Source of the DNA: Acidobacteriota bacterium
Lineage (GTDB): Bacteria > Acidobacteriota > Terriglobia > Terriglobales > Acidobacteriaceae
Reading direction: 5' to 3'
DNA: 64,000 nucleotides
Assembly: GCA_021792135.1 (NCBI GenBank)
Contig: JAJYVF010000028.1
Span: forward strand, 1-64,000
The notes beneath the pieces are model-generated. The model saw nothing but the letters and a program-made list of their open reading frames with translations, searched no databases and was not told the origin of the DNA. Positions 1-64,000 of this stretch are shown here, piece by piece. The number at the start of each line of letters is the position of its first letter. Position 1 is the stretch's first letter. The position numbers were made by a program, and so were the translations under genes.

Positions 1-179
1 CCGCCCTTCTTCGGCTCCAACTACGCTTCGACAACGCAGTTATGCCATGAAAAGACGGCCTTTCCAATCACTTTTCTCGATCCCACTCACCGCTCTCGAC
101 AACTTGCCTGTGAGAAATGCGGGCTAGCTCCGTGGATCTGCCGAAGTACGGGGTGGCGGTGCTGGAGGAGTAGAAATAA

Positions 180-1436
180 TCAGGAAAGAGCAGTGGAGGT
201 CTGCTGCGCGACGCTTCGCTGCCATATACGCGAAATGGCGCGCAGCACCGCTTTGGCGGGAATGAGATCGTCTTCGCCGGCGAAGACGATCTCGCCACTG
301 CGCTTCGCCAGCGGGCGGTAGTACCAGCGGCTGAAGAGGCAGAGGGAATCGGCGATTTCGCCGGGGCGGGCGCGCTGCTTCTTCGGTTGCGATGCGGAGC
401 GCAGAGGAGCGAGGGCATCGTCGAGGCGGCCCTGCAGTTCGTCGCGCGAGGCCGCGGTGACCACGGGAGCTTCCAGGGGAACGGCCTCCATCGCGCCGGC
501 CGGCTGGGCGAAGAGCGAGGTCGAACCGGCGGCTTCGTTGGGGTGGCGCATGCCGGTGACAGAGTAGAAAGCCGGTCCGCGCAGCGAGCCCTGGGCGAGC
601 AGGAAGAGCGCGACGTGTTCGGGCTCGGCCGCGGGCTGGATGAGGACGGCGTCCAGATGGGAGAGCGGTCGCACGGCCTCCGAGGTTTCGGCGGTGACGG
701 CTTCAGCCTTTACCAGGCGCGCGTGGAGTTCGGCGGCTCGCTCGAATTGGAGCAGTTCGGAGGCCTGCTCCCGCTCGCGTTGCAGCACCCTTTTGAGGCT
801 GGCGCCGCGGGTGCGGAGAAATGCCCGGACGGCAGCAGCCTCTTCGGCATAGCGCTCGTCGGTGCAGCCCTGGAAGCAGGGAGCGAGACACTTCTTCATC
901 TCGGAGTAGACGCAGCCGGGGAAGGCCGGATCCGGATCGAGGTCCTCGTAACAGCGGCGCAGCTTAAAGAGATCCAGCATATCTTCAAGGAAGGTTTCGG
1001 CGGCGGCCCGCGAGGGAAACGGGCCATAGAGATCGTCCATCCCGGATTTTGTGGCTTTGTTGGTTACATAAACACGGGGATACGCGTTCTCGACTGTCAT
1101 GCGCAGCAAAAAAGGGGTGCGCAGGTGCAGGCGCTTCCGGGCGCGTTCGCCAAAGACAGACCACGAGGCCTGGTAGAGCAGCAACAGCGATTCAAAATCG
1201 GAGCCGGTGAGCGCGTATTCGATGCGGGTTACGCGGCCGGCAAGCTGGAGGCGCTTCGTCTGATCGGGGCGGGGATCGAGGAGACGGCGCAGACGGCGGC
1301 GCAGGTTGGGCGTGCGGCTGATGTAGGGCTCGGCGCGCTCGTCCTGGGCGAAGAGGGCGAAGACGCCGGCGGCCGCGGGAATCTGCTCCCAGGCGGGCTG
1401 GGCGGCGTCGAAGGCGAGCTGATGGGGAAACATCAT
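180..1436 (-). CDS. UvrC-like GIY-YIG/UVR-domain protein, lacking the C-terminal nuclease half
   Basis: 418 residues, resembling only the N-terminal half of excinuclease subunit UvrC. The GIY-YIG region (residues about 20-55) is degenerate: GVF replaces GIY, YIS replaces YIG, and the ESLLLL stretch near residues 82-87 has Leu where UvrC carries its catalytic Glu. A CLAPC cysteine cluster near residue 190 and a UVR-type coiled segment (ELLQFERAAEL) follow, as in UvrC. The RNase H-like nuclease and HhH domains are absent. The ATG overlaps the pmbA stop as ATGA, so translation is probably coupled. The degenerate site suggests DNA binding or protein contact rather than 3' incision; that is inference. 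It may be the Cho-like partial UvrC family. Confidence 0.75.
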   Translation of the reverse strand: MMFPHQLAFDAAQPAWEQIPAAAGVFALFAQDERAEPYISRTPNLRRRLRRLLDPRPDQTKRLQLAGRVTRIEYALTGSDFESLLLLYQASWSVFGERARKRLHLRTPFLLRMTVENAYPRVYVTNKATKSGMDDLYGPFPSRAAAETFLEDMLDLFKLRRCYEDLDPDPAFPGCVYSEMKKCLAPCFQGCTDERYAEEAAAVRAFLRTRGASLKRVLQREREQASELLQFERAAELHARLVKAEAVTAETSEAVRPLSHLDAVLIQPAAEPEHVALFLLAQGSLRGPAFYSVTGMRHPNEAAGSTSLFAQPAGAMEAVPLEAPVVTAASRDELQGRLDDALAPLRSASQPKKQRARPGEIADSLCLFSRWYYRPLAKRSGEIVFAGEDDLIPAKAVLRAISRIWQRSVAQQTSTALS

Positions 1437-2827
1437 TCTCCGGCGATGGTCATGCCGTCGATGCGGAGGGTGGGCGCGACGGCGGAGCTGCGGAAGACGA
1501 GATCGCTGCCGATGGCGGCGATGTTGCGGAGCATCTCTTTGAGATTGCCGGCGATGGTGATCTCCTGGACGGGGAAGGTCAGTTCGCCGTTTTCGATCCA
1601 CAGGCCGGCTGCGCCGCGCGAGTAGTCGCCGGTGACAAGGTTCACGCCCTGGCCGAGAAGGCGCGTGACGTAGAGGCCGCGCGGGACGCCGCGGAGAATT
1701 TCCTGGGCGGATGGCGCGCCGGGCTCGAGATACAGGTTGCCCGCGGCGGTGTAGGGATTGCCGGCGAGGCCGCGGCCGGCGTTGCCCGTGCTCTTCATGC
1801 CCAGCTTGCGGCCGGTATAGGTGTTGAGGACATAGCTGCGCAGGATACCGCCTTCGACGATGACCGTGCGGCGGCTGGGGAGCCCTTCGCCGTCGAAAGG
1901 CGAGGTGCCGAAGCCACCCGGAATGGTGCCGTCGTCGACGATGGTGACGGAGGGATGGGCGATGGCTTCGCCGAGTTTGCCGGTAAAGATAGAAGCGCCG
2001 CGATAGATGGCATCGCCGGAGGCCGCGTCGAAGACCGCGCCAACGAGGCCGCGGGCGACCTCCGGCGCGAAGACCACCGGGGCCTGCTGCGTGGGGACGC
2101 GGCGGGCGCCGAGCATACGCAGCGTGCGGCGCGCGGCTTCGCGGCCGACGGACTCGGGGTCTTCGAGATCGCGGAAGGCGCGGGCCTGCGACCACCAGTA
2201 GTCGCGCTGCATTTCGCCATTGGCGCTCTGGGCGATGGGGCTGACGGCAATGGAGCAATACGAGGAGCGGTATTGGCCGGAGAAGCCGCGGGAGTTGGCG
2301 AAAATTCTGTGGCCGGTGGCGGCGTCGAAGCTGCCTCCGTCGCTGTTGAGCAGACGCGCGTCCACGGCGAGGGCGGCGGCTTCGGCGCGACGCGCCCAGG
2401 CGATGCGCTCCTCGATGGGGAGCGAGTAGACGTCGTCGTGGCAGAGGCCGAGGTCGCCGCTGAGCTGGCCGAACTCGGCGGGGTCGGGCAGACCGGCGAA
2501 GGGATCGACGGAGGCGACCTGGGCCAGGGCGACGGCTCCGCGCACGAGGTGCTCGATGCCCTCGGGGGTGAAATCGCTGGAGGAGGTGCTGGCGACGCGG
2601 TAGCCGTTGTCAGCCTGGAGGAGCACGCGCAGGCCCACGCCGCGCGAGCCGGACTCCTTCAGCGTCTCGACCTCGCCCATGCGGACGGTGGTGGAAAACT
2701 CGTCGCCTTCGCGAATGGTGACTTCGGCGTCGGAGGCTCCGGCGCGAAGGGCCTGGGCGACGATGCCGGTGGCGAGGGGAAGAAGATTCTCTCCTGTTGC
2801 GATGGGCCGAACTGCGGATTCCGCCAT
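1433..2827 (-). CDS. pmbA: TldE/PmbA family metalloprotease subunit
   Basis: 464 residues matching PmbA (TldE), the non-catalytic partner of TldD. In characterised cases the TldD-TldE heterodimer degrades or trims unfolded peptides, including leader peptides of modified peptides. The family pattern is visible in the N-terminal segment (GASDAEVTIREGDEF) and in the C-terminal half (GGFGTSPFDGEG, followed by MKSTGNAGRG). The TldD-type HExxxH motif is absent, as expected for PmbA. The probable partner tldD lies about 3 kb downstream on the same strand. The gene is translationally coupled to the UvrC-like gene that follows. Confidence 0.9.
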   Translation of the reverse strand: MAESAVRPIATGENLLPLATGIVAQALRAGASDAEVTIREGDEFSTTVRMGEVETLKESGSRGVGLRVLLQADNGYRVASTSSSDFTPEGIEHLVRGAVALAQVASVDPFAGLPDPAEFGQLSGDLGLCHDDVYSLPIEERIAWARRAEAAALAVDARLLNSDGGSFDAATGHRIFANSRGFSGQYRSSYCSIAVSPIAQSANGEMQRDYWWSQARAFRDLEDPESVGREAARRTLRMLGARRVPTQQAPVVFAPEVARGLVGAVFDAASGDAIYRGASIFTGKLGEAIAHPSVTIVDDGTIPGGFGTSPFDGEGLPSRRTVIVEGGILRSYVLNTYTGRKLGMKSTGNAGRGLAGNPYTAAGNLYLEPGAPSAQEILRGVPRGLYVTRLLGQGVNLVTGDYSRGAAGLWIENGELTFPVQEITIAGNLKEMLRNIAAIGSDLVFRSSAVAPTLRIDGMTIAGE

Positions 2828-2891
2828 CCTTCCAAACTACCAAAGGCAGTTCGAGCGAACCGACGGGCCCTGCACGAATTTCCGTTCCCTG

Positions 2892-3614
2892 TTACCAGCC
2901 CATCTGGCTCATGCGCTCCTGGATCAGGGCGCTGTAGCGGTTCATGCGCTGGGGACGTCGCCTGCGGGGAGCGGGGAGAATCGCAGCGAGCCGCGCCGCC
3001 TGGTCGCGGTCGATATTGCGGGCTGAGGTTTGGTCCCAGGTGCGGCATGCCGCCTCCGCGCCGTAGATGCCCGGACCCCATTCGACCACGTTGAGGTAGA
3101 GTTCCAGGATGCGGCGCTTGCCGAGGACGAATTCGGCCACCGGCACCAGCGTGGCCTCCGCGCCCTTGCGGAGGAAGGAGCGGCCCGTTCCGAAGAAGAG
3201 GTTTTTCACGAGTTGCTGCGTCAGGGTGGAGGCTCCGCGCAGGCGATGGCCTTGCATATCCTCGTCGGCGGCGATCTGGATCTGGTGCCAGTCGAAGCCG
3301 CGGTGCTGATAGAAGCGCGCGTCCTCGGCGGCGATGACCGCGTGCTGGAGATTGGGCGAGATCCGGGTGAGCGGAACGAACTGGCAGCGTTTGTGATAGG
3401 GAGTGTGGTTGATCCATGCCTGCAGGCGGCGCTCGATCTGTACGGCGGTGGTCGGCGGGTCGATCCAGCGGGCGGCCACGAGGAGCAGAGCGGCGAGGGA
3501 CCACAGCGACAGGACCGCGATGACGAGCCATCCTGCCAGGGACTGGAAGAGGCCGCGGGATCGCAGCGAGCCCTTCCGGGGCCGGGTCCCGGGCAGTTTG
3601 GATGGTCTTGTCAC
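2892..3614 (-). CDS. mtgA: Monofunctional biosynthetic peptidoglycan transglycosylase
   Basis: 240 residues of the GT51 family, which polymerises lipid II glycan strands at the inner membrane. One N-terminal membrane segment (about residues 28-48) precedes the catalytic domain. Family motifs are clear: AEDARFYQHRGFDW with the catalytic Glu, RGASTLTQQLVKNLF, and KRRILELYLNVVEWG. No transpeptidase domain follows, and the length fits MtgA. The start is a GTG (MTRPSKL) with only a weak ribosome binding site. The neighbouring genes are not cell-wall genes. Confidence 0.92.
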   Translation of the reverse strand: MTRPSKLPGTRPRKGSLRSRGLFQSLAGWLVIAVLSLWSLAALLLVAARWIDPPTTAVQIERRLQAWINHTPYHKRCQFVPLTRISPNLQHAVIAAEDARFYQHRGFDWHQIQIAADEDMQGHRLRGASTLTQQLVKNLFFGTGRSFLRKGAEATLVPVAEFVLGKRRILELYLNVVEWGPGIYGAEAACRTWDQTSARNIDRDQAARLAAILPAPRRRRPQRMNRYSALIQERMSQMGW

Positions 3615-3803
3615 TCTTCAGAATGATAGCGGGGGGTAGGTTCGCAGCCGGTGGCCGATCTTATGCGCGTACGGACGGAAGTGCTGCGAGGTGGTCTTCG
3701 CGGGCGGAAATCGTTCAGAAAAACTCGCGTTCCGACCCCTCGGAGATCAGACGGGAAACGCTCCGATGGTGATCTGCCAACGCTCTGGTAGACTTTGGCG
3801 GCC

Positions 3804-4685
3804 ATGAAATTGTTCGCTCTTCGTGTTCTCTGCAGTGCGCTATCCCTGGTGGCGGTCGCAGCCGCGCAGGAGGTCATTCCTCTTTATCCCGGGGGCGCGC
3901 CCGGCTCCGGCCAGGAGAACTATCCGGAGCAGCACTACTTTTCCAAAGCCTGGAAGGCAGAGGTGGTCACCAATGTGACCAGGCCCACTCTCACGCTCTT
4001 CAAGCCCTCTCCGGGACGGAAGAACGGCACCGCCATCGTGGTCTGCCCGGGCGGCGGTTTCATGGCCCTGTCCATCGCCAACGAGGGAACAGAGGTGGCG
4101 AAGTATCTGGCCGCGAAAGGCTTGACAGCGTTTGTACTGAAATATCGCGTCGCCCACACGGAAGGGGACGCGACCGAGGAGTTCCAGAAACTGTTCTTCT
4201 CGGACAGGCAGAAGCTCGGTGAGATGCTGAAGAGCGACGAACCGCTGGCCTTTGCAGATGGGTTGGCGGCGGTGAAATATGTACGGCAGCACGCGAAGGA
4301 GTGGGGCGTTTCACCCGATCGCGTGGGGATCATCGGATTCTCCGCGGGAGGAGGCATCGCGGAGGGCGTGGCCTTCCATTACGCGTCGGATGGACGGCCC
4401 GCCTTCGTCGCGCTCCTCTATCCAGGCGGATTCTCCGGCGATGTCCCGGTTCCATCGGACGCGCCGCCCCTGTTCGTTGCCGCCGCGACCGACGATTCGC
4501 TGGGGCTGGCGCCGCAAGCCGTTGCGATCTACGAGAAGTGGGCGGCTGCTCACAAATCGGCGGAGCTGCTCATGTTCGCAAAGGGTGGGCACGGCTTCGG
4601 AATGCACAGGCAGAATGCTCCTGCGGATCACTGGATCGAGCAGTTCACGGATTGGTTACAGTTTCAGGGCTTTGTCAACAAATAA
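3804..4685 (+). CDS. Secreted alpha/beta hydrolase (acetyl-xylan-esterase-like)
   Basis: 293 residues with a signal peptide (MKLFALRVLCSALSLVAVAAAQ). The fold is that of the esterase/lipase family often annotated as BD-FAE or xylanase-associated esterase. An oxyanion PGGGF motif is followed by the nucleophile elbow GFSAGG (Ser about 180), a DDS acidic region (FVAAATDDSLGLAP) and a C-terminal KGGHGFGMH with the catalytic His. It is likely periplasmic or secreted and acts on polysaccharide esters; the substrate is inferred. A -10-like TAGACT at 3789-3794 ends 9 bases before the ATG and no Shine-Dalgarno is evident, so the leader may be very short. Confidence 0.85.
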   Translation: MKLFALRVLCSALSLVAVAAAQEVIPLYPGGAPGSGQENYPEQHYFSKAWKAEVVTNVTRPTLTLFKPSPGRKNGTAIVVCPGGGFMALSIANEGTEVAKYLAAKGLTAFVLKYRVAHTEGDATEEFQKLFFSDRQKLGEMLKSDEPLAFADGLAAVKYVRQHAKEWGVSPDRVGIIGFSAGGGIAEGVAFHYASDGRPAFVALLYPGGFSGDVPVPSDAPPLFVAAATDDSLGLAPQAVAIYEKWAAAHKSAELLMFAKGGHGFGMHRQNAPADHWIEQFTDWLQFQGFVNK

Positions 4686-4741
4686 GCGCCGGGTGATCTG
4701 GTTCCGGAGGATACCGGGATAAGAACCAGAGAGCTCTCTCT

Positions 4742-4747
4742 TAGAAT
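4742..4747 (+). promoter_or_regulatory. Candidate -10 box for a leaderless mRNA
   Basis: TAGAAT ends 6 bases before the ATG at 4754, with no Shine-Dalgarno sequence between. This spacing predicts transcription starting at or next to the A of the start codon. No convincing -35 box is seen. Similar layouts occur at other genes in this window. Confidence 0.45.
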
Positions 4748-4753
4748 GGCCCC

Positions 4754-4996
4754 ATGCATGCCGTGGTCGTGTATTCGCGCAAGGGGTGTCATCTCTGTGA
4801 CATCGTGAAGGAGACGCTCACCGAGATTCAGGGCAAGGCCGACTTCCAGTGGCGTGAGGTGGATATCGACGCGGATCCCGAATTGCTACAGAAATATAAC
4901 GACGAGGTGCCCGTCGTCTTCATCGATGGGCGCAAGGCTTTCAAGTACCGGATGGACGGCCAGCAGTTTCTGCGGATCGTGGCGGGGAGAGGGTAG
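4754..4996 (+). CDS. Glutaredoxin-like thiol-disulfide protein
   Basis: 80 residues with a thioredoxin fold of the DUF836/glutaredoxin-like type. The redox motif CHLC lies at about residues 12-15 (SRKGCHLCDIVKE), the cis-Pro segment is EVPVVFIDG, and a helix ends the protein. It probably acts in cytosolic thiol-disulfide exchange; the partner is unknown. It follows the hydrolase by 68 bases on the same strand but appears to have its own promoter. Confidence 0.85.
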   Translation: MHAVVVYSRKGCHLCDIVKETLTEIQGKADFQWREVDIDADPELLQKYNDEVPVVFIDGRKAFKYRMDGQQFLRIVAGRG

Positions 4997-5154
4997 AGTT
5001 TCGCGGCGCTTCGCCGAGCTATCGTACTCATATCCTGCCCGGTCCGATCACCGGCGAACGATCTCGGGCCATGATGCGGTCTCGTGCACGGCGTCAGAGT
5101 GCAGCTTTTCCCGCGAGTGCAATGACCAGTTCCTATGCTGAGGAGGTGCTGCGA

Positions 5155-5580
5155 ATGGCGGGAACAGAGACACAAGTGCTGTTCATTGCAGGCTTCGGTC
5201 CGATTGATCGGAACATTGCGGAAAGTCGCAACCTGTATGGCGATAGTCTTGGCATCCGCTTCAAAGAGGATTCCGGCGGATATCTGTACACAGGCGGCAT
5301 TGAAGGCGCGAAGCACTTTGCGTTGTGGCCTCTCTCTCAGGCAGCTCAGTCCTGCTTCGGAAGCGAATTGTGGCTCGACGGCATTCCGGTTCCGCAGGCA
5401 TGGCTGGAATTCGAGGTGGAAGACGTGCAGAAAGCCACGGCTGATCTCGAAGCGCACGGATATCGAATGCTCATTAAGAACAAGAAGGAGCCATGGGGCC
5501 AAACGGTAAGCCGGTTTCTCTCACCCGAGGGCCTGCTGGTCGGTGTCACGTTCACTCCGTCGATGCGGGAACCGAGGTGA
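5155..5580 (+). CDS. VOC-fold (glyoxalase/bleomycin-resistance-like) protein
   Basis: About 141 residues of the vicinal-oxygen-chelate superfamily. Paired beta-alpha-beta modules are visible: an N-terminal half with RNLYGDSLGIRF and a C-terminal half with WLEFEVEDVQKATADLEAHGY and TVSRFLSPEGLLVGV. The substrate cannot be told from sequence. The frame stays open to 5071, but the ATG at 5155 is chosen because a perfect AGGAGG (5141-5146) lies 8 bases before it. Metal ligands are not obvious, so it may be a binding protein rather than an enzyme. Confidence 0.75.
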   Translation: MAGTETQVLFIAGFGPIDRNIAESRNLYGDSLGIRFKEDSGGYLYTGGIEGAKHFALWPLSQAAQSCFGSELWLDGIPVPQAWLEFEVEDVQKATADLEAHGYRMLIKNKKEPWGQTVSRFLSPEGLLVGVTFTPSMREPR

Positions 5581-5702
5581 ACCTCTGCTCAGAGGCCACA
5601 GTCGCATAGCAGGAGACACACTTCCAAATCCAGGGTTGTGAAGTTAATCGGTACCCGTCGCCGGAACCGGCATCTCGGAACCTGCCATTGCGTTCGATCC
5701 AT

Positions 5703-7130
5703 CTATCTTCCCGTACCGCCGACAGTCATGCGATCCAGCTTGACGGAGGGCATCCCGACGCCGACAGGGACGCTCTGGCCGTCCTTGCCGCAGGTGCCGA
5801 TGCCTTCGTCGAGCGCCAGATCGTTGCCGACCATCGAGACGTGTTTGAGCGCTTCGGGGCCATTGCCAATCAGCGTGGCATCACGGACGGGTGCCGTCAC
5901 TTTGCCGTCCTCGATGAGATAGGCTTCCGATGCGGAGAAGACGAATTTGCCGCTGGTGATGTCCACCTGCCCTCCGCCGAAGTTCACCGCATAGAGGCCT
6001 CGTTTGACGCTGCGGAGGATGTCTTCGGGTGCGTCTTCGCCGGCGAGCATGTAGGTGTTGGTCATGCGCGGCATGGGGATCTGTTGATAGCTCTCGCGGC
6101 GGCCGTTGCCGGTGGAGGGGATGCCCATGAGGCGCGCGGAGAGCTTGTCGCTCATGTAGCCCCTGAGGATTCCGTTTTCGATGAGCACCGTCTCCTGAGT
6201 TGCGGCGCCTTCGTCGTCGACGTTGAGGGAGCCACGGCGGGAGGGCATGCGGCCGTTGTCCACCACGGTCACTTTGCTGCTGGCCACGGGACATCCGGCG
6301 AGGCCGGCGAAGGCGGAGGTCTTCTTGCGGTTGAAGTCGGCCTCGAGGCCGTGTCCCACAGCTTCGTGCAGCAGGACGCCGGGCCAGCCGGGGCCGAGGA
6401 CGACTTCCATTTCGCCGGCGGGCGCGGCGACGGCGCTGAGCTGCAGGATCGCCGTGCGTGTCGCCTCTTCGGCAAAGTGCTCGGGGCTCTTCGAGCCGGT
6501 GAAGTAGTTGATCTCGACGCGTCCACCGCCGCCGGAGGTGCCGCGGGCGGTGCGCTCACCTTCTTTGGCGAGCACGAAGACGCTCATCCGGGCCAGCGGC
6601 TGGGTGTCGCTGGCTAAAGTGCCATCGGAGGCAGCGATCAGGATGCGCCGCAACTCATCGGCATAGCTGGCGCGGACCTGAGTGATGCGCGGGTCGTAGC
6701 CGCGAGCGGCGCGGTCGGCGCGGTCCAGGAGATCGAGGCGGGCGGCGAGGTTGGTGTCGAGTTCGGCGGCGGGAGCGGGGTAGAGGCTGGGGGCTTCGGT
6801 TTCGGTAAATCCCTGGATGGGCTGTTTTGCCGGGCCGCTGGCGATGAGAGCGGCAGTGCGGGCGGCGCGCAGCAGGCGATCAGTGGAGAGGTCGTCGGTG
6901 TAGGCGTAGCCGGTGCGCTCGCCGCTGACGACACGCACGCCGCATCCGGCGCTGACGCCCTGGCTGGCGGATTTGACGATGGATTCATCGAGGCCGAGGG
7001 AGGTCGCCGCGACCGATTCGAAGTAGAGGTCGGCGTAGTCGCCGCCGGCGGAGAGAGCCTCGCTCAGGCAGCGCTCCAGCAGCCGCTCGGTAATCCCGAA
7101 CTTTTCGAAGAAGTAGCGCTTATGATCCAC
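5703..7130 (-). CDS. tldD: Metalloprotease TldD
   Basis: 475 residues, the catalytic subunit of the TldD-TldE peptidase. The zinc motif HEAVGHGLEAD (HExxxH type) is intact. Other family segments include GDYADLYFES near the N-terminus and GTCGKDGQSVPVGVGMP near the C-terminus. The start is a GTG at 7130 with a GGGAGGG ribosome binding site about 7 bases upstream; no ATG fits. pmbA, its expected partner, is about 3 kb away on the same strand, separated by four genes. A divergent His-rich peptide gene begins 157 bases upstream. Confidence 0.93.
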   Translation of the reverse strand: MDHKRYFFEKFGITERLLERCLSEALSAGGDYADLYFESVAATSLGLDESIVKSASQGVSAGCGVRVVSGERTGYAYTDDLSTDRLLRAARTAALIASGPAKQPIQGFTETEAPSLYPAPAAELDTNLAARLDLLDRADRAARGYDPRITQVRASYADELRRILIAASDGTLASDTQPLARMSVFVLAKEGERTARGTSGGGGRVEINYFTGSKSPEHFAEEATRTAILQLSAVAAPAGEMEVVLGPGWPGVLLHEAVGHGLEADFNRKKTSAFAGLAGCPVASSKVTVVDNGRMPSRRGSLNVDDEGAATQETVLIENGILRGYMSDKLSARLMGIPSTGNGRRESYQQIPMPRMTNTYMLAGEDAPEDILRSVKRGLYAVNFGGGQVDITSGKFVFSASEAYLIEDGKVTAPVRDATLIGNGPEALKHVSMVGNDLALDEGIGTCGKDGQSVPVGVGMPSVKLDRMTVGGTGR

Positions 7131-7287
7131 AGCAAGCCCTCCCGACGGCTCTCCTTTCAGGATAATGTGCCGGGCTTCTGCGTGCCTGTGGCGGGTGGTG
7201 CCGGGGTGCGTACTGTGGGGTTGTTCCTCCGGTGCCTGACCGGATTTCCACGCGGCCGCGGGAGGCCGGCCGTGCAATGATAGGCGC

Positions 7288-7413
7288 ATGAAGAAGATTG
7301 CTCTGCTGTCTCTGGTGCTGGCGTTCTCGGCCTCGGCCTTTGCCGCCACGAAACATCATCACCACCACCATCATCATCACCACACCACCAAGACTCATCA
7401 GCCTGCGCACTGA
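7288..7413 (+). CDS. Small exported histidine-rich peptide
   Basis: A 41-codon ORF. The first 19-20 residues form a textbook signal peptide: MKK, then the hydrophobic LLSLVLAFSASAFA with an AFA-A cleavage site. The mature part is about 21 residues: ATK, ten consecutive histidines encoded by mixed CAT and CAC codons, then TTKTHQPAH. Mixed codon use argues for selection on protein sequence rather than a simple DNA repeat. The mature peptide could bind Ni, Zn, Cu or Co in the periplasm; this is inference. It is divergent from tldD and lies 85 bases before the DinB-like gene. Confidence 0.7.
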   Translation: MKKIALLSLVLAFSASAFAATKHHHHHHHHHHTTKTHQPAH

Positions 7414-7498
7414 TCCGGACGGGGCGCGGAGCGGCGCCCCGCCTAGCCAGGGAGTACGTGCTTGTCGCGGTGCGCGTCTTTGTGTACCTTTTCGGGGT

Positions 7499-8047
7499 AT
7501 GAGCACGCCACCTGTCGCCACACCCGGGAAGGATCGGCGGTATCCGATTGGGAGATACCGCCGCGACGAGGCCGAAATCGCGAATCATGCCGCTGCGATC
7601 GCGACCCTGGCAGCGCTGCCGGAGAATCTGCGATCCGCGGTCTACGGCCTGAGCGAGGCGCAGCTGAACACGCCTTATCGTGAAGGCGGGTGGACGGTTC
7701 GCCAGCTGGTGCACCATATCGCGGACAGCCATCTGACGGCCTATATGCGCATTCGTCTGGCCCTGACGGAAGACTGGCCCACGGTGAAGCCCTACGACGA
7801 GAAGACGTGGGCGGAACTGGCGGATGCGCGCACCGGCCCTGTGGACCTCTCGCTGGAACTGCTCGACGGGCTGCATGCGCGCTGGGCGCTGCTGCTGCGG
7901 TCGCTCACCGAGGAGCAGTGGGAGCGGGGCTACACCCATCCGGAACGCGGACGGCAATCCATTGCCGAGGCGATGGCCATGTACGAGTGGCACTCCCGCC
8001 ATCATGTGGCGCACATTGTGGAATTACGAAAGCGTATGAACTGGTGA
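7499..8047 (+). CDS. DinB/YfiT-family putative metal-dependent hydrolase or thiol transferase
   Basis: 182 residues of the four-helix DinB superfamily, closest in pattern to YfiT/BstA (N-terminal PIGRY segment, GGWTVRQLVHHIADSH). Putative metal ligands are the His residues in LVHHIADSH and in EWHSRHHVAHI. Family members include S-transferases and putative hydrolases; the substrate here is unknown. The ATG at 7499 is chosen because the family N-terminus begins just after it. The upstream in-frame extension overlaps the His-rich peptide gene and is unlikely to be translated. Confidence 0.82.
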   Translation: MSTPPVATPGKDRRYPIGRYRRDEAEIANHAAAIATLAALPENLRSAVYGLSEAQLNTPYREGGWTVRQLVHHIADSHLTAYMRIRLALTEDWPTVKPYDEKTWAELADARTGPVDLSLELLDGLHARWALLLRSLTEEQWERGYTHPERGRQSIAEAMAMYEWHSRHHVAHIVELRKRMNW

Positions 8048-8093
8048 GCTTTTCCCTTGCCGGGGCAGCGGAGGGCAGGGAAGATCGGGATAC

Positions 8094-9662
8094 ATGCCCG
8101 ACCTGAAGGCCGGAGCCGATGCCGCGGTTCTGGCCAGAACCATCGAAGACTTCTTTGCCGATCACCCGGGCGCCGCCGTTCTGGAGGATGGCCGGGTGCT
8201 GTTCGATCTGCGGCTGGCGCAGTGCTCGGTTCTGGCCGAGCATGGGCGGTGCCTGCTGCATCTGTGGTCGGGCGAGCGCAACCTGGTTCGCGCCGTTGCT
8301 GCCGCGGAGCCGCGCCGCCAGACGCTGAGGCTGGAGACGCGGCGCTTCGGGCAGAGCCGCCCGCAGATGCTGACGCTGGTGCCGGACCCGGATTTCCGCA
8401 CGCCCACGGCTCGCGATACGGCGCGCAGGCGGTATCTGCGCGGGCTGGAGCAGGCGCTGGCGCGGCAGTTCCCGGAGTGGATCCCGGAGAGCTTCCGCTC
8501 CGCGATGGATATGGGGCACAGCTTTGGACCGGCGTATGCGCGGGGGCTGCTGACCCGGGGACAGAGCGCGCTCGCCGTGATTGGCGTCGGACCGGAGGAA
8601 CTGCCTTCCGTCATCGACGGGGCGCTGACGCTGGGGATTCTGTGGCTGGAGCACTGCCGGCAGCACTCCGCAGGCCGTCGGGTGGTGCAGGGGCTCAAAG
8701 TGGTCCTGCCGACGGGCTGCGCGGCACTGACCCGCACGCGCATGACGATGCTGAACCGGGATGTGGCCCAGTGGGAGCTGTACGAGCTGCATTCCGGATT
8801 GGGCGAGATGAGCGCCTGCGCCGCCGATGGCAACTTCGATGTGGAGCTGCTGCATGCGTTCGATGCTCGGGCGGCGCTGGAACGGTGCGGCGGAGCGGTC
8901 GAACATCTGCGGCCGCTGCTGCCGCCGGGTCTGCTGGCGGAGACGGAGGTTCGCGCGCGCAGCGGGACGGAGATTGCGTTCTCGCTGCATGGCCTCGAAT
9001 ACGCGCGGATTCGCCACGGGCTGGCGGCCGGGTCGTTCACCCGCAGGAACGAAATCACCTTCGGCGCGGGTCCCAGCGAGACGGTGCTCGATGCTTCCAC
9101 CGAAGGCCTGTTCCGCGAGCTGATGGGGAGGCTCTGCCAGGGACGGCATCCCGCGGCTCCCGTTTCCGATCCGCTGTTTCGGCTGCAGCCGGAGCGGTGG
9201 CTGGAGGCGGTGCTGCGCCGCGACTTGTCGGTCGTTGATCCGGAGCTGGGCGGGGGACCGGTCTACTCGCAGGTGCCGGCATTTTCCGCCGGCGGGCGGA
9301 CGCTGCTCGATCTGCTGACCGTCACCCGCGGCGGGCGGCTGGCAGTGATCGAGGTGAAGGCCGACGACGATCTGCACCTGCCGCTGCAGGCGGTGGATTA
9401 CTGGTGGCGGGTGCGGGAGCTGCACCGGACGGGGGAATTTGTCCGCCGCGGCTACTTCCCGGGGCTGGAGCTGTCCGGCGAGGACCCGCTGCTGTATCTC
9501 GTTGCACCCTCGTTGCACATCCATCCGGCGAACGAAACGGTACTGCGGCATCTGGCGCGGTGCGTTCCGTGGGAGCTGATCGGGTTGGGTGAGCGGTGGC
9601 GGGAGACCTGCCGCGTGGTGCTGCGCAGGCGCTGGCAGGACGGCGCGGCGGTTCGCGGCTGA
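8094..9662 (+). CDS. Unknown protein with a C-terminal PD-(D/E)XK nuclease-like domain
   Basis: 522 residues; no family recognised for the whole protein. The last quarter shows a pattern typical of the PD-(D/E)XK nuclease fold: Asp406 (TLLDLLTVT), a short turn, then Glu420-Val-Lys422 (RLAVIEVKADDD), followed by a Gln in LPLQAVDYW. The N-terminal 390 residues are Arg- and Leu-rich, with no membrane segment. The gene follows the DinB-like gene by 46 bases on the same strand, and a large gap lies downstream. It could be a DNA repair or restriction-type nuclease; function is inferred only from the motif spacing. Confidence 0.6.
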   Translation: MPDLKAGADAAVLARTIEDFFADHPGAAVLEDGRVLFDLRLAQCSVLAEHGRCLLHLWSGERNLVRAVAAAEPRRQTLRLETRRFGQSRPQMLTLVPDPDFRTPTARDTARRRYLRGLEQALARQFPEWIPESFRSAMDMGHSFGPAYARGLLTRGQSALAVIGVGPEELPSVIDGALTLGILWLEHCRQHSAGRRVVQGLKVVLPTGCAALTRTRMTMLNRDVAQWELYELHSGLGEMSACAADGNFDVELLHAFDARAALERCGGAVEHLRPLLPPGLLAETEVRARSGTEIAFSLHGLEYARIRHGLAAGSFTRRNEITFGAGPSETVLDASTEGLFRELMGRLCQGRHPAAPVSDPLFRLQPERWLEAVLRRDLSVVDPELGGGPVYSQVPAFSAGGRTLLDLLTVTRGGRLAVIEVKADDDLHLPLQAVDYWWRVRELHRTGEFVRRGYFPGLELSGEDPLLYLVAPSLHIHPANETVLRHLARCVPWELIGLGERWRETCRVVLRRRWQDGAAVRG

Positions 9663-9733
9663 CCCGATCGGCACAGCGCACAGGGCTCAAGAGCAATGTT
9701 GAGAGGGTTGACCCTCGGGAAGGGGGGCCGGGG

Positions 9734-9787
9734 TCAAGATGGTGCGTCTGCCAATTTCACCACTTCCGCACGGGAGTTGAACCTGTG
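9734..9787 (-). pseudogene. tRNA-Leu-like 5' half beside a T-arm-like hairpin
   Basis: Read on the minus strand, positions 9769 down to 9734 match the 5' half of a bacterial tRNA-Leu. They comprise acceptor strand GCGGAAG, TG, a D-arm of the form GTGAAATTGGCAGAC, and an anticodon-stem 5' strand CCATC followed by TTGA. The match stops in the anticodon loop and no 3' half follows. Immediately before it (9787 to 9769) is a hairpin CACAGG-TTCAACT-CCCGTG, whose loop looks like a tRNA T-loop; 5 of 6 pairs form. The pieces are therefore in inverted order and no 3' acceptor strand (CTTCCGC) is found between them. It is most likely a scrambled remnant, not a working tRNA. Confidence 0.45.
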
Positions 9788-9880
9788 GAGAGTATGCCGG
9801 GGCCCCTCCAGCCAGGAAAGCCGAGGTTCAGACCGGGGCGTGAAGGCCGCCTTCGGTCCGCGCCGGAAAACGAGAGCCCA

Positions 9881-10078
9881 TCACTGCCAGCGCCAGCGCG
9901 GCACCGGCCATCCGCGCGCAGGCAAGGAAGATCTGCGAGCAGCCATCGCGGCCACAAGCGGTCCCGGCGGCCCGACGGCGAAGTAGCCGAGGAGAATCGG
10001 CAGCGAGGCCGGAAGAACACGCCGCGTCACGCCGCTCGCCGGAGAGCGGAAGCTCTCTGCTGCGCTGGAAGGGGCCAT
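9881..10078 (-). pseudogene. Possible AzlC-family permease N-terminal remnant
   Basis: A 65-codon minus-strand frame contains RRVLPASLPILLGYFAVG, which resembles the first membrane segment of AzlC-type branched-chain amino-acid exporters. The similarity fades after about residue 37, and the continuation (PARGWPVPRW) does not look like a membrane protein. A neighbouring frame then reads FLACARMAGAALALAVMG, suggesting frameshift decay. No downstream AzlC body or AzlD partner is present. The call rests on one short motif and is weak. Confidence 0.3.
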
Positions 10079-10381
10079 CTCTTTTGCTTTGACGGGGTAT
10101 GCGCCCCGGAACGGAGTCGGGAACGAGTCGCATGCCTCGAAAGTGGCAGGCCGGGCGCTTTTCCGGCTTCCTCATCGCAACGCCGGGGAGTACAATTTCT
10201 GATACCCGTCCAGTCAGATTACCGGGCGTCGAGAAAGTTTTGTCGCTTTTTCGGTGAATCTTGCTGACTCCGCGGACAGCGATGTGGCGTCTAATCTTCC
10301 AGGGGGCGCGTCTCTGTCTTCGCCGAATTTCTGTCTCAGGCATCTCGAAAGTGACGCGTTCATAGAGAGGTTTTCCCGAAG

Positions 10382-12298
<1,917 letters not shown>

Positions 12299-12309
12299 CA
12301 CCAGAACTG

Positions 12310-12349
12310 CCCCCCCAAAGGCAGCCGTTCGCGGCTGCCTTTGGGGGGG
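12310..12349 (+). terminator. Perfect 18-bp hairpin after ftsH
   Basis: An 18-bp perfectly paired stem (12310-12327 with 12332-12349) has a TTCG loop. It starts 12 bases after the ftsH stop codon. No T-tract follows on the plus strand, so this is either a stem-only terminator or an mRNA 3'-end stabiliser. It separates ftsH from lptE. Confidence 0.7.
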
Positions 12350-12419
12350 GCCGCTGATCTTGACGCGCCGAGGAAGCTGCAGGCTCCTTCTCGCCTGCCT
12401 CTGCGACAATACCTCCAGC

Positions 12420-12941
12420 ATGTGTTCCCGCTTTACCGCCTTTCTCTTCGCGCCCCTTCTGCTGCTGGGGGGCTGCGGATACCACTCGGTGAATTCGGCG
12501 GTTCATCTGCCGAGCACGGTGCATACCCTGGCCATTCCGTCGTTCCGGAACACCACCAACGCGTATCACACGGAGGCCATCTTTACGCAGGCGGTGATCC
12601 GGGAATTCACCAGCCGGACATCCTACCGGATCATTGCCGGCGACGATCCGGGAGCCGATGCCACCCTGCAAGGCACCATTACCAGCTTCCAGATCATTCC
12701 GCTGACCTATGACAACGTGACGGGACAGACCTCCAGCTACCTGGTGACGATCACGGCGAGACTGGTGCTTCAGGACCGCCGGCAGAAGGTGATCTGGCAG
12801 AACCCCTCCTATCTTTTCCGCTCGCAGTACGAGCAGACCCAGGACCTGGCGAGCTTCATCCAGGAGGATTCCGCAGCGACGCGCCGCCTGGCGCGCGACT
12901 TTGCTCAGTCGGCTGTGGCCGATATCCTGGAGTCGTTCTGA
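12420..12941 (+). CDS. lptE: LPS-assembly lipoprotein LptE-like
   Basis: 173 residues with a lipoprotein signal (MCSRFTAFLFAPLLLLGGC; lipobox LGGC, then GYHS). LptE plugs LptD in the outer membrane during lipopolysaccharide insertion. Typical features follow: VHTLAIPSFRN, TEAIFTQAVIREFTSRTSYRI, a beta-rich centre (TLQGTITSFQI) and LARDFAQSAVADILE. This implies a diderm cell with an LPS transport system. The start at 12420 gives a complete lipoprotein signal; GACAAT at 12405-12410 may be a -10 box with an almost absent leader. Confidence 0.85.
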   Translation: MCSRFTAFLFAPLLLLGGCGYHSVNSAVHLPSTVHTLAIPSFRNTTNAYHTEAIFTQAVIREFTSRTSYRIIAGDDPGADATLQGTITSFQIIPLTYDNVTGQTSSYLVTITARLVLQDRRQKVIWQNPSYLFRSQYEQTQDLASFIQEDSAATRRLARDFAQSAVADILESF

Positions 12942-13113
12942 CCTGCCGGCGAGCGGCCCGCGCAGATTACCCCGTTGGAGAGCCGCGGGGATTGACCATT
13001 TCCGACGACCGGTCCTCCCGGGCGCGGGAGGGTGAGCCAGGCTGCGGGGAAATCCTGGTCCGGCGACGGGCCACTCCCACCCGCCCGACGACCCGGAGGC
13101 CGAGGGGCAGCGT

Positions 13114-13944
13114 TCATCCCTGCTCCCAGGAGCCTGTGACTGCTGCCAGCCAGCTGTCGAGAAACGCGAGCAATTCCTCAGGGGGCCTGATCCAAAGATC
13201 GGCGGCTGTGGGACGTGGCTCCGGGCGTACGAGTACAGCGAGGCTGGATCCGGCAGCGCCGTATTCACGGAGGGCAAGGAAGGCATCCTCATCGGTCTGG
13301 TCGTCGCCCAGGTAGGCGGCAGGGGTACCGGGAGGCTCGTCGCCCAGGATGCTGTGCACGGCGGTGGCTTTGGTGCAGCCAGATCCGCGCAGCTCATAGC
13401 CTCCGTCGAAGGGGAGCCACTCAAGGCCGGGGCCTTCCGGTCCGGCGTCCGGAAGCAGACAGGAGAACTCGCCGGTCAGGGCGGCAATCTGCCGGGCATC
13501 GGACTCCGGAAGGCCGCGGGTGTGGAGAGCCATGCTGCCGATCTTCTTCTCGATGACGTGGGCGAGGCCGCGCTCGTGCAGGGCGGCTTCGAGCTGGTCC
13601 AGGCAGTGCTGCTGGGCGGGTGCGAGCGGGACGGCGGTGTGGGTGCCGTCGGGATGGAGACACTCGCGGCCGTGGCTGCCCCAGATCTCGACCCTGAGGC
13701 CGGACGGCAGAAGGGAGCTGAGCTCGAGCGCGGGGCGGCCGGAGACGAGAACAAGGCGCAGTCGCGGAGCGCGGGCCAGCTGCCGGAGGCGTTCCGCCAC
13801 CCCAGGATACGGCCTGGCCTGCATGCGGTCACGGGCGAATGGGGCGAGCGTGCCGTCGTAGTCGAGCATCAGGACGGAGCGGCCCCGGGCCACTCGCCGC
13901 CACCATTCGGAGCGGGCAAAGTCGAGCCAGGAGGGTATGTTCAA
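13114..13944 (-). CDS. otsB: Trehalose-6-phosphate phosphatase
   Basis: About 276 residues of the HAD superfamily, hydrolysing trehalose-6-phosphate to trehalose for osmotic or desiccation protection. Motif I is DYDGTLAP, motif II is LVSGRPALEL, and the acidic motif IV is YLGDDQTDEDAF; GSHGRE is also typical. No ATG precedes motif I in frame. The TTG at 13944 (LNIPSWLDFARSEWW) is the simplest start, with no clear Shine-Dalgarno. No otsA (synthase) is adjacent, so trehalose-6-phosphate must be made by a gene elsewhere. Confidence 0.88.
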   Translation of the reverse strand: MNIPSWLDFARSEWWRRVARGRSVLMLDYDGTLAPFARDRMQARPYPGVAERLRQLARAPRLRLVLVSGRPALELSSLLPSGLRVEIWGSHGRECLHPDGTHTAVPLAPAQQHCLDQLEAALHERGLAHVIEKKIGSMALHTRGLPESDARQIAALTGEFSCLLPDAGPEGPGLEWLPFDGGYELRGSGCTKATAVHSILGDEPPGTPAAYLGDDQTDEDAFLALREYGAAGSSLAVLVRPEPRPTAADLWIRPPEELLAFLDSWLAAVTGSWEQG

Positions 13945-14066
13945 AGAAGCAGACTGCGGGCCTGATGGGGGAAGATGCGCGCCGGTCAGGGCGGCTGTCT
14001 CCGGAACCAGCACAGGTGGACGGAGTGGCACGCCGGAGGCGGGAGCGGCGCCATTCGCAGGAGCAC

Positions 14067-14096
14067 TTGGCCGCAGTTCCGGTGGCGGGCTACAGT
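14067..14096 (+). promoter_or_regulatory. Candidate promoter of the kinase-FGE gene
   Basis: TTGGCC at 14067-14072 and TACAGT at 14091-14096 are separated by 18 bases; each matches four of six sigma-70 consensus positions. The predicted start lies about 35 bases before the ATG at 14140. An AGGAGAG element lies between the promoter and the gene but is too far from the ATG for an ideal ribosome binding site. Confidence 0.4.
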
Positions 14097-14139
14097 TGTA
14101 CGATCCGGTTTGCAGGAGAGAGCGCAGAACAAAACTATT

Positions 14140-16002
14140 ATGGCCCTGGCGGAACAACAGGAACGGCTCAGCGAGGTTCTGGGAAATAAGTATCAGATCC
14201 TGTGCCGGATCGGCGGGGGCGGGATGGCGCAGGTGTATCTGGCGCGGCACCGCTTCCATGGGGGGCTGTTTGCGATCAAGGTGCTGGCCGAACATCTGGC
14301 GGACGATGCCAGCATCGTGAGCCGCTTCGAGCACGAGGCGCGCATGGCGGCCTCGCTGGCCAATCACCCGAACATCGTGCCCATCTTCGATATCGGCGAG
14401 GGGAATGGACTGCACTATCTGGTGATGCAGTTCGTCGCCGGCGAGGACATGGCGAGCTACCTGCGGCGGGTGGGGCGGCTGACGGTGCCCGACGCCGCCA
14501 ACGTGATCGCGCAGGCCGCGGAGGCACTCTCCTGCGCTGAGGCACGGCGCATCGTGCATCGCGATCTGAAGCCGGCCAACATGCTGCTGGACGAGGGTGG
14601 ACGCATTAAGCTGCTGGATTTCGGGATTTCGCGAATTGCCGATGTTTCCGACGGGCTGACGCGGCCCGGCGAGAGTGTGGGCACGCCTTACTACATGAGC
14701 CCGGAACAGGTGCGAGGCGAAGTGTGCGACATCCGCAGCGATCTTTATGCGCTGGGGGTGGTCTTCTTCGAGCTGCTGACGGGGCGGCGGCCTTTTGAGA
14801 ACGAATCGGCGCCGGCGGTGCAGATCGCGCACCTGACGACGGCCCCCCCTTCGCTGCTGGCGTTTGACCCTTCTCTGCCGTCGGCCTGCGACTCCCTCGT
14901 CCAGAAGCTGATGGCGAAGCGCCCGGAGGAGCGCTACCAGAGCACAGCGGAGCTGCTGGAGGTACTGGTGGGGTATGGCGCGAGCAACGGGCCGGGGGGC
15001 CTGCGGCCGGCCATCCAGCCCGGGTTGCAGGAGGCCATCCGGCGGGCTGAGGCGATGCCGCTCGATCGGCAGGCGCCGACACCCATCCCGGCGCAACCGG
15101 CGGTCCGGCTGGCGGAGACGGCTCCGCTGGCGGTGCCGCCGACGCCGGCCGTCGCGGAGAGCCCAGCCGCACCGGCGCGAGACGCAAAGGCGGGGATGTG
15201 GATCGGCATCAGTGTGGCTGTGGTGCTGCTGGCGGGGATCGGAGCAGCGCTGTGGCTGCACGGGTTGCATCCGCAGGCAGCGAAGCCGGCGCAGAACGCC
15301 GAAGCTGCGCTGCCGCCGGTGTACTCCGATGCCCGTGGGCGGATGCTGCTGGTGCCGGCAGGGACGTTTCTCTTTGGCGGCAGCGCCGATCAGAACGCGC
15401 AGCCGGTTTCGCTTCCGGCGTTTTACGTGGATGAGACCGAGGTTTCGAATGCGGAGTTTCACCGCTTCTGCGAGGCGACGGGCCATGCTCCGCCGCAGAC
15501 GGCGGGCTACAGCACGCATCCGGATTATCCGGTGAGTGGTGTTTCGTATGCGGACGCGGCAGCTTACGCGGCGTGGGCAGGCGAGAGGCTGCCGACGGAG
15601 GAGGAATGGGAGAAAGCGGCGCGGGGGACGGATGGGCGGAGATTTCCCTGGGGCGATGCGTCGTGGACGAGCGGCGTCCCCACCGCGCTGCAGCCGGTCG
15701 ACTCAAATCCTTCGCGACGCAGCCCGTACGGTGCATATAACATGGCAGGCAATGTGTGGGAGTGGACGGCGAGCCCGTTCACTCCCTCGCCTGCGGAGAT
15801 GGCCGACATGAAGCGGCTGCTCAAAGGGCAGAGTTTTTCCGCCGAGTGGCGGATCATCAAGGGCGGCAGTTTTTCCCCAGGGGGCAGCGGAGATTTTGAT
15901 ACGGCGAAGCATCGGGGACTGCCGGTGGATGCGCGGTCGCCGTGGATTGGGTTCCGCTGCGTGCGGGATGCGGCGGCCATAACGGGGACAGGCAACGGCT
16001 AA
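14140..16002 (+). CDS. Membrane Ser/Thr protein kinase fused to an FGE-sulfatase-like domain
   Basis: 620 residues. The N-terminal kinase (about 18-280) is complete: GGGGMAQV glycine loop, Lys47, HRDLKPAN with Asp142, DFG with Asp160, and the APE-like segment GTPYYMSPEQ. A Pro/Ala-rich linker and one membrane helix (GIGAALWL region, near residues 350-370) follow. The C-terminal half, probably extracytoplasmic, is an FGE-sulfatase-like domain (VPAGTFLFGGS, LPTEEEWEKAARG, GNVWEW, IKGGSF, GFRCVRD). FGE-like domains of this type often bind ligands rather than make formylglycine, so a sensor role is inferred. A DUF4384 gene follows closely, and the caspase operon converges from the other side. Confidence 0.9.
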   Translation: MALAEQQERLSEVLGNKYQILCRIGGGGMAQVYLARHRFHGGLFAIKVLAEHLADDASIVSRFEHEARMAASLANHPNIVPIFDIGEGNGLHYLVMQFVAGEDMASYLRRVGRLTVPDAANVIAQAAEALSCAEARRIVHRDLKPANMLLDEGGRIKLLDFGISRIADVSDGLTRPGESVGTPYYMSPEQVRGEVCDIRSDLYALGVVFFELLTGRRPFENESAPAVQIAHLTTAPPSLLAFDPSLPSACDSLVQKLMAKRPEERYQSTAELLEVLVGYGASNGPGGLRPAIQPGLQEAIRRAEAMPLDRQAPTPIPAQPAVRLAETAPLAVPPTPAVAESPAAPARDAKAGMWIGISVAVVLLAGIGAALWLHGLHPQAAKPAQNAEAALPPVYSDARGRMLLVPAGTFLFGGSADQNAQPVSLPAFYVDETEVSNAEFHRFCEATGHAPPQTAGYSTHPDYPVSGVSYADAAAYAAWAGERLPTEEEWEKAARGTDGRRFPWGDASWTSGVPTALQPVDSNPSRRSPYGAYNMAGNVWEWTASPFTPSPAEMADMKRLLKGQSFSAEWRIIKGGSFSPGGSGDFDTAKHRGLPVDARSPWIGFRCVRDAAAITGTGNG

Positions 16003-16045
16003 GGCGATGGGCAGCGCCGACTGCGGTCCGGCGAGGAGAATGACG

Positions 16046-16954
16046 ATGGTGGGAAAGATGATGGCGGTGGCTGCGGGCATCCTGGTACTGATTCCCCCGG
16101 TGCTGGCGGCGCAGCAGGTGTCGGCGCGGGATGCGTTCTGGTCGTCGAGCGATCTGATCAGTGTGACTCCGAACCCGGCGGCTCACCGGCATGCCGCTTC
16201 GCATAAGCACGCGCAACAGGCCGCCAGTGCTCCATCCTCCGCGGCGAACACGGAGACGGCCACAGCGGAGCCGGAGAATCCGCGGGTTGTGAATGCCGTG
16301 CAGCTGGTGAGCGAAAACGGGTACGGCGCCGCGCCTCACCTGGTGCGCACGAGCGCCGACCGGCTGGGACTGCGCTGCTCGATTCTGCTGCGGGGCCTCG
16401 ACGGGCGGTATATCGAAGTGGCGCCGGGGAGCATCTTTCACAGCGGCGACCATATCCGCCTTGGGCTTCTGGCCAATGAGCCTGGGTACATCTATGGGAT
16501 CGCGCGTGGTTCGACCGGGTCGTGGTCGCCGATCTATCCGCCGCCGGGCTCGGCGGCAAACAGGATTGCGGCCGGAGAGCTGCAGATGGTCCCGGGCGGG
16601 ACGCGGGCCTTTGCCTTCGATCAGAATCCGGGGGATGAGAAGCTCTATGTGATCCTGAGCCGCGCGCCGATTGAGGACATCGACCGGGCGATCCAGGGGC
16701 TGAAAGGGAACCAGCCGGCGGCGGCTCCGCAGCATGCCGCCGGGGATGCATCGGTCCTGGTGGCGGAGAACAGGATCCCGGATTTCTTTGTGCAGCAGCT
16801 GGCGAGCCGCGATCTGACGCTGGTCGATGAGCAGAAGGTCGATCAGCGATCCAGCAGCGGCGCGGGCGAGAAGGCGATCTATGTGGTCAGCAAGGCCAGC
16901 GGTCCGGATGCGGCCGGGCGGGTGGTGCTGAAGCTGGATCTGCGGCACGAATAG
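16046..16954 (+). CDS. Exported DUF4384-domain protein A
   Basis: 302 residues with a signal peptide (MVGKMMAVAAGILVLIPPVLAAQ) and a His/Ala/Ser-rich linker near residues 45-75. The DUF4384 pattern follows: YIEVAPGSIFHSGDHIRLGL, ANEPGYIYGIARGSTG, WSPIYPPPGSAANRI, and a C-terminal AFAFDQNPGDEKLYVILSR. DUF4384 is often found fused or next to bacterial caspase-like proteins. The ATG at 16046 is chosen because GAGGAG (16033-16038) lies 7 bases before it. It follows the kinase-FGE gene by 43 bases, so they are probably one operon. Its stop is only 11 bases from the convergent caspase gene stop. Confidence 0.78.
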   Translation: MVGKMMAVAAGILVLIPPVLAAQQVSARDAFWSSSDLISVTPNPAAHRHAASHKHAQQAASAPSSAANTETATAEPENPRVVNAVQLVSENGYGAAPHLVRTSADRLGLRCSILLRGLDGRYIEVAPGSIFHSGDHIRLGLLANEPGYIYGIARGSTGSWSPIYPPPGSAANRIAAGELQMVPGGTRAFAFDQNPGDEKLYVILSRAPIEDIDRAIQGLKGNQPAAAPQHAAGDASVLVAENRIPDFFVQQLASRDLTLVDEQKVDQRSSSGAGEKAIYVVSKASGPDAAGRVVLKLDLRHE

Positions 16955-16965
16955 GCCGGTCTGCT

Positions 16966-19110
16966 TCAGGGGTGCGAGTCGAGCGCCGCATCGATGCGGG
17001 CGATGTACTGACGGGCGCGGCTGGCCTCGTCGGTGTCCGGATTGGCGGCGACGACGTTGCCGAAGCGGACCTTCGCCTCGCTGAGCAGGTGGATCACGTC
17101 CTGAGTGCTGAGGGGCGCGGCGCTTTTGCCCTGTGCGCCGGCGTTGGCTTTCTCGACATAGATGAGGCCGAGCCGGTAGTTGGCCCAAAGGTCGCCGGGC
17201 GTGTAGCTGAGGGCCTTCTGGCACCATGGGATGGCGTCGTCGTCGCGCTTCTGCATCCACTCGCAGTCGCAGATACCGAGGTTGGCCTGGCCCTGCTGCT
17301 CGCGCCAGATATCCTGCTCGGCAGCCTGGTGCTTGCGGCCGATGCCCAGCAGAAATCCGGCGAGGTAGTAATTCACATCACCGCCTATTCCGGAGTTGAA
17401 GCTGGTGAGGCGCAGATACTGCCGGTATTCGGCTTCAGCGGCCGGGGCTTCGTTCAGGTGGCGCTCGCACTCTGCCAGCCAGAAATGGGCCTCCCCATTG
17501 GCGGGTGTGGCCTGAACAGCGCGTAACGCGGCCGTTTTGCCATCGGCGTAATCGCCCTCGCGGGCGTAGGCCTGGGAGAGGAGATACAGGGCGGTGCCGT
17601 CCTGCGGCTGTTGCCGGAGGGCGGCGTTGAGCTGGCGGACCGCTTCATCGAGGCCGCCCTGATCGAGGAGGGCGGCGGCGTAGCTGACACGCGCTTCCTC
17701 GTAGTCAGGATCGATAGAGATCGCGTGCTGGAAGGCGGCGCTGGCCTTGCTGTCGGCCCAGAGGGCGTCTTCCACGCGGCCCAGGTACATCCAGGCTTCG
17801 CTGTATTTCGGATCGAGGGCGACGGCCTGGTTCAGTCTGGCCTCAGCCTTCCTGTAATTGGCGACATAGCCCTTCTTGTACTCGGTGATGGCCTGGTCGA
17901 GGAGATCGGCGGCGGCCTGATTGTGCTGGCGCGGGATCAGGATACGGACGCTGACGGTGGTCGCCTGTCCGGGATAGATCATCTCCTCGCGGGGACCGTC
18001 GGGTTCGTAGCCCATGTGGACGGCCTTGATGGTGTGCGAGCCGGGCGCGAGGCCGGGAAGGCGCAGCGCGGAGGCCCTGCTGAGCACGCCGACGTCTTTG
18101 CCGTCGAGCCAAAGCTCGGTGTTGTCCATGTTGGTCTGGACGATGAGGGTGCCGTACTGCAGATCGGGCAGGGCGGCGGCTTTGACGTGATCGGGGTTGA
18201 AGGCCAGCACCATGTTGGGATCGAAGCTGCCGCGTTCGGAGGTGGGATTCTGGCGGCCTCCGGTAGCCTGGCGAACGTTGTCGTGCACGTACTCGGCGAG
18301 TTCGTCGGCGGTGACTACGCCGTCGCCATTGGCATCGGCTGCGCCCTGCAGGCCACGCACGACGTAGTAGGTGAAGATGCCGTGGCCGCCGCCCCAGTCA
18401 GGACTCTCGAAGCTCTGCTCGCGGTCGCGGCTGGCGGTGAGGGAGAAGATCGACTGCTGCATGCCGAGCAGCATGTGATTGAGCTGGGTGGGGTCGGTCT
18501 CCGGGGTGATGGCGCCGCTGTGGCAGGCGTCGGTGAGCAGCACCTTCCATTTGCCCTGGATTTTCGTGCCGATCAGCTCACCCAGGGTCTCCATGGGAAT
18601 GGCCGTGCCGGCGATGTTATGCAGGTCGATGTCGTAGGGCGCGAGATAGCCGCTGCCGCCGGAGATGAATCCGTGGCCGGCAAAATAGATGAGGACGCGG
18701 TCGCTGGGCGCGGTGACGGAGGGCAGCCAGTCTTCCAGTTCGTGCAGGATGTTGGCGCGGGTGGCCTGCGCGTCGGTGAGGACATGGACGTGGCTGGCGG
18801 GATATTCACCGCCCTGCTGGCTGATGAGCGTGGTGTAAATCGACTCGGCGTCGCGGTCCGGATAGCGCAGCTGCGCCGACTCCGGAAGGTTCTCGTAGTG
18901 GGCGATGCCGATGACCAGGGCATAGCTCTGCGGCACCACTTTCAATCCTGCGGAAGGTGGGGGCCCAGAAGGCTGGACGGGTTTCAGGTCGCGCGAGCCG
19001 GTGTTCGGGTTCTGGGGCGGCGGCGTGGTTTGCGCTTTCAGGGAGAAGGACAGAAGCAGCAGCAGGAGGGGGAGAGACGCGGCAGCACAGGAGCGACGAG
19101 GGCAATGCAT
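16966..19110 (-). CDS. Secreted caspase-like (C14) protein with EF-hand, PEGA and TPR regions
   Basis: 714 residues with a signal peptide (to about SLKAQ). The caspase fold spans about 60-255, with catalytic His146 (IYFAGHG) and Cys196 (LLTDACHSG) both present. An EF-hand-like loop (DANGDGVVTADE, 259-270) suggests calcium control. A PEGA-like beta domain (about 320-395) and a TPR array (about 410-620; DPKYSEAWMYLG, DPDYEEARVSYAAAL) follow. It is the last gene of a minus-strand operon starting at 24438 and lies 18 bases after the second DUF4384 gene. An exported, calcium-responsive cysteine peptidase is likely; substrates are unknown. Confidence 0.88.
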   Translation of the reverse strand: MHCPRRSCAAASLPLLLLLLSFSLKAQTTPPPQNPNTGSRDLKPVQPSGPPPSAGLKVVPQSYALVIGIAHYENLPESAQLRYPDRDAESIYTTLISQQGGEYPASHVHVLTDAQATRANILHELEDWLPSVTAPSDRVLIYFAGHGFISGGSGYLAPYDIDLHNIAGTAIPMETLGELIGTKIQGKWKVLLTDACHSGAITPETDPTQLNHMLLGMQQSIFSLTASRDREQSFESPDWGGGHGIFTYYVVRGLQGAADANGDGVVTADELAEYVHDNVRQATGGRQNPTSERGSFDPNMVLAFNPDHVKAAALPDLQYGTLIVQTNMDNTELWLDGKDVGVLSRASALRLPGLAPGSHTIKAVHMGYEPDGPREEMIYPGQATTVSVRILIPRQHNQAAADLLDQAITEYKKGYVANYRKAEARLNQAVALDPKYSEAWMYLGRVEDALWADSKASAAFQHAISIDPDYEEARVSYAAALLDQGGLDEAVRQLNAALRQQPQDGTALYLLSQAYAREGDYADGKTAALRAVQATPANGEAHFWLAECERHLNEAPAAEAEYRQYLRLTSFNSGIGGDVNYYLAGFLLGIGRKHQAAEQDIWREQQGQANLGICDCEWMQKRDDDAIPWCQKALSYTPGDLWANYRLGLIYVEKANAGAQGKSAAPLSTQDVIHLLSEAKVRFGNVVAANPDTDEASRARQYIARIDAALDSHP

Positions 19111-19128
19111 GCGCTGATCTCCTTTGGC

Positions 19129-19857
19129 TCATTCACGGTGCGCCAGCCGGAAGGTGTAGATGAGGGGAAGCTTCGCCTTGGCAGCGGCCCGCACAGCCGT
19201 GCTGCCGCCGTCATCGGTAAGGATAATATCCCGGGAAGCAGTCCTGGCAAGTGGCACCAGTTCGCGGGGGATGGGCGCGCCGGGCTTCAGGGGGGCGACG
19301 CCGGCGGAGGGATCGACGCAGTCGCCGCGTGCCCTGAAGATGGAGTCGTCACAGCGGGGCAGGAGTTCGGGCGGGGGCGGCTCGGTGTTCTGCGGCTCAG
19401 CCGAGGCGGCGGAGCCGGGCAGAATGATGGGGTTCGCGCTCAGAAGGAAATAGAGGATGTCGAAGCCGGAGGGGCCGGCGACCTGAAACCAGCCGTCGCC
19501 CATGGCTGGGACAACATTGTCCTGGCCGGGCTCGATCCGGTTGGCTTCGGGGGCTGCTCCGGGCGCGGGGAAGAGGGTGTCGATTTCGCCGCTGGTGCCC
19601 CGGTCGACGACATAGAGGTAGCCCGCCATGTGGCTGGTCAGGCGAAAGCGCAGGATTTCACCGGAGCGGAAGACGGTGTTCTGGGGAACGATCCTGACGA
19701 TGTCACCCTGCTTCTGCTCGAGACGAATGGAGATGAGCGGCGAGTCCTGGCTCTGCGCACGGGGAGCAGGGGGGATCGCCAGCATCAGGGCCAGAACCGG
19801 AAGGATGCGCGCGCCACGCTGCAGGAAGGCGGGACGGAGTGGCAGGGGAGTTCTCAT
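19129..19857 (-). CDS. Exported DUF4384-domain protein B
   Basis: 242 residues with an N-terminal signal or anchor segment (LPVLALMLAIPPAPRAQ). The DUF4384 signature is evident: TVFRSGEILRFRLTSHMAGYLYVVDRG, IDTLFPAPGAAPEANRI, and FDILYFLLSANP. Its general layout matches the DUF4384 protein at 16046-16954, so the two are probably paralogues. The C-terminal half is Pro-rich and ends with a short beta segment. It sits between the Ig-like gene (50 bases upstream) and the caspase gene (18 bases downstream), so it is probably co-produced with the caspase. Confidence 0.75.
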   Translation of the reverse strand: MRTPLPLRPAFLQRGARILPVLALMLAIPPAPRAQSQDSPLISIRLEQKQGDIVRIVPQNTVFRSGEILRFRLTSHMAGYLYVVDRGTSGEIDTLFPAPGAAPEANRIEPGQDNVVPAMGDGWFQVAGPSGFDILYFLLSANPIILPGSAASAEPQNTEPPPPELLPRCDDSIFRARGDCVDPSAGVAPLKPGAPIPRELVPLARTASRDIILTDDGGSTAVRAAAKAKLPLIYTFRLAHRE

Positions 19858-19907
19858 CGGGTCTCTGGTTTCGTGTCTGAATTCACCAGCGGGGCTGCAC
19901 TCTGAGG

Positions 19908-20579
19908 CTATCGTCCGCCGTGGCCCAGAGAAAAGTGAAACTTGACACCTGCGGTCGGCGCACCGACGGCCGGCGCTCCCGCGGTGATGGTTGTGGCACT
20001 GCTGCCGCGTGTGGCCAGGATGCCCGCGACCGTTCCGGCAGCCGCGGCGCTGCCGAGGATGATGAGCAGGGATTTCAGGGACAGCGCGTGGGCGGCGTGC
20101 TCGGTTTCCGAAGGGGAAGCCTCGTTGGAGACGTTCCTCTGGTGGATGGTGGTCTCTGCCGTCGTACCGTGCCAGGTGACCCGGACCCGGATGTTCAGAG
20201 AGCCCGCATTGCCGTTAGGCCGGAAGGCCTGCGCGGCGGCGCGACCGGCGGAATCGGTCACCGTCGAGAAGACCTGGGTGCCGTTGATGAAGGTGCCGCT
20301 CGGGCCGGAATCCGGCAGCAGGAAGAGTACGGCAGCGCCGGCGACGGGCTTGTGGTTTTCGTCCTGGACCTGGACGATGGGCTCACGCGCGGTGCGCTGA
20401 CGGATGTCGTTGAGCGCGCCTTCTCCCTGCAGGATGGAGATGACGAGGCCGGATGAGGAACTGGTAGCCTGAGCCCGCAGCGCGAAAGAGCCGGAGAAGA
20501 GAAGCAGGCAGCAGAAAAGCATTGCCATCCGGCGGCCTGGACGGGCGGCATGCATGGGGAATCCTCTTCTCAGGTTCAT
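19908..20579 (-). CDS. Exported Ig-like-domain protein with a C-terminal membrane anchor
   Basis: 223 residues. A signal peptide (MAMLFCCLLLFSGSFALRAQA) is followed by an Ig-like (Big_1-type) beta domain: REPIVQVQDENHKPVAGAAV, then SGTFINGTQVFSTVTDSAGRAAA. A C-terminal membrane helix (LLIILGSAAAAGTVAGILA) precedes a Gly/Ala/Thr-rich tail. Its ATG overlaps the stop of the FG-GAP gene (ATGA at 20576-20579), so translation is coupled. Start choice is uncertain: the ATG two residues before the hydrophobic core (MAMLF) would also give a signal peptide. The layout suggests a surface or periplasmic binding protein. Confidence 0.72.
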   Translation of the reverse strand: MNLRRGFPMHAARPGRRMAMLFCCLLLFSGSFALRAQATSSSSGLVISILQGEGALNDIRQRTAREPIVQVQDENHKPVAGAAVLFLLPDSGPSGTFINGTQVFSTVTDSAGRAAAQAFRPNGNAGSLNIRVRVTWHGTTAETTIHQRNVSNEASPSETEHAAHALSLKSLLIILGSAAAAGTVAGILATRGSSATTITAGAPAVGAPTAGVKFHFSLGHGGR

Positions 20580-23380
20580 TGCGCAGTCCCCGGCTGGGAG
20601 TCGCCCACCGAATTGGTGAGGGTGACGGTGACACTCTGGACGTTGGTGGCAGCAGAGTCGAGGGTGAAGGGCTGCGTGTACAGGAAGGTTGTCCCGTAGG
20701 CATCGGAAGCCGCCGACTGATACCAGGTGGTGAAGGGAGTGCTCAGGTCCACGGTCAGGTCCGTCGTCTTCAGGGTCTGTCCCGATATGGGCGTGAAGTG
20801 GAAATGCGCCTGGGTCATATTGCGTGTGGAGGAAAGGCCGAGAATGGCGACGGTCATCGAGTTGCCGCTGCGGGTGAGGGTGACGGAGTTGATGACCGGT
20901 GCCGAGGGCGGCACCGTGATGGTGATGGGAACGAGGGTGGCCGGGGTAATGTTGGCGCCGCCGGCGGTCAGCTGAACGGTGAGGGTGATGGTGCCGGCCG
21001 TTGATCCCGGCGAAAAGTTGATGGGTGGGATGGCCGCCGTGCTGTCGGCGGGAATCTGAATCACGTCGGTGGTGGTGTTGTTGGGGAAGAGCACCGCCGG
21101 GTCGGTGACGGTGTTCGGCGGAGCCGGGGTGAAGGCGAGGGTCAGGGTTGCGGTGATGACCACCGGGTAGGGCTGGACGGTCAGGGTAATGGCAGAATTC
21201 TGGCCGGGCTGCACGGTGGTTGGGACGCTGGCTTTAGCCACCGCCGAGGAACTGAGGATCGTGAAGGTCTGGGATCCCGGCACGGCCACGCCGTTGGGAT
21301 CGATGACCGTGATGGTGGCAGGGCCTGCGGCGTCGAGCAGGGATGCGGGCACGACGGCCGTGAGCTGAGTGAGACTGACCCAGGTGGTGGCCAGCGCCGT
21401 TCCGTTCCATTTCACGACGGCTCCGCTGACGAAGCCCTGGCCGGCGACGGTGATGGTGGTGTTGCCGGATCCCAGGGTGGCGCTGGAGGGGTTAATGCCG
21501 CTCAGGCTGGGCGGAGTAACGGTGATGGTCTGGGATGCGCTCGCGGGGGTGTAATCAAAGCCGTCCGTCGGTGTGAAGACGACACTGAGCTTTGCGGATC
21601 CTGGCGGAAGCACCGTGCCGGCGCCCGGTGTATAGGCAAAGGCTCCCGGCACACCGGCGGTCGCGTCCAGCTGGGCTGGGCTGAGCGGACTTCCGTACTC
21701 GATGGCGGCCGGTGCCGGCCAGGCCAGGGCGGGCGTTGTCTGGGTGACGGTGACCTCGAAGCTGACCGGTGTGGCGGCGGCGAAGTTGGCGTCACCTGCG
21801 AAGTTCATAGTGATGGTGTCGGCGCCGGCGGGCAGCGTCTCGGGAGCCGTCTTCAGGATGGCTCCCGAGGCGGCCGAGTTGAGGTACTCCGAAATGGTCG
21901 ACGCGCTGGCACCGGCGATTGGATATTGCGTGACCACTGCAACGTCGGCCAGGCCGTCCCCGTTGAAATCGCCGGTGGCTGCCAGAGAGCTGTAAGTCGA
22001 CGCGGTTCCAATCGGCGTTACCGTGCTGAAATGCCCGGTGCCATCGTTCAGGAGAAGACTCAGCGAGCCATCGAGACCATTCACGAGAATGTCAGGATAG
22101 CCATCGTTGTTGTAGTCGGTGACGATGAGCGAGCTCGGGAAGGCAGTGAGGGTTACGCTTGAGGATACCGTCAGGTTGCCCTTTCCATCGTTGAAGAAAA
22201 CCTGCAGCAGGTCGGTGGGAATTGCCGCCGGAGCGGGTGCCCCGGTCCCGGCGGGTCTGACCGGCCTCTGTCTGGCGGCAAGCTGCTGCTGGCTTGCGCT
22301 CGCGACCACAACATCGGTGATCCCGTTGTTGCGAAGATCAGCCGTTGCCACCGCGATCGGCATGTTGCCAGCCGCATAGGTTACCGGTGCTCCGAATGTG
22401 CCGTCACCGTTGCCGAGGAAGACGGCGATGTTTCCGGGCACGGTAGAACCGCTGGTCGGGGAGTAGAAGGCTCCGGCAACCACCAGATCCGCGTGACCGC
22501 TGGAAGTCAGGTGGCCGGAGGTGACGGCCGCCGCCTGGTAGGTGTCGCCGCTTACCCCGTCGCTCAGGGCGGGAGCGGCAATGAAGGTCTTGAACGTGCC
22601 CGGGCCGGCTGTCCCCGCGTTCAGCGCGACGCCGATGGGGTTGGTTGTGCCGGACAGGTTGGCTGCATAGGCGACATCGGGATAACCATCCCCGTTGAAA
22701 TCGTCCACCGTGATGGTTTCCGTCGGATTACTGCAGGCGCAGGTGATGTTCGAATTATCCGTGCTGATGATGCCGGTCGCCGCGTAGCCGCCGCCGGCTG
22801 TTCCGGGGAGCACGTAGAACTCATTGCTGGTTCCGTTGAAGCCATGGAGCAGAACATCCTGGTTGCCGTCGTGCGTGAAGTCCGCGACCGCGTTGGCATC
22901 GACAAAGCCAAAACCGAGATTGCTGTCCCCGATCTGGTACAGGTGCGCGGTTCCGAACAGAGATGCGCCCTGCCCGGAGAAGATCCTGACCTCCGGAGCG
23001 TACGTATACGTCGAAATCGGGTACCAGTCGAGCATCCCAAGGGCGGAATAGCCGGAGGTCGTGGATGGCTGCGTAAACAGGCCGAAGGGGTAGTATCCGA
23101 AGATGTTGGTGACCGGGGGCGCGAGGAAATTCTCGGTTGTCGGAATGGCAGCGAGCGGCGCGGTCCCCAGCGGGTTGCCGTTGACCGTGAACTGAATGTT
23201 GCCGCTCGGCATGCCGGCGGCGTGCGCTGGAGGGGCTTCCGCCGCACTGATCGTGAGGCTGCCGGGCAGCTGGAGGCTGGGGCTGTTGGGCCCCCCGCTT
23301 GTGGTGGGGACCGGGAGCTGCGCATAAGCGGCCGAACCGAATGCCAGCAGAAGCGCGAAGAACGGGCGCGTCCGGCTCAT
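20576..23380 (-). CDS. Large secreted FG-GAP/VCBS-repeat and IPT/TIG adhesin-like protein
   Basis: 934 residues with a signal peptide (FFALLLAFGSAAYAQ). At least four calcium-binding FG-GAP/VCBS-type motifs occur: DFTHDGNQDVLL, DFNGDGYPDVAY, DYNNDGYPDILV and DFNGDGLADVAV. These probably build a beta-propeller over residues about 150-510. An IPT/TIG domain (GINPSSATLGSGNTTITVAGQGF) and further Ig-like beta domains fill the C-terminal half. Both ends overlap neighbours by ATGA (20576-20579 and 23377-23380), so it is the middle of a coupled operon. A surface adhesion or sensing role is inferred. Confidence 0.82.
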   Translation of the reverse strand: MSRTRPFFALLLAFGSAAYAQLPVPTTSGGPNSPSLQLPGSLTISAAEAPPAHAAGMPSGNIQFTVNGNPLGTAPLAAIPTTENFLAPPVTNIFGYYPFGLFTQPSTTSGYSALGMLDWYPISTYTYAPEVRIFSGQGASLFGTAHLYQIGDSNLGFGFVDANAVADFTHDGNQDVLLHGFNGTSNEFYVLPGTAGGGYAATGIISTDNSNITCACSNPTETITVDDFNGDGYPDVAYAANLSGTTNPIGVALNAGTAGPGTFKTFIAAPALSDGVSGDTYQAAAVTSGHLTSSGHADLVVAGAFYSPTSGSTVPGNIAVFLGNGDGTFGAPVTYAAGNMPIAVATADLRNNGITDVVVASASQQQLAARQRPVRPAGTGAPAPAAIPTDLLQVFFNDGKGNLTVSSSVTLTAFPSSLIVTDYNNDGYPDILVNGLDGSLSLLLNDGTGHFSTVTPIGTASTYSSLAATGDFNGDGLADVAVVTQYPIAGASASTISEYLNSAASGAILKTAPETLPAGADTITMNFAGDANFAAATPVSFEVTVTQTTPALAWPAPAAIEYGSPLSPAQLDATAGVPGAFAYTPGAGTVLPPGSAKLSVVFTPTDGFDYTPASASQTITVTPPSLSGINPSSATLGSGNTTITVAGQGFVSGAVVKWNGTALATTWVSLTQLTAVVPASLLDAAGPATITVIDPNGVAVPGSQTFTILSSSAVAKASVPTTVQPGQNSAITLTVQPYPVVITATLTLAFTPAPPNTVTDPAVLFPNNTTTDVIQIPADSTAAIPPINFSPGSTAGTITLTVQLTAGGANITPATLVPITITVPPSAPVINSVTLTRSGNSMTVAILGLSSTRNMTQAHFHFTPISGQTLKTTDLTVDLSTPFTTWYQSAASDAYGTTFLYTQPFTLDSAATNVQSVTVTLTNSVGDSQPGTAQ

Positions 23381-24438
23381 GGACGCGCTCCCTGGGAAGA
23401 AGCGGTGATGAGCGGCGGCGAAGGCAGAAAGACGAAGCGGGGCGTGGGGGCATCGCCATCCCAGGCCCAGACGGTGCCGGCGGCGGCGTCATTGACGCGG
23501 AAAAGCAGATTGCCGGCGAGCGGCTGCAGTTCGGTGGGCGAGCACGGGCAGATCGTCGGCACAGCGGGGGACTGGCCGGTGAGGTCAATGCGGACCACAG
23601 TCGAGCCGGTCTGGTTGGCGACAGCGGCTGTGTGCCCGTCGGCGGAAACGGCGAGGGCGACCGGCTGGGCGACCCCGTCACGCGGGCCGGCAATGTGCGT
23701 GATGCTGAGGCCGGCGGACATCTGTGAAGCTTCCACCACAGTGCCTGCCGCCTGGTCAGCGAGGAGCGCGGTGTCGGTGCCCGGCAGGAAGGCCATGCCG
23801 CCGAGCTTCGACAGCGTGAGAACGGGACGGAAGCTGCTGCTGCCGGCGGCGAGGAACTGGACGGCCGCGGCCCCATCGGCCTGCCGCGCGCTGATAAGGA
23901 TGGAGCCGGAATCGGCGACTGCGGCCGCGGACGCGGAGGCCGGAAGCGAGACGGAGCTTACCTGGGGAGTCGAGAGCAGGGACTGCACCACGAGAGCGCT
24001 GCTGTTGCCGGGCGCCCAGGCAAGGGCCACATTGCAGGATGGGCTGAAGACGACCTGGGCCCTGGGCGGGCCCAGACTGGCGACCAGTGCGGGCTGTCCC
24101 TGCGGGACGTCGGCCTGATAGAGCGCGCCCCCGGAAGTCGTCAGCAACGCGATCTGCTGGCGCATGCAGACCGCGGCGCCGGACCAGGTTCCGTTATTGA
24201 AGGTGGGCTGGCCCTGGTAAGCGGCTCCGGGCACGCCATAGACGGTACGGAGGCCTGCGATGCCTGTATCCCACCAGGCGCCGAGCACCGGTCCGGTTGC
24301 GATGGCCGAAGTGGCCGCCCCGGGGTTCAGCGGGTTCTGGTTCGCGACGGGGGAACTGGCCGTTCCACATCCTGCAACAGACAGCGCGGCAACCAACAGC
24401 CCGAACGCCCGCGGCACCTTGTAGGCAGACTGACGCAT
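23377..24438 (-). CDS. Lipoprotein with a beta-propeller-like repeat region
   Basis: 353 residues, first gene of the caspase operon. A lipoprotein signal ends in SVAGCG (lipobox VAGC), after which the chain is Ala/Ser/Thr-rich. Repeats such as AVCMRQQIALLTTSGGALYQAD, SGSILISARQADGAA and PVALAVSADGHTAAVANQTGSTV look like blades of an NHL/YVTN-type propeller. A short CPCSP motif occurs near the C-terminus. Its last codons overlap the FG-GAP gene start (ATGA). It is likely an outer-membrane-anchored scaffold or sensor; no enzyme motif is seen. Confidence 0.68.
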   Translation of the reverse strand: MRQSAYKVPRAFGLLVAALSVAGCGTASSPVANQNPLNPGAATSAIATGPVLGAWWDTGIAGLRTVYGVPGAAYQGQPTFNNGTWSGAAVCMRQQIALLTTSGGALYQADVPQGQPALVASLGPPRAQVVFSPSCNVALAWAPGNSSALVVQSLLSTPQVSSVSLPASASAAAVADSGSILISARQADGAAAVQFLAAGSSSFRPVLTLSKLGGMAFLPGTDTALLADQAAGTVVEASQMSAGLSITHIAGPRDGVAQPVALAVSADGHTAAVANQTGSTVVRIDLTGQSPAVPTICPCSPTELQPLAGNLLFRVNDAAAGTVWAWDGDAPTPRFVFLPSPPLITASSQGARP

Positions 24439-24582
24439 TCAATCTCGTTGGAAATAAAAATTCGGAACAGGGGAACGCGGGGGACAAAATGCTCCTGATG
24501 GTGAACGATCAACAGGCCGTTGTCAACGGAAAAATAGCCCGCGAGGGATGCAGCGGATCAGGGGCCATCACAACGGATTCGA

Positions 24583-24588
24583 TATGAT
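24583..24588 (+). promoter_or_regulatory. Candidate -10 box of the TMTC-like gene
   Basis: TATGAT in the divergent gap between the caspase operon (starting at 24438) and the TMTC-like gene. The predicted transcription start near 24595 would give a leader of about 90 bases to the ATG at 24687, or 11 bases to the alternative ATG at 24606. No good -35 box is seen. Confidence 0.4.
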
Positions 24589-24686
24589 CGAGCGATCGCT
24601 TCCGGATGGTGAGCCGGTGCGGCGAATCAGCAGAGGCAACACGCGAGTCCGCTCGCCCTCTCTGCTTTCGCGGTGAGAACTGCGCA

Positions 24687-26414
24687 ATGGCTTCAGCACC
24701 TCTTCGACGCAAATCCAAAGGCCGAAAGCCAGCAGCGCAGAGCCGGCGATCCGTAAGCGCAGGCCACAGCTTTGCGGACAACGCCTCTGGCCCGCATCCG
24801 CAGACAGGATTCCTGGCGCAGGAGAGCGGATGGATTGTGTGGACCGCGGCTCTGGCCCTGGCTCTGGTCACGTTCGGGGTGTGGTCGCCCGCGCTGCATT
24901 TCGGCTTTGTCTATGACGACCACCTGCAGGTAGTGGCGAATCCGTGGATCCAGTCGTGGAGCTATCTGGGGCAACTGCTGCGACAGCCGCTGTGGGCGCA
25001 GCTGGGTGCTGAGCATGCTTCGCCCTATTACCGGCCGTTCTTTGCCTTTCTCCTGTTGACGGAGTACACGATCCTCGGAGCCAATCCGGCGCTGTGGCAT
25101 CTGGCGAGTGTCGCCCTGCACGTTCTGGTTGTGCTGGCGATCTTCGGATTTCTTCTGCTGCACTTCGGGCGCTGGCTTCCGGCGTTCTGCGGAGCCTGCG
25201 TCTTCGCCTGTTCGCCGGTGGCGGCGGAGGTGGTGAACTGGATCTCGGCCTTCGATGACGCTCTCTTCGCCCTGCTCATTCTGCTGGCGCTTTGCGCGGT
25301 GGCGGCGGGAGTGCGGAGCGAGGATGTGCGGCGGAGAGCCGTGCTTCGTTTCGTCTCGGCGGGATTGCTGGTGCTGGCAGTTCTGTCCAAGGAAACGGGC
25401 GTGGTGGGCATAGCGCTGGTGGCAGGCTATGAATGGCTCTTCGCGCCAGCGGGCAGACGAGGGCGCATGGTGCGCCAGTGGCCGCTTCTGATCCCGGCTG
25501 CTGTCCTTCTGGTGAGCCATCCATGGCCGCACGGATCAGGACGATCGCTCGCGCAGGCTGCTTCGGTGGTGCCCTATGCGGCGGCGCTGGCGCTGAAGAA
25601 ACTGGTGTGGCCGCTGCCGGTCAGCGAATTCTACGGCCTCTGGTTCGGGCAGCCGCACCCCGCAGGGTCGCTCGCGCTGCATGTTGCGGCACTGGCGATC
25701 ATGGCGGGCGTTCTGGTGTGGGCGGGGATGCGTTCGCGGTGGATCGCCTTCGCGGCATTGACGATCGTTCTGCCGCTGGGCGTGGCGTTTGTCGGGATTC
25801 GCTACTTTCGCGATTACGATCTCTTCCATGACCGGGATCTTTACCTGCCGCTGGCGGGAATCGCCATGCTGATCGCAGGGGGAGCGGCGCGCCTCGCAGT
25901 GAGGCCGAGGCTTATGGGCGCGGTCCTGGCAGGGCTGGCGCTGCTCGCAGCCGGGGAGGCGTGGCTGTCGCGCTCGGTGTCAAAGCAGTTTTCGAGCGAC
26001 GTATCCCTGTTCTCTCATGCCGTGGAGGTCGCGCCGCGGAATGTGCTGGCGCTGCAGCTGCTGGCCGAGGCGGAGCTGCGGATGGGAGACTGCGAGACGG
26101 CCATCGCCCATTACCGGCAGGCCGAGGTGCTGCGGCCGGATCTGTGGAAGGCCGTGTTCTTTCCGGGCGTGGCCGATGCGCGCTGCGGAAGGAACGCCGC
26201 GGCCGCCGCGGCTTTCGCGCGTGCCGCGGAAGTGCCCGGCGCGACGACGGAGCAGGCGGCGCTGGCATGGTATGAGCTGGGACGCGCGCGTCTTGCGCAG
26301 GGGGATGCTGGCGGGGCGCGGACGGCCCTGGAGCAGGCGGGCGAGCGCGATCCGGAGTCGCGCAAAATACGCAGCCTTCTTGCGCAGATCGGCGCTTCGG
26401 AGCAGGCTCGGTAG
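24687..26414 (+). CDS. Polytopic GT-C-like (TMTC-type) membrane protein with C-terminal TPRs
   Basis: About 575 residues. A basic N-terminus (RRKSKGRKP) is followed by about nine to ten hydrophobic helices up to residue about 440, then TPR-like helices (LLAEAELRMGDCETAIAHYRQAEVLRPD). Just after the first helix is FVYDDHLQVV, an acidic YDD loop like that of GT-C glycosyltransferases (TMTC/PMT type); YRPFF and VVNWISAFDDALFA are also typical of TMTC-like proteins. It may transfer a lipid-linked sugar to exported proteins; this is inference. The frame is open back to an ATG at 24606, so the start is uncertain. Confidence 0.7.
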   Translation: MASAPLRRKSKGRKPAAQSRRSVSAGHSFADNASGPHPQTGFLAQESGWIVWTAALALALVTFGVWSPALHFGFVYDDHLQVVANPWIQSWSYLGQLLRQPLWAQLGAEHASPYYRPFFAFLLLTEYTILGANPALWHLASVALHVLVVLAIFGFLLLHFGRWLPAFCGACVFACSPVAAEVVNWISAFDDALFALLILLALCAVAAGVRSEDVRRRAVLRFVSAGLLVLAVLSKETGVVGIALVAGYEWLFAPAGRRGRMVRQWPLLIPAAVLLVSHPWPHGSGRSLAQAASVVPYAAALALKKLVWPLPVSEFYGLWFGQPHPAGSLALHVAALAIMAGVLVWAGMRSRWIAFAALTIVLPLGVAFVGIRYFRDYDLFHDRDLYLPLAGIAMLIAGGAARLAVRPRLMGAVLAGLALLAAGEAWLSRSVSKQFSSDVSLFSHAVEVAPRNVLALQLLAEAELRMGDCETAIAHYRQAEVLRPDLWKAVFFPGVADARCGRNAAAAAAFARAAEVPGATTEQAALAWYELGRARLAQGDAGGARTALEQAGERDPESRKIRSLLAQIGASEQAR

Positions 26415-26467
26415 CGACCTGCGAGGACTTTTCGCGGGTTATGATGGTGTGCGCTGAGGAGGCGACC

Positions 26468-27343
26468 GTGAAGCTGCTGACCAAATTCAATATCGTGCTC
26501 ATCGTGGTGTTCGGGCTGGGGCTCTACCTCATCTCGAACAATGCTTACAACTTCCTTATGAGCAATGCGCGGCAGCAGGTGCTCCAGCAGGCGGAGCTGA
26601 TGTCGGCCAGCGCCACGGTGACCAAGGACTATACCGATCAGCAGGTGAGCCCGATCCTCGAGAAGACGCCGGAACACTACAATGACTTTCTGCCGCAGAC
26701 GATTCCCTTCTATGCAGCCAACGCGACGTTCCGGCTGCTGCGCAAACAGTATCCGGACTACACCATTCGCGAAGCTGCGCTGAATCCGACCAATCTCGAT
26801 GACCGGGCTACGGAATGGGAAGCCGACCTGATCAACTATTTCCGCAACAATCCCATGCAGAAGGAGCATGTCGGACAGCGCAATACGCCCATCGGCCCCG
26901 TGCTCTACGTTGCCTACCCCATTGTGGCCCAGGCCGGATGCATGACCTGCCACAGCGAGGTTTCGCTGGCGCCCAGGGCCATGGTCCGCCGCTATGGGCG
27001 CGATCATGGATTCGGCTGGAATCCGAATGAGATTGTGGCAGCGCAGATTGTCTCGGTTCCCATGTCGGTGCCGGTGATGATGGCGAAGAAGGGCTTTCGC
27101 GAGCTGCTGATCGGACTGGGCGCGATCTTCCTGCTGACGATCGTGCTGATCGACGTCGCCATGTATCTGATCGTGATCCGGCCGCTGCGGCGGGTCTCGA
27201 AGAACGCCGATGTGATTAGCAAGGGCGAGATCGATATGCCTCCGCTGGAGGTGAAGGGCAGGGATGAAATCGCCGAGGTGACGGCCTCCTTCAACCGCAT
27301 GCATACGAGCCTGGTGAAGGCCTTCGAGATGCTGAACAGCTGA
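26468..27343 (+). CDS. DUF3365 c-type heme sensor with HAMP domain
   Basis: 291 residues. The N-terminal membrane helix (LLTKFNIVLIVVFGLGLYLI) anchors a periplasmic DUF3365 (Tll0287-like) domain with one heme c site, CMTCH (158-162), preceded by VLYVAYPIVAQAG. A second helix (LLIGLGAIFLLTIVLIDVAMYLIV) leads to a cytoplasmic HAMP module (RPLRRVSKNADVISKGEIDMPPLEV). There is no kinase, cyclase or methyl-accepting domain after the HAMP, so any output must use a partner. The GTG start has GAGGAGG 5 bases upstream, better than the ATG at 26441. A role as redox or gas sensor is inferred. Confidence 0.8.
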   Translation: MKLLTKFNIVLIVVFGLGLYLISNNAYNFLMSNARQQVLQQAELMSASATVTKDYTDQQVSPILEKTPEHYNDFLPQTIPFYAANATFRLLRKQYPDYTIREAALNPTNLDDRATEWEADLINYFRNNPMQKEHVGQRNTPIGPVLYVAYPIVAQAGCMTCHSEVSLAPRAMVRRYGRDHGFGWNPNEIVAAQIVSVPMSVPVMMAKKGFRELLIGLGAIFLLTIVLIDVAMYLIVIRPLRRVSKNADVISKGEIDMPPLEVKGRDEIAEVTASFNRMHTSLVKAFEMLNS

Positions 27344-27397
27344 GCGCGGCGACGCGGGTTCGGGGCTTCGCCCGGCTGCGGGTCCTGTTTGCGGGGC

Positions 27398-28003
27398 CTA
27401 TGGTTTCAGGAGGTAACGGCGGCCGACGATCTCGTAGCGCCCGGAGAGCACGCGGGCGATGGCTTCGCTGTAGGCGATGTGCTCCTGCGCGAGAATGCGC
27501 GCGGCCAGGGTAGGAGCGTCGTCGCCTTCGAGAACCGGCACGGCTTTCTGGAGGATGATCACGCCGTGGTCGAGCTGCTCGTCGACGAAGTGGACGCTGC
27601 AGCCGGAGACCTGGACACCATATTCGAAGGCCTGAAGCTGGGCGTCGAGCCCCGGGAATGCAGGTAGCAAAGAAGGATGGATGTTGAGAATGCGCTGCGG
27701 GAAGGCCTGCACGAAACCAGGCGAAAGCAGGCGCATGTAGCCGGCGAGGCAGACGAGATCCACGTGATGCTGGCGCAGGCAGGCGATGATTTCGGCATCA
27801 TGCTCGGCGCGCTTGCGGCCCCGCGCCTCGATGGCGACGGCGTTGAGGCCGCGCGCGCGCGCAGCGGCGAGGCCAGAGGCATCGGCGAGGTTGGAGACGA
27901 CGGCGGCGATTTCGCAGCCCCGCAGCCTGCCGGAGGCGATGCTGTCAGCGATGGCGAGAAAGTTGGAGCCGCGCCCGGAGAGCAGAATCCCCAGCTTGTG
28001 CAT
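27398..28003 (-). CDS. purN: Phosphoribosylglycinamide formyltransferase (GART)
   Basis: 201 residues; transfers the formyl group of 10-formyl-THF to GAR, step 3 of purine synthesis. Typical segments are ILLSGRGSNFLAI near the N-terminus, CLAGYMRLLSPGFV, and ILNIHPSLLPAFPG with the catalytic Asn/His pair. The C-terminus SGCSVHFVDEQLDHGVII completes the site with Asp. Its ATG overlaps the purM stop by one base (TGATG), so purM and purN are coupled. Confidence 0.95.
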   Translation of the reverse strand: MHKLGILLSGRGSNFLAIADSIASGRLRGCEIAAVVSNLADASGLAAARARGLNAVAIEARGRKRAEHDAEIIACLRQHHVDLVCLAGYMRLLSPGFVQAFPQRILNIHPSLLPAFPGLDAQLQAFEYGVQVSGCSVHFVDEQLDHGVIILQKAVPVLEGDDAPTLAARILAQEHIAYSEAIARVLSGRYEIVGRRYLLKP

Positions 28004-29076
28004 CAGGCGTAGGCGACCTTGTGCTCGCCTTTGACGATGCGACCGATGACATAGCTCTTTTCGCCGGCGCGGTCGAGCATCGATTTGCAGCGCTTGAAGC
28101 GCTCGGCCGGCACAACGGCAATCAGACCGATGCCCATATTGAAGGTGCGCAGCATCTCGTCCTGCTGAACATTGCCGAGCTGCTGGAGGTGCTCGAAGAT
28201 GGGCAGCACCGGCCAGCTTCCCAGCTCTACGTGCGCGGAGACGCCTTTGGGCAGGATGCGCGGGAGATTCTCCGTGATACCGCCGCCGGTGATGTGGGCC
28301 ATGCCCGCAGCGTAGTCGCCGGCGATGATCTTCCTGATGACGCTGAGATAGCTGCGGTGGGTCTTCATGAGGGCGGCACCGGCCTTCTCCTTCAGCTCGT
28401 TCACGTACTGCTCGGGCTTGTAGCCGGCGATGTCGAAGAAGAGGCGGCGGGCCAGCGAGTAGCCGTTGGTATGCAGGCCTGTGGACGGAAAGCCCAGAAG
28501 AATGTCGCCGGGGCGGATCCTGGCTCCCGTGATGAGCTTCGCGCGCTCGACGACGCCGACGATGAAGCCCGCGAGGTCGTACTCGCCTTCCTGGTAGAAG
28601 CCGGGCATCTGCGCCGTCTCGCCGCCAATCAGCGCGCAGCCGTTGGCGCGGCAGGCTTCGGAGAGGCCGGAGACCACCTTCTCGGCGACCTCGGGATCGA
28701 GGCTTCCGGTGGCGAGGTAATCGAGGAAGAAGAGTGGAGTGGCGCCCTGCACACCGATGTCGTTGACGCAGTGGTTGACGAGGTCGGCGCCTACGGTGTG
28801 GTGAATGCCGAGCTGGAAGGCCAGCTTGAGCTTGGTGCCGACGCCGTCGGCGCTGGAAACCAGAACCGGGTCCTCGTATTTGCCGTCGAGGCGGTAGAGG
28901 CTGCCGAAGCCGCCGATTTCGCCGAGAACGTTACGGTTGAAGGTGCGCTGGGCGAGGTACTTGATGCGCTGCTTGGCGCGATCGCCGGCGGAAATATCGA
29001 CGCCGGCCTCGGCATAGGTCGCGGACGCCGTCGCGGCTTTTCGGGGGACCGAGGAGTTGGCATCAGCAGCAGGCAA
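28003..29076 (-). CDS. purM: Phosphoribosylformylglycinamidine cyclo-ligase (AIR synthetase)
   Basis: 357 residues; ATP-dependent ring closure of FGAM to AIR, step 5 of purine synthesis. Characteristic segments are TYAEAGVDISAGD, LVSSADGVGTKLKLAF, VNHCVNDIGVQGA, GCALIGGETAQMPGFY and HITGGGITENLPR. The reading frame begins at a TTG (29076), with no ATG available before the conserved AGVDI; a weak GGCGGA-like site lies upstream. Coupled to purN. Confidence 0.95.
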   Translation of the reverse strand: MPAADANSSVPRKAATASATYAEAGVDISAGDRAKQRIKYLAQRTFNRNVLGEIGGFGSLYRLDGKYEDPVLVSSADGVGTKLKLAFQLGIHHTVGADLVNHCVNDIGVQGATPLFFLDYLATGSLDPEVAEKVVSGLSEACRANGCALIGGETAQMPGFYQEGEYDLAGFIVGVVERAKLITGARIRPGDILLGFPSTGLHTNGYSLARRLFFDIAGYKPEQYVNELKEKAGAALMKTHRSYLSVIRKIIAGDYAAGMAHITGGGITENLPRILPKGVSAHVELGSWPVLPIFEHLQQLGNVQQDEMLRTFNMGIGLIAVVPAERFKRCKSMLDRAGEKSYVIGRIVKGEHKVAYA

Positions 29077-29193
29077 TGGGAATTCCGCCGGAATGGTATT
29101 GGACCAGGAGGAGCCTAGTTTAACCGGTATGGCTGTGGCTTTTCGGGAGAATCCCGGAAAACGGAACCGGGGCCGGTTACCGGGGGAACGTAC

Positions 29194-29220
29194 GGGTCAC
29201 GCATCGCGGACGCGTGACCC
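29194..29220 (-). terminator. Hairpin downstream of rplT
   Basis: A 9-bp perfect inverted repeat (GGGTCACGC with GCGTGACCC) around a 9-base loop, 14 bases after the rplT stop on the minus strand. No T-tract follows. It is probably a terminator or 3'-end stabiliser for the rpmI-rplT transcript. Confidence 0.45.
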
Positions 29221-29234
29221 CGGTGCGGGCGGTC

Positions 29235-29603
29235 TCAGGCTGCGGTCGCGCTGAGGGCGGCTTTGGCCTGTCCGACGAGCGCAGTGAAGGCGGCTGCGTC
29301 GTTTACGGCGATATCGGCCAGGATCTTGCGGTCGAGCTCGATGCCGGCTTTCTTCAGGCCGTTGATGAGCTGCGAGTAGGCGATGCCGTTGGCCTTGGCG
29401 GCGGCGTTGATGCGCACGATCCACAGGGAGCGGAACTGGCGCTTCTTGCCTTTGCGGCCGCTGTAGGCGAATTTAAGTCCGCGCTCGACGGCTTCCTGGG
29501 CGGCCTGGTAGAGCTTAGATTTGGTGAGGAAGTAGCCGCTCGCCCTTTTCAGGATTTTCTTGCGGCGGTCGCTGCGTTTGGTTCCACGTTTTACACGCGG
29601 CAT
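29235..29603 (-). CDS. rplT: 50S ribosomal protein L20
   Basis: 122 residues; early-assembly protein of the large subunit. Conserved N-terminus [19 protein letters not shown], then [25 protein letters not shown] and a globular C-terminal RNA-binding domain ([29 protein letters not shown]). It lies 120 bases downstream of rpmI on the same strand, the usual rpmI-rplT order. infC, often the first gene of this operon, is not adjacent here; rpmA and rplU precede instead. Confidence 0.97.
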
Positions 29604-29723
29604 GGGTGTTCTCCTTGGGGTTATGGTTCAGCGGCTGGAGGCGGGAAGAACCTCTTCACACGCTATGCTGGCCTGTCCACTCCTCCGCATGCGCGGAGGG
29701 GAGCCCCGAAAGGCCCGGAAAGA

Positions 29724-29921
29724 TCAGGCGTAAGGAATCATGCGGGCCACCTTCGCGTGGTCGGCGTCGGAAACCCGGGCGCTGTGAGCCAGCTTGCGCT
29801 TGGTTTTCGTCTCCTTCGACGTGAGGATGTGGCGCATTTTGGACTGGCCGCGCAAAAACTTGCCGGTGCCGGTCTTTTTGAAGCGCTTGGCCGCGCCCCG
29901 ATGGGTCTTGAGTTTGGGCAT
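29724..29921 (-). CDS. rpmI: 50S ribosomal protein L35
   Basis: 65 residues; [21 protein letters not shown] is the standard L35 N-terminus, and the basic middle ([16 protein letters not shown]) fits too. The frame extends upstream to 30098, but the ATG at 29921 gives the exact family length. It is followed by rplT, which in many bacteria represses this pair; no L20-leader structure was identified in the 91 bases upstream. Confidence 0.96.
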
Positions 29922-30012
29922 GGTGTCCTGCTTAAAGGCGTCGTTACAGCGGTTGTCGGTATAGAACGGCCAGGGAGGAGCGTCCCACGGCGGCTCAAAG
30001 CTTGCGGAGCTG

Positions 30013-30276
30013 TTACTCTGCCGCGACCGGCTCGACCGCCACGAACCGGCCGGTGCGGCCGCGGTCGATGAAGCGGACCCGGCCGTCGGTTTTGGCAAAA
30101 AGCGTGTCGTCGCTGCCGCGCCCGACGTTGAGGCCGGGCTTGAGCTTCGTGCCGCGCTGGCGAACGATGATGGAGCCGCCGGTGACAGTCTGTCCGGCGA
30201 ACACCTTGACGCCGAGCCGCTGCGCGTTGGAGTCGCGGCCGTTTTTCGAGCTTCCCAATCCTTTTTTATGTGCCAT
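30013..30276 (-). CDS. rpmA: 50S ribosomal protein L27
   Basis: 87 residues; contacts the peptidyl-transferase centre. The N-terminus [24 protein letters not shown] is typical and lacks the cleaved Firmicute extension. The core [16 protein letters not shown] follows. It lies 64 bases downstream of rplU and upstream of rpmI-rplT, so the four ribosomal genes may form one transcript. Confidence 0.97.
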
Positions 30277-30340
30277 GATTCAGTTCCTGAACTCGTTCTG
30301 TTCCTGCAGTCCGCCGGAGCGGATCAAAAGTCTGTGCCGG

Positions 30341-30664
30341 TCAGGCCGTGTAGCTGTTGCCGTCCACCTGGATCTCGCGGATACGCACCTGGGTGAAACC
30401 CTGGCGGTGGCCCTGCAGCTTCTTGTATTGCTTCTTGCGCTTGAAGTGGAAGACGAGAATCTTGTCGCCGCGCCCCTCGCCCACGACGGTGCCGAGGACT
30501 TTAGCCGACTGCGGCCTGGCCAGCAGGCCGGATTCGCCCGAGAAGGCCAGGACATCGGCAAACTCGACGGAGCCATCCTCCTGGGCGCTGAGGCTTTCCA
30601 CCCTGACCACATCGCCGGGAGCGACCCGGTACTGCTTTCCACCAGTGCGAATAACGGCGTACAT
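30341..30664 (-). CDS. rplU: 50S ribosomal protein L21
   Basis: 107 residues; MYAVIRTGGKQYRVAPGDVVRVE is the standard start, and FHFKRKKQYKKLQGHRQGFTQVRI is the conserved rRNA-binding C-terminus. The ATG at 30664 is chosen over the long upstream extension for family length. The 288 bases between this start and queC hold the divergent promoters; no ribosomal-leader structure could be confirmed by eye. Confidence 0.97.
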   Translation of the reverse strand: MYAVIRTGGKQYRVAPGDVVRVESLSAQEDGSVEFADVLAFSGESGLLARPQSAKVLGTVVGEGRGDKILVFHFKRKKQYKKLQGHRQGFTQVRIREIQVDGNSYTA

Positions 30665-30938
30665 AATCCCTCCGGCGCCCGCAGGCAAAAGCCGGGCACG
30701 CAAACCTGAACTTAAGCTGGGCGGATACCTTGCGATGGCCCCGGAGACACACGGGGCGGGCAGAGTCGCCAAACCAATCCAGTGTATCGGGATGGCCAGT
30801 GGCTGGTCAACCGCGGGCAGGCCGGGGCAGGGCCCCACGCGGGTGCATTCCGGCCGGACTCGTCCCGCAATCGGGTGCGGAAGGCAAGCTCGATGACTTT
30901 TGTGCGGTGACCCCCGATCCGGTGCCATCCTGTCGCGT

Positions 30939-30944
30939 TACCAT
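30939..30944 (+). promoter_or_regulatory. Candidate -10 box of queC
   Basis: TACCAT ends 8 bases before the queC ATG at 30953, predicting a leader of only 0-2 bases. An AAAGG lies between but is 3 bases from the ATG, too close to act as an efficient ribosome binding site. Confidence 0.4.
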
Positions 30945-30952
30945 AAAGGCTC

Positions 30953-31705
30953 ATGCAGCCGGTCCGCGAGCGCGCTGTGGTCTGCCTCTCCGGAGGCATG
31001 GATTCCTGCGTCTGCGCGGCTCTGGCGGCACGCGACTATGATGCCTTTGCCCTGCACTGTAGCTATGGGCAGCGGACGGAGGAGCGCGAGCTGCGGTCGG
31101 CGCGGGCTGTCGCCGAAGCCCTTGGATTTCAGGAGTTTCTGCACTTGCGGCTGGACATTTTCCGGCGCATCGGCGGTTCGGCGCTGACCGATGCGCACAT
31201 CGAAGTGCCTGCGGCGGGTGCGGAGATCGGAGCGCAGATCCCGGTGACCTATGTGCCATTCCGGAATGCGCATTTTTTGTCGGCGGCGGTGAGCTGGGCC
31301 GAAGTGCTGGGAGCGAAAGCCGTCCTGATCGGGGCGGTGGAGCAGGACAGCTCCGGCTATCCGGACTGCCGGCCGGCGTATTACGAAGCTTTCCAGGGGC
31401 TGATTCGGGCGGGGACGCGGGAGGGCGACATCGTTGTGAGGACGCCGCTCATCCATATGCAGAAGAAGGAGATCGTTGCGCTCGGCCTTGAAGTCGGCGC
31501 GCCTCTGGAGTTAACGTGGTCATGCTATTCGGGCTCGGAGCTGGCGTGCGGCGTGTGCGAGAGCTGCGTATTGCGTCTTCGCGCCTTCGAACAGGCAGGA
31601 ATCAGGGATCCGATCCGCTACGCGACGCAGCCGGACCTGGGAACAGAAGCCGGGATGGAATTTTACGAGCGCGCGGTGCTGGGTGGAGAGCCGCGCCATC
31701 CATAG
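30953..31705 (+). CDS. queC: 7-cyano-7-deazaguanine synthase
   Basis: 250 residues; ATP-dependent conversion of carboxy-deazaguanine to preQ0 on the queuosine path. The PP-loop is LSGGMDSCVCAAL, followed by HCSYGQRTEERE. The zinc-binding cysteines are in the C-terminal segment CYSGSELACGVCESCVLR. No other queuosine genes are adjacent. It is divergent from rplU and followed 13 bases later by a TPR protein gene, so co-transcription is possible. Confidence 0.95.
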   Translation: MQPVRERAVVCLSGGMDSCVCAALAARDYDAFALHCSYGQRTEERELRSARAVAEALGFQEFLHLRLDIFRRIGGSALTDAHIEVPAAGAEIGAQIPVTYVPFRNAHFLSAAVSWAEVLGAKAVLIGAVEQDSSGYPDCRPAYYEAFQGLIRAGTREGDIVVRTPLIHMQKKEIVALGLEVGAPLELTWSCYSGSELACGVCESCVLRLRAFEQAGIRDPIRYATQPDLGTEAGMEFYERAVLGGEPRHP

Positions 31706-31718
31706 GAGAGGAAAGCAT

Positions 31719-32891
31719 ATGTTAAGGAAACGTCTTTGGCCCCGCTTCGCGCTGGCCACACTGATTGCCGCCGCGTTGCCGCTGGCGGTCCTGACTGCGG
31801 CAGCCCAGGCAAGCAAACCCGCTGCCGCCCAGGCAAGCCCTGCTGCAGCGGCCGCAACGGGACAGATTCACGGCCAGGTGATCGATCCGACCGGGGCTCC
31901 GGTCGGCGGCGGTGGCACCGTCTCGATGTATCTGAACGGTTTGGCCTCAGCTACATCGACGCCCAAGTACGAGCTCTCTGTGGACGCAGACGGAAGCTTC
32001 AAGGGGGACAAAATCGCGGTCGGTTCGTACACGCTCACCTACCGCGCCGCGAATACGCCGAAGGGACAGGTGGTGGATCAGATCGACGGTGTGAAGGTCG
32101 TAGCGGGACAGGACACCGCACAGAACTTCGACATGACGCGCGCAGAGTACATGTCGAAGCTGACGCCCGAAGAGCGCAAGACGATCGAAGAGACGAAGAA
32201 GAAGAACGAAGGCATTCTGAAGGAGAATGCACAGATCAAGAATCTGAATGCCGACCTGGCGAAGGCGCGGCAGGACGACAGGAGCCAGAACTTCCAGGAC
32301 GCCGCGGCGCTGATGCAGAAGGACGTCGCTGTGAAGCCCGATGCGGCCGTGCTGTGGGTGGAACTGGGCATGGCACAGCGGGGGCTGAAGCAGTGGGCTG
32401 ACGCGTCAACGTCGCTGCAGAAGGGGATTGAACTGGACGCGGCGAGCAAGAAACCCAATCCCGGTCTCGAAGGCGCGGCCAACGATGCCCTGGGCGAGTG
32501 CCTTGCTGCGCAGGGAAAGATTCCTGAATCGCAGGCTGCTTACGACGCTGCCGCGAAGATCAATCCCCCTGGAGCGGGCATGTACTACCAGAATGAGACG
32601 ATCGTGATGGCGCGTAGCGGTCAGACGGATGCCACGGTGGCGGCGGCCGACAAGGCCATTGCCGCCGACCCGAACCGTCCGATTCCCTACTACCTGAAGG
32701 GGCAGGCGCTGGTCAGCAAGGCAACCATGGATCCCAAGACGCAGAGGATCGTGGCTCCGCCGGGATGCCAGGAGGCTTACCAGAAATATCTGCAACTGGA
32801 CCCGAACGGGCAGTTTTCCGGCGATGCCAAGCAGATTCTGGCGCAGCTGACCAGCAGCCAGCCGACCAGCTACAAGGCGAAGAAGCACTAA
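31719..32891 (+). CDS. Exported TPR protein with an N-terminal carboxypeptidase-regulatory-like domain
   Basis: 390 residues with a signal peptide (FALATLIAAALPLAVLTAAAQA). An Ala/Gln-rich stretch precedes a beta domain (GQIHGQVIDPTGAPVGGGGTV, then GSFKGDKIAVGSYTLTY) like carboxypeptidase-regulatory domains. A charged helical linker (TPEERKTIEETKKKNEGILK) and about four TPR units follow (AVLWVELGMAQRGLKQWADA, ALGECLAAQGKIPESQAAY). It is probably periplasmic and protein-binding. AGGAGAGG (31704-31711) sits 7 bases before the ATG. A strong terminator follows the stop, with a group IIC intron inserted just after it. Confidence 0.82.
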   Translation: MLRKRLWPRFALATLIAAALPLAVLTAAAQASKPAAAQASPAAAAATGQIHGQVIDPTGAPVGGGGTVSMYLNGLASATSTPKYELSVDADGSFKGDKIAVGSYTLTYRAANTPKGQVVDQIDGVKVVAGQDTAQNFDMTRAEYMSKLTPEERKTIEETKKKNEGILKENAQIKNLNADLAKARQDDRSQNFQDAAALMQKDVAVKPDAAVLWVELGMAQRGLKQWADASTSLQKGIELDAASKKPNPGLEGAANDALGECLAAQGKIPESQAAYDAAAKINPPGAGMYYQNETIVMARSGQTDATVAAADKAIAADPNRPIPYYLKGQALVSKATMDPKTQRIVAPPGCQEAYQKYLQLDPNGQFSGDAKQILAQLTSSQPTSYKAKKH

Positions 32892-32913
32892 GTCACGAAG
32901 ACAACAACGGGAG

Positions 32914-32942
32914 GAGCGCCGTCGAGAGCGGCGCTCTTTCTT
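32914..32942 (+). terminator. Rho-independent terminator of the TPR gene; group IIC insertion target
   Basis: An 8-bp perfect stem (GAGCGCCG at 32914-32921 with CGGCGCTC at 32929-32936) with a 7-base loop is followed by TTTCTT (32937-32942). It starts 22 bases after the TPR stop codon. The intron 5' end (GTGCAC) begins at the very next base, as expected for group IIC introns, which insert behind terminator stems. Confidence 0.85.
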
Positions 32943-33206
32943 GTGCACGCCCTGCATGAATGAGAGCTTGGAGGTGAGAGTCCTCTTCACATCCTGATGG
33001 GGAGAAGGGATGGCGAAGTGCAAGGGCGTCACCGCGAGGTGGGGTCCGAAGGAAGCGTGGAGCAAAGACGCGAGCCGACGGACAAGAACCGGATAGAAGG
33101 CCTGCGGCGCCGGACGAGCGGGCAACTGATCGCGAAGTCCACAACAATCAAGGGCGCTGGTGGTAAATTCAGCGGTTGCGCGTTGAAGGCGGTCGTTCTT
33201 ATCACG

Positions 33207-33437
33207 GGAGGATGGCTGCGGCGCAGCCTGCGGGCAGTGATCTGGAAGCAATGGAAAGGTGGAACGGTGCGGTACCGGAAGCTATGCGAACGAGGGGTCA
33301 GGAGAGATCTGGCGGCGCACTCTGCCGGAAACTCCCGTAAACCATGGCGTATAGCCAACAGCCCCGCAATGACTGCAGCGTTTCCTATGGCCTACTTCGA
33401 CTCGCGCGGTCTTCCGCGGATGTTGATCGCGACTTAG
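33207..33437 (+). pseudogene. 3' fragment of the group II intron reverse transcriptase/maturase
   Basis: About 76 codons plus stop. The reading GGWLRRSLRAVIWKQWK, then RYRKLCERGV, then AGNSRKPWRIANSP, then AYFDSRGLP is the conserved C-terminal maturase (GIIM) end of IIC-type intron proteins. Nothing resembling the RT domains precedes it; the upstream in-frame codons come from the RNA part of the intron. No start codon belongs to it, so it is not expected to give a working protein. Confidence 0.85.
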
Positions 33438-33451
33438 CCCAATCCTCCGAA

Positions 33452-33521
33452 CCGCCGGATGCGGACCCGCTTGTCCGGTGGTGTGGCAGGGGAGGAGAGG
33501 TGACTCTCCCCCTATGCCGAT
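33452..33521 (+). ncRNA. Group II intron domains V and VI
   Basis: Domain V: CCGCCGGA (33452-33459) pairs with TCCGGTGG (33474-33481) through eight pairs, including one G-T wobble. An upper GCG-GACC-CGC stem-loop and a bulge lie between. The CGC catalytic triad form is typical of group IIC. Domain VI: GGCA...TGCC encloses a GGGGAG/CTCCCC stem, with a bulged A in CCTATGCC as the candidate branch point. The intron end is placed at GAT (33519-33521). Confidence 0.8.
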
Positions 33522-33537
33522 TTGGAGAGTGCTTTCG

Positions 33538-34770
33538 ATGAGCGATGCGTCCGGCTCCATGGTTCTGAACTACGAAGAAGCCGCCGCCGTGGTGCGCGCG
33601 CATGCTCGCCGCTTGTCGCCGCGGGAAAGTGCCGTGGAGGAGCTTCCGCTGCTCCAGGGCGCCGGGCGCCTGCTGGCGACCGAGGTCGTGGCGGATCGGG
33701 AGTATCCGCCGTTTCCGCGCTCGACGCGCGATGGCTTTGCCTGCCGGGCGGCGGAGCTGATGGCCGGAAAGCTCCGCATCGCCGGGCAACTGCGGGCGGG
33801 CGAGGCCTGGACGCGAGGAGCCATTGGGGCCGGGGAAGCCGTGGAGATCATGACCGGAGCGGCGGTTCCCGCCGGCGTCGACTGCGTCGTCATGGTGGAA
33901 CATGTGAGGGTTGGGAGCGGGCAGGTGGGGCTTGCTGCCGCCCGCGCAATATCGGCGGGGGAGAACATCGTGCCCTCCGGGGCGGAGGCGCATGCGGGGA
34001 GCGTGCTGGTTCCGCGGGGCACGCGGATGGGCGCGGCCGAGATCGCGGCCGCGGCGGCCTGTGGATATGCGAGGGTGCGCGTTTTTCCGCGACCCCGCGT
34101 AGCCATCCTTGCGACCGGAGATGAGCTGGTGGGCCTGGGGGAGACGCCACTGGCGCATCAGATTCGTAACTCCAACAGTTACTCATTAGCAGCGCAGGTC
34201 GCGGCTGCCGGCGGCATGCCGGTGATTTTCCCGGTTGTCGCGGACGAACAGGAGGAGACCGAGCAAGCGATCGGCAAGGCGGCCGGATGCGATCTGGTGC
34301 TGCTCTGCGGCGGCGTCTCGATGGGCAAGTTCGATTTTGTGGAGCAGGCGCTCGAAGCGCTCGGCGCCGAATTCTTCTTTACCGGTGCGCGTATTCAGCC
34401 TGGGAAGCCTGTGGTTTTCGGCAGGCTCCCGACGGGATATTTCTTCGGTCTGCCCGGAAATCCGGTTTCCACCATGGTGACGTTCGCGCTCTTTGCCGCG
34501 CCCATGGTACGCGCCCTGGCGGGTGAGAGCGAAACGGAGCCGCGGTTTGTTTCCGCGCAGCTCGCGAGCGAAATTCGCGTCAAGCCGGGGCTGAGGCGGT
34601 TTCTGCCGGGGCGTCTGCGGAGCGATGGGAACGGCGCGCGCGTGCATCCGGTCGCATGGCAGGGCTCGGGCGATCTGGCGGCGGCTGCGCAGGCGAACTG
34701 CTTCGTTGTGGTTCCGGAAACGCGCGATCGGCTTGCGGCGGGAGAATGGGCCACGGTGCTGCTGCTCTGA
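33538..34770 (+). CDS. moeA: Molybdopterin molybdenumtransferase
   Basis: 410 residues; inserts molybdate into adenylylated molybdopterin. Typical segments are STRDGFACR, EIMTGAAVPAGVDCVV, VAILATGDELVGLG, IRNSNSYSLAA, LLCGGVSMGKFDFV, FTGARIQPGKPVVFG and FGLPGNPVSTMVTF. The ATG at 33538 is preceded by GGAGAG (33524-33529), which lies just beyond the intron end. The intron therefore occupies the space between the upstream terminator and the moeA ribosome binding site. Any moeA promoter must be inside or upstream of the intron. Other molybdopterin genes are not adjacent. Confidence 0.95.
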   Translation: MSDASGSMVLNYEEAAAVVRAHARRLSPRESAVEELPLLQGAGRLLATEVVADREYPPFPRSTRDGFACRAAELMAGKLRIAGQLRAGEAWTRGAIGAGEAVEIMTGAAVPAGVDCVVMVEHVRVGSGQVGLAAARAISAGENIVPSGAEAHAGSVLVPRGTRMGAAEIAAAAACGYARVRVFPRPRVAILATGDELVGLGETPLAHQIRNSNSYSLAAQVAAAGGMPVIFPVVADEQEETEQAIGKAAGCDLVLLCGGVSMGKFDFVEQALEALGAEFFFTGARIQPGKPVVFGRLPTGYFFGLPGNPVSTMVTFALFAAPMVRALAGESETEPRFVSAQLASEIRVKPGLRRFLPGRLRSDGNGARVHPVAWQGSGDLAAAAQANCFVVVPETRDRLAAGEWATVLLL

Positions 34771-34839
34771 CCGGGGGCCGCTGTGGGGCTTCCGGCCTGC
34801 TTCGATGCGGAAGGGTCAGCTTTGGCGGCGGGTCCTGCG

Positions 34840-35487
34840 TCAGTGCGGCAGATTTCTCAGTTGCGGCAGAAGGGCGCGGAAGGCGCGTCCCCGGTGGCTG
34901 AGCGCGTGCTTTTCTTCAAGAGAGATTTCCGCCATGGTGCGGCCCAGCTCCGGGATGAAGAAGATCGGATCGTAGCCGAATCCGCCGCGTCCGCGGGGAG
35001 CGGTGAGGATCTCGCCTTCAACACGGCCGTCGGCGGTGAAGAGGACTTCTCCGATGCGCGCCAGAGCCAGGACACAGTGATAGCGGGCGGTGCGATGGGC
35101 GATGCCGTGCATGCGGTCGAGCAGGTACAGATTATTGCGGTCGTCGGTGGAAACCGGCGCGGCATTGCCTGTGCCGGGCAGAGCGTAACCGGCATCCTGC
35201 GCGTAACGGGCGGAGCGCACGCCGGGCTCGCCGTCGAGCGCATCGACTTCGAGGCCCGAGTCGTCGGCCAGAACCAGCACGGGATTGCCCTGCTGCGCGG
35301 CGACCCGGCTGTAGTACTCGGCCTTGAGGCGCGCGTTGCCGGCGAAGGTGGACTCATGCTCCTCGGGAGCGGGGATATCGGCGAGGCCGGGCAGCGGTTC
35401 GACCGCGATGCCCTCTTCGGCCGCGGCAGTGGAAAAGTCCCGCAATTTCCCCGGGTTGCTGGTGGCGGCGTAGAGGATGAGGGCCAT
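34840..35487 (-). CDS. rdgB: dITP/XTP pyrophosphatase (RdgB/HAM1 family)
   Basis: 215 residues; removes non-canonical purine nucleoside triphosphates. Family motifs are YAATSNPGKLRDF, TFAGNARLKAEYYS, VLADDSGLEVDALDGEPGVRSARYA, GGFGYDPIFFIPELGRTMAEIS and KHALSHRGRAF. An insertion of about 10-15 residues follows RYAQDAG, which is tolerated in other members. It follows the glycosylase gene by 9 bases on the same strand, pairing nucleotide-pool cleaning with base excision repair. Confidence 0.93.
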   Translation of the reverse strand: MALILYAATSNPGKLRDFSTAAAEEGIAVEPLPGLADIPAPEEHESTFAGNARLKAEYYSRVAAQQGNPVLVLADDSGLEVDALDGEPGVRSARYAQDAGYALPGTGNAAPVSTDDRNNLYLLDRMHGIAHRTARYHCVLALARIGEVLFTADGRVEGEILTAPRGRGGFGYDPIFFIPELGRTMAEISLEEKHALSHRGRAFRALLPQLRNLPH

Positions 35488-35496
35488 GGTGTCAGT

Positions 35497-36267
35497 CTAA
35501 CTGCGGGTTGCGTTCTTCAGGTCCCATGCCAGCGGGCAACCTTCGCAGACGGCCACGCGTCGGCAGTTGCTTTTGCCGATCTGCACGATAAGGGCGTGGA
35601 ATTCGTTGTAGTGCCGGGCCAGTTCTTCGGGCTTTGCGCGGGCGCGGTCGCGAGCGAAGGCCTGTTGGGCGAGAGTCTGGATCTCCGCGTATTTCCGCTG
35701 TTCGGGCAGGAGCCTGTGGCGCACCACGATGCGGCGGAGGTATTCGTCGACCACCATGGCGGGCGCACCGAGGGCGTAGAGGAGGATGGCGTCCGCGGTC
35801 TCAGGTCCGACACCGGGGAGGGCCAGCAGGCTGTGGCGGACTTCGGGCGCGGCGCCCAGCGCGTGGCGGCGCAGCGCGTCGAGGTCCCCGCCATAGTGTG
35901 CATCGAGGAAGGCGACGAAGGCCCTGAGGGCCGCGGCCTTGCGCAGCATGAAGCCGGAGGGGCGGATGAGTTCGCGCAGTTCGTCCTCAGGAATGGCGCG
36001 CAGTCCTTCGACGGAGAGGACGCCGCGGGCTTCGAGGTTGGCGATGGAGCGTTCCACGCTGGTCCAGGCGGTGTTCTGGGTGAGGTAGGCGCCCACCACG
36101 ACTTCGAAGGCCGTCTTTGCCGGCCACCACTGCTGCGGACCGAAGCGTTCGACGAGATGGTCGTACATAGCGCGGAGGCGGCGCGCCGCGGGCGCGGATC
36201 GCGCGGTTTGCGCCGAGAGATGCCGAGGGGATCGAGGCTGGGTATTCTTCGCCGGCATCGTTCTCAT
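35497..36267 (-). CDS. MagIII/endonuclease III-like HhH-GPD DNA glycosylase
   Basis: 256 residues. The HhH-GPD region is LPGVGPETADAILLYALGAPAMVVDEYLRRI: Glu156 stands where endonuclease III has its catalytic Lys, while the essential Asp174 is kept. Loss of Lys implies monofunctional glycosylase activity. The ILLYAL...VVDEYLRR pattern resembles MagIII-type 3-methyladenine glycosylases. At the C-terminus only three cysteines (235, 241, 244) of a possible Fe-S site are visible. The start may be the third-codon ATG (MPAKN). Operon with rdgB. Confidence 0.82.
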   Translation of the reverse strand: MRTMPAKNTQPRSPRHLSAQTARSAPAARRLRAMYDHLVERFGPQQWWPAKTAFEVVVGAYLTQNTAWTSVERSIANLEARGVLSVEGLRAIPEDELRELIRPSGFMLRKAAALRAFVAFLDAHYGGDLDALRRHALGAAPEVRHSLLALPGVGPETADAILLYALGAPAMVVDEYLRRIVVRHRLLPEQRKYAEIQTLAQQAFARDRARAKPEELARHYNEFHALIVQIGKSNCRRVAVCEGCPLAWDLKNATRS

Positions 36268-36413
36268 TCTAGAATCGGTCCCTGGCGCGAATCATTTTCC
36301 GCGCCGCTGCCCTCTTATCGAGAGAAGGCCCCGTTGCTTCTGGAAAGGCCGGCATGGTCGGACGAGGACGCGTGCTGGTTCGAAGAACCGTTTCGCACTT
36401 TTGAGGAGAGAAG

Positions 36414-37415
36414 ATGGACTACGTGAATCTCGGCAGGACCGGACTGAAGGTTTCGCGCATTTGCCTGGGCTGCATGACCTATGGAGCGCCGGCAAAACCG
36501 GGGGCTGCGAAGGCCGGGCGGCATGAATGGGCGCTGAACGAAGAACAGAGCCAGCCGTTCTTCCATCAGGCGCTGGACGCGGGGATCAACTTTTTCGATA
36601 CGGCCAATGTCTATTCGAGCGGCGCCAGCGAAGAGGTGCTGGGGCGCTTTCTCAGAGCTAATGTCCGCCGCGAGGCGGTGGTGGTCGCGACTAAGGTTCA
36701 CGGCGCCATGCGCGAGGAGCCTAATGGGCGAGGGCTTTCGCGCAAGGCGATCCTCTTCGAGCTGGACGAGAGCCTCCGGCGGCTGCAGATGGATTATGTG
36801 GACCTCTGGCAGATCCATCGCTGTGATTACGAGACGCCCATCGAGGAGACCCTCGAAGCGCTGCACGATGTGGTGAAGGCGGGCAAGGTCCGCTACATTG
36901 GAGCCTCGTCGATGTACTCCTGGCAGTTTGCGAAGGCGCTGTATGTGGCCGACCGGCATGGGTGGACGCGCTTCGTCTCCATGCAGAACCACTACAACCT
37001 GCTCTATCGCGAAGAGGAGCGGGAGATGATTCCGCTGTGCCGGGAAGAGGGGGTCGGACTGATTCCGTGGAGCCCGCTGGCGCGCGGTTGGCTGGCACGG
37101 CCTTGGCAGAGCGAGACGACGAAGCGTTCGGAGACGGATCGCTTCGGGATTTCAATGTATTCGCAGACCGAGGAGGCGGATCGCCGGGTCGTCGATACTC
37201 TGGAGGCGATGGCGAAACGGCGAGGCGTCGCGCAGGCGCAGGTGGCGCTGGCATGGCTGCTGGCCAAACCGGGCGTGGCGGCTCCGATCGTGGGCGCCAC
37301 GAGACCGCACCACCTGACGGATGCTGTTGCGGCACTTTCTCTCAGGCTTTCTGCGGAGGAGATGCACTCGCTGGAAGAGCCGTACGTGCCGCATCCGGTG
37401 CTGGGATTCAGCTGA
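36414..37415 (+). CDS. Aldo/keto reductase
   Basis: 333 residues with the NADPH-dependent TIM-barrel pattern: LGRTGLKVSRICLGCMTYG, the catalytic Asp/Tyr in FDTANVYSSGASEEVLG, Lys in VVATKVHG, His in LWQIHRCDYETPIEE, and the cofactor segment APIVGATRPHHL. It is close to the group that includes the YhdN/PdxI-like and E. coli Tas-like reductases, but the substrate is unknown. A purine-rich GAGGAG lies just upstream of the ATG. Confidence 0.9.
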   Translation: MDYVNLGRTGLKVSRICLGCMTYGAPAKPGAAKAGRHEWALNEEQSQPFFHQALDAGINFFDTANVYSSGASEEVLGRFLRANVRREAVVVATKVHGAMREEPNGRGLSRKAILFELDESLRRLQMDYVDLWQIHRCDYETPIEETLEALHDVVKAGKVRYIGASSMYSWQFAKALYVADRHGWTRFVSMQNHYNLLYREEEREMIPLCREEGVGLIPWSPLARGWLARPWQSETTKRSETDRFGISMYSQTEEADRRVVDTLEAMAKRRGVAQAQVALAWLLAKPGVAAPIVGATRPHHLTDAVAALSLRLSAEEMHSLEEPYVPHPVLGFS

Positions 37416-37465
37416 AGGGCAGCGCCTGGCGTCCGGGGGAGGGTGTGCCCGGCGCAGGGCGGCGG

Positions 37466-38461
37466 CTACTTGCCGCGGGCGCGCTCGCGCTGCAACTCGC
37501 GCCAGAGCTCGCTTCTGGAGAGGCCGCGCTCGCGGGCGATGCGCCTGAGAGCGTCCTTCTCCCTGAGGCCTTCGGATGTTTCCAGCTGCGTCAGACGCCG
37601 GCTGACGCTGGTGCCGGCGGAGGCTGCTTCGGCGGACAGCGGGCGGGCGGCGATGAGGAGCACGATTTCGCCGCGGACGCTTTCGCGGGCGGCCAGCACT
37701 TCGCGGATTGCGCGCAGCGTGCCGCGCAGGAACTCTTCGTGGATCTTGGTCAGCTCGCGGGCGACGACGGCGCGGCACTCCGGGCCCCAGACGGCCTGGG
37801 CGTCAGACAGGGTTTCGAGGATGCGGTGCGGGGCTTCGTGGAAGGCGAGGGTGGCGGGCGCGCGAAGAGAGGCAGCGAGCTCTTCGAGGGCCGTGCGGCG
37901 CGCTCCGGCCTTCGGAGGCAGAAAGCCGCGGAAGATGAACGGTTCCGTGTCCAGACCGGAGGCGACGAGCGCGGTCAGCATGGCGCTGGGGCCGGGAATG
38001 GGGAAGACGGGAATGCCCGCGGCGATGGCGGCCGAGGCGAGGATCATGCCGGGATCGGAGATGCCGGGGGTGCCGGCGTCGGAAACAACGGCGATGCGCG
38101 CCCCCTGCCGCAGCTCTTCGATGAGCCGGCGGCTGCGCTCGGCCTCGTTGTGCTCATGGCTGCTGATGATGGGTGTCGTGATGCCGTAGCGATCGAGGAG
38201 GCGGCGTGTCTGACGGGTGTCCTCGCAGGCGATGCGGTCAGCGCCGCGCAGGACCCGCAGAGCGCGGAGGGTGATGTCTTCGAGGTTTCCGATAGGGGTG
38301 GCGACCAGATACAGGCCGGGGGCGAGAGCATTTTCAGTTCTGCGTGGTTCCACACGGGCATCTTCCGTGCGTGTCGGTTCTTCGTCGGAACCGCCGTGTC
38401 CGGTGTCTGCTTCCTGTTTGCAGCGGAAATGAAAATGCTCGACGGGCTGTTGGTCAGTCAC
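37466..38461 (-). CDS. rsmI: 16S rRNA (cytidine-1402-2'-O)-methyltransferase
   Basis: 331 residues. Tetrapyrrole-methylase fold with YLVATPIGNLEDITLRALRVL, CEDTRQTRRLLDRYGI, SSHEHNE, VVSDAGTPGISDPG and IPGPSAMLTAL. These fit RsmI, which methylates C1402 with RsmH. The first 45 residues (His- and Glu-rich) exceed the usual length; an internal start is possible but no ATG lies nearer the core. Its 5' end overlaps the M50-like gene stop by 8 bases. Confidence 0.93.
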   Translation of the reverse strand: MTDQQPVEHFHFRCKQEADTGHGGSDEEPTRTEDARVEPRRTENALAPGLYLVATPIGNLEDITLRALRVLRGADRIACEDTRQTRRLLDRYGITTPIISSHEHNEAERSRRLIEELRQGARIAVVSDAGTPGISDPGMILASAAIAAGIPVFPIPGPSAMLTALVASGLDTEPFIFRGFLPPKAGARRTALEELAASLRAPATLAFHEAPHRILETLSDAQAVWGPECRAVVARELTKIHEEFLRGTLRAIREVLAARESVRGEIVLLIAARPLSAEAASAGTSVSRRLTQLETSEGLREKDALRRIARERGLSRSELWRELQRERARGK

Positions 38462-39602
38462 GATCGTTGCCGCCGCGCTCCAGGCGGCGGTATTCGGCCA
38501 GCAGGCCCATGCTGCTGCTCAGGTTCTGCCAGGTCACAATGCCGACCACGCGTCCACTTTCGGCGACCGGGATCAGCGAAAGGCGGCCTCCGCCGATGCG
38601 GCGGATGAGGAGCCCCAGCGAATCGTCGGGCTGGGCCACCTGAAAGGCGCGCGACATGATGGCCTGTACATAGCCGTTGCCTTCCTGGCGCAGGGCCTGC
38701 ACGATGCCCTGGCGGGAGACGATGCCGACCAGGTTGGGGCCACGGACGACGGGGAAGTCGTCCTGCAGGCTGTGAATGGCCTTGTAGAGCGCGTCGGAGA
38801 GCGTGTCCGACGGGGAGAGGGTGTCAAAGTCGGTGAGCATCACGTCGCGCATGCGAACGGTTTCGACCACCGACTGGAAGAGGACGCCCTGATCTTCGAG
38901 CTGTGCGCCGATAAAGACGAAGAAGCCGCCCATGATGAGCCACGGGCTGACGCCGGTAGCGAGGCCGGCTCCGGGGATGGCGAGCAGCGCCAGGCCGACA
39001 ACGACGGCGGCGATCCCGACCATTTGTCCCAGTCCTGAGGCGGCGCGCGTGGCCTGAGCGACGCCGCGGGCGCGGGCAAAGGCGCTGCGCATCAGACGCC
39101 CGGCATCGAGAGGATAGGCGGGGAGGCAATTGATCAGGGCCAGAGCCACGTTCAGCCACACCGTGGAGCGCATGAGATGCGAGGGCGTGACGAAAGGCGC
39201 TTTGGCCAGAGGCACCTGCGATGTAGCGCCCTTGATCAGGGCAGCTATCAGTGCGGCGAGGATCAGATTCGACAGCGGGCCGGCAATCGTGAGGGCGAGC
39301 TGCGCTCCGCCTTCGGAAGCGCGCTCGGCCATTTCCGGGCTGGAGTAGGAGAAGAGGCCGCCGATGGGGAGCAGAAGGATGCTGCGCACCGCGAGGCCGT
39401 GCCAGGCGGCGGTGATGGCGCGGGCTGCTTCACGGCAGAGGACCGCGCCGAAGAGCAGAAGCCAGAGAACAACGCCGCGCCAGGAGCCGGTTCCGGAAAG
39501 ATTCGTTGACAGAACGCAGAAGAAGAGCAGAAGGATAAAGAAATAGTGGATGCGCAGGTGAACGCCAAACCATCGTCCGAGCGGTAATGACCAGGCGCGC
39601 AT
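38454..39602 (-). CDS. Site-2-protease (M50) homologue with two CBS domains, active site degenerate
   Basis: 382 residues with several membrane helices followed by a CBS pair (about 255-375; VRMRDVMLTDFDTLSPSDTL, VGIVSRQGIVQAL). The fold and the second motif (NCLPAYPLDAGR, Asp166) are those of a rhomboid-unrelated S2P. The expected HExxH reads CREAARA: both zinc His are Arg (57 and 61), while Glu58 stays. The reading was checked codon by codon (CGT GAA ... CGC). It should not bind zinc normally, so it is probably a pseudo-protease, perhaps a CBS-regulated scaffold. TACAAT and GGAG upstream support the ATG. Confidence 0.8.
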   Translation of the reverse strand: MRAWSLPLGRWFGVHLRIHYFFILLLFFCVLSTNLSGTGSWRGVVLWLLLFGAVLCREAARAITAAWHGLAVRSILLLPIGGLFSYSSPEMAERASEGGAQLALTIAGPLSNLILAALIAALIKGATSQVPLAKAPFVTPSHLMRSTVWLNVALALINCLPAYPLDAGRLMRSAFARARGVAQATRAASGLGQMVGIAAVVVGLALLAIPGAGLATGVSPWLIMGGFFVFIGAQLEDQGVLFQSVVETVRMRDVMLTDFDTLSPSDTLSDALYKAIHSLQDDFPVVRGPNLVGIVSRQGIVQALRQEGNGYVQAIMSRAFQVAQPDDSLGLLIRRIGGGRLSLIPVAESGRVVGIVTWQNLSSSMGLLAEYRRLERGGNDRD

Positions 39603-39626
39603 CCGGTTCTCCGAAGACCTTTGTTT

Positions 39627-39632
39627 ATTGTA
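39627..39632 (-). promoter_or_regulatory. Candidate -10 box of the M50-like gene
   Basis: TACAAT on the minus strand; the predicted start near 39620 gives a leader of about 18 bases, with GGAG located 7 bases before the ATG at 39602. The divergent rsmD transcript must start within the same 70 bases. Confidence 0.4.
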
Positions 39633-39673
39633 GAGGGTCGGTGCAATTTGGTCAGTATTTTGGGAGTTGGGGC

Positions 39674-40330
39674 GTGCGGGTGATTGCCGGAAAGTACCGT
39701 TCGCGGATCCTCAGAGCGCCGCAGGGTCCGGAGCCCTCGCTGCGGTGGGACAGGGGCGGGCCCGCGCGGGAAGGGGGCGCCTCGATCCCGGGGAGCACCA
39801 CCAGCCCGGTTACGCGTCCGACCAGCGACCGCCTGCGGGAGACGCTGTTCAACGTCCTGGCGCCTCGGATGGAGGGCGCGGTCTTTGTCGATTTGTATGC
39901 CGGGTCGGGGGCCGTTGGCATCGAGGCCATCAGCCGCGGCGCGCGCGAGGCGATCTTCGTGGAGCAGGCAGAGGCGGCGCTGAAGGCGATCGGCGGAAAC
40001 CTGGCGTCGCTGGGGATTCGGGGAGGTTACGCGCTGGAGGCGCGCAGCGCTGCCGCGGGGCTGCGGCGTCTGACGGATGCCGGACGCCAGGCGGACATTG
40101 TGTTTCTCGACCCCCCCTACGCGGCGGCTGCCGAATACGAGCGGACGCTGGGTCTGCTGGGCGGGGAGTCCTCCGGGCTGCTGGCGTCCGGAGCTGTGGT
40201 GATCGCCGAGCATGACAAGCGGAGGGATCTGGAGGAGCGTTACGGAATCCTGGAACGGTACCGGGTGCTGAAGCAGGGCGATGCGGCCCTCAGCTTCTAT
40301 CGCACTGCGTCATCGGCGATGCTTGGCTGA
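39674..40330 (+). CDS. rsmD: 16S rRNA (guanine-966-N2)-methyltransferase
   Basis: 218 residues. VRVIAGKYRSRIL begins the typical RsmD start, the SAM-binding segment is VDLYAGSGAVGIEAISRGA, and the target motif is VFLDPPYAA. A GTG at 39674 is used, with GGGAG about 7 bases upstream; the upstream in-frame codons do not fit the family. An extra loop of about 27 residues (19-46, rich in Arg, Gly and Ser) is inserted before RPTSDRLRETLFN. Confidence 0.92.
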   Translation: MRVIAGKYRSRILRAPQGPEPSLRWDRGGPAREGGASIPGSTTSPVTRPTSDRLRETLFNVLAPRMEGAVFVDLYAGSGAVGIEAISRGAREAIFVEQAEAALKAIGGNLASLGIRGGYALEARSAAAGLRRLTDAGRQADIVFLDPPYAAAAEYERTLGLLGGESSGLLASGAVVIAEHDKRRDLEERYGILERYRVLKQGDAALSFYRTASSAMLG

Positions 40331-40333
40331 GGA

Positions 40334-40954
40334 TCATGCTCCTTGCAGGAGATCGCCTGTTCGCAGGTCCAGAACGAAAGCAACATCGCGGTCGGTGAAC
40401 AGATCCCAGCCCAGGCCCCGGAGCTCGTGCCCGCGAATTTCGATGAGGCGGAGGCCTTCCGACGACAGGCGCGGAGATTGCCAGGCGAGGCCGTCTTCGC
40501 CCCAGGCAAGCAGGGACTGATGGCTGGCGAAGACAAGCAGCCTGTGCTCGGGAAGAGGCCGGACTTCGAGAACGGGCCGAAAGGGTAAATGACTGAAGCG
40601 TTGCGGGTTATCGGCGTCCACAATGTAGGCGTAACCTCCGGCCACGGCACAGAGCTCGGCAGGACGGGGGCAGCTCCAGAGGCCGGTGGGCGCAGCCGGA
40701 TCGGCAAAGCCCAGGGCGAAGGTGGCCAGGAACGGGGCATCCGACGCGGGGCGCACGAGAATCTCGAGCGCACCGCGCTCGATTTCTTCAGCTTCGCGGG
40801 GATAGATGAAGCGCCGCGGCGGCAGGATGGGCGGGCGCCGGGGCAGGATCTCCGCCTGCCATGAATGAGCAAAGTCGAGGTGGGAAACAGGATCCATGGG
40901 ACGTCGGCGAGGTGCGCCTCGTCCATTCTTTCGCATGAGACGATTTTTCAGCAA
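40334..40954 (-). CDS. Hypothetical protein, propeller-blade-like beta segments
   Basis: 206 residues; no family recognised. After a basic N-terminus (RKNGRGAPRRRP) the chain alternates short beta strands: AVAGGYAYIVDADNP, LEVRPLPEHRLLVFAS, GLRLIEIRGHELRGLGWD and VAFVLDLRTGDLLQGA. No signal peptide or enzyme motif is seen. It converges on rsmD with a 3-base gap. The amino-acid pattern, not a motif, favours this frame over the overlapping minus-strand frame ending at 40297. Confidence 0.6.
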   Translation of the reverse strand: MLKNRLMRKNGRGAPRRRPMDPVSHLDFAHSWQAEILPRRPPILPPRRFIYPREAEEIERGALEILVRPASDAPFLATFALGFADPAAPTGLWSCPRPAELCAVAGGYAYIVDADNPQRFSHLPFRPVLEVRPLPEHRLLVFASHQSLLAWGEDGLAWQSPRLSSEGLRLIEIRGHELRGLGWDLFTDRDVAFVLDLRTGDLLQGA

Positions 40955-41155
40955 TTTGCGGTGCTGTCCGTGGACCCGGGCATGGCGCAGCCGAGGCTGA
41001 CGGCCCTGGCGGAGGGGGCGGCAGCCTCCCCAGCCTTCGAGCCGGCTGGGCGCGGCCGCCGGGCTGATCGTTCACGAAGAGTGACCGGCAGAGGCGGGTA
41101 TGCATTCGCTGTTGCATCGCGGGGCAAACGCCTTTAAGATGCGGCAATTGCGAGT

Positions 41156-42808
41156 ATGAAAGCAGGCAGCGTAGCGGAACGAGTCGGCACCGAGACCCCG
41201 GCACCGGCGGGGGTGGGGAAAACCTCGCCCCGGATTGCGGCGGAGCACGATGGTGGAACCGTGACCTCCGGATGGACGCCGGGATCGACGCTTTACGTTC
41301 GTTCCCGAATGGGCAAGATCTGTGTTGCCATCACCGGAGCCACTCCGGCGGAGATGCTGGAAAACGCGGAGAAGATCGTCCATGAGAACCATTTTGTGGA
41401 GTTCCGCCTGGACTACCTGCCCAATCCGGCGGCAGCGGTCCCGAAGCTGAAGCAGTTCCTGTATGAGCGCAGCGAGGTGACCGCGATTGCGACCTGCCGG
41501 AGGGCTGTGGCCGGAGGCAAGTTCAAAGGGACGATCGCCGCTGAACTGGAGGTGCTGGAGAAGTGCGCGGCCGCCGGATGCCACCTGGTGGATGTGGAGC
41601 TGCAGACGGCGGAGCATGTGACCCGGGCCCAGCTGGACCGGGTGCGTTCGCACGGCGCCGCGCTGATCGTGAGCTATCACGATTTTGAGAGCACGAAGGA
41701 TCTGGACGGCATCTTCGAGCGGATCAAGCCGTTCCATGCCGAGTTCATCAAGATCGTTTCGACGGCGAAGACGCTGGCCGACAACGTGACGATGATGCGT
41801 TTTCTCGAACGCCGGCGGGACGAAGCCAATCTGATCGGCATCTCGATGGGGGAGCAGGGAACGATCAGCCGGGTGCTGGGGCTGCGGGCGGGGAGCGTCT
41901 TCACCTTTGCCTCGGCGCACGCGGGCGGGGAAACCGGGCCGGGACAGATCGATCTGCGCACGCTGCGGGAGACTTGGCGGATCGACCACATTGATGCCTC
42001 GACGAAGGTCTACGGGGTGGCTGGGAACCCGGTGCGGCATTCGCTGTCGCCGCTGATGCAGAACATCGCATTTCGGCGCGAGACGGTGAACGCGGTCTTT
42101 CTTCCTCTGCAGACCAGTCGCATGAGCGATCTGCTGACGCTGGTGGAAGAGGTCCCGCTGCACGGGCTGGCGGTGACGATGCCGTTGAAGACCGAGATTC
42201 TGAAGTATCTCGAGAAGACGGACGCGCTCTCGGAGAAGATCGGCGCCTGCAACACGGTGGTCCGGGCGCAGGACGGCAAGCTCTACGGGTTCAATACCGA
42301 TGTGGCGGCGGTGGTGCGCCCGCTCGAACGGCGGCTGCCGCTGAAGGGCGCGAGGATCCTGGTGCTGGGAGCGGGCGGCGCGGCGCGCGCGGCGGTGTTC
42401 GGCCTGGTGGACAAGGGAGCCGAAGTCCTGATCTGGAACCGCACGCCGGAGGCAGCCAGGAAGCTGGCGCGCCAGGCGAAGGCGAAGACGATCCGGAGGG
42501 AGCAGCTGGCGAAATCGAATTTCGACGTCATTGTGAACGCCACCGCGGTGGGGATGCGCGGCGTGAAGCCGGCCTACCTGCTGGAGCCGAAGGAGATCCA
42601 TGCCCGGCTGGTCTTCGATCTGGTGTACAACCCGATTGAGACTCCGCTGATCCGGATGGCGCGCGAAAAGGGGTTGGCGGTGGTCACCGGTGTGGAGATG
42701 TTCGTCCACCAGGGGGCGCGGCAGTTCGAGATCTGGACGGGGAAACCGGCTCCGGAGCAGGAAATGCTGCGTGCCGTTCTCCATGCCCTCCGATCGAGCC
42801 ACAACTGA
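41156..42808 (+). CDS. aroDE: Bifunctional 3-dehydroquinate dehydratase / shikimate dehydrogenase
   Basis: 550 residues. Residues about 50-270 form type I dehydroquinase (AroD), with the His of VSYHDFE and the Schiff-base Lys of FIKIVSTAKT. Residues about 275-550 form shikimate dehydrogenase (AroE): GNPVRHSLSPLMQN, VTMPLKTEI, FNTDVAAV, the NADP site GAGGAARAAV, and NATAVGMRG. The fusion order is the same as in plants and some other bacteria. It carries out steps 3 and 4 of the shikimate path. The first 50 residues are of low complexity; an internal ATG (MGKICVAITG) would fit the domain start better. Confidence 0.93.
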   Translation: MKAGSVAERVGTETPAPAGVGKTSPRIAAEHDGGTVTSGWTPGSTLYVRSRMGKICVAITGATPAEMLENAEKIVHENHFVEFRLDYLPNPAAAVPKLKQFLYERSEVTAIATCRRAVAGGKFKGTIAAELEVLEKCAAAGCHLVDVELQTAEHVTRAQLDRVRSHGAALIVSYHDFESTKDLDGIFERIKPFHAEFIKIVSTAKTLADNVTMMRFLERRRDEANLIGISMGEQGTISRVLGLRAGSVFTFASAHAGGETGPGQIDLRTLRETWRIDHIDASTKVYGVAGNPVRHSLSPLMQNIAFRRETVNAVFLPLQTSRMSDLLTLVEEVPLHGLAVTMPLKTEILKYLEKTDALSEKIGACNTVVRAQDGKLYGFNTDVAAVVRPLERRLPLKGARILVLGAGGAARAAVFGLVDKGAEVLIWNRTPEAARKLARQAKAKTIRREQLAKSNFDVIVNATAVGMRGVKPAYLLEPKEIHARLVFDLVYNPIETPLIRMAREKGLAVVTGVEMFVHQGARQFEIWTGKPAPEQEMLRAVLHALRSSHN

Positions 42809-42869
42809 CTCGCGCAGCCAGGCCCACTTGCACCCGGACGGTCCGGCACCGCATCCTAAAGAGAGCGCT

Positions 42870-44042
42870 ATGGCTACGATGACTGAATCCCCCCTTCCGC
42901 AGCTCTCGAACGACGAACTGGCGCGCTACTCGCGCCACCTCATCTTGCCCGAAGTGGGCCTGGAGGGGCAGCAGAAGCTCAAAGCCGCCAAAGTCCTGTG
43001 CGTCGGGACGGGCGGGCTCGGCTCGCCGCTCGCTTTTTATCTGGCCGCAGCTGGCGTCGGCACGCTGGGCCTGGTGGACTTCGATGTAGTGGACTCCAGC
43101 AACCTGCAGCGGCAGATCATCCACAGCACCAGGGACGTGGGCCGTCCCAAGATCGACTCGGCCAGCGAAAAGCTGCAGGCTCTGAATCCGTGGCTCAAAA
43201 TCGTGAAGCACGAGACGATGTTGACCAGCCAGAACGCGCTGGAGATCATCAGCCAGTACGACATCGTTGCCGACGGGACCGACAACTTTCCGACCCGCTA
43301 CCTGGTCAACGATGCCTGCGTGCTGACCGGCAAGCCGAACGCCTACGGGTCGATCTTCCGCTTCGAGGGACAGGCCAGCGTCTTCGCGACGGAGGATGGC
43401 CCGTGCTACCGCTGCCTGTATCCTGAGCCGCCGCCGCCGGGGCTGGTTCCCTCCTGTGCGGAAGGGGGCGTGCTCGGCATTTTGCCGGGACTGGTGGGCG
43501 TGATCCAGGCTACGGAGGTCATTAAGCTGATCCTCGGCAACGGCCAGCCTCTGATTGGGCGCCTGCTGCTCGTCAATTCGCTGGATATGCGCTTCCGCGA
43601 GCTGAAACTGCACAGGAACCCCGACTGCCCGGTGTGCGGAACGTATCCGACCGTGACGAAACTGATCGATTATCAGCAGTTCTGCGGAATTAAGCCGGAG
43701 CCGAAGCCATCGGCGGTGCGGAACGGCATCCCGCAGATGACCGCGAAGGAACTGAAGCGGCGGCTGGATGCCGGCCACGATCTCTTCCTTCTTGACGTGC
43801 GTGAGCCCTTCGAATGCCAGATCGCCCACATGGGCGGATACCCGATTCCGCTGAACGAACTGCCGGGAAGAATGCACGAGCTGAATACGGCAGACGAGAT
43901 CGTGATCCACTGCAAGAGCGGCGGACGGAGTCAGATGGCCGCCGAATTCCTGGCGAAGAACGGCTTCAGGAAGCTGCACAACCTGGCGGGTGGCATCAAC
44001 GCCTGGGCCACGGATGTGGATCCCAGGGTGCGCAGGTACTGA
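42870..44042 (+). CDS. moeB: MoeB/ThiF-type adenylyltransferase with C-terminal rhodanese domain
   Basis: 390 residues. E1-like domain: LSRYSRHLILPEV-type start (LARYSRHLILPEVGLEG), GTGGLGSPLAFYLAAAGVG, the ATP site near DFDVVDSSNLQRQ, and zinc cysteines CYRC and CPVCG. The rhodanese domain (about 290-390) keeps the active-site CKSGGRS. Proteins of this layout (MoeZ-like) adenylate and thiocarboxylate MoaD, ThiS or CysO. The start at 42870 has AAAGAGAG upstream. Which carrier protein it serves is not visible; moeA is 8 kb away. Confidence 0.92.
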   Translation: MATMTESPLPQLSNDELARYSRHLILPEVGLEGQQKLKAAKVLCVGTGGLGSPLAFYLAAAGVGTLGLVDFDVVDSSNLQRQIIHSTRDVGRPKIDSASEKLQALNPWLKIVKHETMLTSQNALEIISQYDIVADGTDNFPTRYLVNDACVLTGKPNAYGSIFRFEGQASVFATEDGPCYRCLYPEPPPPGLVPSCAEGGVLGILPGLVGVIQATEVIKLILGNGQPLIGRLLLVNSLDMRFRELKLHRNPDCPVCGTYPTVTKLIDYQQFCGIKPEPKPSAVRNGIPQMTAKELKRRLDAGHDLFLLDVREPFECQIAHMGGYPIPLNELPGRMHELNTADEIVIHCKSGGRSQMAAEFLAKNGFRKLHNLAGGINAWATDVDPRVRRY

Positions 44043-44068
44043 GCGAACAGCACTCGGGGACCCCGGAC

Positions 44069-44124
44069 AAAAGAGCGGCGGCAGCTCAGATCGTCGAGCG
44101 TCGCGGCTCTTTTTTTTCTTTTCC
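44069..44124 (+). terminator. Rho-independent terminator after the MoeB-like gene
   Basis: AAAAGAGC (44069-44076) pairs with GCTCTTTT (44106-44113), with further pairing inside, followed by a T-rich run to about 44124. It starts 26 bases after the stop. The 301-base gap to the PIN-TRAM gene holds only this and the next promoter. Confidence 0.75.
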
Positions 44125-44230
44125 CCACGGCCGCCGGGACCCCATCCCCCAAGCCCCCCTTCCGGCCCGGATGACCGGGGCTTCCTCATGAGCAGGTGTG
44201 AAAGCTGGTGAAATCAATGCTGCGACAGTC

Positions 44231-44261
44231 TTGTCGCGAGTCTCCAGGCGTGGGTTATACT
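44231..44261 (+). promoter_or_regulatory. Candidate promoter of the PIN-TRAM gene
   Basis: TTGTCG (44231-44236) and TATACT (44256-44261) with 19 bases between. The -10 matches five of six consensus positions. The predicted start near 44268 gives a leader of about 75 bases. Confidence 0.5.
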
Positions 44262-44343
44262 CCGGTTGCCCGGCATTGCTCATCGTCGCGTGCTGTCGAG
44301 GCAGGTGTCCTGCCTGGCCGGGGGGAGTGGTCCGGGGGCCTCT

Positions 44344-45372
44344 ATGGATCTGTTTGCTCTTCGTCTGCTTTTTATTGTCATTTTTACCGTTGCCTGCTGG
44401 TTCTTTCACCCCTTCGGTATGAATGCGTGGCTCTCCGGCGCTGCGGGAGCAGCAGCCGCGGGGCTGATGATCTTCTTCGAGCTGCGCGTGCGGGCGCTGA
44501 CGCTGCGGCGGCTGTTCGGCGCCGTCATCGGCAGCCTTCTTGGGATCGCGGGCGCGTTTCTCTTCTCGCTTGTGCTGCGCAACAGCCTGCCGCCGGGCCG
44601 GTTTGAAAGCCTGCTGCAGGTCAGCGTGCTGCTGCTCATGACCTATATCGGTCTGGTCGTGGGAGCCAGCAAGGGTGACCTGCTGAACCTCGCGGCGCTG
44701 GGCGGGCTGTTCGCCCCGGAGCGCGCGGGCAGACGCAACACCAAGGTGGTGGACACCAGCGCGATCATTGACGGGCGCATTGCCGATATCGCGGAGACCG
44801 GGTTTTTGGAGGGAGCGCTGATCGTTCCGGAGTTTGTGCTGCGCGAGCTGCAGATGGTGGCGGACTCCTCGGACCCCTCGAAGCGGCAGCGCGGCAGGCG
44901 CGGGCTGGATGTGCTGCAGCGAATGCGAAGCGATCCGCATCTGACCCTGCAGATCGTGGAGGAAGACTTTGCCCACATCCGCGAGGTTGATCTGAAGCTC
45001 ATCGAACTGGCGCGGCAGCTGGAAGCGAAGATCGTCACAAACGACTTCAACCTGAACAAGGTCGCGCAGGTGCGCGGGGTCCCGGTGCTGAACATCAACG
45101 ACCTGGCGAATTCGCTGCGGCCGGTGGTGCTGCCCGGCGAAAAGATGCGTGTACTGGTGATGAAAGAGGGCAAGGAGTTCGACCAGGGCGTCGGCTACCT
45201 CGACGACGGAACCATGGTGGTGGTGGACCATGCGCGCCGGCTCATTGGCCGCTCCGTGGAGATTGCCGTCACATCTGTGCTGCAGACCGCCTCGGGAAAG
45301 ATGATCTTCGGGAAGCTGGATGAGATGCAGAAAGCCGAACCGGTGCGCCCGGTGGAGATGTCGAGCTCCTGA
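44344..45372 (+). CDS. Membrane-anchored PIN-TRAM RNase-like protein
   Basis: 342 residues. Four hydrophobic helices (residues about 1-110) precede a PIN nuclease domain: VVDTSAIIDGRI, with further acidic residues in VPEFVLRELQ and KIVTNDFNLNKVA. A C-terminal TRAM domain follows (PGEKMRVLVMKEGKEFDQGVGYLDDGTMVVVDHARRLIG). This is the YacL/PilT N-terminus-like family found widely in bacteria with an unresolved RNA substrate. The ATG at 44344 starts the first helix. The acidic PIN residues appear intact. Confidence 0.9.
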   Translation: MDLFALRLLFIVIFTVACWFFHPFGMNAWLSGAAGAAAAGLMIFFELRVRALTLRRLFGAVIGSLLGIAGAFLFSLVLRNSLPPGRFESLLQVSVLLLMTYIGLVVGASKGDLLNLAALGGLFAPERAGRRNTKVVDTSAIIDGRIADIAETGFLEGALIVPEFVLRELQMVADSSDPSKRQRGRRGLDVLQRMRSDPHLTLQIVEEDFAHIREVDLKLIELARQLEAKIVTNDFNLNKVAQVRGVPVLNINDLANSLRPVVLPGEKMRVLVMKEGKEFDQGVGYLDDGTMVVVDHARRLIGRSVEIAVTSVLQTASGKMIFGKLDEMQKAEPVRPVEMSSS

Positions 45373-45452
45373 AGGCGGCGGGTCTGATCCGAGCCCGGTT
45401 CGGTTGCTCGGAAATTACGCAAGTCTTACACCGGGCGCCGCGGCGCTTCAGT

Positions 45453-45458
45453 TACGGT
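45453..45458 (+). promoter_or_regulatory. Candidate -10 box of the desaturase gene
   Basis: TACGGT ends 7 bases before the GTG start at 45466, with no Shine-Dalgarno between. It suggests a leaderless mRNA with a GTG start. No clear -35 box. Confidence 0.35.
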
Positions 45459-45465
45459 TGATAGT

Positions 45466-46356
45466 GTGTCGACTCTGGCTGAGGTTCCGATCACGACGGT
45501 TCGCGCCGACTCCGAGGCGCTTGAGCAGACCCGATCCGGCAAGCTGAACATAGTTTTCGCCGTTACCCTGACTGCGCTGCACCTGGGAGCCATTGCGGCG
45601 TTGTTTTTCTTCAGCTGGAGCGCGCTGGCGGTGATGGCGGTCCTGTGGGTGCTGGGGCAGAATGTCGGCATCGCGATGGCCTACCACCGCCTGCTGACGC
45701 ACCGCGGCTACATCACGCCGAAATGGGTGGAGTACGCGATGGCGCTGTGCGCGACCCTGGCGCTGCAGGGCGGGCCGATCTACTGGGTTGCGGTACACCG
45801 CATGCATCACCAGCTCACCGACCGGCCTGGCGATCCCCACTCGCCGCGCGACGGCAAGTGGTGGTCGCATATGGGGTGGATTCTGCATGGCTCTCTGCGC
45901 AACCGGAACCCGCTGCTGGCGCGGTATGTTCCCGACCTGGCGCAGGATCGATTCTATGTCTGGCTGAGCCGCTGGCACTGGGTTCCGGTGGTGGTGCTCG
46001 CCGCCGTCCTGTTCGCCGTGGGCGGCTGGCCCTGGCTGCTGTGGGGGATGTTTCTGCGCACCACCCTGGGGCTGCACGTCACCTGGCTGGTGAATTCGGC
46101 CACACACATCTGGGGCGCACGGCGGTTCTCGACCCGCGACGATTCGCGGAACAACTGGTGGGTGGCGCTGCTCACCGGCGGCGAAGGCTGGCACAACAAT
46201 CATCATGCCCATCCTGTCTCCGCGAGCCACGGCATGGCCTGGTATGAACTGGACTTCAACTACTGGGCCATTCGGCTGCTGGGCTGGATAGGCCTGGCGA
46301 AGCGGATCAAGGTGCTGGGACCGGAAGGCGGATCCGCTCGGGTCTATCATCTCTGA
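45466..46356 (+). CDS. Membrane acyl-CoA/fatty-acid desaturase
   Basis: 296 residues with two pairs of membrane helices and all three histidine boxes: HRLLTH, HRMHH (followed by TDRPGDPHSP) and HNNHH. The pattern is that of stearoyl-CoA desaturase-like delta-9 enzymes, which introduce a double bond using O2 and a di-iron centre. The start is GTG at 45466. The gene stands alone; a small hairpin (atctc/gagat) with GTTTT after it near 46408-46426 may end the transcript. Confidence 0.9.
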   Translation: MSTLAEVPITTVRADSEALEQTRSGKLNIVFAVTLTALHLGAIAALFFFSWSALAVMAVLWVLGQNVGIAMAYHRLLTHRGYITPKWVEYAMALCATLALQGGPIYWVAVHRMHHQLTDRPGDPHSPRDGKWWSHMGWILHGSLRNRNPLLARYVPDLAQDRFYVWLSRWHWVPVVVLAAVLFAVGGWPWLLWGMFLRTTLGLHVTWLVNSATHIWGARRFSTRDDSRNNWWVALLTGGEGWHNNHHAHPVSASHGMAWYELDFNYWAIRLLGWIGLAKRIKVLGPEGGSARVYHL

Positions 46357-46533
46357 CCCAACGTTCGGGCGATCGCGGCGAAGACACAGGAAGCTGCGAA
46401 GGAGCAGATCTCTTCAGAGATGTTTTGCGGGGGAGGACTGCCTTCTCGCCGCATTCGCCTGAAAGGCGATGCGCAGCGGGCGCCGCAAACGGGGGCGCAC
46501 ACAGCTTCCGGCGCGTCCTCAGGCGGCTGAGGC

Positions 46534-47034
46534 CTACGCCGGAGGCTGCGGGGCCGCGGGCGACTGCGTGTTCGACATCCTGCGCAGGTAGATGATCAGA
46601 TTCCAGACTTCGTCGTCCTTGGCGCGCGGTCCTTCGGACGGCATCTGGCCCTTCCCGTAGCGGATGATGTAGAACATCTCACCGTCGGTGAGCGTTTTCA
46701 GCGAAGCGGGATCGCGGTAGTTGCGCATGGTGAGCTTCTGATCGGCCGCCACGTCGCCTTTGCCATCGCCGTTGTCGCCGTGGCACATGGCGCAGTCCCA
46801 GCTGTAGATCTGCTTGGCGCGCGCCTGTGACTCAGGAGTCGGTTTCACGGGATTGACTTTGGATGCGAATTCGGATTCCGGGGGAATATTGCTGGGCGCC
46901 TGCGCTGTGGTACTGCTGGCGGCCTGACCTGTGGCGGGGGCAGCTGGAGTAGATGGAACGGACGGGGCCTGCTGAAAGAGCGCCGGGGTTCCCAGGAAGA
47001 ACAGCACCGGAACCATCAGAAAAGGCTTCAACAT
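46534..47034 (-). CDS. Exported c-type cytochrome
   Basis: 166 residues. A signal peptide (FLMVPVLFFLGTPALF) is followed by a Pro/Ala/Ser/Thr linker of about 40 residues. The single heme c site is CAMCHGDNGDGKG (axial His in CAMCH), with the distal Met probably in GQMPSEGP or RRMSN. The C-terminus (DEVWNLIIYLRRM) fits class I cytochromes. The gene stands alone; the 256 bases to its right carry no supported gene. It is likely a periplasmic electron carrier, partner unknown. Confidence 0.88.
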   Translation of the reverse strand: MLKPFLMVPVLFFLGTPALFQQAPSVPSTPAAPATGQAASSTTAQAPSNIPPESEFASKVNPVKPTPESQARAKQIYSWDCAMCHGDNGDGKGDVAADQKLTMRNYRDPASLKTLTDGEMFYIIRYGKGQMPSEGPRAKDDEVWNLIIYLRRMSNTQSPAAPQPPA

Positions 47035-47290
47035 GGCAGCCTCCTGTCACTACTTTGTGGGAAATCCCGGCTCCACTGTACGCCCGCCGAACACACATAG
47101 AACAGGAATTTTTGCTCCGTGCCGGTATTAACGTAATCGCAGTGCAGCCACCAGGAATGGGCAGCTTTCCCCGCGGCGGCCAGGACCCATCGAGGAGCAC
47201 TGCTGCGCGCTTCCGGCTTCCCTCCGGAGCCGTGAACCGGGATCTCCGGTCCGCGGCGAGAGCTGCTGCGGCCGCGCTCCAGGCAGACGG

Positions 47291-48469
47291 CTATTGTCTC
47301 TTCGAACGAAGGAAGGCGGCGCGGTCGGCGTCCGAACCGATCTGTTTGGCCGCTTCGCGATAAATGTAGTCGAGATCGTCGGACTGGGCGGCCAGCTTCT
47401 TCACCACGAATTTGGCGACGGGGCCGATGTAGTTGGCCAGCTTGCGGCCGATCTCCTCAAGCGGGAGGCTCTGGAAGCCGCTGCCCGAGACGGGGTTCTG
47501 CTGCAGTGTCCCGGTGGCGGGGCGCATGCCGGCGGATGGCTGGGATCCCGTGCCGGGCCTGGCGGCCGGGTTGGAACCGGTGGAAGGACGCATCGGAGTG
47601 GATGCCTGCGGTCCGGGATCGGGGAGGGTCAGGAGCGGCTGGTGCGTTGTATCGGCGGAGTAGAGCTCGATGGCGCGCAGGAATTCGTCGGCGGTGGGGA
47701 AGCGCTGGGCCGGGTCCTTCTCGAGCGCGCGCATGACGGCGTCAGAGAGGGCGATGGGCACCAGAGGCGCGACCTGGTGGGGCGGGGGAGGAATCTGGTT
47801 CATGTGGCCGACCATGATCTCGTAGTCCGTTGCTCCGGTGATCGGAAGCCGGCCTGTCAGCAACTCGTAGAGCGTGACGCCCACCGCGTAGATATCCGAA
47901 CGCGAAGTCGCTCGGGTGCCGCCGACCTGTTCCGGCGACATGTAGTTGAGCGAGCCGACGAGAAAGCCGGTGTGGGTGAGTTCGGTGGAGTGGTCGGTGA
48001 TGGCGATGCCGAAGTCGAGAAGCTTGACCACGCCCTCGCCGGTGATCATGATGTTCGACGGCTTGATGTCGCGATGGACCACGCCAAGGGCATGCGCGTA
48101 GACGAGAGCGCGGAGGATCTGCGCGACGATATCCAGAGCCTGCGGCAGGGTGATCGGAGCTTTCAGCCGGCGGTCACGGAGGGTCTCGCCATGGATCAGC
48201 TCCATGACCATCACGAGCTGGTTTTCGTAGTAGAAGGCGTTATGCAGGGAGGCGATGTTGACGTGGTTCAGAGTGGCGAGGGTCTGGACCTCACGGCGGA
48301 AGCGCTCCACCATCTCCGGCGTGCCGGTCTGCGTGGGGAGCAGGAACTTCATGGCCTCGCGGCGCTGCGAGATGAGGTGGCGAACCTCATAAACGACGCC
48401 AAGGCCGCCCGCGCCGAGCTTCGCGACGATCTCGTAGTCGCCGATCCTTTGCCCTGGTTCCAGTGCCAT
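47291..48469 (-). CDS. Ser/Thr protein kinase at the end of the T6SS locus
   Basis: 392 residues. A complete kinase domain at about 10-275: GAGGLGVVY glycine loop, Lys41, HRDIKPSN with Asp134, DFG with Asp152, and SLNYMSPEQV. A Pro/Ser/Thr-rich stretch (about 285-335) precedes a C-terminal helical segment (LANYIGPVAKFVVKKLAAQ, then RAAFLRSK) seen in other bacterial kinases. No membrane helix is apparent, unlike PpkA of many T6SS. It lies 97 bases after the DcrB-like gene on the same strand. A role in T6SS control is inferred from location; no FHA protein is seen nearby. Confidence 0.9.
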   Translation of the reverse strand: MALEPGQRIGDYEIVAKLGAGGLGVVYEVRHLISQRREAMKFLLPTQTGTPEMVERFRREVQTLATLNHVNIASLHNAFYYENQLVMVMELIHGETLRDRRLKAPITLPQALDIVAQILRALVYAHALGVVHRDIKPSNIMITGEGVVKLLDFGIAITDHSTELTHTGFLVGSLNYMSPEQVGGTRATSRSDIYAVGVTLYELLTGRLPITGATDYEIMVGHMNQIPPPPHQVAPLVPIALSDAVMRALEKDPAQRFPTADEFLRAIELYSADTTHQPLLTLPDPGPQASTPMRPSTGSNPAARPGTGSQPSAGMRPATGTLQQNPVSGSGFQSLPLEEIGRKLANYIGPVAKFVVKKLAAQSDDLDYIYREAAKQIGSDADRAAFLRSKRQ

Positions 48470-48566
48470 GCTGTGGGGTAAAGCCTCCGCCTGTTCCGGA
48501 GCGAGTTCGCGTATTTCTGCATGATAGCCGCACGATGCGGCGATCGTCAGCGCGGGGCCGCCAAAT

Positions 48567-49028
48567 TCAGCCGCTTGGGGGCTCGATGCGGAGCTGGCGC
48601 ATGAACTGATCGAAATCAGGGCGGATTCGGAGAAGCTCCGGTTCGACGGTGGTGAGGGTGGCGATGCCGATCCACCGGCCACTGCGGACGTAATGCTGGA
48701 CCTGGAAGACGGTGACCTGATTCATGGGCTGGTGCTTCAGCATCAGCAGAGCGGCTTCGGTGGCGCCGGGAAATTCGAGGGGCGCGGGTCCGGCGATCAT
48801 GGGATCCTGGAAGGTGCGCTTCATGAGGGTGACCTGCGCCCGGATATACAGCGCGAGCTGATTGCCGGCCAGCAGCTCGTCTTCTTTGAGGCAGACGTTG
48901 CTGGGTACCGGAGCGTTCTGCTTCTGAATCCCGAAGCCGGCAAGCCAGGCCCAACCGGCGGGGATGCCGGGAACGATCCAGCGGCCGATGCGCGCGGCGG
49001 TGGGCGGGATGGCGGGGTCAGCGGTCAT
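48567..49028 (-). CDS. DcrB/DUF1795-like protein, candidate T6SS effector chaperone
   Basis: 153 residues; no signal peptide. The second half (DPMIAGPAPLEFPGATEAALLMLKHQ, then VQHYVRSGRWIGIATLTTVE, then FDQFMRQLRIE) resembles the DcrB/Mog1 fold, in which a two-strand hairpin is followed by a helix ending in LRI. EagR/DcrB chaperones load membrane-containing effectors onto VgrG. No Rhs-type effector is visible here, so its client is unknown. It lies 12 bases after the next small gene of the vgrG-PAAR group. Confidence 0.55.
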   Translation of the reverse strand: MTADPAIPPTAARIGRWIVPGIPAGWAWLAGFGIQKQNAPVPSNVCLKEDELLAGNQLALYIRAQVTLMKRTFQDPMIAGPAPLEFPGATEAALLMLKHQPMNQVTVFQVQHYVRSGRWIGIATLTTVEPELLRIRPDFDQFMRQLRIEPPSG

Positions 49029-49040
49029 GGCGGGTTGACG

Positions 49041-49409
49041 CTAGACAGCTCCGGCGGCGTGGCAGACCTGCCACGCGGCATAGACGACGAGGCGGCGCTT
49101 CTGCTGGAGATCCTCGGCGGCAGCTTCCCCGGCAAAACTGAACGAGTAGCCGTCCATATCGCGGGCGAGGAATCGGAGAGGCAGGGCCTCGTTGACAAGA
49201 GGCTGCTGATTGCCGGCGGCGTACTGGGCCGCCGCGGCCTCTGCTGCGGCCAGGCGGCTCTCGAGGAGGGGCAGGACCTTCCTGTGCCAGACCGCGGTTC
49301 CCGGCGATCCGGCGGCGGAGACCGCTTCGCGCACGGCCGAAACGAAAGACGCGAACGCAGAGACGCAGCGCTCGGCGACGGCCTGGGGGATCGGCTTCGT
49401 CTCCGTCAC
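49041..49409 (-). CDS. Small Ala-rich helical protein in the vgrG-PAAR group, unknown
   Basis: 122 residues; no family recognised. Long amphipathic helices dominate (AERCVSAFASFVSAVREAVSA, LLESRLAAAEAAAAQYAAG), and a short beta stretch (MDGYSFSFAGEAA) lies in the C-terminal half. Two Cys occur. The start lies only 3 bases past the PAAR stop, so it is coupled to the PAAR gene. Context makes it a candidate immunity, adaptor or effector-associated protein. This is inference from position only. Confidence 0.6.
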   Translation of the reverse strand: MTETKPIPQAVAERCVSAFASFVSAVREAVSAAGSPGTAVWHRKVLPLLESRLAAAEAAAAQYAAGNQQPLVNEALPLRFLARDMDGYSFSFAGEAAAEDLQQKRRLVVYAAWQVCHAAGAV

Positions 49410-49412
49410 GGG

Positions 49413-50213
49413 TCAGCCCTTCCGTGCCGAGAAACTGCGGACCGTCTGGCTGGCGGTCGACGCGGCGGAGGTGCAGACTTGGGCGGTGTTCTGTGGCGGC
49501 TGCTGACCGGCCTGGGACGCGGGCCGGCCGGCCCAGGCGTTCATGCCGTCGGGGCTGGTAACGGTGAGGACTTTGACGGTGTCCTTCTGCGGATCGGAGT
49601 TCTGCGGGGGAGTGGTGGACCAGAAGTTTGTCTCGCCGTCGCTCTCGGAGTCGGCGGGGGCGTAGATCTGCGTGCCCTGGGGCAGCGTGACCGGCCGCAC
49701 GCTCTGGAAGGTGGCGGTGTTTTCCGGGGGCAGGTCGGGCCATCCGGGATGGCTGAGCGGGATCGGGGGCAGGCTGCTGCCAGACTGGGCCCAGGTATTC
49801 ATGGTGCCGTCGTATTGCAGGACGGCCTGGACGGCATTCGCCGCGGCAGGGGGCGGCTGCACGGGAACCGAAGCGCCCATGGCCGCGATACCTGCTGCTG
49901 CTCCGGCGGCCCCGGCGCCCCCGGCCATGCCGACGAGGACCGTTTCGCAGCCCATGACGGCGACATCCGGAGGGCCGACGCAGGTGAGCTGATCGGTGAC
50001 GCGCGACTGGGGCATCTCGCCGACGAGCACGGTGGGCGATCCAAGGATGAAAGGGCCTCCGACATGAGGAACGATCCCGGTGACCATGGGGCAGACGTGG
50101 TTGTCGCCGATGCGGGAGGCGGGCAGCATCCCGATGAGGACGGTGGGACAGCCGAGGATGACGATCCCGCCGTGGGCCGTCTGGCTGGTGATGGTGCAGG
50201 CCGGCATTCCCAT
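49413..50213 (-). CDS. PAAR-domain spike-tip protein with a C-terminal extension
   Basis: 266 residues. PAAR motifs cover about the first 90 residues: TVLIGMLPASRIGDNHVC, GGPFILGSPTVLVGEMPQSRVTD and an ending LTCVGPPDVAVMGCETVLVG. The conserved His/Cys could bind zinc and close the spike cone tip. A Gly/Ala turn is followed by about 150 residues of Pro-, Ser- and Thr-rich chain (PPENTATFQSVRPVTLP, WSTTPPQNSDPQKD). This may be a carried effector or an effector-binding tail; no toxin motif is seen. It follows vgrG by 15 bases. Confidence 0.85.
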   Translation of the reverse strand: MGMPACTITSQTAHGGIVILGCPTVLIGMLPASRIGDNHVCPMVTGIVPHVGGPFILGSPTVLVGEMPQSRVTDQLTCVGPPDVAVMGCETVLVGMAGGAGAAGAAAGIAAMGASVPVQPPPAAANAVQAVLQYDGTMNTWAQSGSSLPPIPLSHPGWPDLPPENTATFQSVRPVTLPQGTQIYAPADSESDGETNFWSTTPPQNSDPQKDTVKVLTVTSPDGMNAWAGRPASQAGQQPPQNTAQVCTSAASTASQTVRSFSARKG

Positions 50214-50228
50214 GGTGCGCGCCTCCTC

Positions 50229-52418
50229 TCAGCTGCCCGAACTGGCGGTTGAGGGTGGATCGTCGCCGGGAAACCCGGGTGCCTTGGGAGCCGTGGGGCT
50301 GCCGGGAGACTCCGGACTCTGGGGCATGCCCGGCGAACCGGGAGTGGCAGCGCCGCCGCTGTTGATCATGACCAGCGTCCCCTGAATAACGACGCCCTCG
50401 GGGCCGATGGAGACAAAACCGCCGGCGCCGGAGAGGCAGACATTCATGCCGCCTTCGATGACCACGTTCATGCCGCCCTTGATGTGGACCTCCTGGCCGG
50501 AATCGACAACGTAGAGCATGCCGGACTTGTTGTACTGGTTCTCGCCGACCTGCAGCGAGTAGTTCATGCCGATCTTCTCGTTGAGGCTCTGGCCGACATT
50601 GATGCTGGAGTTCTGGCCGATGCTTTCCTTCAGATTGCCGGAAAGCTTGTGCTGGCGGTCGCCTCCGACCTGGACGATCTGGTTGCTCTTGACGTTGAGG
50701 TGGGCTTCGCCGTCGATCTCCTCGAAGTGCTTGCCTTTGACGGTGCGATGGGCATCACCGTCAATCTCGTGCAGCTGGTTGGACTTGATGGTGATGTGCT
50801 GCTCGTTGCCGACGAGCGAGTGCCAGTCGTGCTCGACGTGCAGGTCGTAGTCGCGCTCGGCATTCATGTAGACCTGCTCTTTGCCCTTGAGGTCCTCGAA
50901 GCGCAGCTCGTTGGCATTGGCTGCCCCGCCCTGTTTGGAGCTGCGCGTGAGAATGCCGGACAGGGTGTACTGGCCCGCGGGATCGTACTTCGGCATATTC
51001 ACGCCGTTGTAGATCGAGCCGACGACGATGGGCTGATCGGGATCGCCTTCGATGAAGTCGATCAGCACCTCGTCGCCCATGCGGGGCCAGAAATAGGTGC
51101 CCCAGCCTTTGCCGGCCCAGGATTGGGCGACCCGCAGCAGTGTGTTGTCCGGCGTGTCGGATTTCCGCAGACGGTCCCAGAAGAACTGCACGCAGATCCG
51201 GCCATACTTGTCCATGTGCGAGTCTTCACCGGATGGAGCGACGACCTGGCCGGTGTGCATGCCGTGAACCACAGGCTTCTCCGTTTTCAGCGGAGGCCGG
51301 TATGGAACCGAGGAGGGAACGGCCGTGAAGGTGTTGGCATAGGGCTGAGGAGCCTCCGTGGTACGGCTGCGGTACGAAGGCAGCTGCTGCACATCGTGAT
51401 CCACGCGGGTGACCAGGTATTTCGTGTTGAGGCTGCCCTGCGCATGTTCGCTGAGGGTGAATGTGTAACCGCTGCAGAGCGAAATGGCATTGGAAGAGCC
51501 CTGGACGACGAGGGTGCCGGAGTCGCTCGAATCCCGCCGCACATTCATGAACAGGCCGGCGAGGTCGCCGATTTTCTGATCTGATTTGGGCAGCTTCAGA
51601 TAAGCCGCCGCGCTTTCGGCGTAATCGTACTGCTCGTTGCCATTCGCTCCCAGCGGCCCTTTGGTGACGGCGCTGTTTCCGCGATGGACGGCCTGATAGC
51701 GGATGAAGCTGTAATCCCAGACGGTGTACTTGCCGGGCACCATGGTGGATGTCGAGCCGAATTCGCGCACCACGAAGTCATAGAATCCCTCGCGATCGTT
51801 CCCCTGGGGCGCATAACGGAACGAGCTTTGGATAGGGCACTCTGCGAGCTTGCTGGAGGTATCCTGCAGCGTGAAGTTGTGCTCGTTCTGGCTGTGTTTG
51901 AAGTAGTAGAGGATACCGTGCTGCTCCATCAGGCGGGAGATGAAGTGGAAATCCGTCTCGCGGTACTGGGTGCAGTACTCCATCGCGGTCCAGGAGGTGG
52001 AGGTGTCGTCTGTAACGCTGATCCTGTAGGGCCCCAGGACGGCCTTGATGACTTCAATGACCGTCTGGTTCTGGAAGACGCGGGTGTTTTTGTTCAGCGT
52101 AAGGGCCCACAGACTGGGAACGATCCAGGCGCGGTAGCGATTGAACTCCTCGTCGCCGCCGAAGCCTTCGAAGCTGGAGACGAAGCCGTTGATATAGCGC
52201 TCGGTGCCGCTGCTGGTGGCCAGAATGCCGATGGTGACCGGCTTGCCGACGATCTTTGCGGGATCGACCGCGGTTCCGGTTGTGGCGAGAAGATCCACAC
52301 GAAAAGAGAACAGTTCGGAGATGGCTTCGGTCCCGGTGAGATGTTCAGGAAGCAGAACATTTTCACCCAGCGGACTGGTGAAGTGCAGGAGCCGGTCTTC
52401 CTGGCTGAAGGAACTCAT
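50229..52418 (-). CDS. vgrG: T6SS spike protein VgrG
   Basis: 729 residues, no signal peptide. The gp27-like N-terminal base (LLHFTSPLGENVLLPEHLTGTEAISE), the gp5 OB-fold (YGRICVQFFWDRLRK with FWPRMGDEVLIDFIEGDPDQP) and the gp5-like triple beta-helix (repeats such as LHEIDGDAHRTVKGK, EEIDGEAHLNVKS, and VHIKGGMNVVIEGG) are in order. It ends in a Pro/Gly-rich tail without an effector domain. The ATG at 52418 (MSSFSQ) was chosen over an ATG 51 bases upstream on family grounds. The spike is crowned by the PAAR protein encoded next. Confidence 0.95.
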   Translation of the reverse strand: MSSFSQEDRLLHFTSPLGENVLLPEHLTGTEAISELFSFRVDLLATTGTAVDPAKIVGKPVTIGILATSSGTERYINGFVSSFEGFGGDEEFNRYRAWIVPSLWALTLNKNTRVFQNQTVIEVIKAVLGPYRISVTDDTSTSWTAMEYCTQYRETDFHFISRLMEQHGILYYFKHSQNEHNFTLQDTSSKLAECPIQSSFRYAPQGNDREGFYDFVVREFGSTSTMVPGKYTVWDYSFIRYQAVHRGNSAVTKGPLGANGNEQYDYAESAAAYLKLPKSDQKIGDLAGLFMNVRRDSSDSGTLVVQGSSNAISLCSGYTFTLSEHAQGSLNTKYLVTRVDHDVQQLPSYRSRTTEAPQPYANTFTAVPSSVPYRPPLKTEKPVVHGMHTGQVVAPSGEDSHMDKYGRICVQFFWDRLRKSDTPDNTLLRVAQSWAGKGWGTYFWPRMGDEVLIDFIEGDPDQPIVVGSIYNGVNMPKYDPAGQYTLSGILTRSSKQGGAANANELRFEDLKGKEQVYMNAERDYDLHVEHDWHSLVGNEQHITIKSNQLHEIDGDAHRTVKGKHFEEIDGEAHLNVKSNQIVQVGGDRQHKLSGNLKESIGQNSSINVGQSLNEKIGMNYSLQVGENQYNKSGMLYVVDSGQEVHIKGGMNVVIEGGMNVCLSGAGGFVSIGPEGVVIQGTLVMINSGGAATPGSPGMPQSPESPGSPTAPKAPGFPGDDPPSTASSGS

Positions 52419-52508
52419 AGGGTCGGTATCTAACTTTCCTCGCAGCGATGCGCTTCCTGCGGGTGGCACTGAAGAACCCGCAGGAAGCCTGGGTAAAGTA
52501 CCTGGAGA

Positions 52509-55163
52509 CTACCACGAATACGAGAAGTTGCCCTCCGGGGAGACACCGATCTGCACGCGCTCCGTCGGAGCCTCCTCGGCCATGCGCGAGAGCACCTGAC
52601 GGGAAATCTCCGGCAGCATGGTATTGGAAAGGATGTTATCGACGTTGCGGGCGCCGCTTTCGACTTCCGTGCAGCGCTTCGCCACTTCGTCGAGCACACA
52701 GTCGTCGTAGCCCATGGTGATCTTGTGATTCTCCTGGATGCGCCGCTGAATCTTGCCGATCTTGAGGCGGATGATCTGCTTCAGCGCCTCGTCGCGCACC
52801 GGGAAATAAGGAACGACCATCATGCGGCCCAGAAAAGCCGGCTTGAAGATCTTGTTCAGCTCGGGCTTGATGGCCAGGGCCAGGCCTTCGCTGTCGGGCA
52901 TGGTTTCCTTATCGGCGGTGAGCTTCATCAGCGTGTCGGTGGCAGCGTTGCTGGTGAGAATGATGATGGTGTTCTTAAAGTCGATGGAGCGGCCTTCGCC
53001 GTCTTCGAGGTTGCCCTTGTCGAAGACCTGGTAGAACAATTCGAGCACGTCGGGATGAGCCTTCTCGATTTCATCGAGAAGCACGACGGAGTAGGGACGG
53101 CGGCGAACAGCTTCGGTGAGGACGCCGCCTTCTCCGTAGCCGACATAGCCCGGAGGCGAGCCCTTGAGCGTGGAGACGGTGTGGGCCTCCTGAAATTCCG
53201 ACATGTTGATGGTGATCAGGTTGCGCTCGCCGCCGTAGAGCAGGTCGGAGAGCGCCAGCGCGGTTTCCGTCTTGCCGACGCCGCTGGGGCCCACGAGCAT
53301 AAACACGCCGACCGGCTTGCCGGGATCGTCGAGGCGGGCACGCGAGGTTATGATGCGCTGGGCGATCGCGGCGAGGGCGTGATCCTGGCCGATGACGCGC
53401 TTGCGCAGATGGCTGTCGAGTTCGAGGACGGCGGCGATTTCGTCCTTCACCATCTTGCCGAGCGGGATGCCGGTCCACGCCGAGATGACCTCGCCGACGA
53501 TGCGCTCATCGACGCAGACCTGCAGCAGAGGATTTTCTCCCTGAATGCCGGCTAACTGCTCTTCGAGCGCCCGCAAAGCCTCGATTGAGGGCTTCTCCGT
53601 CGACTGGCCGTCGCCTTCCATGGGGACGGTTTCGGCTCCGGTTTCGAGAGCATTACGCATGGCGCGAATATGGCGCACCAGCCCGACCTCCTGCTCCCAC
53701 TGCGTTTTCAGTTTGGCCAGGGAAGCCTCAGTGGAAGCGAGCTGCTCGTCGATCGCTCTCAGGCGCTCGGCGTGGTCTTCGCCCACCGTGGTTTCGCGCT
53801 CGAGGATCTGCTTCTGCACGCGCAGGTCGTCGATGCGGCGCATGGCGTCTTCGATGGCTGGTGGCGTGGTGTTCTGGCCCAGCGCCAGGCGCGCGCAGGC
53901 CGTGTCGAGGACGCTGACCGCTTTGTCGGGAAGCTGGCGCCCGGCAAGATAGCGGTGCGAGAGGCGGACGGTTGCGGTGACGGCTTCATCGAGGATGCGA
54001 AGCTGGTGGTGCTTCTCCAGCGCCGCCACAATGCCGCGCAGCATGGTGTCGCACTGCGTTTCCGTAGGCTCTTCGACTTTGACGACCTGGAAACGCCGGG
54101 CCAGGGCCGCGTCCTTCTCGAAATACTTCTTGTACTCGGACCAGGTGGTGGCGGCGATGGTGCGCAGCTCGCCGCGGGCCAGCGCGGGTTTGAGCAGGTT
54201 GGCGGCATCGTTCTGGCCAGCCTGCCCGCCGGCGCCGATCATCGTGTGCGCCTCGTCGATGAAGAGCACGATGGGATGCGGCGAGGACTTGACCTCGTTG
54301 ATGAGGCCCTTCAGGCGGTTCTCGAATTCGCCCTTCACGCCCGCTCCCGCCTGCAGCAGCGCGAGGTCGAGACTGTGCAGCTGCACGTTGCGCAGCGCAG
54401 GCGGCACATCGCCCGCGGCGAGCCGGAGCGCGAAGCCCTCGACCACAGCGGTTTTGCCCACGCCGGCCTCGCCGGTGAGAATCGGGTTGTTCTGGCGGCG
54501 GCGCATGAGAATGTCGACCACCTGGCGAATTTCCATATCGCGCCCGAGGACAGGGTCGATCCTGCCGGCTCCGGCTTTGGCGGTCAGGTTCTCGGTGTAC
54601 TGGTCGAGGTGCGGTGTTCTGCCTCCTGCTGCGGCACGCGGCGCTTCACCCTCTGCGCCCGGGGCTGCGGCGCGTGCGGAGACGGATTCCTCGCGGGACT
54701 TTTCCGTTACGGTGAAGAAGTCCTTGCGCAGCGCTTCGACGGGGATGAGTTGCAGCTCTTTGCTGATGTCGCGGATGAGCCTCGACAGCTCGTCGCTCGA
54801 GAGCAGGGCGAGCAGCGTAAATCCGGTGCGAATCCGGTGGACGTCGTACTCGATGGTGGCGACCGTCCAGGCCTCGGTCAGCATCTTCACCAGGTAAGGG
54901 CTGAAGGCGGGGCTGCGTGCGTTGCCGGTCTTCAGGCGATCGAGACTGCGCTGGAGCTCAGCCGTGAGGCGCGAGCGATCGACCCCATACTGGCGCAGGA
55001 TGAAAGCCAGGTCGTTGTCGGAGCTGTCGATCGCCTTGAGGAGGTAGTGCTCGATCTCGATGTCGTAGTGAGTGCGCGAGACGCATAGGCCGGCCGCGGC
55101 TTCCAGTGCGCTGCGGGTTGCGTCGTTTAGTTTGCCGATCAGGGATTTCAGGTTCAGGCTCAT
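52509..55163 (-). CDS. clpV: T6SS AAA+ ATPase ClpV (TssH)
   Basis: 884 residues; hexameric ATPase that disassembles contracted TssBC sheaths. Clp N-domain about 10-150, D1 with Walker A GEAGVGKTAV (231-240) and LFIDEAHTMIGAGG, a middle coiled segment (about 420-520), and D2 with Walker A GPSGVGKTET (about 620-630). The ending with RVQIGV is typical. It sits between tssG (34 bases upstream) and vgrG. All nucleotide motifs appear intact. Confidence 0.97.
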   Translation of the reverse strand: MSLNLKSLIGKLNDATRSALEAAAGLCVSRTHYDIEIEHYLLKAIDSSDNDLAFILRQYGVDRSRLTAELQRSLDRLKTGNARSPAFSPYLVKMLTEAWTVATIEYDVHRIRTGFTLLALLSSDELSRLIRDISKELQLIPVEALRKDFFTVTEKSREESVSARAAAPGAEGEAPRAAAGGRTPHLDQYTENLTAKAGAGRIDPVLGRDMEIRQVVDILMRRRQNNPILTGEAGVGKTAVVEGFALRLAAGDVPPALRNVQLHSLDLALLQAGAGVKGEFENRLKGLINEVKSSPHPIVLFIDEAHTMIGAGGQAGQNDAANLLKPALARGELRTIAATTWSEYKKYFEKDAALARRFQVVKVEEPTETQCDTMLRGIVAALEKHHQLRILDEAVTATVRLSHRYLAGRQLPDKAVSVLDTACARLALGQNTTPPAIEDAMRRIDDLRVQKQILERETTVGEDHAERLRAIDEQLASTEASLAKLKTQWEQEVGLVRHIRAMRNALETGAETVPMEGDGQSTEKPSIEALRALEEQLAGIQGENPLLQVCVDERIVGEVISAWTGIPLGKMVKDEIAAVLELDSHLRKRVIGQDHALAAIAQRIITSRARLDDPGKPVGVFMLVGPSGVGKTETALALSDLLYGGERNLITINMSEFQEAHTVSTLKGSPPGYVGYGEGGVLTEAVRRRPYSVVLLDEIEKAHPDVLELFYQVFDKGNLEDGEGRSIDFKNTIIILTSNAATDTLMKLTADKETMPDSEGLALAIKPELNKIFKPAFLGRMMVVPYFPVRDEALKQIIRLKIGKIQRRIQENHKITMGYDDCVLDEVAKRCTEVESGARNVDNILSNTMLPEISRQVLSRMAEEAPTERVQIGVSPEGNFSYSW

Positions 55164-55197
55164 TCTTTCTCGCTCCCGGGGATAGATGTCGTTTCGC

Positions 55198-56241
55198 TCA
55201 TGACAGGCGGTAAGTGGCTTCGTCCGGATCGCGCTCGAGCGGACGGTTTCTGATCCAGCTCACCAGGCCGAGGCGGGACGCGCCGGGGCCGGTGGCGCCG
55301 AGCTGCATGCGAGGTGTTTCGTCGCGTTCGAGGATCAGCCGGATGATGAAGTCGAATTCGCGGTTGGTGTAAAGGCGCAGCCAGGCGAGCAGCTCCGTGC
55401 TGGCGGGTGCGCCGGGCAGGAATTCCTGATAGCGCGCAAAGCTCATGGGCCCGAGCCGCAGCGTGATGGTGCCGTGCTGGTCGAGGATCTCGTCGCCCAC
55501 CACGGTCCCCATGCCGAGACGCTCGCAGAAGGCCCCGGTATCGCGCAGGAAGGTGAGGTTGCCGGCAGGAAGGCGGTTCCAGGTCCCGGTGAATTGCTCG
55601 ACGGCGACGGGAACCTCGAAGTAGTCCTCGATAAGCTGCCGGAGGCCCTGCGCGGTGGGGCGGCGCTGCGAGAGAAGGCTGGCGTAATAGAGGCAGGCCT
55701 CGTCCTCGACCTGCATGCGATGGGCGAGGCCCCTGGTGCCGAGGCCGACGAGGTCGAGCAGCTTCTGACTGATCGGGTCATCCCCGGAACCGGTGCGCTC
55801 GTAGGCGACATAGAAGCGGTACTTCTGCCATCCGCGATAGAAGAGGGAGATGATGCGGTGGTTGAAGATATCGAAAAAATCGGCGGGGCCGCGATCCTTC
55901 GCTCGGGCGCGCTCGAGAAGAAATTCGACGTATGGATCGGGCAGGGCGCCGACGGCGGCGCAGAGCCCCATGAAATTGACCTGCATCTTCGGCTGGCGGT
56001 CGTCGGCCATTTCAAGCCCGGCGATCTCGCTCGCGGGAAAGGACAGCGTAGGTACCGAGGAGAAGCGGACCACTTCCGACGACGGAGTGACAAACAGCCC
56101 CACGGGATTGCGCTCCGGGCAGAGACGCTCGAGCAGGCGCACGGCCTGGAAAAACTGGACCGAGCACGGCTCCTGTTCCAGCAGCTCGCGGATCGGCTCG
56201 AATTTCAGATCAGCGGCTTGTAGCCCGCCTTGGGTGGCCAT
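55198..56241 (-). CDS. tssG: T6SS baseplate protein TssG
   Basis: 347 residues. Typical TssG segments are EPCSVQFFQAVRLLERL, VPTLSFPASEIAGLE, VNFMGLCAAVGALPDPY, ADFFDIFNHRIISLFYRGWQKYRF and LTFLRDTGAFCERLGMGTVVGDEI. It overlaps tssF by 37 bases, the common arrangement. TssG bridges TssF and TssK in the baseplate wedge. Length is normal. Confidence 0.95.
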   Translation of the reverse strand: MATQGGLQAADLKFEPIRELLEQEPCSVQFFQAVRLLERLCPERNPVGLFVTPSSEVVRFSSVPTLSFPASEIAGLEMADDRQPKMQVNFMGLCAAVGALPDPYVEFLLERARAKDRGPADFFDIFNHRIISLFYRGWQKYRFYVAYERTGSGDDPISQKLLDLVGLGTRGLAHRMQVEDEACLYYASLLSQRRPTAQGLRQLIEDYFEVPVAVEQFTGTWNRLPAGNLTFLRDTGAFCERLGMGTVVGDEILDQHGTITLRLGPMSFARYQEFLPGAPASTELLAWLRLYTNREFDFIIRLILERDETPRMQLGATGPGASRLGLVSWIRNRPLERDPDEATYRLS

Positions 56242-58046
56242 TCGCCCAGAAGCTCCTTTCTCTGATTGGTGCGCGCCGCAAGCTGGCAGAAGCTGTTGAT
56301 GGAGGTGTAGCAGCCGAGGAAGCGGTCGAGGACATTGGCGAAGAGATAAGCGCCGCCGCCCACAAACTGGCGCTCGTCCAGCTCGATTTCCACGCGCGTG
56401 CCGCGGGCGGGCAGATTGCCGTAGATCGATTCCATGATGGCGAAGTGCGGACGCGAACTCAGGCTGGTGAGGCCGCTGATCTGGTTTTCGAGGTAGGAGG
56501 AGTCGGTGAAGTTATGCAGGCGCAGGATCTCCTGCAGGGAAGCTACACCCTCCTCCGTCAGCGAGAGGTAATTGAGCGATAACTGAGATACCAGGCGCCA
56601 TAACTGCCCCTTCGCATCGGGAGGATGATACGTCGGCGTGGGCCTGCGAAGCGCGGTGATCTGACGCAGCGCCGGATAGTCGTCGGCGATGAAGTCTCCG
56701 TCTTCGAGGCCGAAGGGCAGCCGCGAGGGCAGATCGAAATTCGAGCAGGAGCAGCGCACGGTGAGCACTTCGGCGTTGGGTTCGGTGAGGATTCCGTCCA
56801 CATCGACCAGCGACAGGTGCATGGACGAGGGCTCGCGCTCGCCGAGCACGTTCATGCGGCGCATGGCGTGCCAGAAGACGCGTGAGCTGTCCTTGCGCGC
56901 CTGGAAGCGATAGGCGTACAGGGGCTCGAGGCGAATGCTTTCGCGGCGCGCGGTGTTCGAGGCCAGGACCTCGTCGATGGAGAAAATCTCCGTCGTCTCC
57001 GGATGCCGAACGTCAGGGATGACCCGGTACTCGTGTTTGCTGTGCGTGACCAGGATCGGCTCGGCGACCTGCGAATGCAGATTGATCGCCGGTGTGCAGC
57101 CGAGGCGCATGGTGCGGGCCGATACTCCGGTTTCGAGGTCCTGATGGCGTTCAGGGCGATCGAAGCGGGAGATGCAGAAGAGGATCTCGGCCTGCTCGGC
57201 GCACCCGGCTTCGGCGATCGCTTCCAGCCCCGCGACTTCGAAGAAGAGGAACTTCTCCGAAAACGTGAAATACTCCTGCAGCAGCCGGTAGCCGTCGAAA
57301 GAGCGCCTGGGCCAGGGCAGCAGCGCTTCGTCTTCCTCGAATCCCATGGCGCGCAGCCGCGACGGCGAGATGCTGACCACCTTGCTGCCGCGCTGCTGCG
57401 GATTGCGAACCAGGATGCCGATGCAGTTGCGGCAGAGCAGCTCGTAGAGCGTATGGACGGCGTTGGTTTCGCCGGTGAGATGAAAAACGAGTTTGCGGAG
57501 GGGCAGCTGGCTGAAGGTGAGATCACGGCCACACTGCAGGCGCATGCGAACGACCCCGGCCGCACCAGGAATGCGGACCGGATCGGCGAGGCGCTCGGGC
57601 TGGCGCCATTCGCATTCGCTCATGGTGACCGGCCACAGCTCCACGGGATAAGCGGTCTGGAAGCGGCAGGGCTGGCCGTCCACGGAGCGCTTGCCGGAGA
57701 TCGGCGTTCGGGCGGGGATCACAAGACCCGCGCTCTGCTTACCCTGCTCGGGATCGGTCTGGCACTCCACGACGGTCATTGACGGAATCGGCCGCAGGTA
57801 GTGCGGCGACACGAGACCGAGCAGCGCCGAAGTGATCTCCGGAAAGTCGTCGTCGACGCGCAGGTGCACGCGCGCCGCCATGAAGGCAAAGCCCTCCAGC
57901 AGGCGCTCGACGTGGGGATCGTCGCAGCGGTCGGGCTCGAGCAGCAGCCGGCTGGCCACGCGCGGATACTTCTGGGCGAATTCGCCGCCCAGCTGGCGAA
58001 GAACCCCAAGCTCCCGTTCGTAGTATTCGAGCAGCTCTTCGCGCAT
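56205..58046 (-). CDS. tssF: T6SS baseplate protein TssF
   Basis: 613 residues. The start MREELLEYYERELGVLRQLGGEFAQKYPRVASRL-like pattern (EYYERELGVLR, then FAQKYPRVA, then DPHVERLLEGFAFMAARV) is characteristic, as is GTRVEIELDERQFVGGGAYLFANVLDRFLGCYTSINSF near the C-terminus. It is a baseplate wedge subunit together with TssG. It follows tssE by 5 bases and overlaps tssG. Confidence 0.96.
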   Translation of the reverse strand: MREELLEYYERELGVLRQLGGEFAQKYPRVASRLLLEPDRCDDPHVERLLEGFAFMAARVHLRVDDDFPEITSALLGLVSPHYLRPIPSMTVVECQTDPEQGKQSAGLVIPARTPISGKRSVDGQPCRFQTAYPVELWPVTMSECEWRQPERLADPVRIPGAAGVVRMRLQCGRDLTFSQLPLRKLVFHLTGETNAVHTLYELLCRNCIGILVRNPQQRGSKVVSISPSRLRAMGFEEDEALLPWPRRSFDGYRLLQEYFTFSEKFLFFEVAGLEAIAEAGCAEQAEILFCISRFDRPERHQDLETGVSARTMRLGCTPAINLHSQVAEPILVTHSKHEYRVIPDVRHPETTEIFSIDEVLASNTARRESIRLEPLYAYRFQARKDSSRVFWHAMRRMNVLGEREPSSMHLSLVDVDGILTEPNAEVLTVRCSCSNFDLPSRLPFGLEDGDFIADDYPALRQITALRRPTPTYHPPDAKGQLWRLVSQLSLNYLSLTEEGVASLQEILRLHNFTDSSYLENQISGLTSLSSRPHFAIMESIYGNLPARGTRVEIELDERQFVGGGAYLFANVLDRFLGCYTSINSFCQLAARTNQRKELLGEWPPKAGYKPLI

Positions 58047-58051
58047 CGTCG

Positions 58052-58516
58052 TTACTTCACCTTGTACTCGCCGCTGGAAAGCTCGAGCACCGTATCGAAG
58101 GCGATTTCCTCCGGCGCCGGATCGAGCTTCATAATTCCTTCAATGTGAAAGCGGAGACGCCGGTCGGTCTTGTCGGCCTCTTCGATGGTGACCCGGACGT
58201 TCATCAGGCGAGGCTCGAAATTGCGCAGGCAGGCCTCAATGGCCAGCCGCAGCTGCCGGTGGTCGGAAGCCGATGTCAGTCCGAGAGCGGTGATGTCGGG
58301 CAGTCCGAAGTTCAGGATCGAAGCCCGCGCGGCGGGATACGAAGCCAGCTCGGGCATGGGCGCCTGCCGCGTGTTCAGCAGCCATTCGAGATCGCGCTTC
58401 AGCGCGTCCCTGAAGAAGCGGACGGACTGGGAGCGCGTCGCGGGCCACTCCTCGACGGCGGTAAGGCGGTCGAGGAGTGATTGTGTCACCAGCGCTTCTG
58501 TGGCCGCGCGTGCCAC
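58052..58516 (-). CDS. tssE: T6SS baseplate protein TssE (gp25-like)
   Basis: About 154 residues of the gp25/lysozyme-like family that starts sheath polymerisation. Seen: SLLDRLTAVEEW, RDALKRDLEWLLNTR, the ELASYPAARASILNFGLPD region, AIEACLRNFEPRLMNVRV (the conserved FEPRL) and LRFHIEGIMKL. The start is taken as GTG at 58516, because AAGGAG (58527-58532) is 10 bases before it. A TTG at 58525 is in frame but too close to that site. Confidence 0.92.
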   Translation of the reverse strand: MARAATEALVTQSLLDRLTAVEEWPATRSQSVRFFRDALKRDLEWLLNTRQAPMPELASYPAARASILNFGLPDITALGLTSASDHRQLRLAIEACLRNFEPRLMNVRVTIEEADKTDRRLRFHIEGIMKLDPAPEEIAFDTVLELSSGEYKVK

Positions 58517-58538
58517 GGGATGCAAACTCCTTTCGCGA

Positions 58539-60380
58539 TCAGTGGGAGAGATTCATGGCCGCAAGCGGATCGATGCGGCAGAGCCTTGCGAACAGATCCT
58601 CGCGGGTACCGTTGTTGGCGGCCGGGTCGAGGCATTGCAGGAGAAGCGCGAGGGGCGGGGAAATCATGTCCGCCTCTTCCCACTCCTCAAGCCGGCGATC
58701 TTCGATTTCCTTCACCAGCTGATCGAGAACCGGATGGGCGACCCTGCCCTCGCCGGAGCTCATGCAAAGCTGCGCAATCTGCAGCCTGCGCCGGAAGCGG
58801 GCGCGGCCGCTGGGCTGCTGGGCGGCATCGCGCATCAGCAGCTGAATCGCCTGCGGCAGCTGTCCGCGGCGGATGAAGTCGCGTGCGAGGTCCATCACGT
58901 CCGGCGGTGCTCCTTCTCCCGATTCTTCGGGTGGCTCGGGTGGCAGCGTGTAAGCCAGTGGCGGCGGCTCCGGTTTGAGTTCCGGCGGCGCCTCAACCAC
59001 CGGTTCCGGCGGATTCGGCAGGACATACTCCTCGATCCAGCGCTGCGTCTCCGGATTGGCGGCCGGTGTGTCGTCGTTCAGTGTCCAGGTGGGAATCTCG
59101 GGAACATCCCTGAGCAGCGCCTGCACGGTCGAAATCACCGCTGTGCTGACCGCCGAATAACCGGCCTCCGAGGCGGCCTTCCAGACGAAGCGGTGCACAT
59201 CGAGCCAGGCACGACCGCAGGGCTCTCCAGCCGCCGCGATTGCGGTCCACAGCAGCTCTTCCCAGTTGCTCTCGGAGGCGAGGCGCTTCAGGGTCTGGCG
59301 CGTCTCGGTAGGCGGCGAGACGAGAAAGTCATACGATGCCCAGCTGCCCTGCTCGCGCATTTCGCCGAAGCGGATCGAGCTCTGGAGCAGATAGGCCACG
59401 GGGCTGGCGGCGCGATCCTTGCCGAGGAACTGCGCACAGACCTGAACACGGCGGATCGCATCGTCCCAGTCGGCGGGTTCCGCGGAGAGCGTCCTTGCAG
59501 CCTTCGGCCGCGCCGGAGCAGCGGATTCCGATGCCGGCTGCACCTGTTCTGCCGCTGCGGCTTCCGGTTCCGGTTCGGGTGCGGAAGCTCCATCGGCCAC
59601 CGCATCGGGCTCAAGCTTGCGCTTCTCGTTCAGCAGACTGTCGACGACCTGGCCCACTTCCTCCAGCGCAGTGCGCAGTTTGCTGAACCCCGGCGCATCG
59701 TCGCCGTATTTCTCTTCACAGAAGAGCTGCAGCCCGTCGAGGGTTTCGCCTGCGGAGCGGATCGACTCATCAAGACCGACGTAGAAGGACCTGGAAGTTG
59801 AGGCGAAGGACTTGTCGAAGTCCTCGGCGGTGAGTTTGCCCTCGCTGACTGCCTGCTCGCGCGCCTGGCGTTTGGCGTCGCTCGCGTCAGCATCGGCCTC
59901 GTAGCCGATGCTGCGGGACTCCTTGTACTGATAGTAAGTCAGGCCGTCGCGGGTGATGGCGGACTTACGCAGGATGTCCGCCACGCGGTTGGCGGCCCAC
60001 TCCTGGGGAACGGCGCGCATGCCCGAGTCGCCATCCTCGATCGCGGGATATAGGGTGTCCCAGAACTGCTCCTGCAGGTCCTGCAGGAGGCGCAGGCACG
60101 GCTGGACGAGGGCGATGCCTTCGCGGCGCAGGTGCGCTTCGGTTAGCCAGGCGGCGAGCTGCAGATCCTTGCTCTTTGTGGCGAGCGCCTCTCCCGCCAG
60201 CTTGATCACCAAGGCGTAATCGGCCCTCTTGGGAGCACGCTCCCATGCGCCGCTGGGGAGCGAGTCGTCTTCCTCGGTGCGGGCTTCCTTGATCTGATCG
60301 TAGACGCGCTCGTAGCGGAGACTGACCCCGGAGGGATTGGCGCCCGGGATGGGATTCAGCAGATCGTCACGTAGTGGCAC
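58539..60380 (-). CDS. tssA: T6SS protein TssA (ImpA-N family)
   Basis: 613 residues. The ImpA-N domain is at the N-terminus (LLNPIPGANPSGVSLRYERVYDQIKEARTEED), then QLAAWLTEAHLRREGIALVQPCLRLLQDL and WDTLYPAIEDGD. A Pro/Glu/Ala-rich linker precedes a C-terminal region with WNLEELLWTAI-like helices (NWEELLWTAIAAAGEP) and LLMRDAAQQPSGRARFRRRLQ. TssA caps growing sheaths and helps prime baseplate and tail assembly. It overlaps tagJ by 14 bases. Confidence 0.93.
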   Translation of the reverse strand: MPLRDDLLNPIPGANPSGVSLRYERVYDQIKEARTEEDDSLPSGAWERAPKRADYALVIKLAGEALATKSKDLQLAAWLTEAHLRREGIALVQPCLRLLQDLQEQFWDTLYPAIEDGDSGMRAVPQEWAANRVADILRKSAITRDGLTYYQYKESRSIGYEADADASDAKRQAREQAVSEGKLTAEDFDKSFASTSRSFYVGLDESIRSAGETLDGLQLFCEEKYGDDAPGFSKLRTALEEVGQVVDSLLNEKRKLEPDAVADGASAPEPEPEAAAAEQVQPASESAAPARPKAARTLSAEPADWDDAIRRVQVCAQFLGKDRAASPVAYLLQSSIRFGEMREQGSWASYDFLVSPPTETRQTLKRLASESNWEELLWTAIAAAGEPCGRAWLDVHRFVWKAASEAGYSAVSTAVISTVQALLRDVPEIPTWTLNDDTPAANPETQRWIEEYVLPNPPEPVVEAPPELKPEPPPLAYTLPPEPPEESGEGAPPDVMDLARDFIRRGQLPQAIQLLMRDAAQQPSGRARFRRRLQIAQLCMSSGEGRVAHPVLDQLVKEIEDRRLEEWEEADMISPPLALLLQCLDPAANNGTREDLFARLCRIDPLAAMNLSH

Positions 60381-61095
60381 TGGCAGCCGTCTCCCCGGCG
60401 TGATGGAAGCTCAGGCTGCGCAGTTCCAGGAAGGCCTGCTCTTCGTCGCCGCAGCGTAACAGTTTCTGCCCGAGAGGGATTTCGCCGTATTTCGCATTTT
60501 CCTGCCAGACGGTGGAGCGGCCGAGGCGCACCGTGTCGTCGGGATGCTGCCAGGAGAGCGGAGCGATGGCCGGCAGCAGAACTTCTCCGAGATCCTGCAG
60601 GCGAAAATCCGGGGTGGTGCGCAGAACCGCGGGCCTCCACAGCAGATCGCGCAGACGCTTCGGCGGCTCGGTTTCCAGCGACTCAATGTAAGCGAAAGGG
60701 ACCCACGTATAGCTGCCAGCGATGAAGGCCTCCAGATGAGCGCCGATCCGCGGATCGGCATCGCTCAGCTCGGAAAAGGGAGCTCCGTTCAGCTCACCAG
60801 CCGAGGATGCGTGGGTGCTGCCGAGAGGGAGCTCGTCTTTGGCGAACATTTCCTGGCGCGTACGTTCCGCATGCAGCGCGGAGCGATAGAGCAGGGCCCC
60901 GGCGGTGGCCTCCTTGCTGGCGTCGGAAAGAATGTCGAGCTGTTTGGCGGCGCGGTCGTAATCGCCCGCGAAGCACAGCAATTCGAAGAGAAAGGTGCGG
61001 CGCCTGGTGTCGAGCGGCTGTTTCTTCAGCTCGGCACCAAGCGCATCAATCGCCGGTCGCAGTTCGCCGGCGCGGTACAGCGATAGCGCGTCCAT
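60367..61095 (-). CDS. tagJ: T6SS accessory protein TagJ/ImpE
   Basis: 242 residues of the ImpE family. The N-terminal TPR-like half (YRAGELRPAIDALGAELKKQPLDTRRRTFLFELLCFAGDYDRA) is followed by the conserved C-terminal half (FIAGSYTWVPFAYIESLETEPPKRLRDLLWRPA, GEVLLPAIAPLSW). In other bacteria TagJ binds the TssB helix and may steer ClpV to sheaths. It lies 12 bases after hcp and overlaps tssA by 14. Confidence 0.93.
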   Translation of the reverse strand: MDALSLYRAGELRPAIDALGAELKKQPLDTRRRTFLFELLCFAGDYDRAAKQLDILSDASKEATAGALLYRSALHAERTRQEMFAKDELPLGSTHASSAGELNGAPFSELSDADPRIGAHLEAFIAGSYTWVPFAYIESLETEPPKRLRDLLWRPAVLRTTPDFRLQDLGEVLLPAIAPLSWQHPDDTVRLGRSTVWQENAKYGEIPLGQKLLRCGDEEQAFLELRSLSFHHAGETAASATT

Positions 61096-61107
61096 ACGCG
61101 ACCCGCC

Positions 61108-61587
61108 TTATGACGTCTTGTTCTCTTTCAGGTTGTACGTAACCAGGCCGGCGGTTCCCACGATGCCTTTCTCGTCCTGCATGAAGTACTCCATCTTGAT
61201 TTCGTCGTAGGTGAACGAAAGGCTGACCCCGGGGACTTCGCCCGCCGCCGACATCTGAAGGCCGGTGACGAAAATCTCCTTGAAGTTCACCTTCAGATAC
61301 GGCTTTCCGCCCGCGCCCGACTTAACCGCGGAAAGCTCACCCGTCGAAATGTGCGTACCCAGGCAGATCGCCTTGAAGATTTTGGGCGTGGACTTGTCGA
61401 AGTTGAGCATCATCGAGACATCGGACATGTCGACCTTGCCCGCTCCCGACCCGCCGGTGCCGGCGACCGAGGAGATGTTGTTTGCCCCCCAGCTCCAGCT
61501 CAGAACCTGAATCTCGTTCTTATGTTTCTCGTCCTTGGATTCGCCCTGGATATCGTTTGAAAGCTTCAGAAAATAATCAACTGCCAT
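61108..61587 (-). CDS. hcp: T6SS tube protein Hcp
   Basis: 159 residues; forms stacked hexameric rings that are secreted. Typical segments are AVDYFLKLSNDIQGESKD, EIQVLSWSWGANN, VDMSDVSMMLNFDKSTPKIFKAICLGTHI and SLSFTYDEIKMEYF. The ATG at 61587 (MAVDYF) is preceded by AAAGGAG with 6-base spacing, so the ATG 6 bases further upstream is rejected. It lies 77 bases after tssC, a gap that could allow separate mRNA processing for high expression. Confidence 0.96.
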   Translation of the reverse strand: MAVDYFLKLSNDIQGESKDEKHKNEIQVLSWSWGANNISSVAGTGGSGAGKVDMSDVSMMLNFDKSTPKIFKAICLGTHISTGELSAVKSGAGGKPYLKVNFKEIFVTGLQMSAAGEVPGVSLSFTYDEIKMEYFMQDEKGIVGTAGLVTYNLKENKTS

Positions 61588-61664
61588 TCCCATCTCCTTT
61601 CAGTTGGCAGAAGCTGTACGCAGCCCCGCACTCTTTGTTGACGCAGCCAGTGACCCCCGCTCCG

Positions 61665-63158
61665 CTATTTCCTCGCCGACGCCGGTAAATCGGCTACCAG
61701 ACGCAACGACACCGACAGCTCGTCGAGCTGGAAATGCGGTTTCAGGAATGCCACCGCGCGATAAGCGCCGGGCTTGCCCGGAACTTCTGAAACCTGAATC
61801 GACGCTTCACGCAGCGGGTGGCTCGCTTTTGCCGCCTGCGACGCGCTGTCGTCGAGAATGACGTAATTCATAATCCACTGGTTCAGGAAGTTCTCGCACT
61901 CCTGCCGGCTCATAAAGCTGCCGATCTTGTCGCGCATCATCGCCTTCAGATAATGCGCGAAGCGCGACATGGCCAGCATGTAGGGAAGCTGGGCGGAGAT
62001 GCGCGCGTTGGCGTTGGCGGCGTCTTTGTCGTACAGCTTCGGCTTGTTGGCGGTCTGCACGCTGAAGAACGCGGCGTAGTCGGTGCCTTTGCAGTGCACC
62101 AGCGGCACCAGCCCCTGATCCGCCAGTTCCTTTTCGCGGCGGTCGGTGATGGCCACCTCGGTGGGGCACTTGAGAGCGATATCGCCCTCGTCGGTGCGGA
62201 AGGTGTGGGCGGGCAGACCCTCCACCAGGCCCCCGCCCTCCACACCGCGGATGGCCGCGCACCAGCCATATTTCGCAAAGGAGCTGGTGAGCCGCGCGGC
62301 CAGAGCGTAGGCCGCATTGCCCCACAGGTACTTGGAGTGTTCGGTGCCGTCGACCGCTTCTTCGTAGTCGAAGGCGTCCAGCTGCTTCGTGTCCTTGCCA
62401 TAGGGCAGGCGCATGAGGATGTGCGGCAGAGCCAGAGCGATGTAGCGGGAATCTTCCAACTGCCGGAACGACTTCCACTTCGCATACTCGGTCGAATCGA
62501 AAATCTTGGCAATGTCGCGGGGCGCGCCGAGCTGCGTATAGCTGCCGAGATTGAGCAGATCGGAGCTGGCAGCGGAGAGGAACGGCGCATGGGCGGCCGA
62601 GGCCACCTGGGAAATGCGCTCCAGCAGTTCGATGTCCTCGGGTCCGCGGCCGAATTCGTAGTCGCCGAGCAGCGCGGCGAAGGGAGCGCCGCCGAAGACG
62701 CCGAATTCCTCTTCGTAGACTTTCTTGAAGAGAGCGCTCTGGTCGAACTCCGGCGCTCTCTGCAGATCCTTCAGCAGTTCGCGTTTCGAGGCATTGAGCA
62801 CCTTGATCTTGAGCATTTCGCCGGTTTCCGACTGGTCGATGAGGTACTTGATGCCGCGCCAGGTGGCTTCCAGCTTCTGGAAGGCGGGATAGTGAAGGAT
62901 TTCGTTCAGCTGCAGCGAAATCAGCCGGTCGATCTGTGCGATACGCGCCTGGATGGTGGCCTCGGCGTCGCGGGTCAGCGTCATGTGCCCGGCGAGCACC
63001 TGGGCAACAAACTCCTTCACCATATCGCGGCCGCGCTCGAGCGTGGCCGCATCGCGATCGAAACGGCCCTGGGCGACGATCTGATCGAGAAGGCCCTGTT
63101 CGGAGGCCTGTTCGACGGTGGTTGTTGCTGCAGGGCTTTCCTGTTTCTCGGGACTCAT
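61665..63158 (-). CDS. tssC: T6SS sheath large subunit TssC (VipB)
   Basis: 497 residues. Conserved segments are LDQIVAQGRFD near the N-terminus, AQIDRLISLQLNEILHYPAFQKLEATWRGI, FGVFGGAPFAALLGDYEFGRGPEDIELL, YIALALPHILMRLPYG, LWGNAAYALAARL and a C-terminal YRAVAFLKPHFQLDELSVSLRLVADLP. It assembles with TssB into the contractile sheath. Its ATG overlaps the tssB stop (ATGA), giving coupled, balanced expression. Confidence 0.97.
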   Translation of the reverse strand: MSPEKQESPAATTTVEQASEQGLLDQIVAQGRFDRDAATLERGRDMVKEFVAQVLAGHMTLTRDAEATIQARIAQIDRLISLQLNEILHYPAFQKLEATWRGIKYLIDQSETGEMLKIKVLNASKRELLKDLQRAPEFDQSALFKKVYEEEFGVFGGAPFAALLGDYEFGRGPEDIELLERISQVASAAHAPFLSAASSDLLNLGSYTQLGAPRDIAKIFDSTEYAKWKSFRQLEDSRYIALALPHILMRLPYGKDTKQLDAFDYEEAVDGTEHSKYLWGNAAYALAARLTSSFAKYGWCAAIRGVEGGGLVEGLPAHTFRTDEGDIALKCPTEVAITDRREKELADQGLVPLVHCKGTDYAAFFSVQTANKPKLYDKDAANANARISAQLPYMLAMSRFAHYLKAMMRDKIGSFMSRQECENFLNQWIMNYVILDDSASQAAKASHPLREASIQVSEVPGKPGAYRAVAFLKPHFQLDELSVSLRLVADLPASARK

Positions 63159-63673
63159 TCCGCACCCCCGGTCTTGCCGAGTTCACCGCGAAGCTTTTCG
63201 CGGGTTTCTGTATTGGAGACGGCCTCGAACAGTGCTTCGTCCAGCTTGTCGTTGCCCTGCAGGCTGCCGCGCAGGTCAGAAAGACGAGTGCGCAGGTCGA
63301 GGAGTTCCTTGAGCGGCCCGACCTGTTTCGCGACATTGTCGGGCGAGAAGTCGTCCATGCTCTCGAAATGAAGATTGACCTTGAGCTGTCCCGCGTCCGG
63401 ATCGTCGCTCAGCTTGTTGGCGACCGAATAGGCGAGGTGCGGCTGCATGCCCTTCAGCACGCTGTCGAAATTGTCGGGATTGATCTCAACAAACTTGCGG
63501 TCCTTCAAAGCGGCAAGAGGCTGCTCCGGCTGACCGGTCAGGTCGCCCAGAACGCCCATGACGAAGGGCAGTTCCTTCATTTCGATGGCATCGCCGATTT
63601 CCACGTCGTACGTGATATGCACCCGCGGCGAACGTACGCGGTCGAGTTTATGCTGGGTACTTTCTCTGGCCAT
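63155..63673 (-). CDS. tssB: T6SS sheath small subunit TssB (VipA)
   Basis: 172 residues. ARESTQHKLDRVRSPRVHITYDVEIGDAIEMKELPF is the usual start, followed by GVLGDLTG, KDRKFVEINPDNFD and, at the C-terminus, LRTRLSDLRGSLQGNDKLDEALFEAV. The ATG at 63673 is preceded by GGAGG with 7-base spacing; an upstream ATG at 63697 lacks one. It is the first gene of the minus-strand T6SS operon, so the operon promoter must lie in the 287-base gap to tssK. Confidence 0.96.
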   Translation of the reverse strand: MARESTQHKLDRVRSPRVHITYDVEIGDAIEMKELPFVMGVLGDLTGQPEQPLAALKDRKFVEINPDNFDSVLKGMQPHLAYSVANKLSDDPDAGQLKVNLHFESMDDFSPDNVAKQVGPLKELLDLRTRLSDLRGSLQGNDKLDEALFEAVSNTETREKLRGELGKTGGAE

Positions 63674-63930
63674 GTGTTTTCCTCCGAGCCCGCGCACGAC
63701 GGAAGCGCGCGTTGACGATCACGACACCCTGGCGGAGCCCATCCCGAGGGATCTGGATGCGTTCTTCTGCGGGGTTTCCTGTTGCGCAGACGATCAGGAC
63801 TGGGGAGATCCTTAAGTTGGTTCCAGGAGCGCACTGATTATTGCGTGCGTCATGGGGTAGCTGTCAAGTCCTCCGGCGCAGGGAACTGGCTGCTCCCTGG
63901 TAAGTCGCCTCTCGCAGCGAAGGGCTGGTG

Positions 63931-63936
63931 TATACT
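63931..63936 (+). promoter_or_regulatory. Candidate -10 box upstream of tssK
   Basis: TATACT, 24 bases before the tssK ATG, in the 287-base divergent gap between tssB and tssK. A GGGGGC lies about 7 bases before the ATG. No clear -35 element is seen, nor a promoter for tssB; an activator such as a sigma-54 system cannot be excluded. Confidence 0.45.
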
Positions 63937-63960
63937 CACACCCCTGACGGGGGCAATTGC

Positions 63961-64000
63961 ATGCGCCAGCTACAGCCTGTGGTGTGGTCGAAGGGCGTCT
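63961..64000 (+). CDS. tssK: T6SS baseplate protein TssK, first 13 codons
   Basis: The window ends 40 bases into this gene. The visible 13 codons read MRQLQPVVWSKGV, which matches the TssK start (QPVVWSEGMFLSPQHF-type). It is divergent from the tssB operon. tssL and tssM often follow tssK, so the missing membrane-complex genes may be just beyond the edge; that is inference. Confidence 0.75.
   Translation, partial: MRQLQPVVWSKGV

Follow-up and report, generated by a model that had tools for sequence, protein, structure and literature searches.

Seven genes between positions 14140 and 24438 of a 64,000-nucleotide stretch of DNA from an Acidobacteriota bacterium (the window) are one functional unit, and there is about an even chance that they form an envelope-sensing module, joining a membrane Ser/Thr kinase to an exported caspase. 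Work on bacterial caspases mostly treats them as enzymes of death or stress in the cytoplasm. The caspase found here is exported, has an intact active site and named partners, is widely retained, and lies beside a kinase and often near a type VI secretion system. The island also gives DUF4384, a domain of unknown function, a concrete context of kinase and exported protease, and makes it testable how bacteria might convert envelope proteolysis into a phosphorylation signal. Five papers mention DUF4384, but no literature on its function, and no earlier description of such a caspase role or multi-gene system, was found in a search that left subscription papers largely outside, and novelty is provisional. 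The preliminary description of the window had proposed an undescribed, mostly exported system pairing extracytoplasmic sensing with a protease, and this proposal is supported.

Gene Set and Conservation of the Island

A check of open reading frames and Pfam searches over 14140–24438 identified seven open genes in two converging groups. The plus strand carries the gene of a kinase with an FGE-like domain (kinase-FGE), followed by DUF4384-A, and the minus strand carries, in transcription order, the genes for a propeller lipoprotein, an FG-GAP protein, an Ig-like protein, DUF4384-B, and the caspase. The FG-GAP gene shares 4 bases with each of its neighbours, the lipoprotein gene and the Ig gene, and the convergent gap between DUF4384-A and the caspase (16955–16965) has exactly the 11 bases reported in the preliminary description. 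The gene positions and domain families given there also held, the genes being open and their Pfam matches real, except that it counted six proteins instead of seven. Leader-like, Sec-type N-termini were recognized in the caspase, DUF4384-A, DUF4384-B, Ig, and FG-GAP proteins by hydropathy, which is a rough guide to export and to membrane helices. The source genome has DUF4384 at these two sites only.

Five further genera of the same family have complete, rearranged sets (G577, G454, G527, G541, and G572, the propeller gene of the last being in L158), and five-gene sets without the kinase and DUF4384-A are present in G463, G551, and G413 of this family; the contig of G500 ends early in the comparison. 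Within the family, identity to the window's proteins is 57–75% for the caspase and 50–68% for the kinase. Gene order and orientation differ among the family sets, so something other than common inheritance of a single block has kept the set together. The three same-family genomes examined that lack the kinase also lack DUF4384-A and keep DUF4384-B and the caspase, for which reason DUF4384-A is proposed to be the kinase's partner and DUF4384-B the caspase's.

When 11 island caspases were used to scan named genomes, 80 loci came up, all of them from Acidobacteriota wherever the title gives the phylum or a lower group. Present near the caspase are DUF4384-B (70 loci), DUF4384-A (64), Ig (41), FG-GAP (38), propeller/lipoprotein (35), and kinase (22) genes. 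In the 36 loci flanked by about 10 kb on either side, the corresponding numbers are 33, 32, 27, 26, 22 (propeller), and 13. The cultured, non-pathogenic Granulicella aggregans M8UP14 (L169) has the propeller, FG-GAP, Ig, DUF4384-B, and caspase genes, with no kinase-FGE gene seen in the surrounding 10 kb. Neither DUF4384 nor Ig genes were found in 20 random 20-kb windows, which had FG-GAP in 3, a kinase in 2, and a propeller in 1, as well as four matches to caspase models, none of them to the caspase domain itself. Taken alone, the window shows one gene order and would fit chance neighbours lacking a common function. This explanation has practically no probability left, being refuted by the same families occurring together in dozens of genomes in varied orders, and by the random windows devoid of the DUF4384 and Ig families. 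Loss of the neighbourhood in relatives had been named in advance as a refutation of the island, and the families do stay together in the relatives' loci.

Sister genomes have the ftsH-lptE flank and not the other flank, so that there is no clean empty site. Matches to the caspase domain in plasmids were partial only. As a signature of horizontal transfer, the GC content of the island (0.661 vs 0.646 for the window) is uninformative.

The Exported Caspase and Its Partners

The caspase (16966–19110, minus strand) is an exported C14-PEGA-like-TPR protein of 714 amino acids, as judged from Pfam, orthologues, and its signal peptide. It has a Peptidase_C14 match (9.5e-19) together with TPRs, and a p20 domain with the catalytic His and Cys of C14 orthocaspases, His146 in FAGHGF (18673–18675, minus strand) and Cys196 in DACHSG (18523–18525, minus strand). 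A non-functional pair in orthologues was the second refutation named in advance; both residues are intact in 81 of 81 caspases. An EF-hand-like loop of 12 residues, DANGDGVVTADE (residues 259–270; 18301–18336, minus strand), is likewise conserved, with D263 and E270 in all 81 caspases and D259 in 80. The preliminary description had claimed a caspase with EF-hand, PEGA, and TPR regions, of which the C14 domain, the TPRs, and a retained EF-hand loop stood, but the EF-hand (EF-hand_5) and PEGA matches of the window's protein fall below the Pfam cut-offs. The match to the EACC1-associated caspase model (NCBIfam NF047832) reaches 91.2 bits, below its curated cut-off of 140 bits. Orthologues are 46–80% identical over most of their length, and in the caspase tree the window's protein stands beside that of a Silvibacterium MAG (81% identity). 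A Pfam C14 search of the source genome missed even this caspase and is therefore unusable as a census.

With its p20-type domain and HC dyad the protein resembles prokaryotic orthocaspases and metacaspases (C14), a family also marked by cleavage after Arg/Lys and by calcium dependence. Orthocaspase proteins have been noted with DUF4384 and FGE domains (PMC7475262, PMC6426788, PMC3501461), DUF4384 has been noted to co-occur with caspase, trypsin-like, and kinase domains (PMC6426788, PMC7475262), and FGE-caspase fusions have been known since 2012 (PMC3501461). Unlike in orthocaspases, the exported caspase-PEGA-TPR protein, DUF4384, and kinase-FGE of the island are encoded by separate genes. Alphaproteobacterial caspase proteins with trypsin-like and DUF4384 domains are fused and catalytically altered, whereas the island has separate genes and an intact dyad.

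Caspases and kinases are known from defence and conflict systems, and PADLOC returned generic kinase and caspase domain matches, which could speak for programmed cell death or anti-phage defence executed by the caspase. However, the caspase and its partners are exported, none of the seven genes encodes a gasdermin, a nuclease, or another death effector, none of the five non-enzymatic partners has a PADLOC match, and viral contigs searched with a single caspase protein gave no close match. Death or defence is thus a very improbable function of the island. The preliminary suggestion of cell death in particular is not supported, given the Sec-type leaders and the lack of any partner family from a known defence system, and a cell-death role is unlikely.

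The caspase-side partner DUF4384-B (19129–19857, minus strand; Pfam 1.6e-10) is an exported protein with the motif PRCDDxIFRARGEC, in which C169 and C180 are invariant in 30 sequences. Its predicted fold is mostly beta (AF2 mean pLDDT 81.5) and had no confident match in PDB (best E 0.012). A search of 60 relative genomes (11 of the same genus) turned up no relative of DUF4384-B, although two of them gave weak DUF4384 matches. The adjacent gene (19908–20579, minus strand) encodes an exported Ig-like protein, recognized by hydropathy and a Big_1 match below cut-off, that ends with a hydrophobic segment and a TITxGTPxVGAP-type tail. It is preceded in transcription by the gene for a large exported FG-GAP propeller/Ig protein (20576–23380, minus strand; Pfam FG-GAP_3 6e-27, CoaZ repeat) and by that for the beta-propeller lipoprotein (23377–24438, minus strand). 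The latter has a predicted structure of mean pLDDT 86.9 (AF2) that matches propellers in Foldseek (3u4y, E 8.6e-9). Its earlier designation as a lipoprotein applies to the window's protein, which has the lipobox LSVAGC, but does not extend to the propeller family, which has no invariant cysteine.

The Kinase-FGE Protein and the Proposed Mechanism

The transmembrane Ser/Thr kinase with FGE-like domain (14140–16002, plus strand) was identified by Pfam (Pkinase 1e-47, FGE-sulfatase 1e-45), orthologue alignment, and hydropathy. Its start is placed at 14140, and not at the originally described 13975, because 12 orthologues start there in the alignment. Hydropathy predicts a cytoplasmic kinase domain, one membrane helix at about residues 355–373, and an extracytoplasmic FGE-like domain. 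The K48, HRD, and DFG motifs of the kinase are retained in the 12 orthologues. The FGE domain aligns with human SUMF1 at 1e-25, and the SUMF1 catalytic pair C336/C341 is replaced in the window's protein, with CxxxxC absent from 12 of 12 kinase orthologues. The earlier recognition of an FGE-like domain is thus borne out, while activity as a formylglycine-generating enzyme is ruled out by the lost cysteine pair, so the domain is probably a binding domain. The kinase-side partner DUF4384-A (16007–16954, plus strand; Pfam DUF4384 1.8e-8) is an exported protein with a signal-peptide-like N-terminus, and its start is probably at 16046, after AGGAG.

TagR is an FGE-fold protein, and the intact kinase motifs together with the FGE domain match the combination of a kinase and an FGE-type regulator in the threonine-phosphorylation pathway of type VI secretion (T6SS). 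In that pathway, envelope damage is sensed on behalf of the T6SS by the outer-membrane lipoprotein TagQ, the periplasmic protein TagR, and PpkA (PMC10482370, PMC6657622). Like PpkA-PppA-Fha/TagQRST, the island has a membrane Ser/Thr kinase, exported partners, and a lipoprotein, with T6SS genes close by in some of its loci. It departs from PpkA-TagQRST in carrying the FGE domain on the kinase protein itself, in having DUF4384 proteins and an exported caspase besides, in lacking a TagST-type transporter among its genes, and in occurring also in some genomes without tssK. By this comparison the set would best be placed with the envelope-sensing kinase systems, and likened to PpkA-TagR plus an exported protease.

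In the proposed envelope-sensing module, DUF4384-A would pair with the outer FGE domain of the kinase, and the caspase would have DUF4384-B as its partner. An outward-facing part for sensing or anchoring may be made up of the propeller lipoprotein and the FG-GAP and Ig proteins, and calcium may stabilize or activate the caspase. Envelope contact or damage would cause the caspase to cut an envelope partner, and the kinase would relay the cleavage inward, or cleavage itself would switch the kinase. The phosphorylation output probably controls T6SS in many hosts, as PpkA-TagR does in Pseudomonas.

The FGE domain is also similar to PorK of the type 9 secretion system (T9SS; 5e-17). PorU is the exported clan CD protease of this system, and the island, like PorK/GldK with PorU, pairs an FGE-fold envelope protein with an exported clan CD protease; unlike the T9SS, it includes no T9SS genes, and the likeness is one of single domains only. 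The resemblance to PorK would suit surface-protein maturation, in which the caspase processes or sorts the FG-GAP, Ig, and propeller proteins encoded alongside it by a gingipain/PorU-like logic and the kinase only regulates the caspase. In favour of it, loci that lack the kinase (L119, L134, L135) still have the FG-GAP, Ig, and propeller genes next to that of the caspase, and secreted caspase-fold proteases have been reviewed as processing enzymes (PMC3482391). Yet kinase/FGE with DUF4384 retains a protease in loci without detected FG-GAP or propeller homologues (L103, L104, L106, L107), and maturation is a possible but doubtful role for the island.

Type VI Secretion and the Exchangeable Protease

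The T6SS cluster of the source genome occupies about 50–72 kb of the same contig, about 25–45 kb from the island and separated from it by housekeeping genes, and includes two tssK genes, a kinase, and a PP2C phosphatase. Fifteen phylum genomes have DUF4384 as well as tssK, and in 5 of them the two lie within 10 kb of each other, 0.1 being expected (P 2e-8 under a model of uniform placement). Eight of the 80 caspase loci have T6SS genes, and these are dispersed across the caspase tree. The kinase-FGE gene is directly downstream of tssM in L187, L193, L198, and L215, tssB is divergent from DUF4384-B in L173, and vgrG and clpV flank a caspase in G068. As for the Fha and PppA partners of the PpkA pathway, the PP2C gene lies in the T6SS cluster of the source genome, and FHA proteins are present in L103, L106, and L107. 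In the majority of neighbourhoods, T6SS is absent from the surrounding 10 kb. Neither the T6SS link nor the protease exchange figured in the preliminary description.

At the genome level, tssK is present in 43 of 58 island genomes vs 59 of 396 phylum genomes, the latter being unmatched by order, and the comparison is confounded by taxonomy. Whether the locus has kinase-FGE did not predict T6SS across 59 island genomes (14/21 vs 30/38, P 0.36); DUF4384-A did (41/50 vs 3/9, P 0.006), but with 3 independent pairs only. Six related genomes of one Bryobacterales (Bryobacteraceae) clade have kinase-FGE and no tssK, and T6SS is therefore not obligatory.

The T6SS neighbourhood and co-occurrence could also reflect a weapon or shield, with the caspase degrading incoming effectors in the periplasm or being itself a secreted effector, and its partners serving as immunity proteins or chaperones; caspase domains are possible in polymorphic toxins (PMC3482391). 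However, the caspase has a Sec leader instead of a PAAR, VgrG, or Hcp fusion, its strong conservation is unlike that of an arms-race toxin, and it is present in genomes without tssK. Such a role is improbable, and the T6SS link would better be read as a probable output of the kinase in the proposed envelope-sensing module.

The protease slot of DUF4384/kinase clusters is exchangeable. Forty DUF4384 loci, taken from among the top matches when the phylum was scanned and not a random sample, include a caspase in 10, a CHAT protease in 11, and a trypsin-like protease in 7, and at least one protease is present in 25 of the 40 vs 1 of 20 control windows. That an unrelated protease can take the slot points to proteolysis itself as the conserved function. 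A phylum-wide kinase-DUF4384-protease class can be tentatively put forward, in which exported DUF4384 proteins would link a membrane kinase with a non-catalytic FGE or DUF4384 ectodomain to an interchangeable exported protease (caspase, CHAT, or trypsin-like) and extracytoplasmic proteolysis would thereby be turned into a phosphorylation signal, one output of which would be T6SS firing. In L083 and L103–L107, kinase-FGE or FGE and one or two DUF4384 are followed by a trypsin-like protease with a carboxypeptidase-regulatory domain, and L083 and L105 have a caspase besides this protease.

Neighbours of the island on the same contig

The island is adjoined by a gene for a TPR membrane protein (24606-26414); at E 1e-30, none of the 11 other genomes in the genus has a match to it. 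A relative of this protein likewise adjoins the island in G577, a genome of the same family with the full island set. The contig also carries a type VI secretion (T6SS) cluster (47291-63697, continuing at G000:C42:64015-73160), including VgrG, ClpV, Hcp, TssA-G, TssL, TssM, and two copies of tssK, along with kinase (Ser/Thr) and phosphatase (PP2C) genes. The tssK duplicate is likewise found in most T6SS-bearing genomes that carry the caspase island.

Related loci in other genomes

Fused kinase-DUF4384 genes were found at several loci. At L091 and L092, such a gene and an Ig gene accompany an island-type caspase, and L092, the locus where this was checked, also has genes resembling TolC and HlyD, with an ABC-permease-like gene after them. 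At L110-L113, the fused kinase-DUF4384, a free DUF4384, and a CHAT-TPR protein (CHAT being a protease that replaces caspase in some related clusters) form a single gene run.

At L147:6695-15477, two genes, one for a caspase and one for a caspase-DUF4384 protein, lie a few kb from genes for tail sheath and tail tube proteins of phage type, which possibly represent a contractile injection system.

At L038:3376-13311, an NHL-propeller gene occurs with another caspase-TPR gene, and a CHASE2-cyclase plus DUF928-like gene is divergent; this is the island's layout idea with different sensor parts.

What the first reader, a model, noticed from the sequence alone, without database searches (positions are those of the whole stretch)
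32943..33521. Maturase-deleted group IIC intron between a terminator and moeA
The 579-base element has a IIC-type 5' end, the C-terminal end of a maturase and intact-looking domains V and VI, but no reverse transcriptase. It sits exactly after TTTCTT of a terminator hairpin, the known IIC target type, and ends just before the moeA ribosome binding site. Such minimal derivatives are rarely annotated. If the catalytic RNA is complete enough, it could be mobilised in trans by a full copy elsewhere. If domains II-III are lost, it is a fossil.
Basis: partly seen in the sequence, partly recalled or inferred. Interest (0 to 1): 0.75.

Follow-up and report, generated by a model that had tools for sequence, protein, structure and literature searches.

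The report
Broken terminator-targeting intron before moeA
A self-splicing mobile intron once jumped in right behind a transcription stop signal next to the gene moeA; this copy has since lost its protein gene and part of its catalytic RNA, so it is most likely a dead relic, although related bacteria carry shortened versions whose RNA core looks whole.

Summary
32943-33521 is a group IIC intron: domain I scores 125 bits against Rfam RF02001, domains V/VI fold canonically, and it sits behind a terminator hairpin. All 11 same-genus relatives found keep gene-terminator-moeA with no intron.

The hopeful half of the reading fails. The deletion takes the reverse transcriptase and also the 3' strand of domain II and all of domain III, which covary in relatives. 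The nearest copy, in the same genome, has a different deletion. No intact reverse transcriptase was found in the assembly, and no other element shares the window's junction.

Two things nearby are more interesting. Among 39 introns with both ends, 16 are 336-732 nt; about 10 keep domains I-III, V and VI without an ORF, including two lineages at unrelated sites in several genera. In the window's genome, copies lacking domain I share identical deletions at unrelated terminators. Whether those moved after losing domain I or were spread by gene conversion is open.

The parts
31683..32891 (+). Upstream gene (402 aa by first start; TPR-like by eye, not tested against a family library); neighbour kept in relatives
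   Evidence: ORF list; tblastn 58-65% identity just upstream of moeA in 11 of 11 same-genus relatives
32914..32942 (+). Intrinsic terminator: GAGCGCCG/CGGCGCTC hairpin and TTTCTT; the intron's 5' exon
   Evidence: fold -24.5 kcal/mol, z -4.0; corresponding terminator uninterrupted in 11 of 11 relatives
32943..33521 (+). Internally deleted group IIC intron, 579 nt
33028..33198 (+). Domain I core (RF02001 match)
   Evidence: 125.2 bits, E 2.5e-25, model 1-170 of 170
33199..33211 (+). End of the 5' RNA part: 5' edge of domain II, cut at 33211
   Evidence: C35 copy continues into domain II/III at this point; covariation of the lost helices in relatives
33212..33437 (+). Remnant of the intron-encoded protein gene: about the last 74 codons and TAG stop
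   Evidence: 98% identical to the C35 copy over intron 270-579; translation; protein match
33451..33482 (+). Domain V
   Evidence: fold; RF00029 36 bits for V+VI
33484..33519 (+). Domain VI
   Evidence: fold
33538..34770 (+). moeA (410 aa), first gene after the intron

Best explanation
A group IIC intron retrotransposed into the T-tract of the terminator between the upstream gene and moeA (shown: empty site in relatives, exact ends, terminator target; retrotransposition itself is inferred from the class). After insertion, or during cDNA synthesis, one deletion removed everything from inside domain II to near the end of the maturase gene. It took the reverse transcriptase, the 3' strand of domain II and domain III (shown by alignment). 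The remaining RNA (domains I, V, VI) probably cannot splice or move well, because domain III is a catalytic effector (established knowledge; activity not tested). It is a non-coding relic between a terminator and moeA, one of many internally deleted IIC copies in this genome.
For: Domain I, V and VI matches. Empty site in 11 of 11 same-genus relatives, intergenic length about 69-118 nt. Domain III present in about 10 of 16 short relatives and in most full-length ones, absent here. In 15 related introns, 23 of 32 predicted pairs, mostly in the domain II and III helices, show compensatory changes; the window ends before their 3' strands. The sister copy at C35 keeps those domains. No second copy with the window's junction in its own genome or in 300 family genomes. 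Only a broken reverse transcriptase fragment in the assembly.
Against: Domain I and domains V/VI are well preserved: the window is 97% identical to its sister over 321 columns, so decay is recent. Group II introns without domain III keep weak activity in vitro (recalled). The assembly has contig breaks inside intron copies, so an intact driver could be missing from it.
Confidence: 0.85

Rival explanations
1. A functional ORF-less IIC intron, spliced and mobilised in trans by another intron's protein, like the TeI3 introns of Thermosynechococcus elongatus.
For: Real ORF-less IIC introns with domains I-III, V and VI exist in the same bacterial family: L220, L225 and L230 are 93-94% identical in three genomes of two genera, with unrelated flanks. 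The window's domain I is about 90% identical to L225.
Against: The window lacks domain III and part of domain II, which those keep. Its domain IV is a different deletion. Single copy, no intact driver found.
Confidence: 0.07
2. The deletion arose before insertion, or elsewhere, and the window is a copy of an already deleted element, spread by trans mobility or by gene conversion.
For: Elsewhere in the genome deleted family-2 copies share junctions between loci: C4 and C24 (474 nt), and C46, C8, C9, C68. Gene conversion between group II copies is documented in another bacterium (PMC3522654).
Against: No second element with the window's junction; the nearest copy, C35, has a different deletion.
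Confidence: 0.12
3. The element was kept as a regulatory leader of moeA.
For: It lies directly before moeA; GCGACAAT stands shortly before moeA in 11 of 11 relatives and is not seen between intron and moeA in the window.
Against: Absent from the relatives; intron RNA with no known regulatory structure.
Confidence: 0.03

Closest known systems
Group IIC (bacterial class C) introns
   Same: Domain I (RF02001), domains V/VI, insertion behind an intrinsic terminator, remnant of the class C protein
   Different: Reverse transcriptase, part of domain II and domain III missing
ORF-less group II introns TeI3 of Thermosynechococcus elongatus (PMC2882425, passages read; the class label IIB is recalled)
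   Same: ORF deleted from domain IV; relatives in the wider family carry shared-deletion ORF-less copies at many sites
   Different: TeI3 introns share one breakpoint in 17 copies and have driver proteins and shown mobility; the window copy has none of these and lacks domain III
Group II intron fragments in Enterobacteriales (PMC3522654, passages read)
   Same: Inactivated partial copies left after past insertions
   Different: Here both ends are intact and the deletion is internal
ORF-less IIC lineages found here (L220/L225/L230; L240/L255/L263)
   Same: Same family, similar domain I and domains V/VI, terminator sites
   Different: They keep domains II and III and share domain IV deletions across genera

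Membership tests
Group IIC intron | Class C-type domain I | tested here: met
   RF02001 125.2 bits, full model
Group IIC intron | Domains V and VI with intron 3' end | tested here: met
   fold z -4.5; RF00029 36.0 bits, below gathering 40; 3' end shared with relatives
Group IIC intron | Insertion just behind an intrinsic terminator | tested here: met
Group IIC intron | Complete domains II and III | tested here: not met
   so it is filed as a defective copy, not as a working member
Group IIC intron | Class C reverse transcriptase/maturase ORF | tested here: not met
   only about 74 C-terminal codons
Group IIC intron | EBS1/IBS1 and EBS3/IBS3 pairing with exons | not tested
   looked at by eye only; no clear register settled
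ORF-less mobile group II intron (TeI3 type) | Complete ribozyme without ORF | tested here: not met
   domain III absent
ORF-less mobile group II intron (TeI3 type) | Several copies with the same deletion breakpoint | tested here: not met
   none in own genome or 300 family genomes
ORF-less mobile group II intron (TeI3 type) | Driver protein in the same genome | tested here: inconclusive
   none intact in 77 contigs, but contigs break inside intron copies
ORF-less mobile group II intron (TeI3 type) | Splicing and mobility in trans | not testable with these tools
   needs RT-PCR or a retrohoming assay

The most novel reading that the evidence does not exclude
These bacteria carry SINE-like group IIC derivatives: ORF-less ribozymes, and even copies without domain I, that were multiplied into terminators using protein and RNA parts supplied in trans. 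The window element would be one such derivative. The ORF-less lineages alone are well supported as having spread after the deletion; it is the domain I-less ones that would be new.
Probability: 0.13. Interest if true: 0.8.

Novelty: new member of a known kind. Interest (0 to 1): 0.4.

Why it matters
The element itself is a relic. It leads to two things worth having. First, ORF-less group IIC introns with a whole-looking ribozyme, in several genera, where the review read here calls ORF-less group II introns rare in bacteria (PMC4424553, passages); my searches listed no report of an ORF-less IIC lineage, though only open-licence papers were searched. Second, a genome in which domain I-less copies sit with identical junctions at unrelated terminators, which makes it possible to test whether intron RNA can be moved with its core supplied in trans.

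Tried and rejected
Complete catalytic RNA: rejected on domains II/III. Protein-coding use of the 146-aa ORF at 32997-33437: rejected, because it runs through domain I and a C-terminal remnant; the protein alignment upstream of 33212 overlaps domain I and I do not take it as homology. The 3' end motif alone: CCTATGCCGAT with up to 2 mismatches is no signal by itself (26 matches, 16.3 expected); the case rests on the full models. RF00029 over 300 genomes was not used for counts: it scored few candidates per genome and gave 0 for the window's own genome. The genome-contig scan named relatives (Granulicella, Terriglobia, Bryobacterales, Mesorhizobium and others) but finds only introns that still encode the protein. 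Tree: 31 of 39 introns used; L284, L273, L264, L256, L281, L288, L242 and L269 were left out for damaged or unclear 5' parts. Survey: 72 of 79 RF02001 loci fetched, leaving out three own-genome loci and G011 (already held) and G285:C89, G178:C204 and G184:C400 (partial).

Full report
Observation. Rfam places domain I of a group IIC intron at 33028-33198 (125.2 bits) and domains V/VI at 33450-33521 (36.0 bits, below the gathering score of 40). The V/VI stretch folds far better than shuffles (z -4.5). The 5' edge lies directly after a hairpin and TTTCTT (fold -24.5 kcal/mol). The protein gene is reduced to about its last 74 codons.

Insertion shown by empty sites. moeA was found in 29 of 31 genomes searched, including all 11 other same-genus genomes. 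In those 11 the same upstream gene lies just before it. The intergenic stretch is about 69-118 nt (measured between ends of protein alignments), with an uninterrupted terminator and no intron.

What is missing. The sister copy in the same genome (C35:21376-22632, minus strand) is 98% identical over intron 270-579 and 89%, gaps counted, over 2-269, but carries 700 more bases at the window's junction and lacks 22 nt of domain I. Those bases hold domain II and domain III before the maturase remnant. In 15 related introns the domain II and III helices covary: 23 of 32 predicted pairs have compensatory changes. The window stops before the 3' strand of domain II and has none of domain III. The sister's maturase frame (261 aa) lacks the reverse transcriptase core, so it is no donor of a full protein.

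No parent in the assembly. PF00078 gives one hit in the whole genome, a fragment with a stop. The full-length intron protein of G011 finds only pieces (17 matches, none covering residues 133-274). Several copies end at contig ends, so a collapsed full-length copy may be missing.

Wider family. A 300-genome sample of the bacterial family has window-like DNA in 52 genomes at E <= 1e-15 and RF02001 in 48 at E <= 1e-8, the window's own genome counted in both. Of 75 loci examined (72 of the 79 RF02001 loci, plus the window, the C35 copy and G011), 39 have both ends: 16 are 336-732 nt, 4 are 870-1544 nt and 19 are 1805-2521 nt. Multi-copy full-length introns break assemblies, so these proportions are biased. 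Of the 16 short ones, nine show domain III motifs (for L220 partly from the alignment), L255 has a divergent one, and six lack it or show no clear one, the window among them. L284's 5' end was not well placed.

ORF-less lineages. L220, L225 and L230 (three genomes, two genera) are 93-94% identical; L240, L255 and L263 (three genera) are 85-88% identical. Within each set domain IV is homologous and the flanks show no similarity, so the deletion most likely came before the spread. L248 and L276 are 67-72% identical to the first set and to each other and share its layout; their common deletion is likely but less sure. The tree needs at least three changes between short and full forms on well-supported branches. 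Proteins related to a class C intron protein are long and open in G058, G069 and G278 and were not found at E <= 1e-20 in G123, G127 and G133 (10 genomes; G127 is 67% complete); G191, G279 and G081 have only more distant or partial ones there.

Copies in the window's genome. Mapped on G011's full-length intron (1833 nt), C46, C8, C9 and C68 share the loss of 95-482. C4 and C24 share the loss of 42-1303 with the same filler, and of 1438-1615. C31 and C57 share the loss of 414-1195. C35:43905 and C77 share a loss between 12-nt repeats. Upstream flanks show no similarity except 58 bp between C9 and C68. C46, C8, C9 and C68 are seen only up to contig ends. Four of 28 informative site pairs fail the four-gamete test, which fits recombination but is weak; early sites of C35:43905 and C77 in that table are flank. 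Movement after losing domain I and gene conversion both fit.

Terminators. In a comparison of 45-nt upstream stretches with 2000 random stretches of the window, 33 of 46 introns lie below the 5% energy mark; the window is counted twice there, so 32 of 45.

Papers. Passages read: PMC8919778, PMC4424553, PMC2882425, PMC12350094, PMC3522654. Others only as search listings.

Noticed in passing
L070, L071, L069, L072 (G000 C9, C68, C46, C8): Four copies with the same loss of intron bases 95-482 (most of domain I to III) behind terminators; an element without its ribozyme core at several sites.
   Followed up: partly
L020 (G000:C4:108998-109471) and L027 (G000:C24:245872-246345): Two 474-nt copies share two deletions and a filler of about 30 nt whose origin was not found.
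   Followed up: partly
L017:1962-2747 (minus), the C35 sister copy: 261-aa open frame that joins the maturase N-terminus in frame to its C-terminal half without the reverse transcriptase core; may be chance.
   Followed up: no
L263 (G081:C272), 3' flank: A second intron 5' end follows the ORF-less intron directly, as if two introns stand in tandem.
   Followed up: no
L306-L316, between terminator and moeA: GCGACAAT stands shortly before the moeA start in 11 of 11 same-genus relatives and is not seen there in the window; it could be a promoter element.
   Followed up: no
window 32943-32951: Intron 5' end GTGCACGCC has two more bases than its relatives' GTACGCC or GTGCGCC.
   Followed up: no
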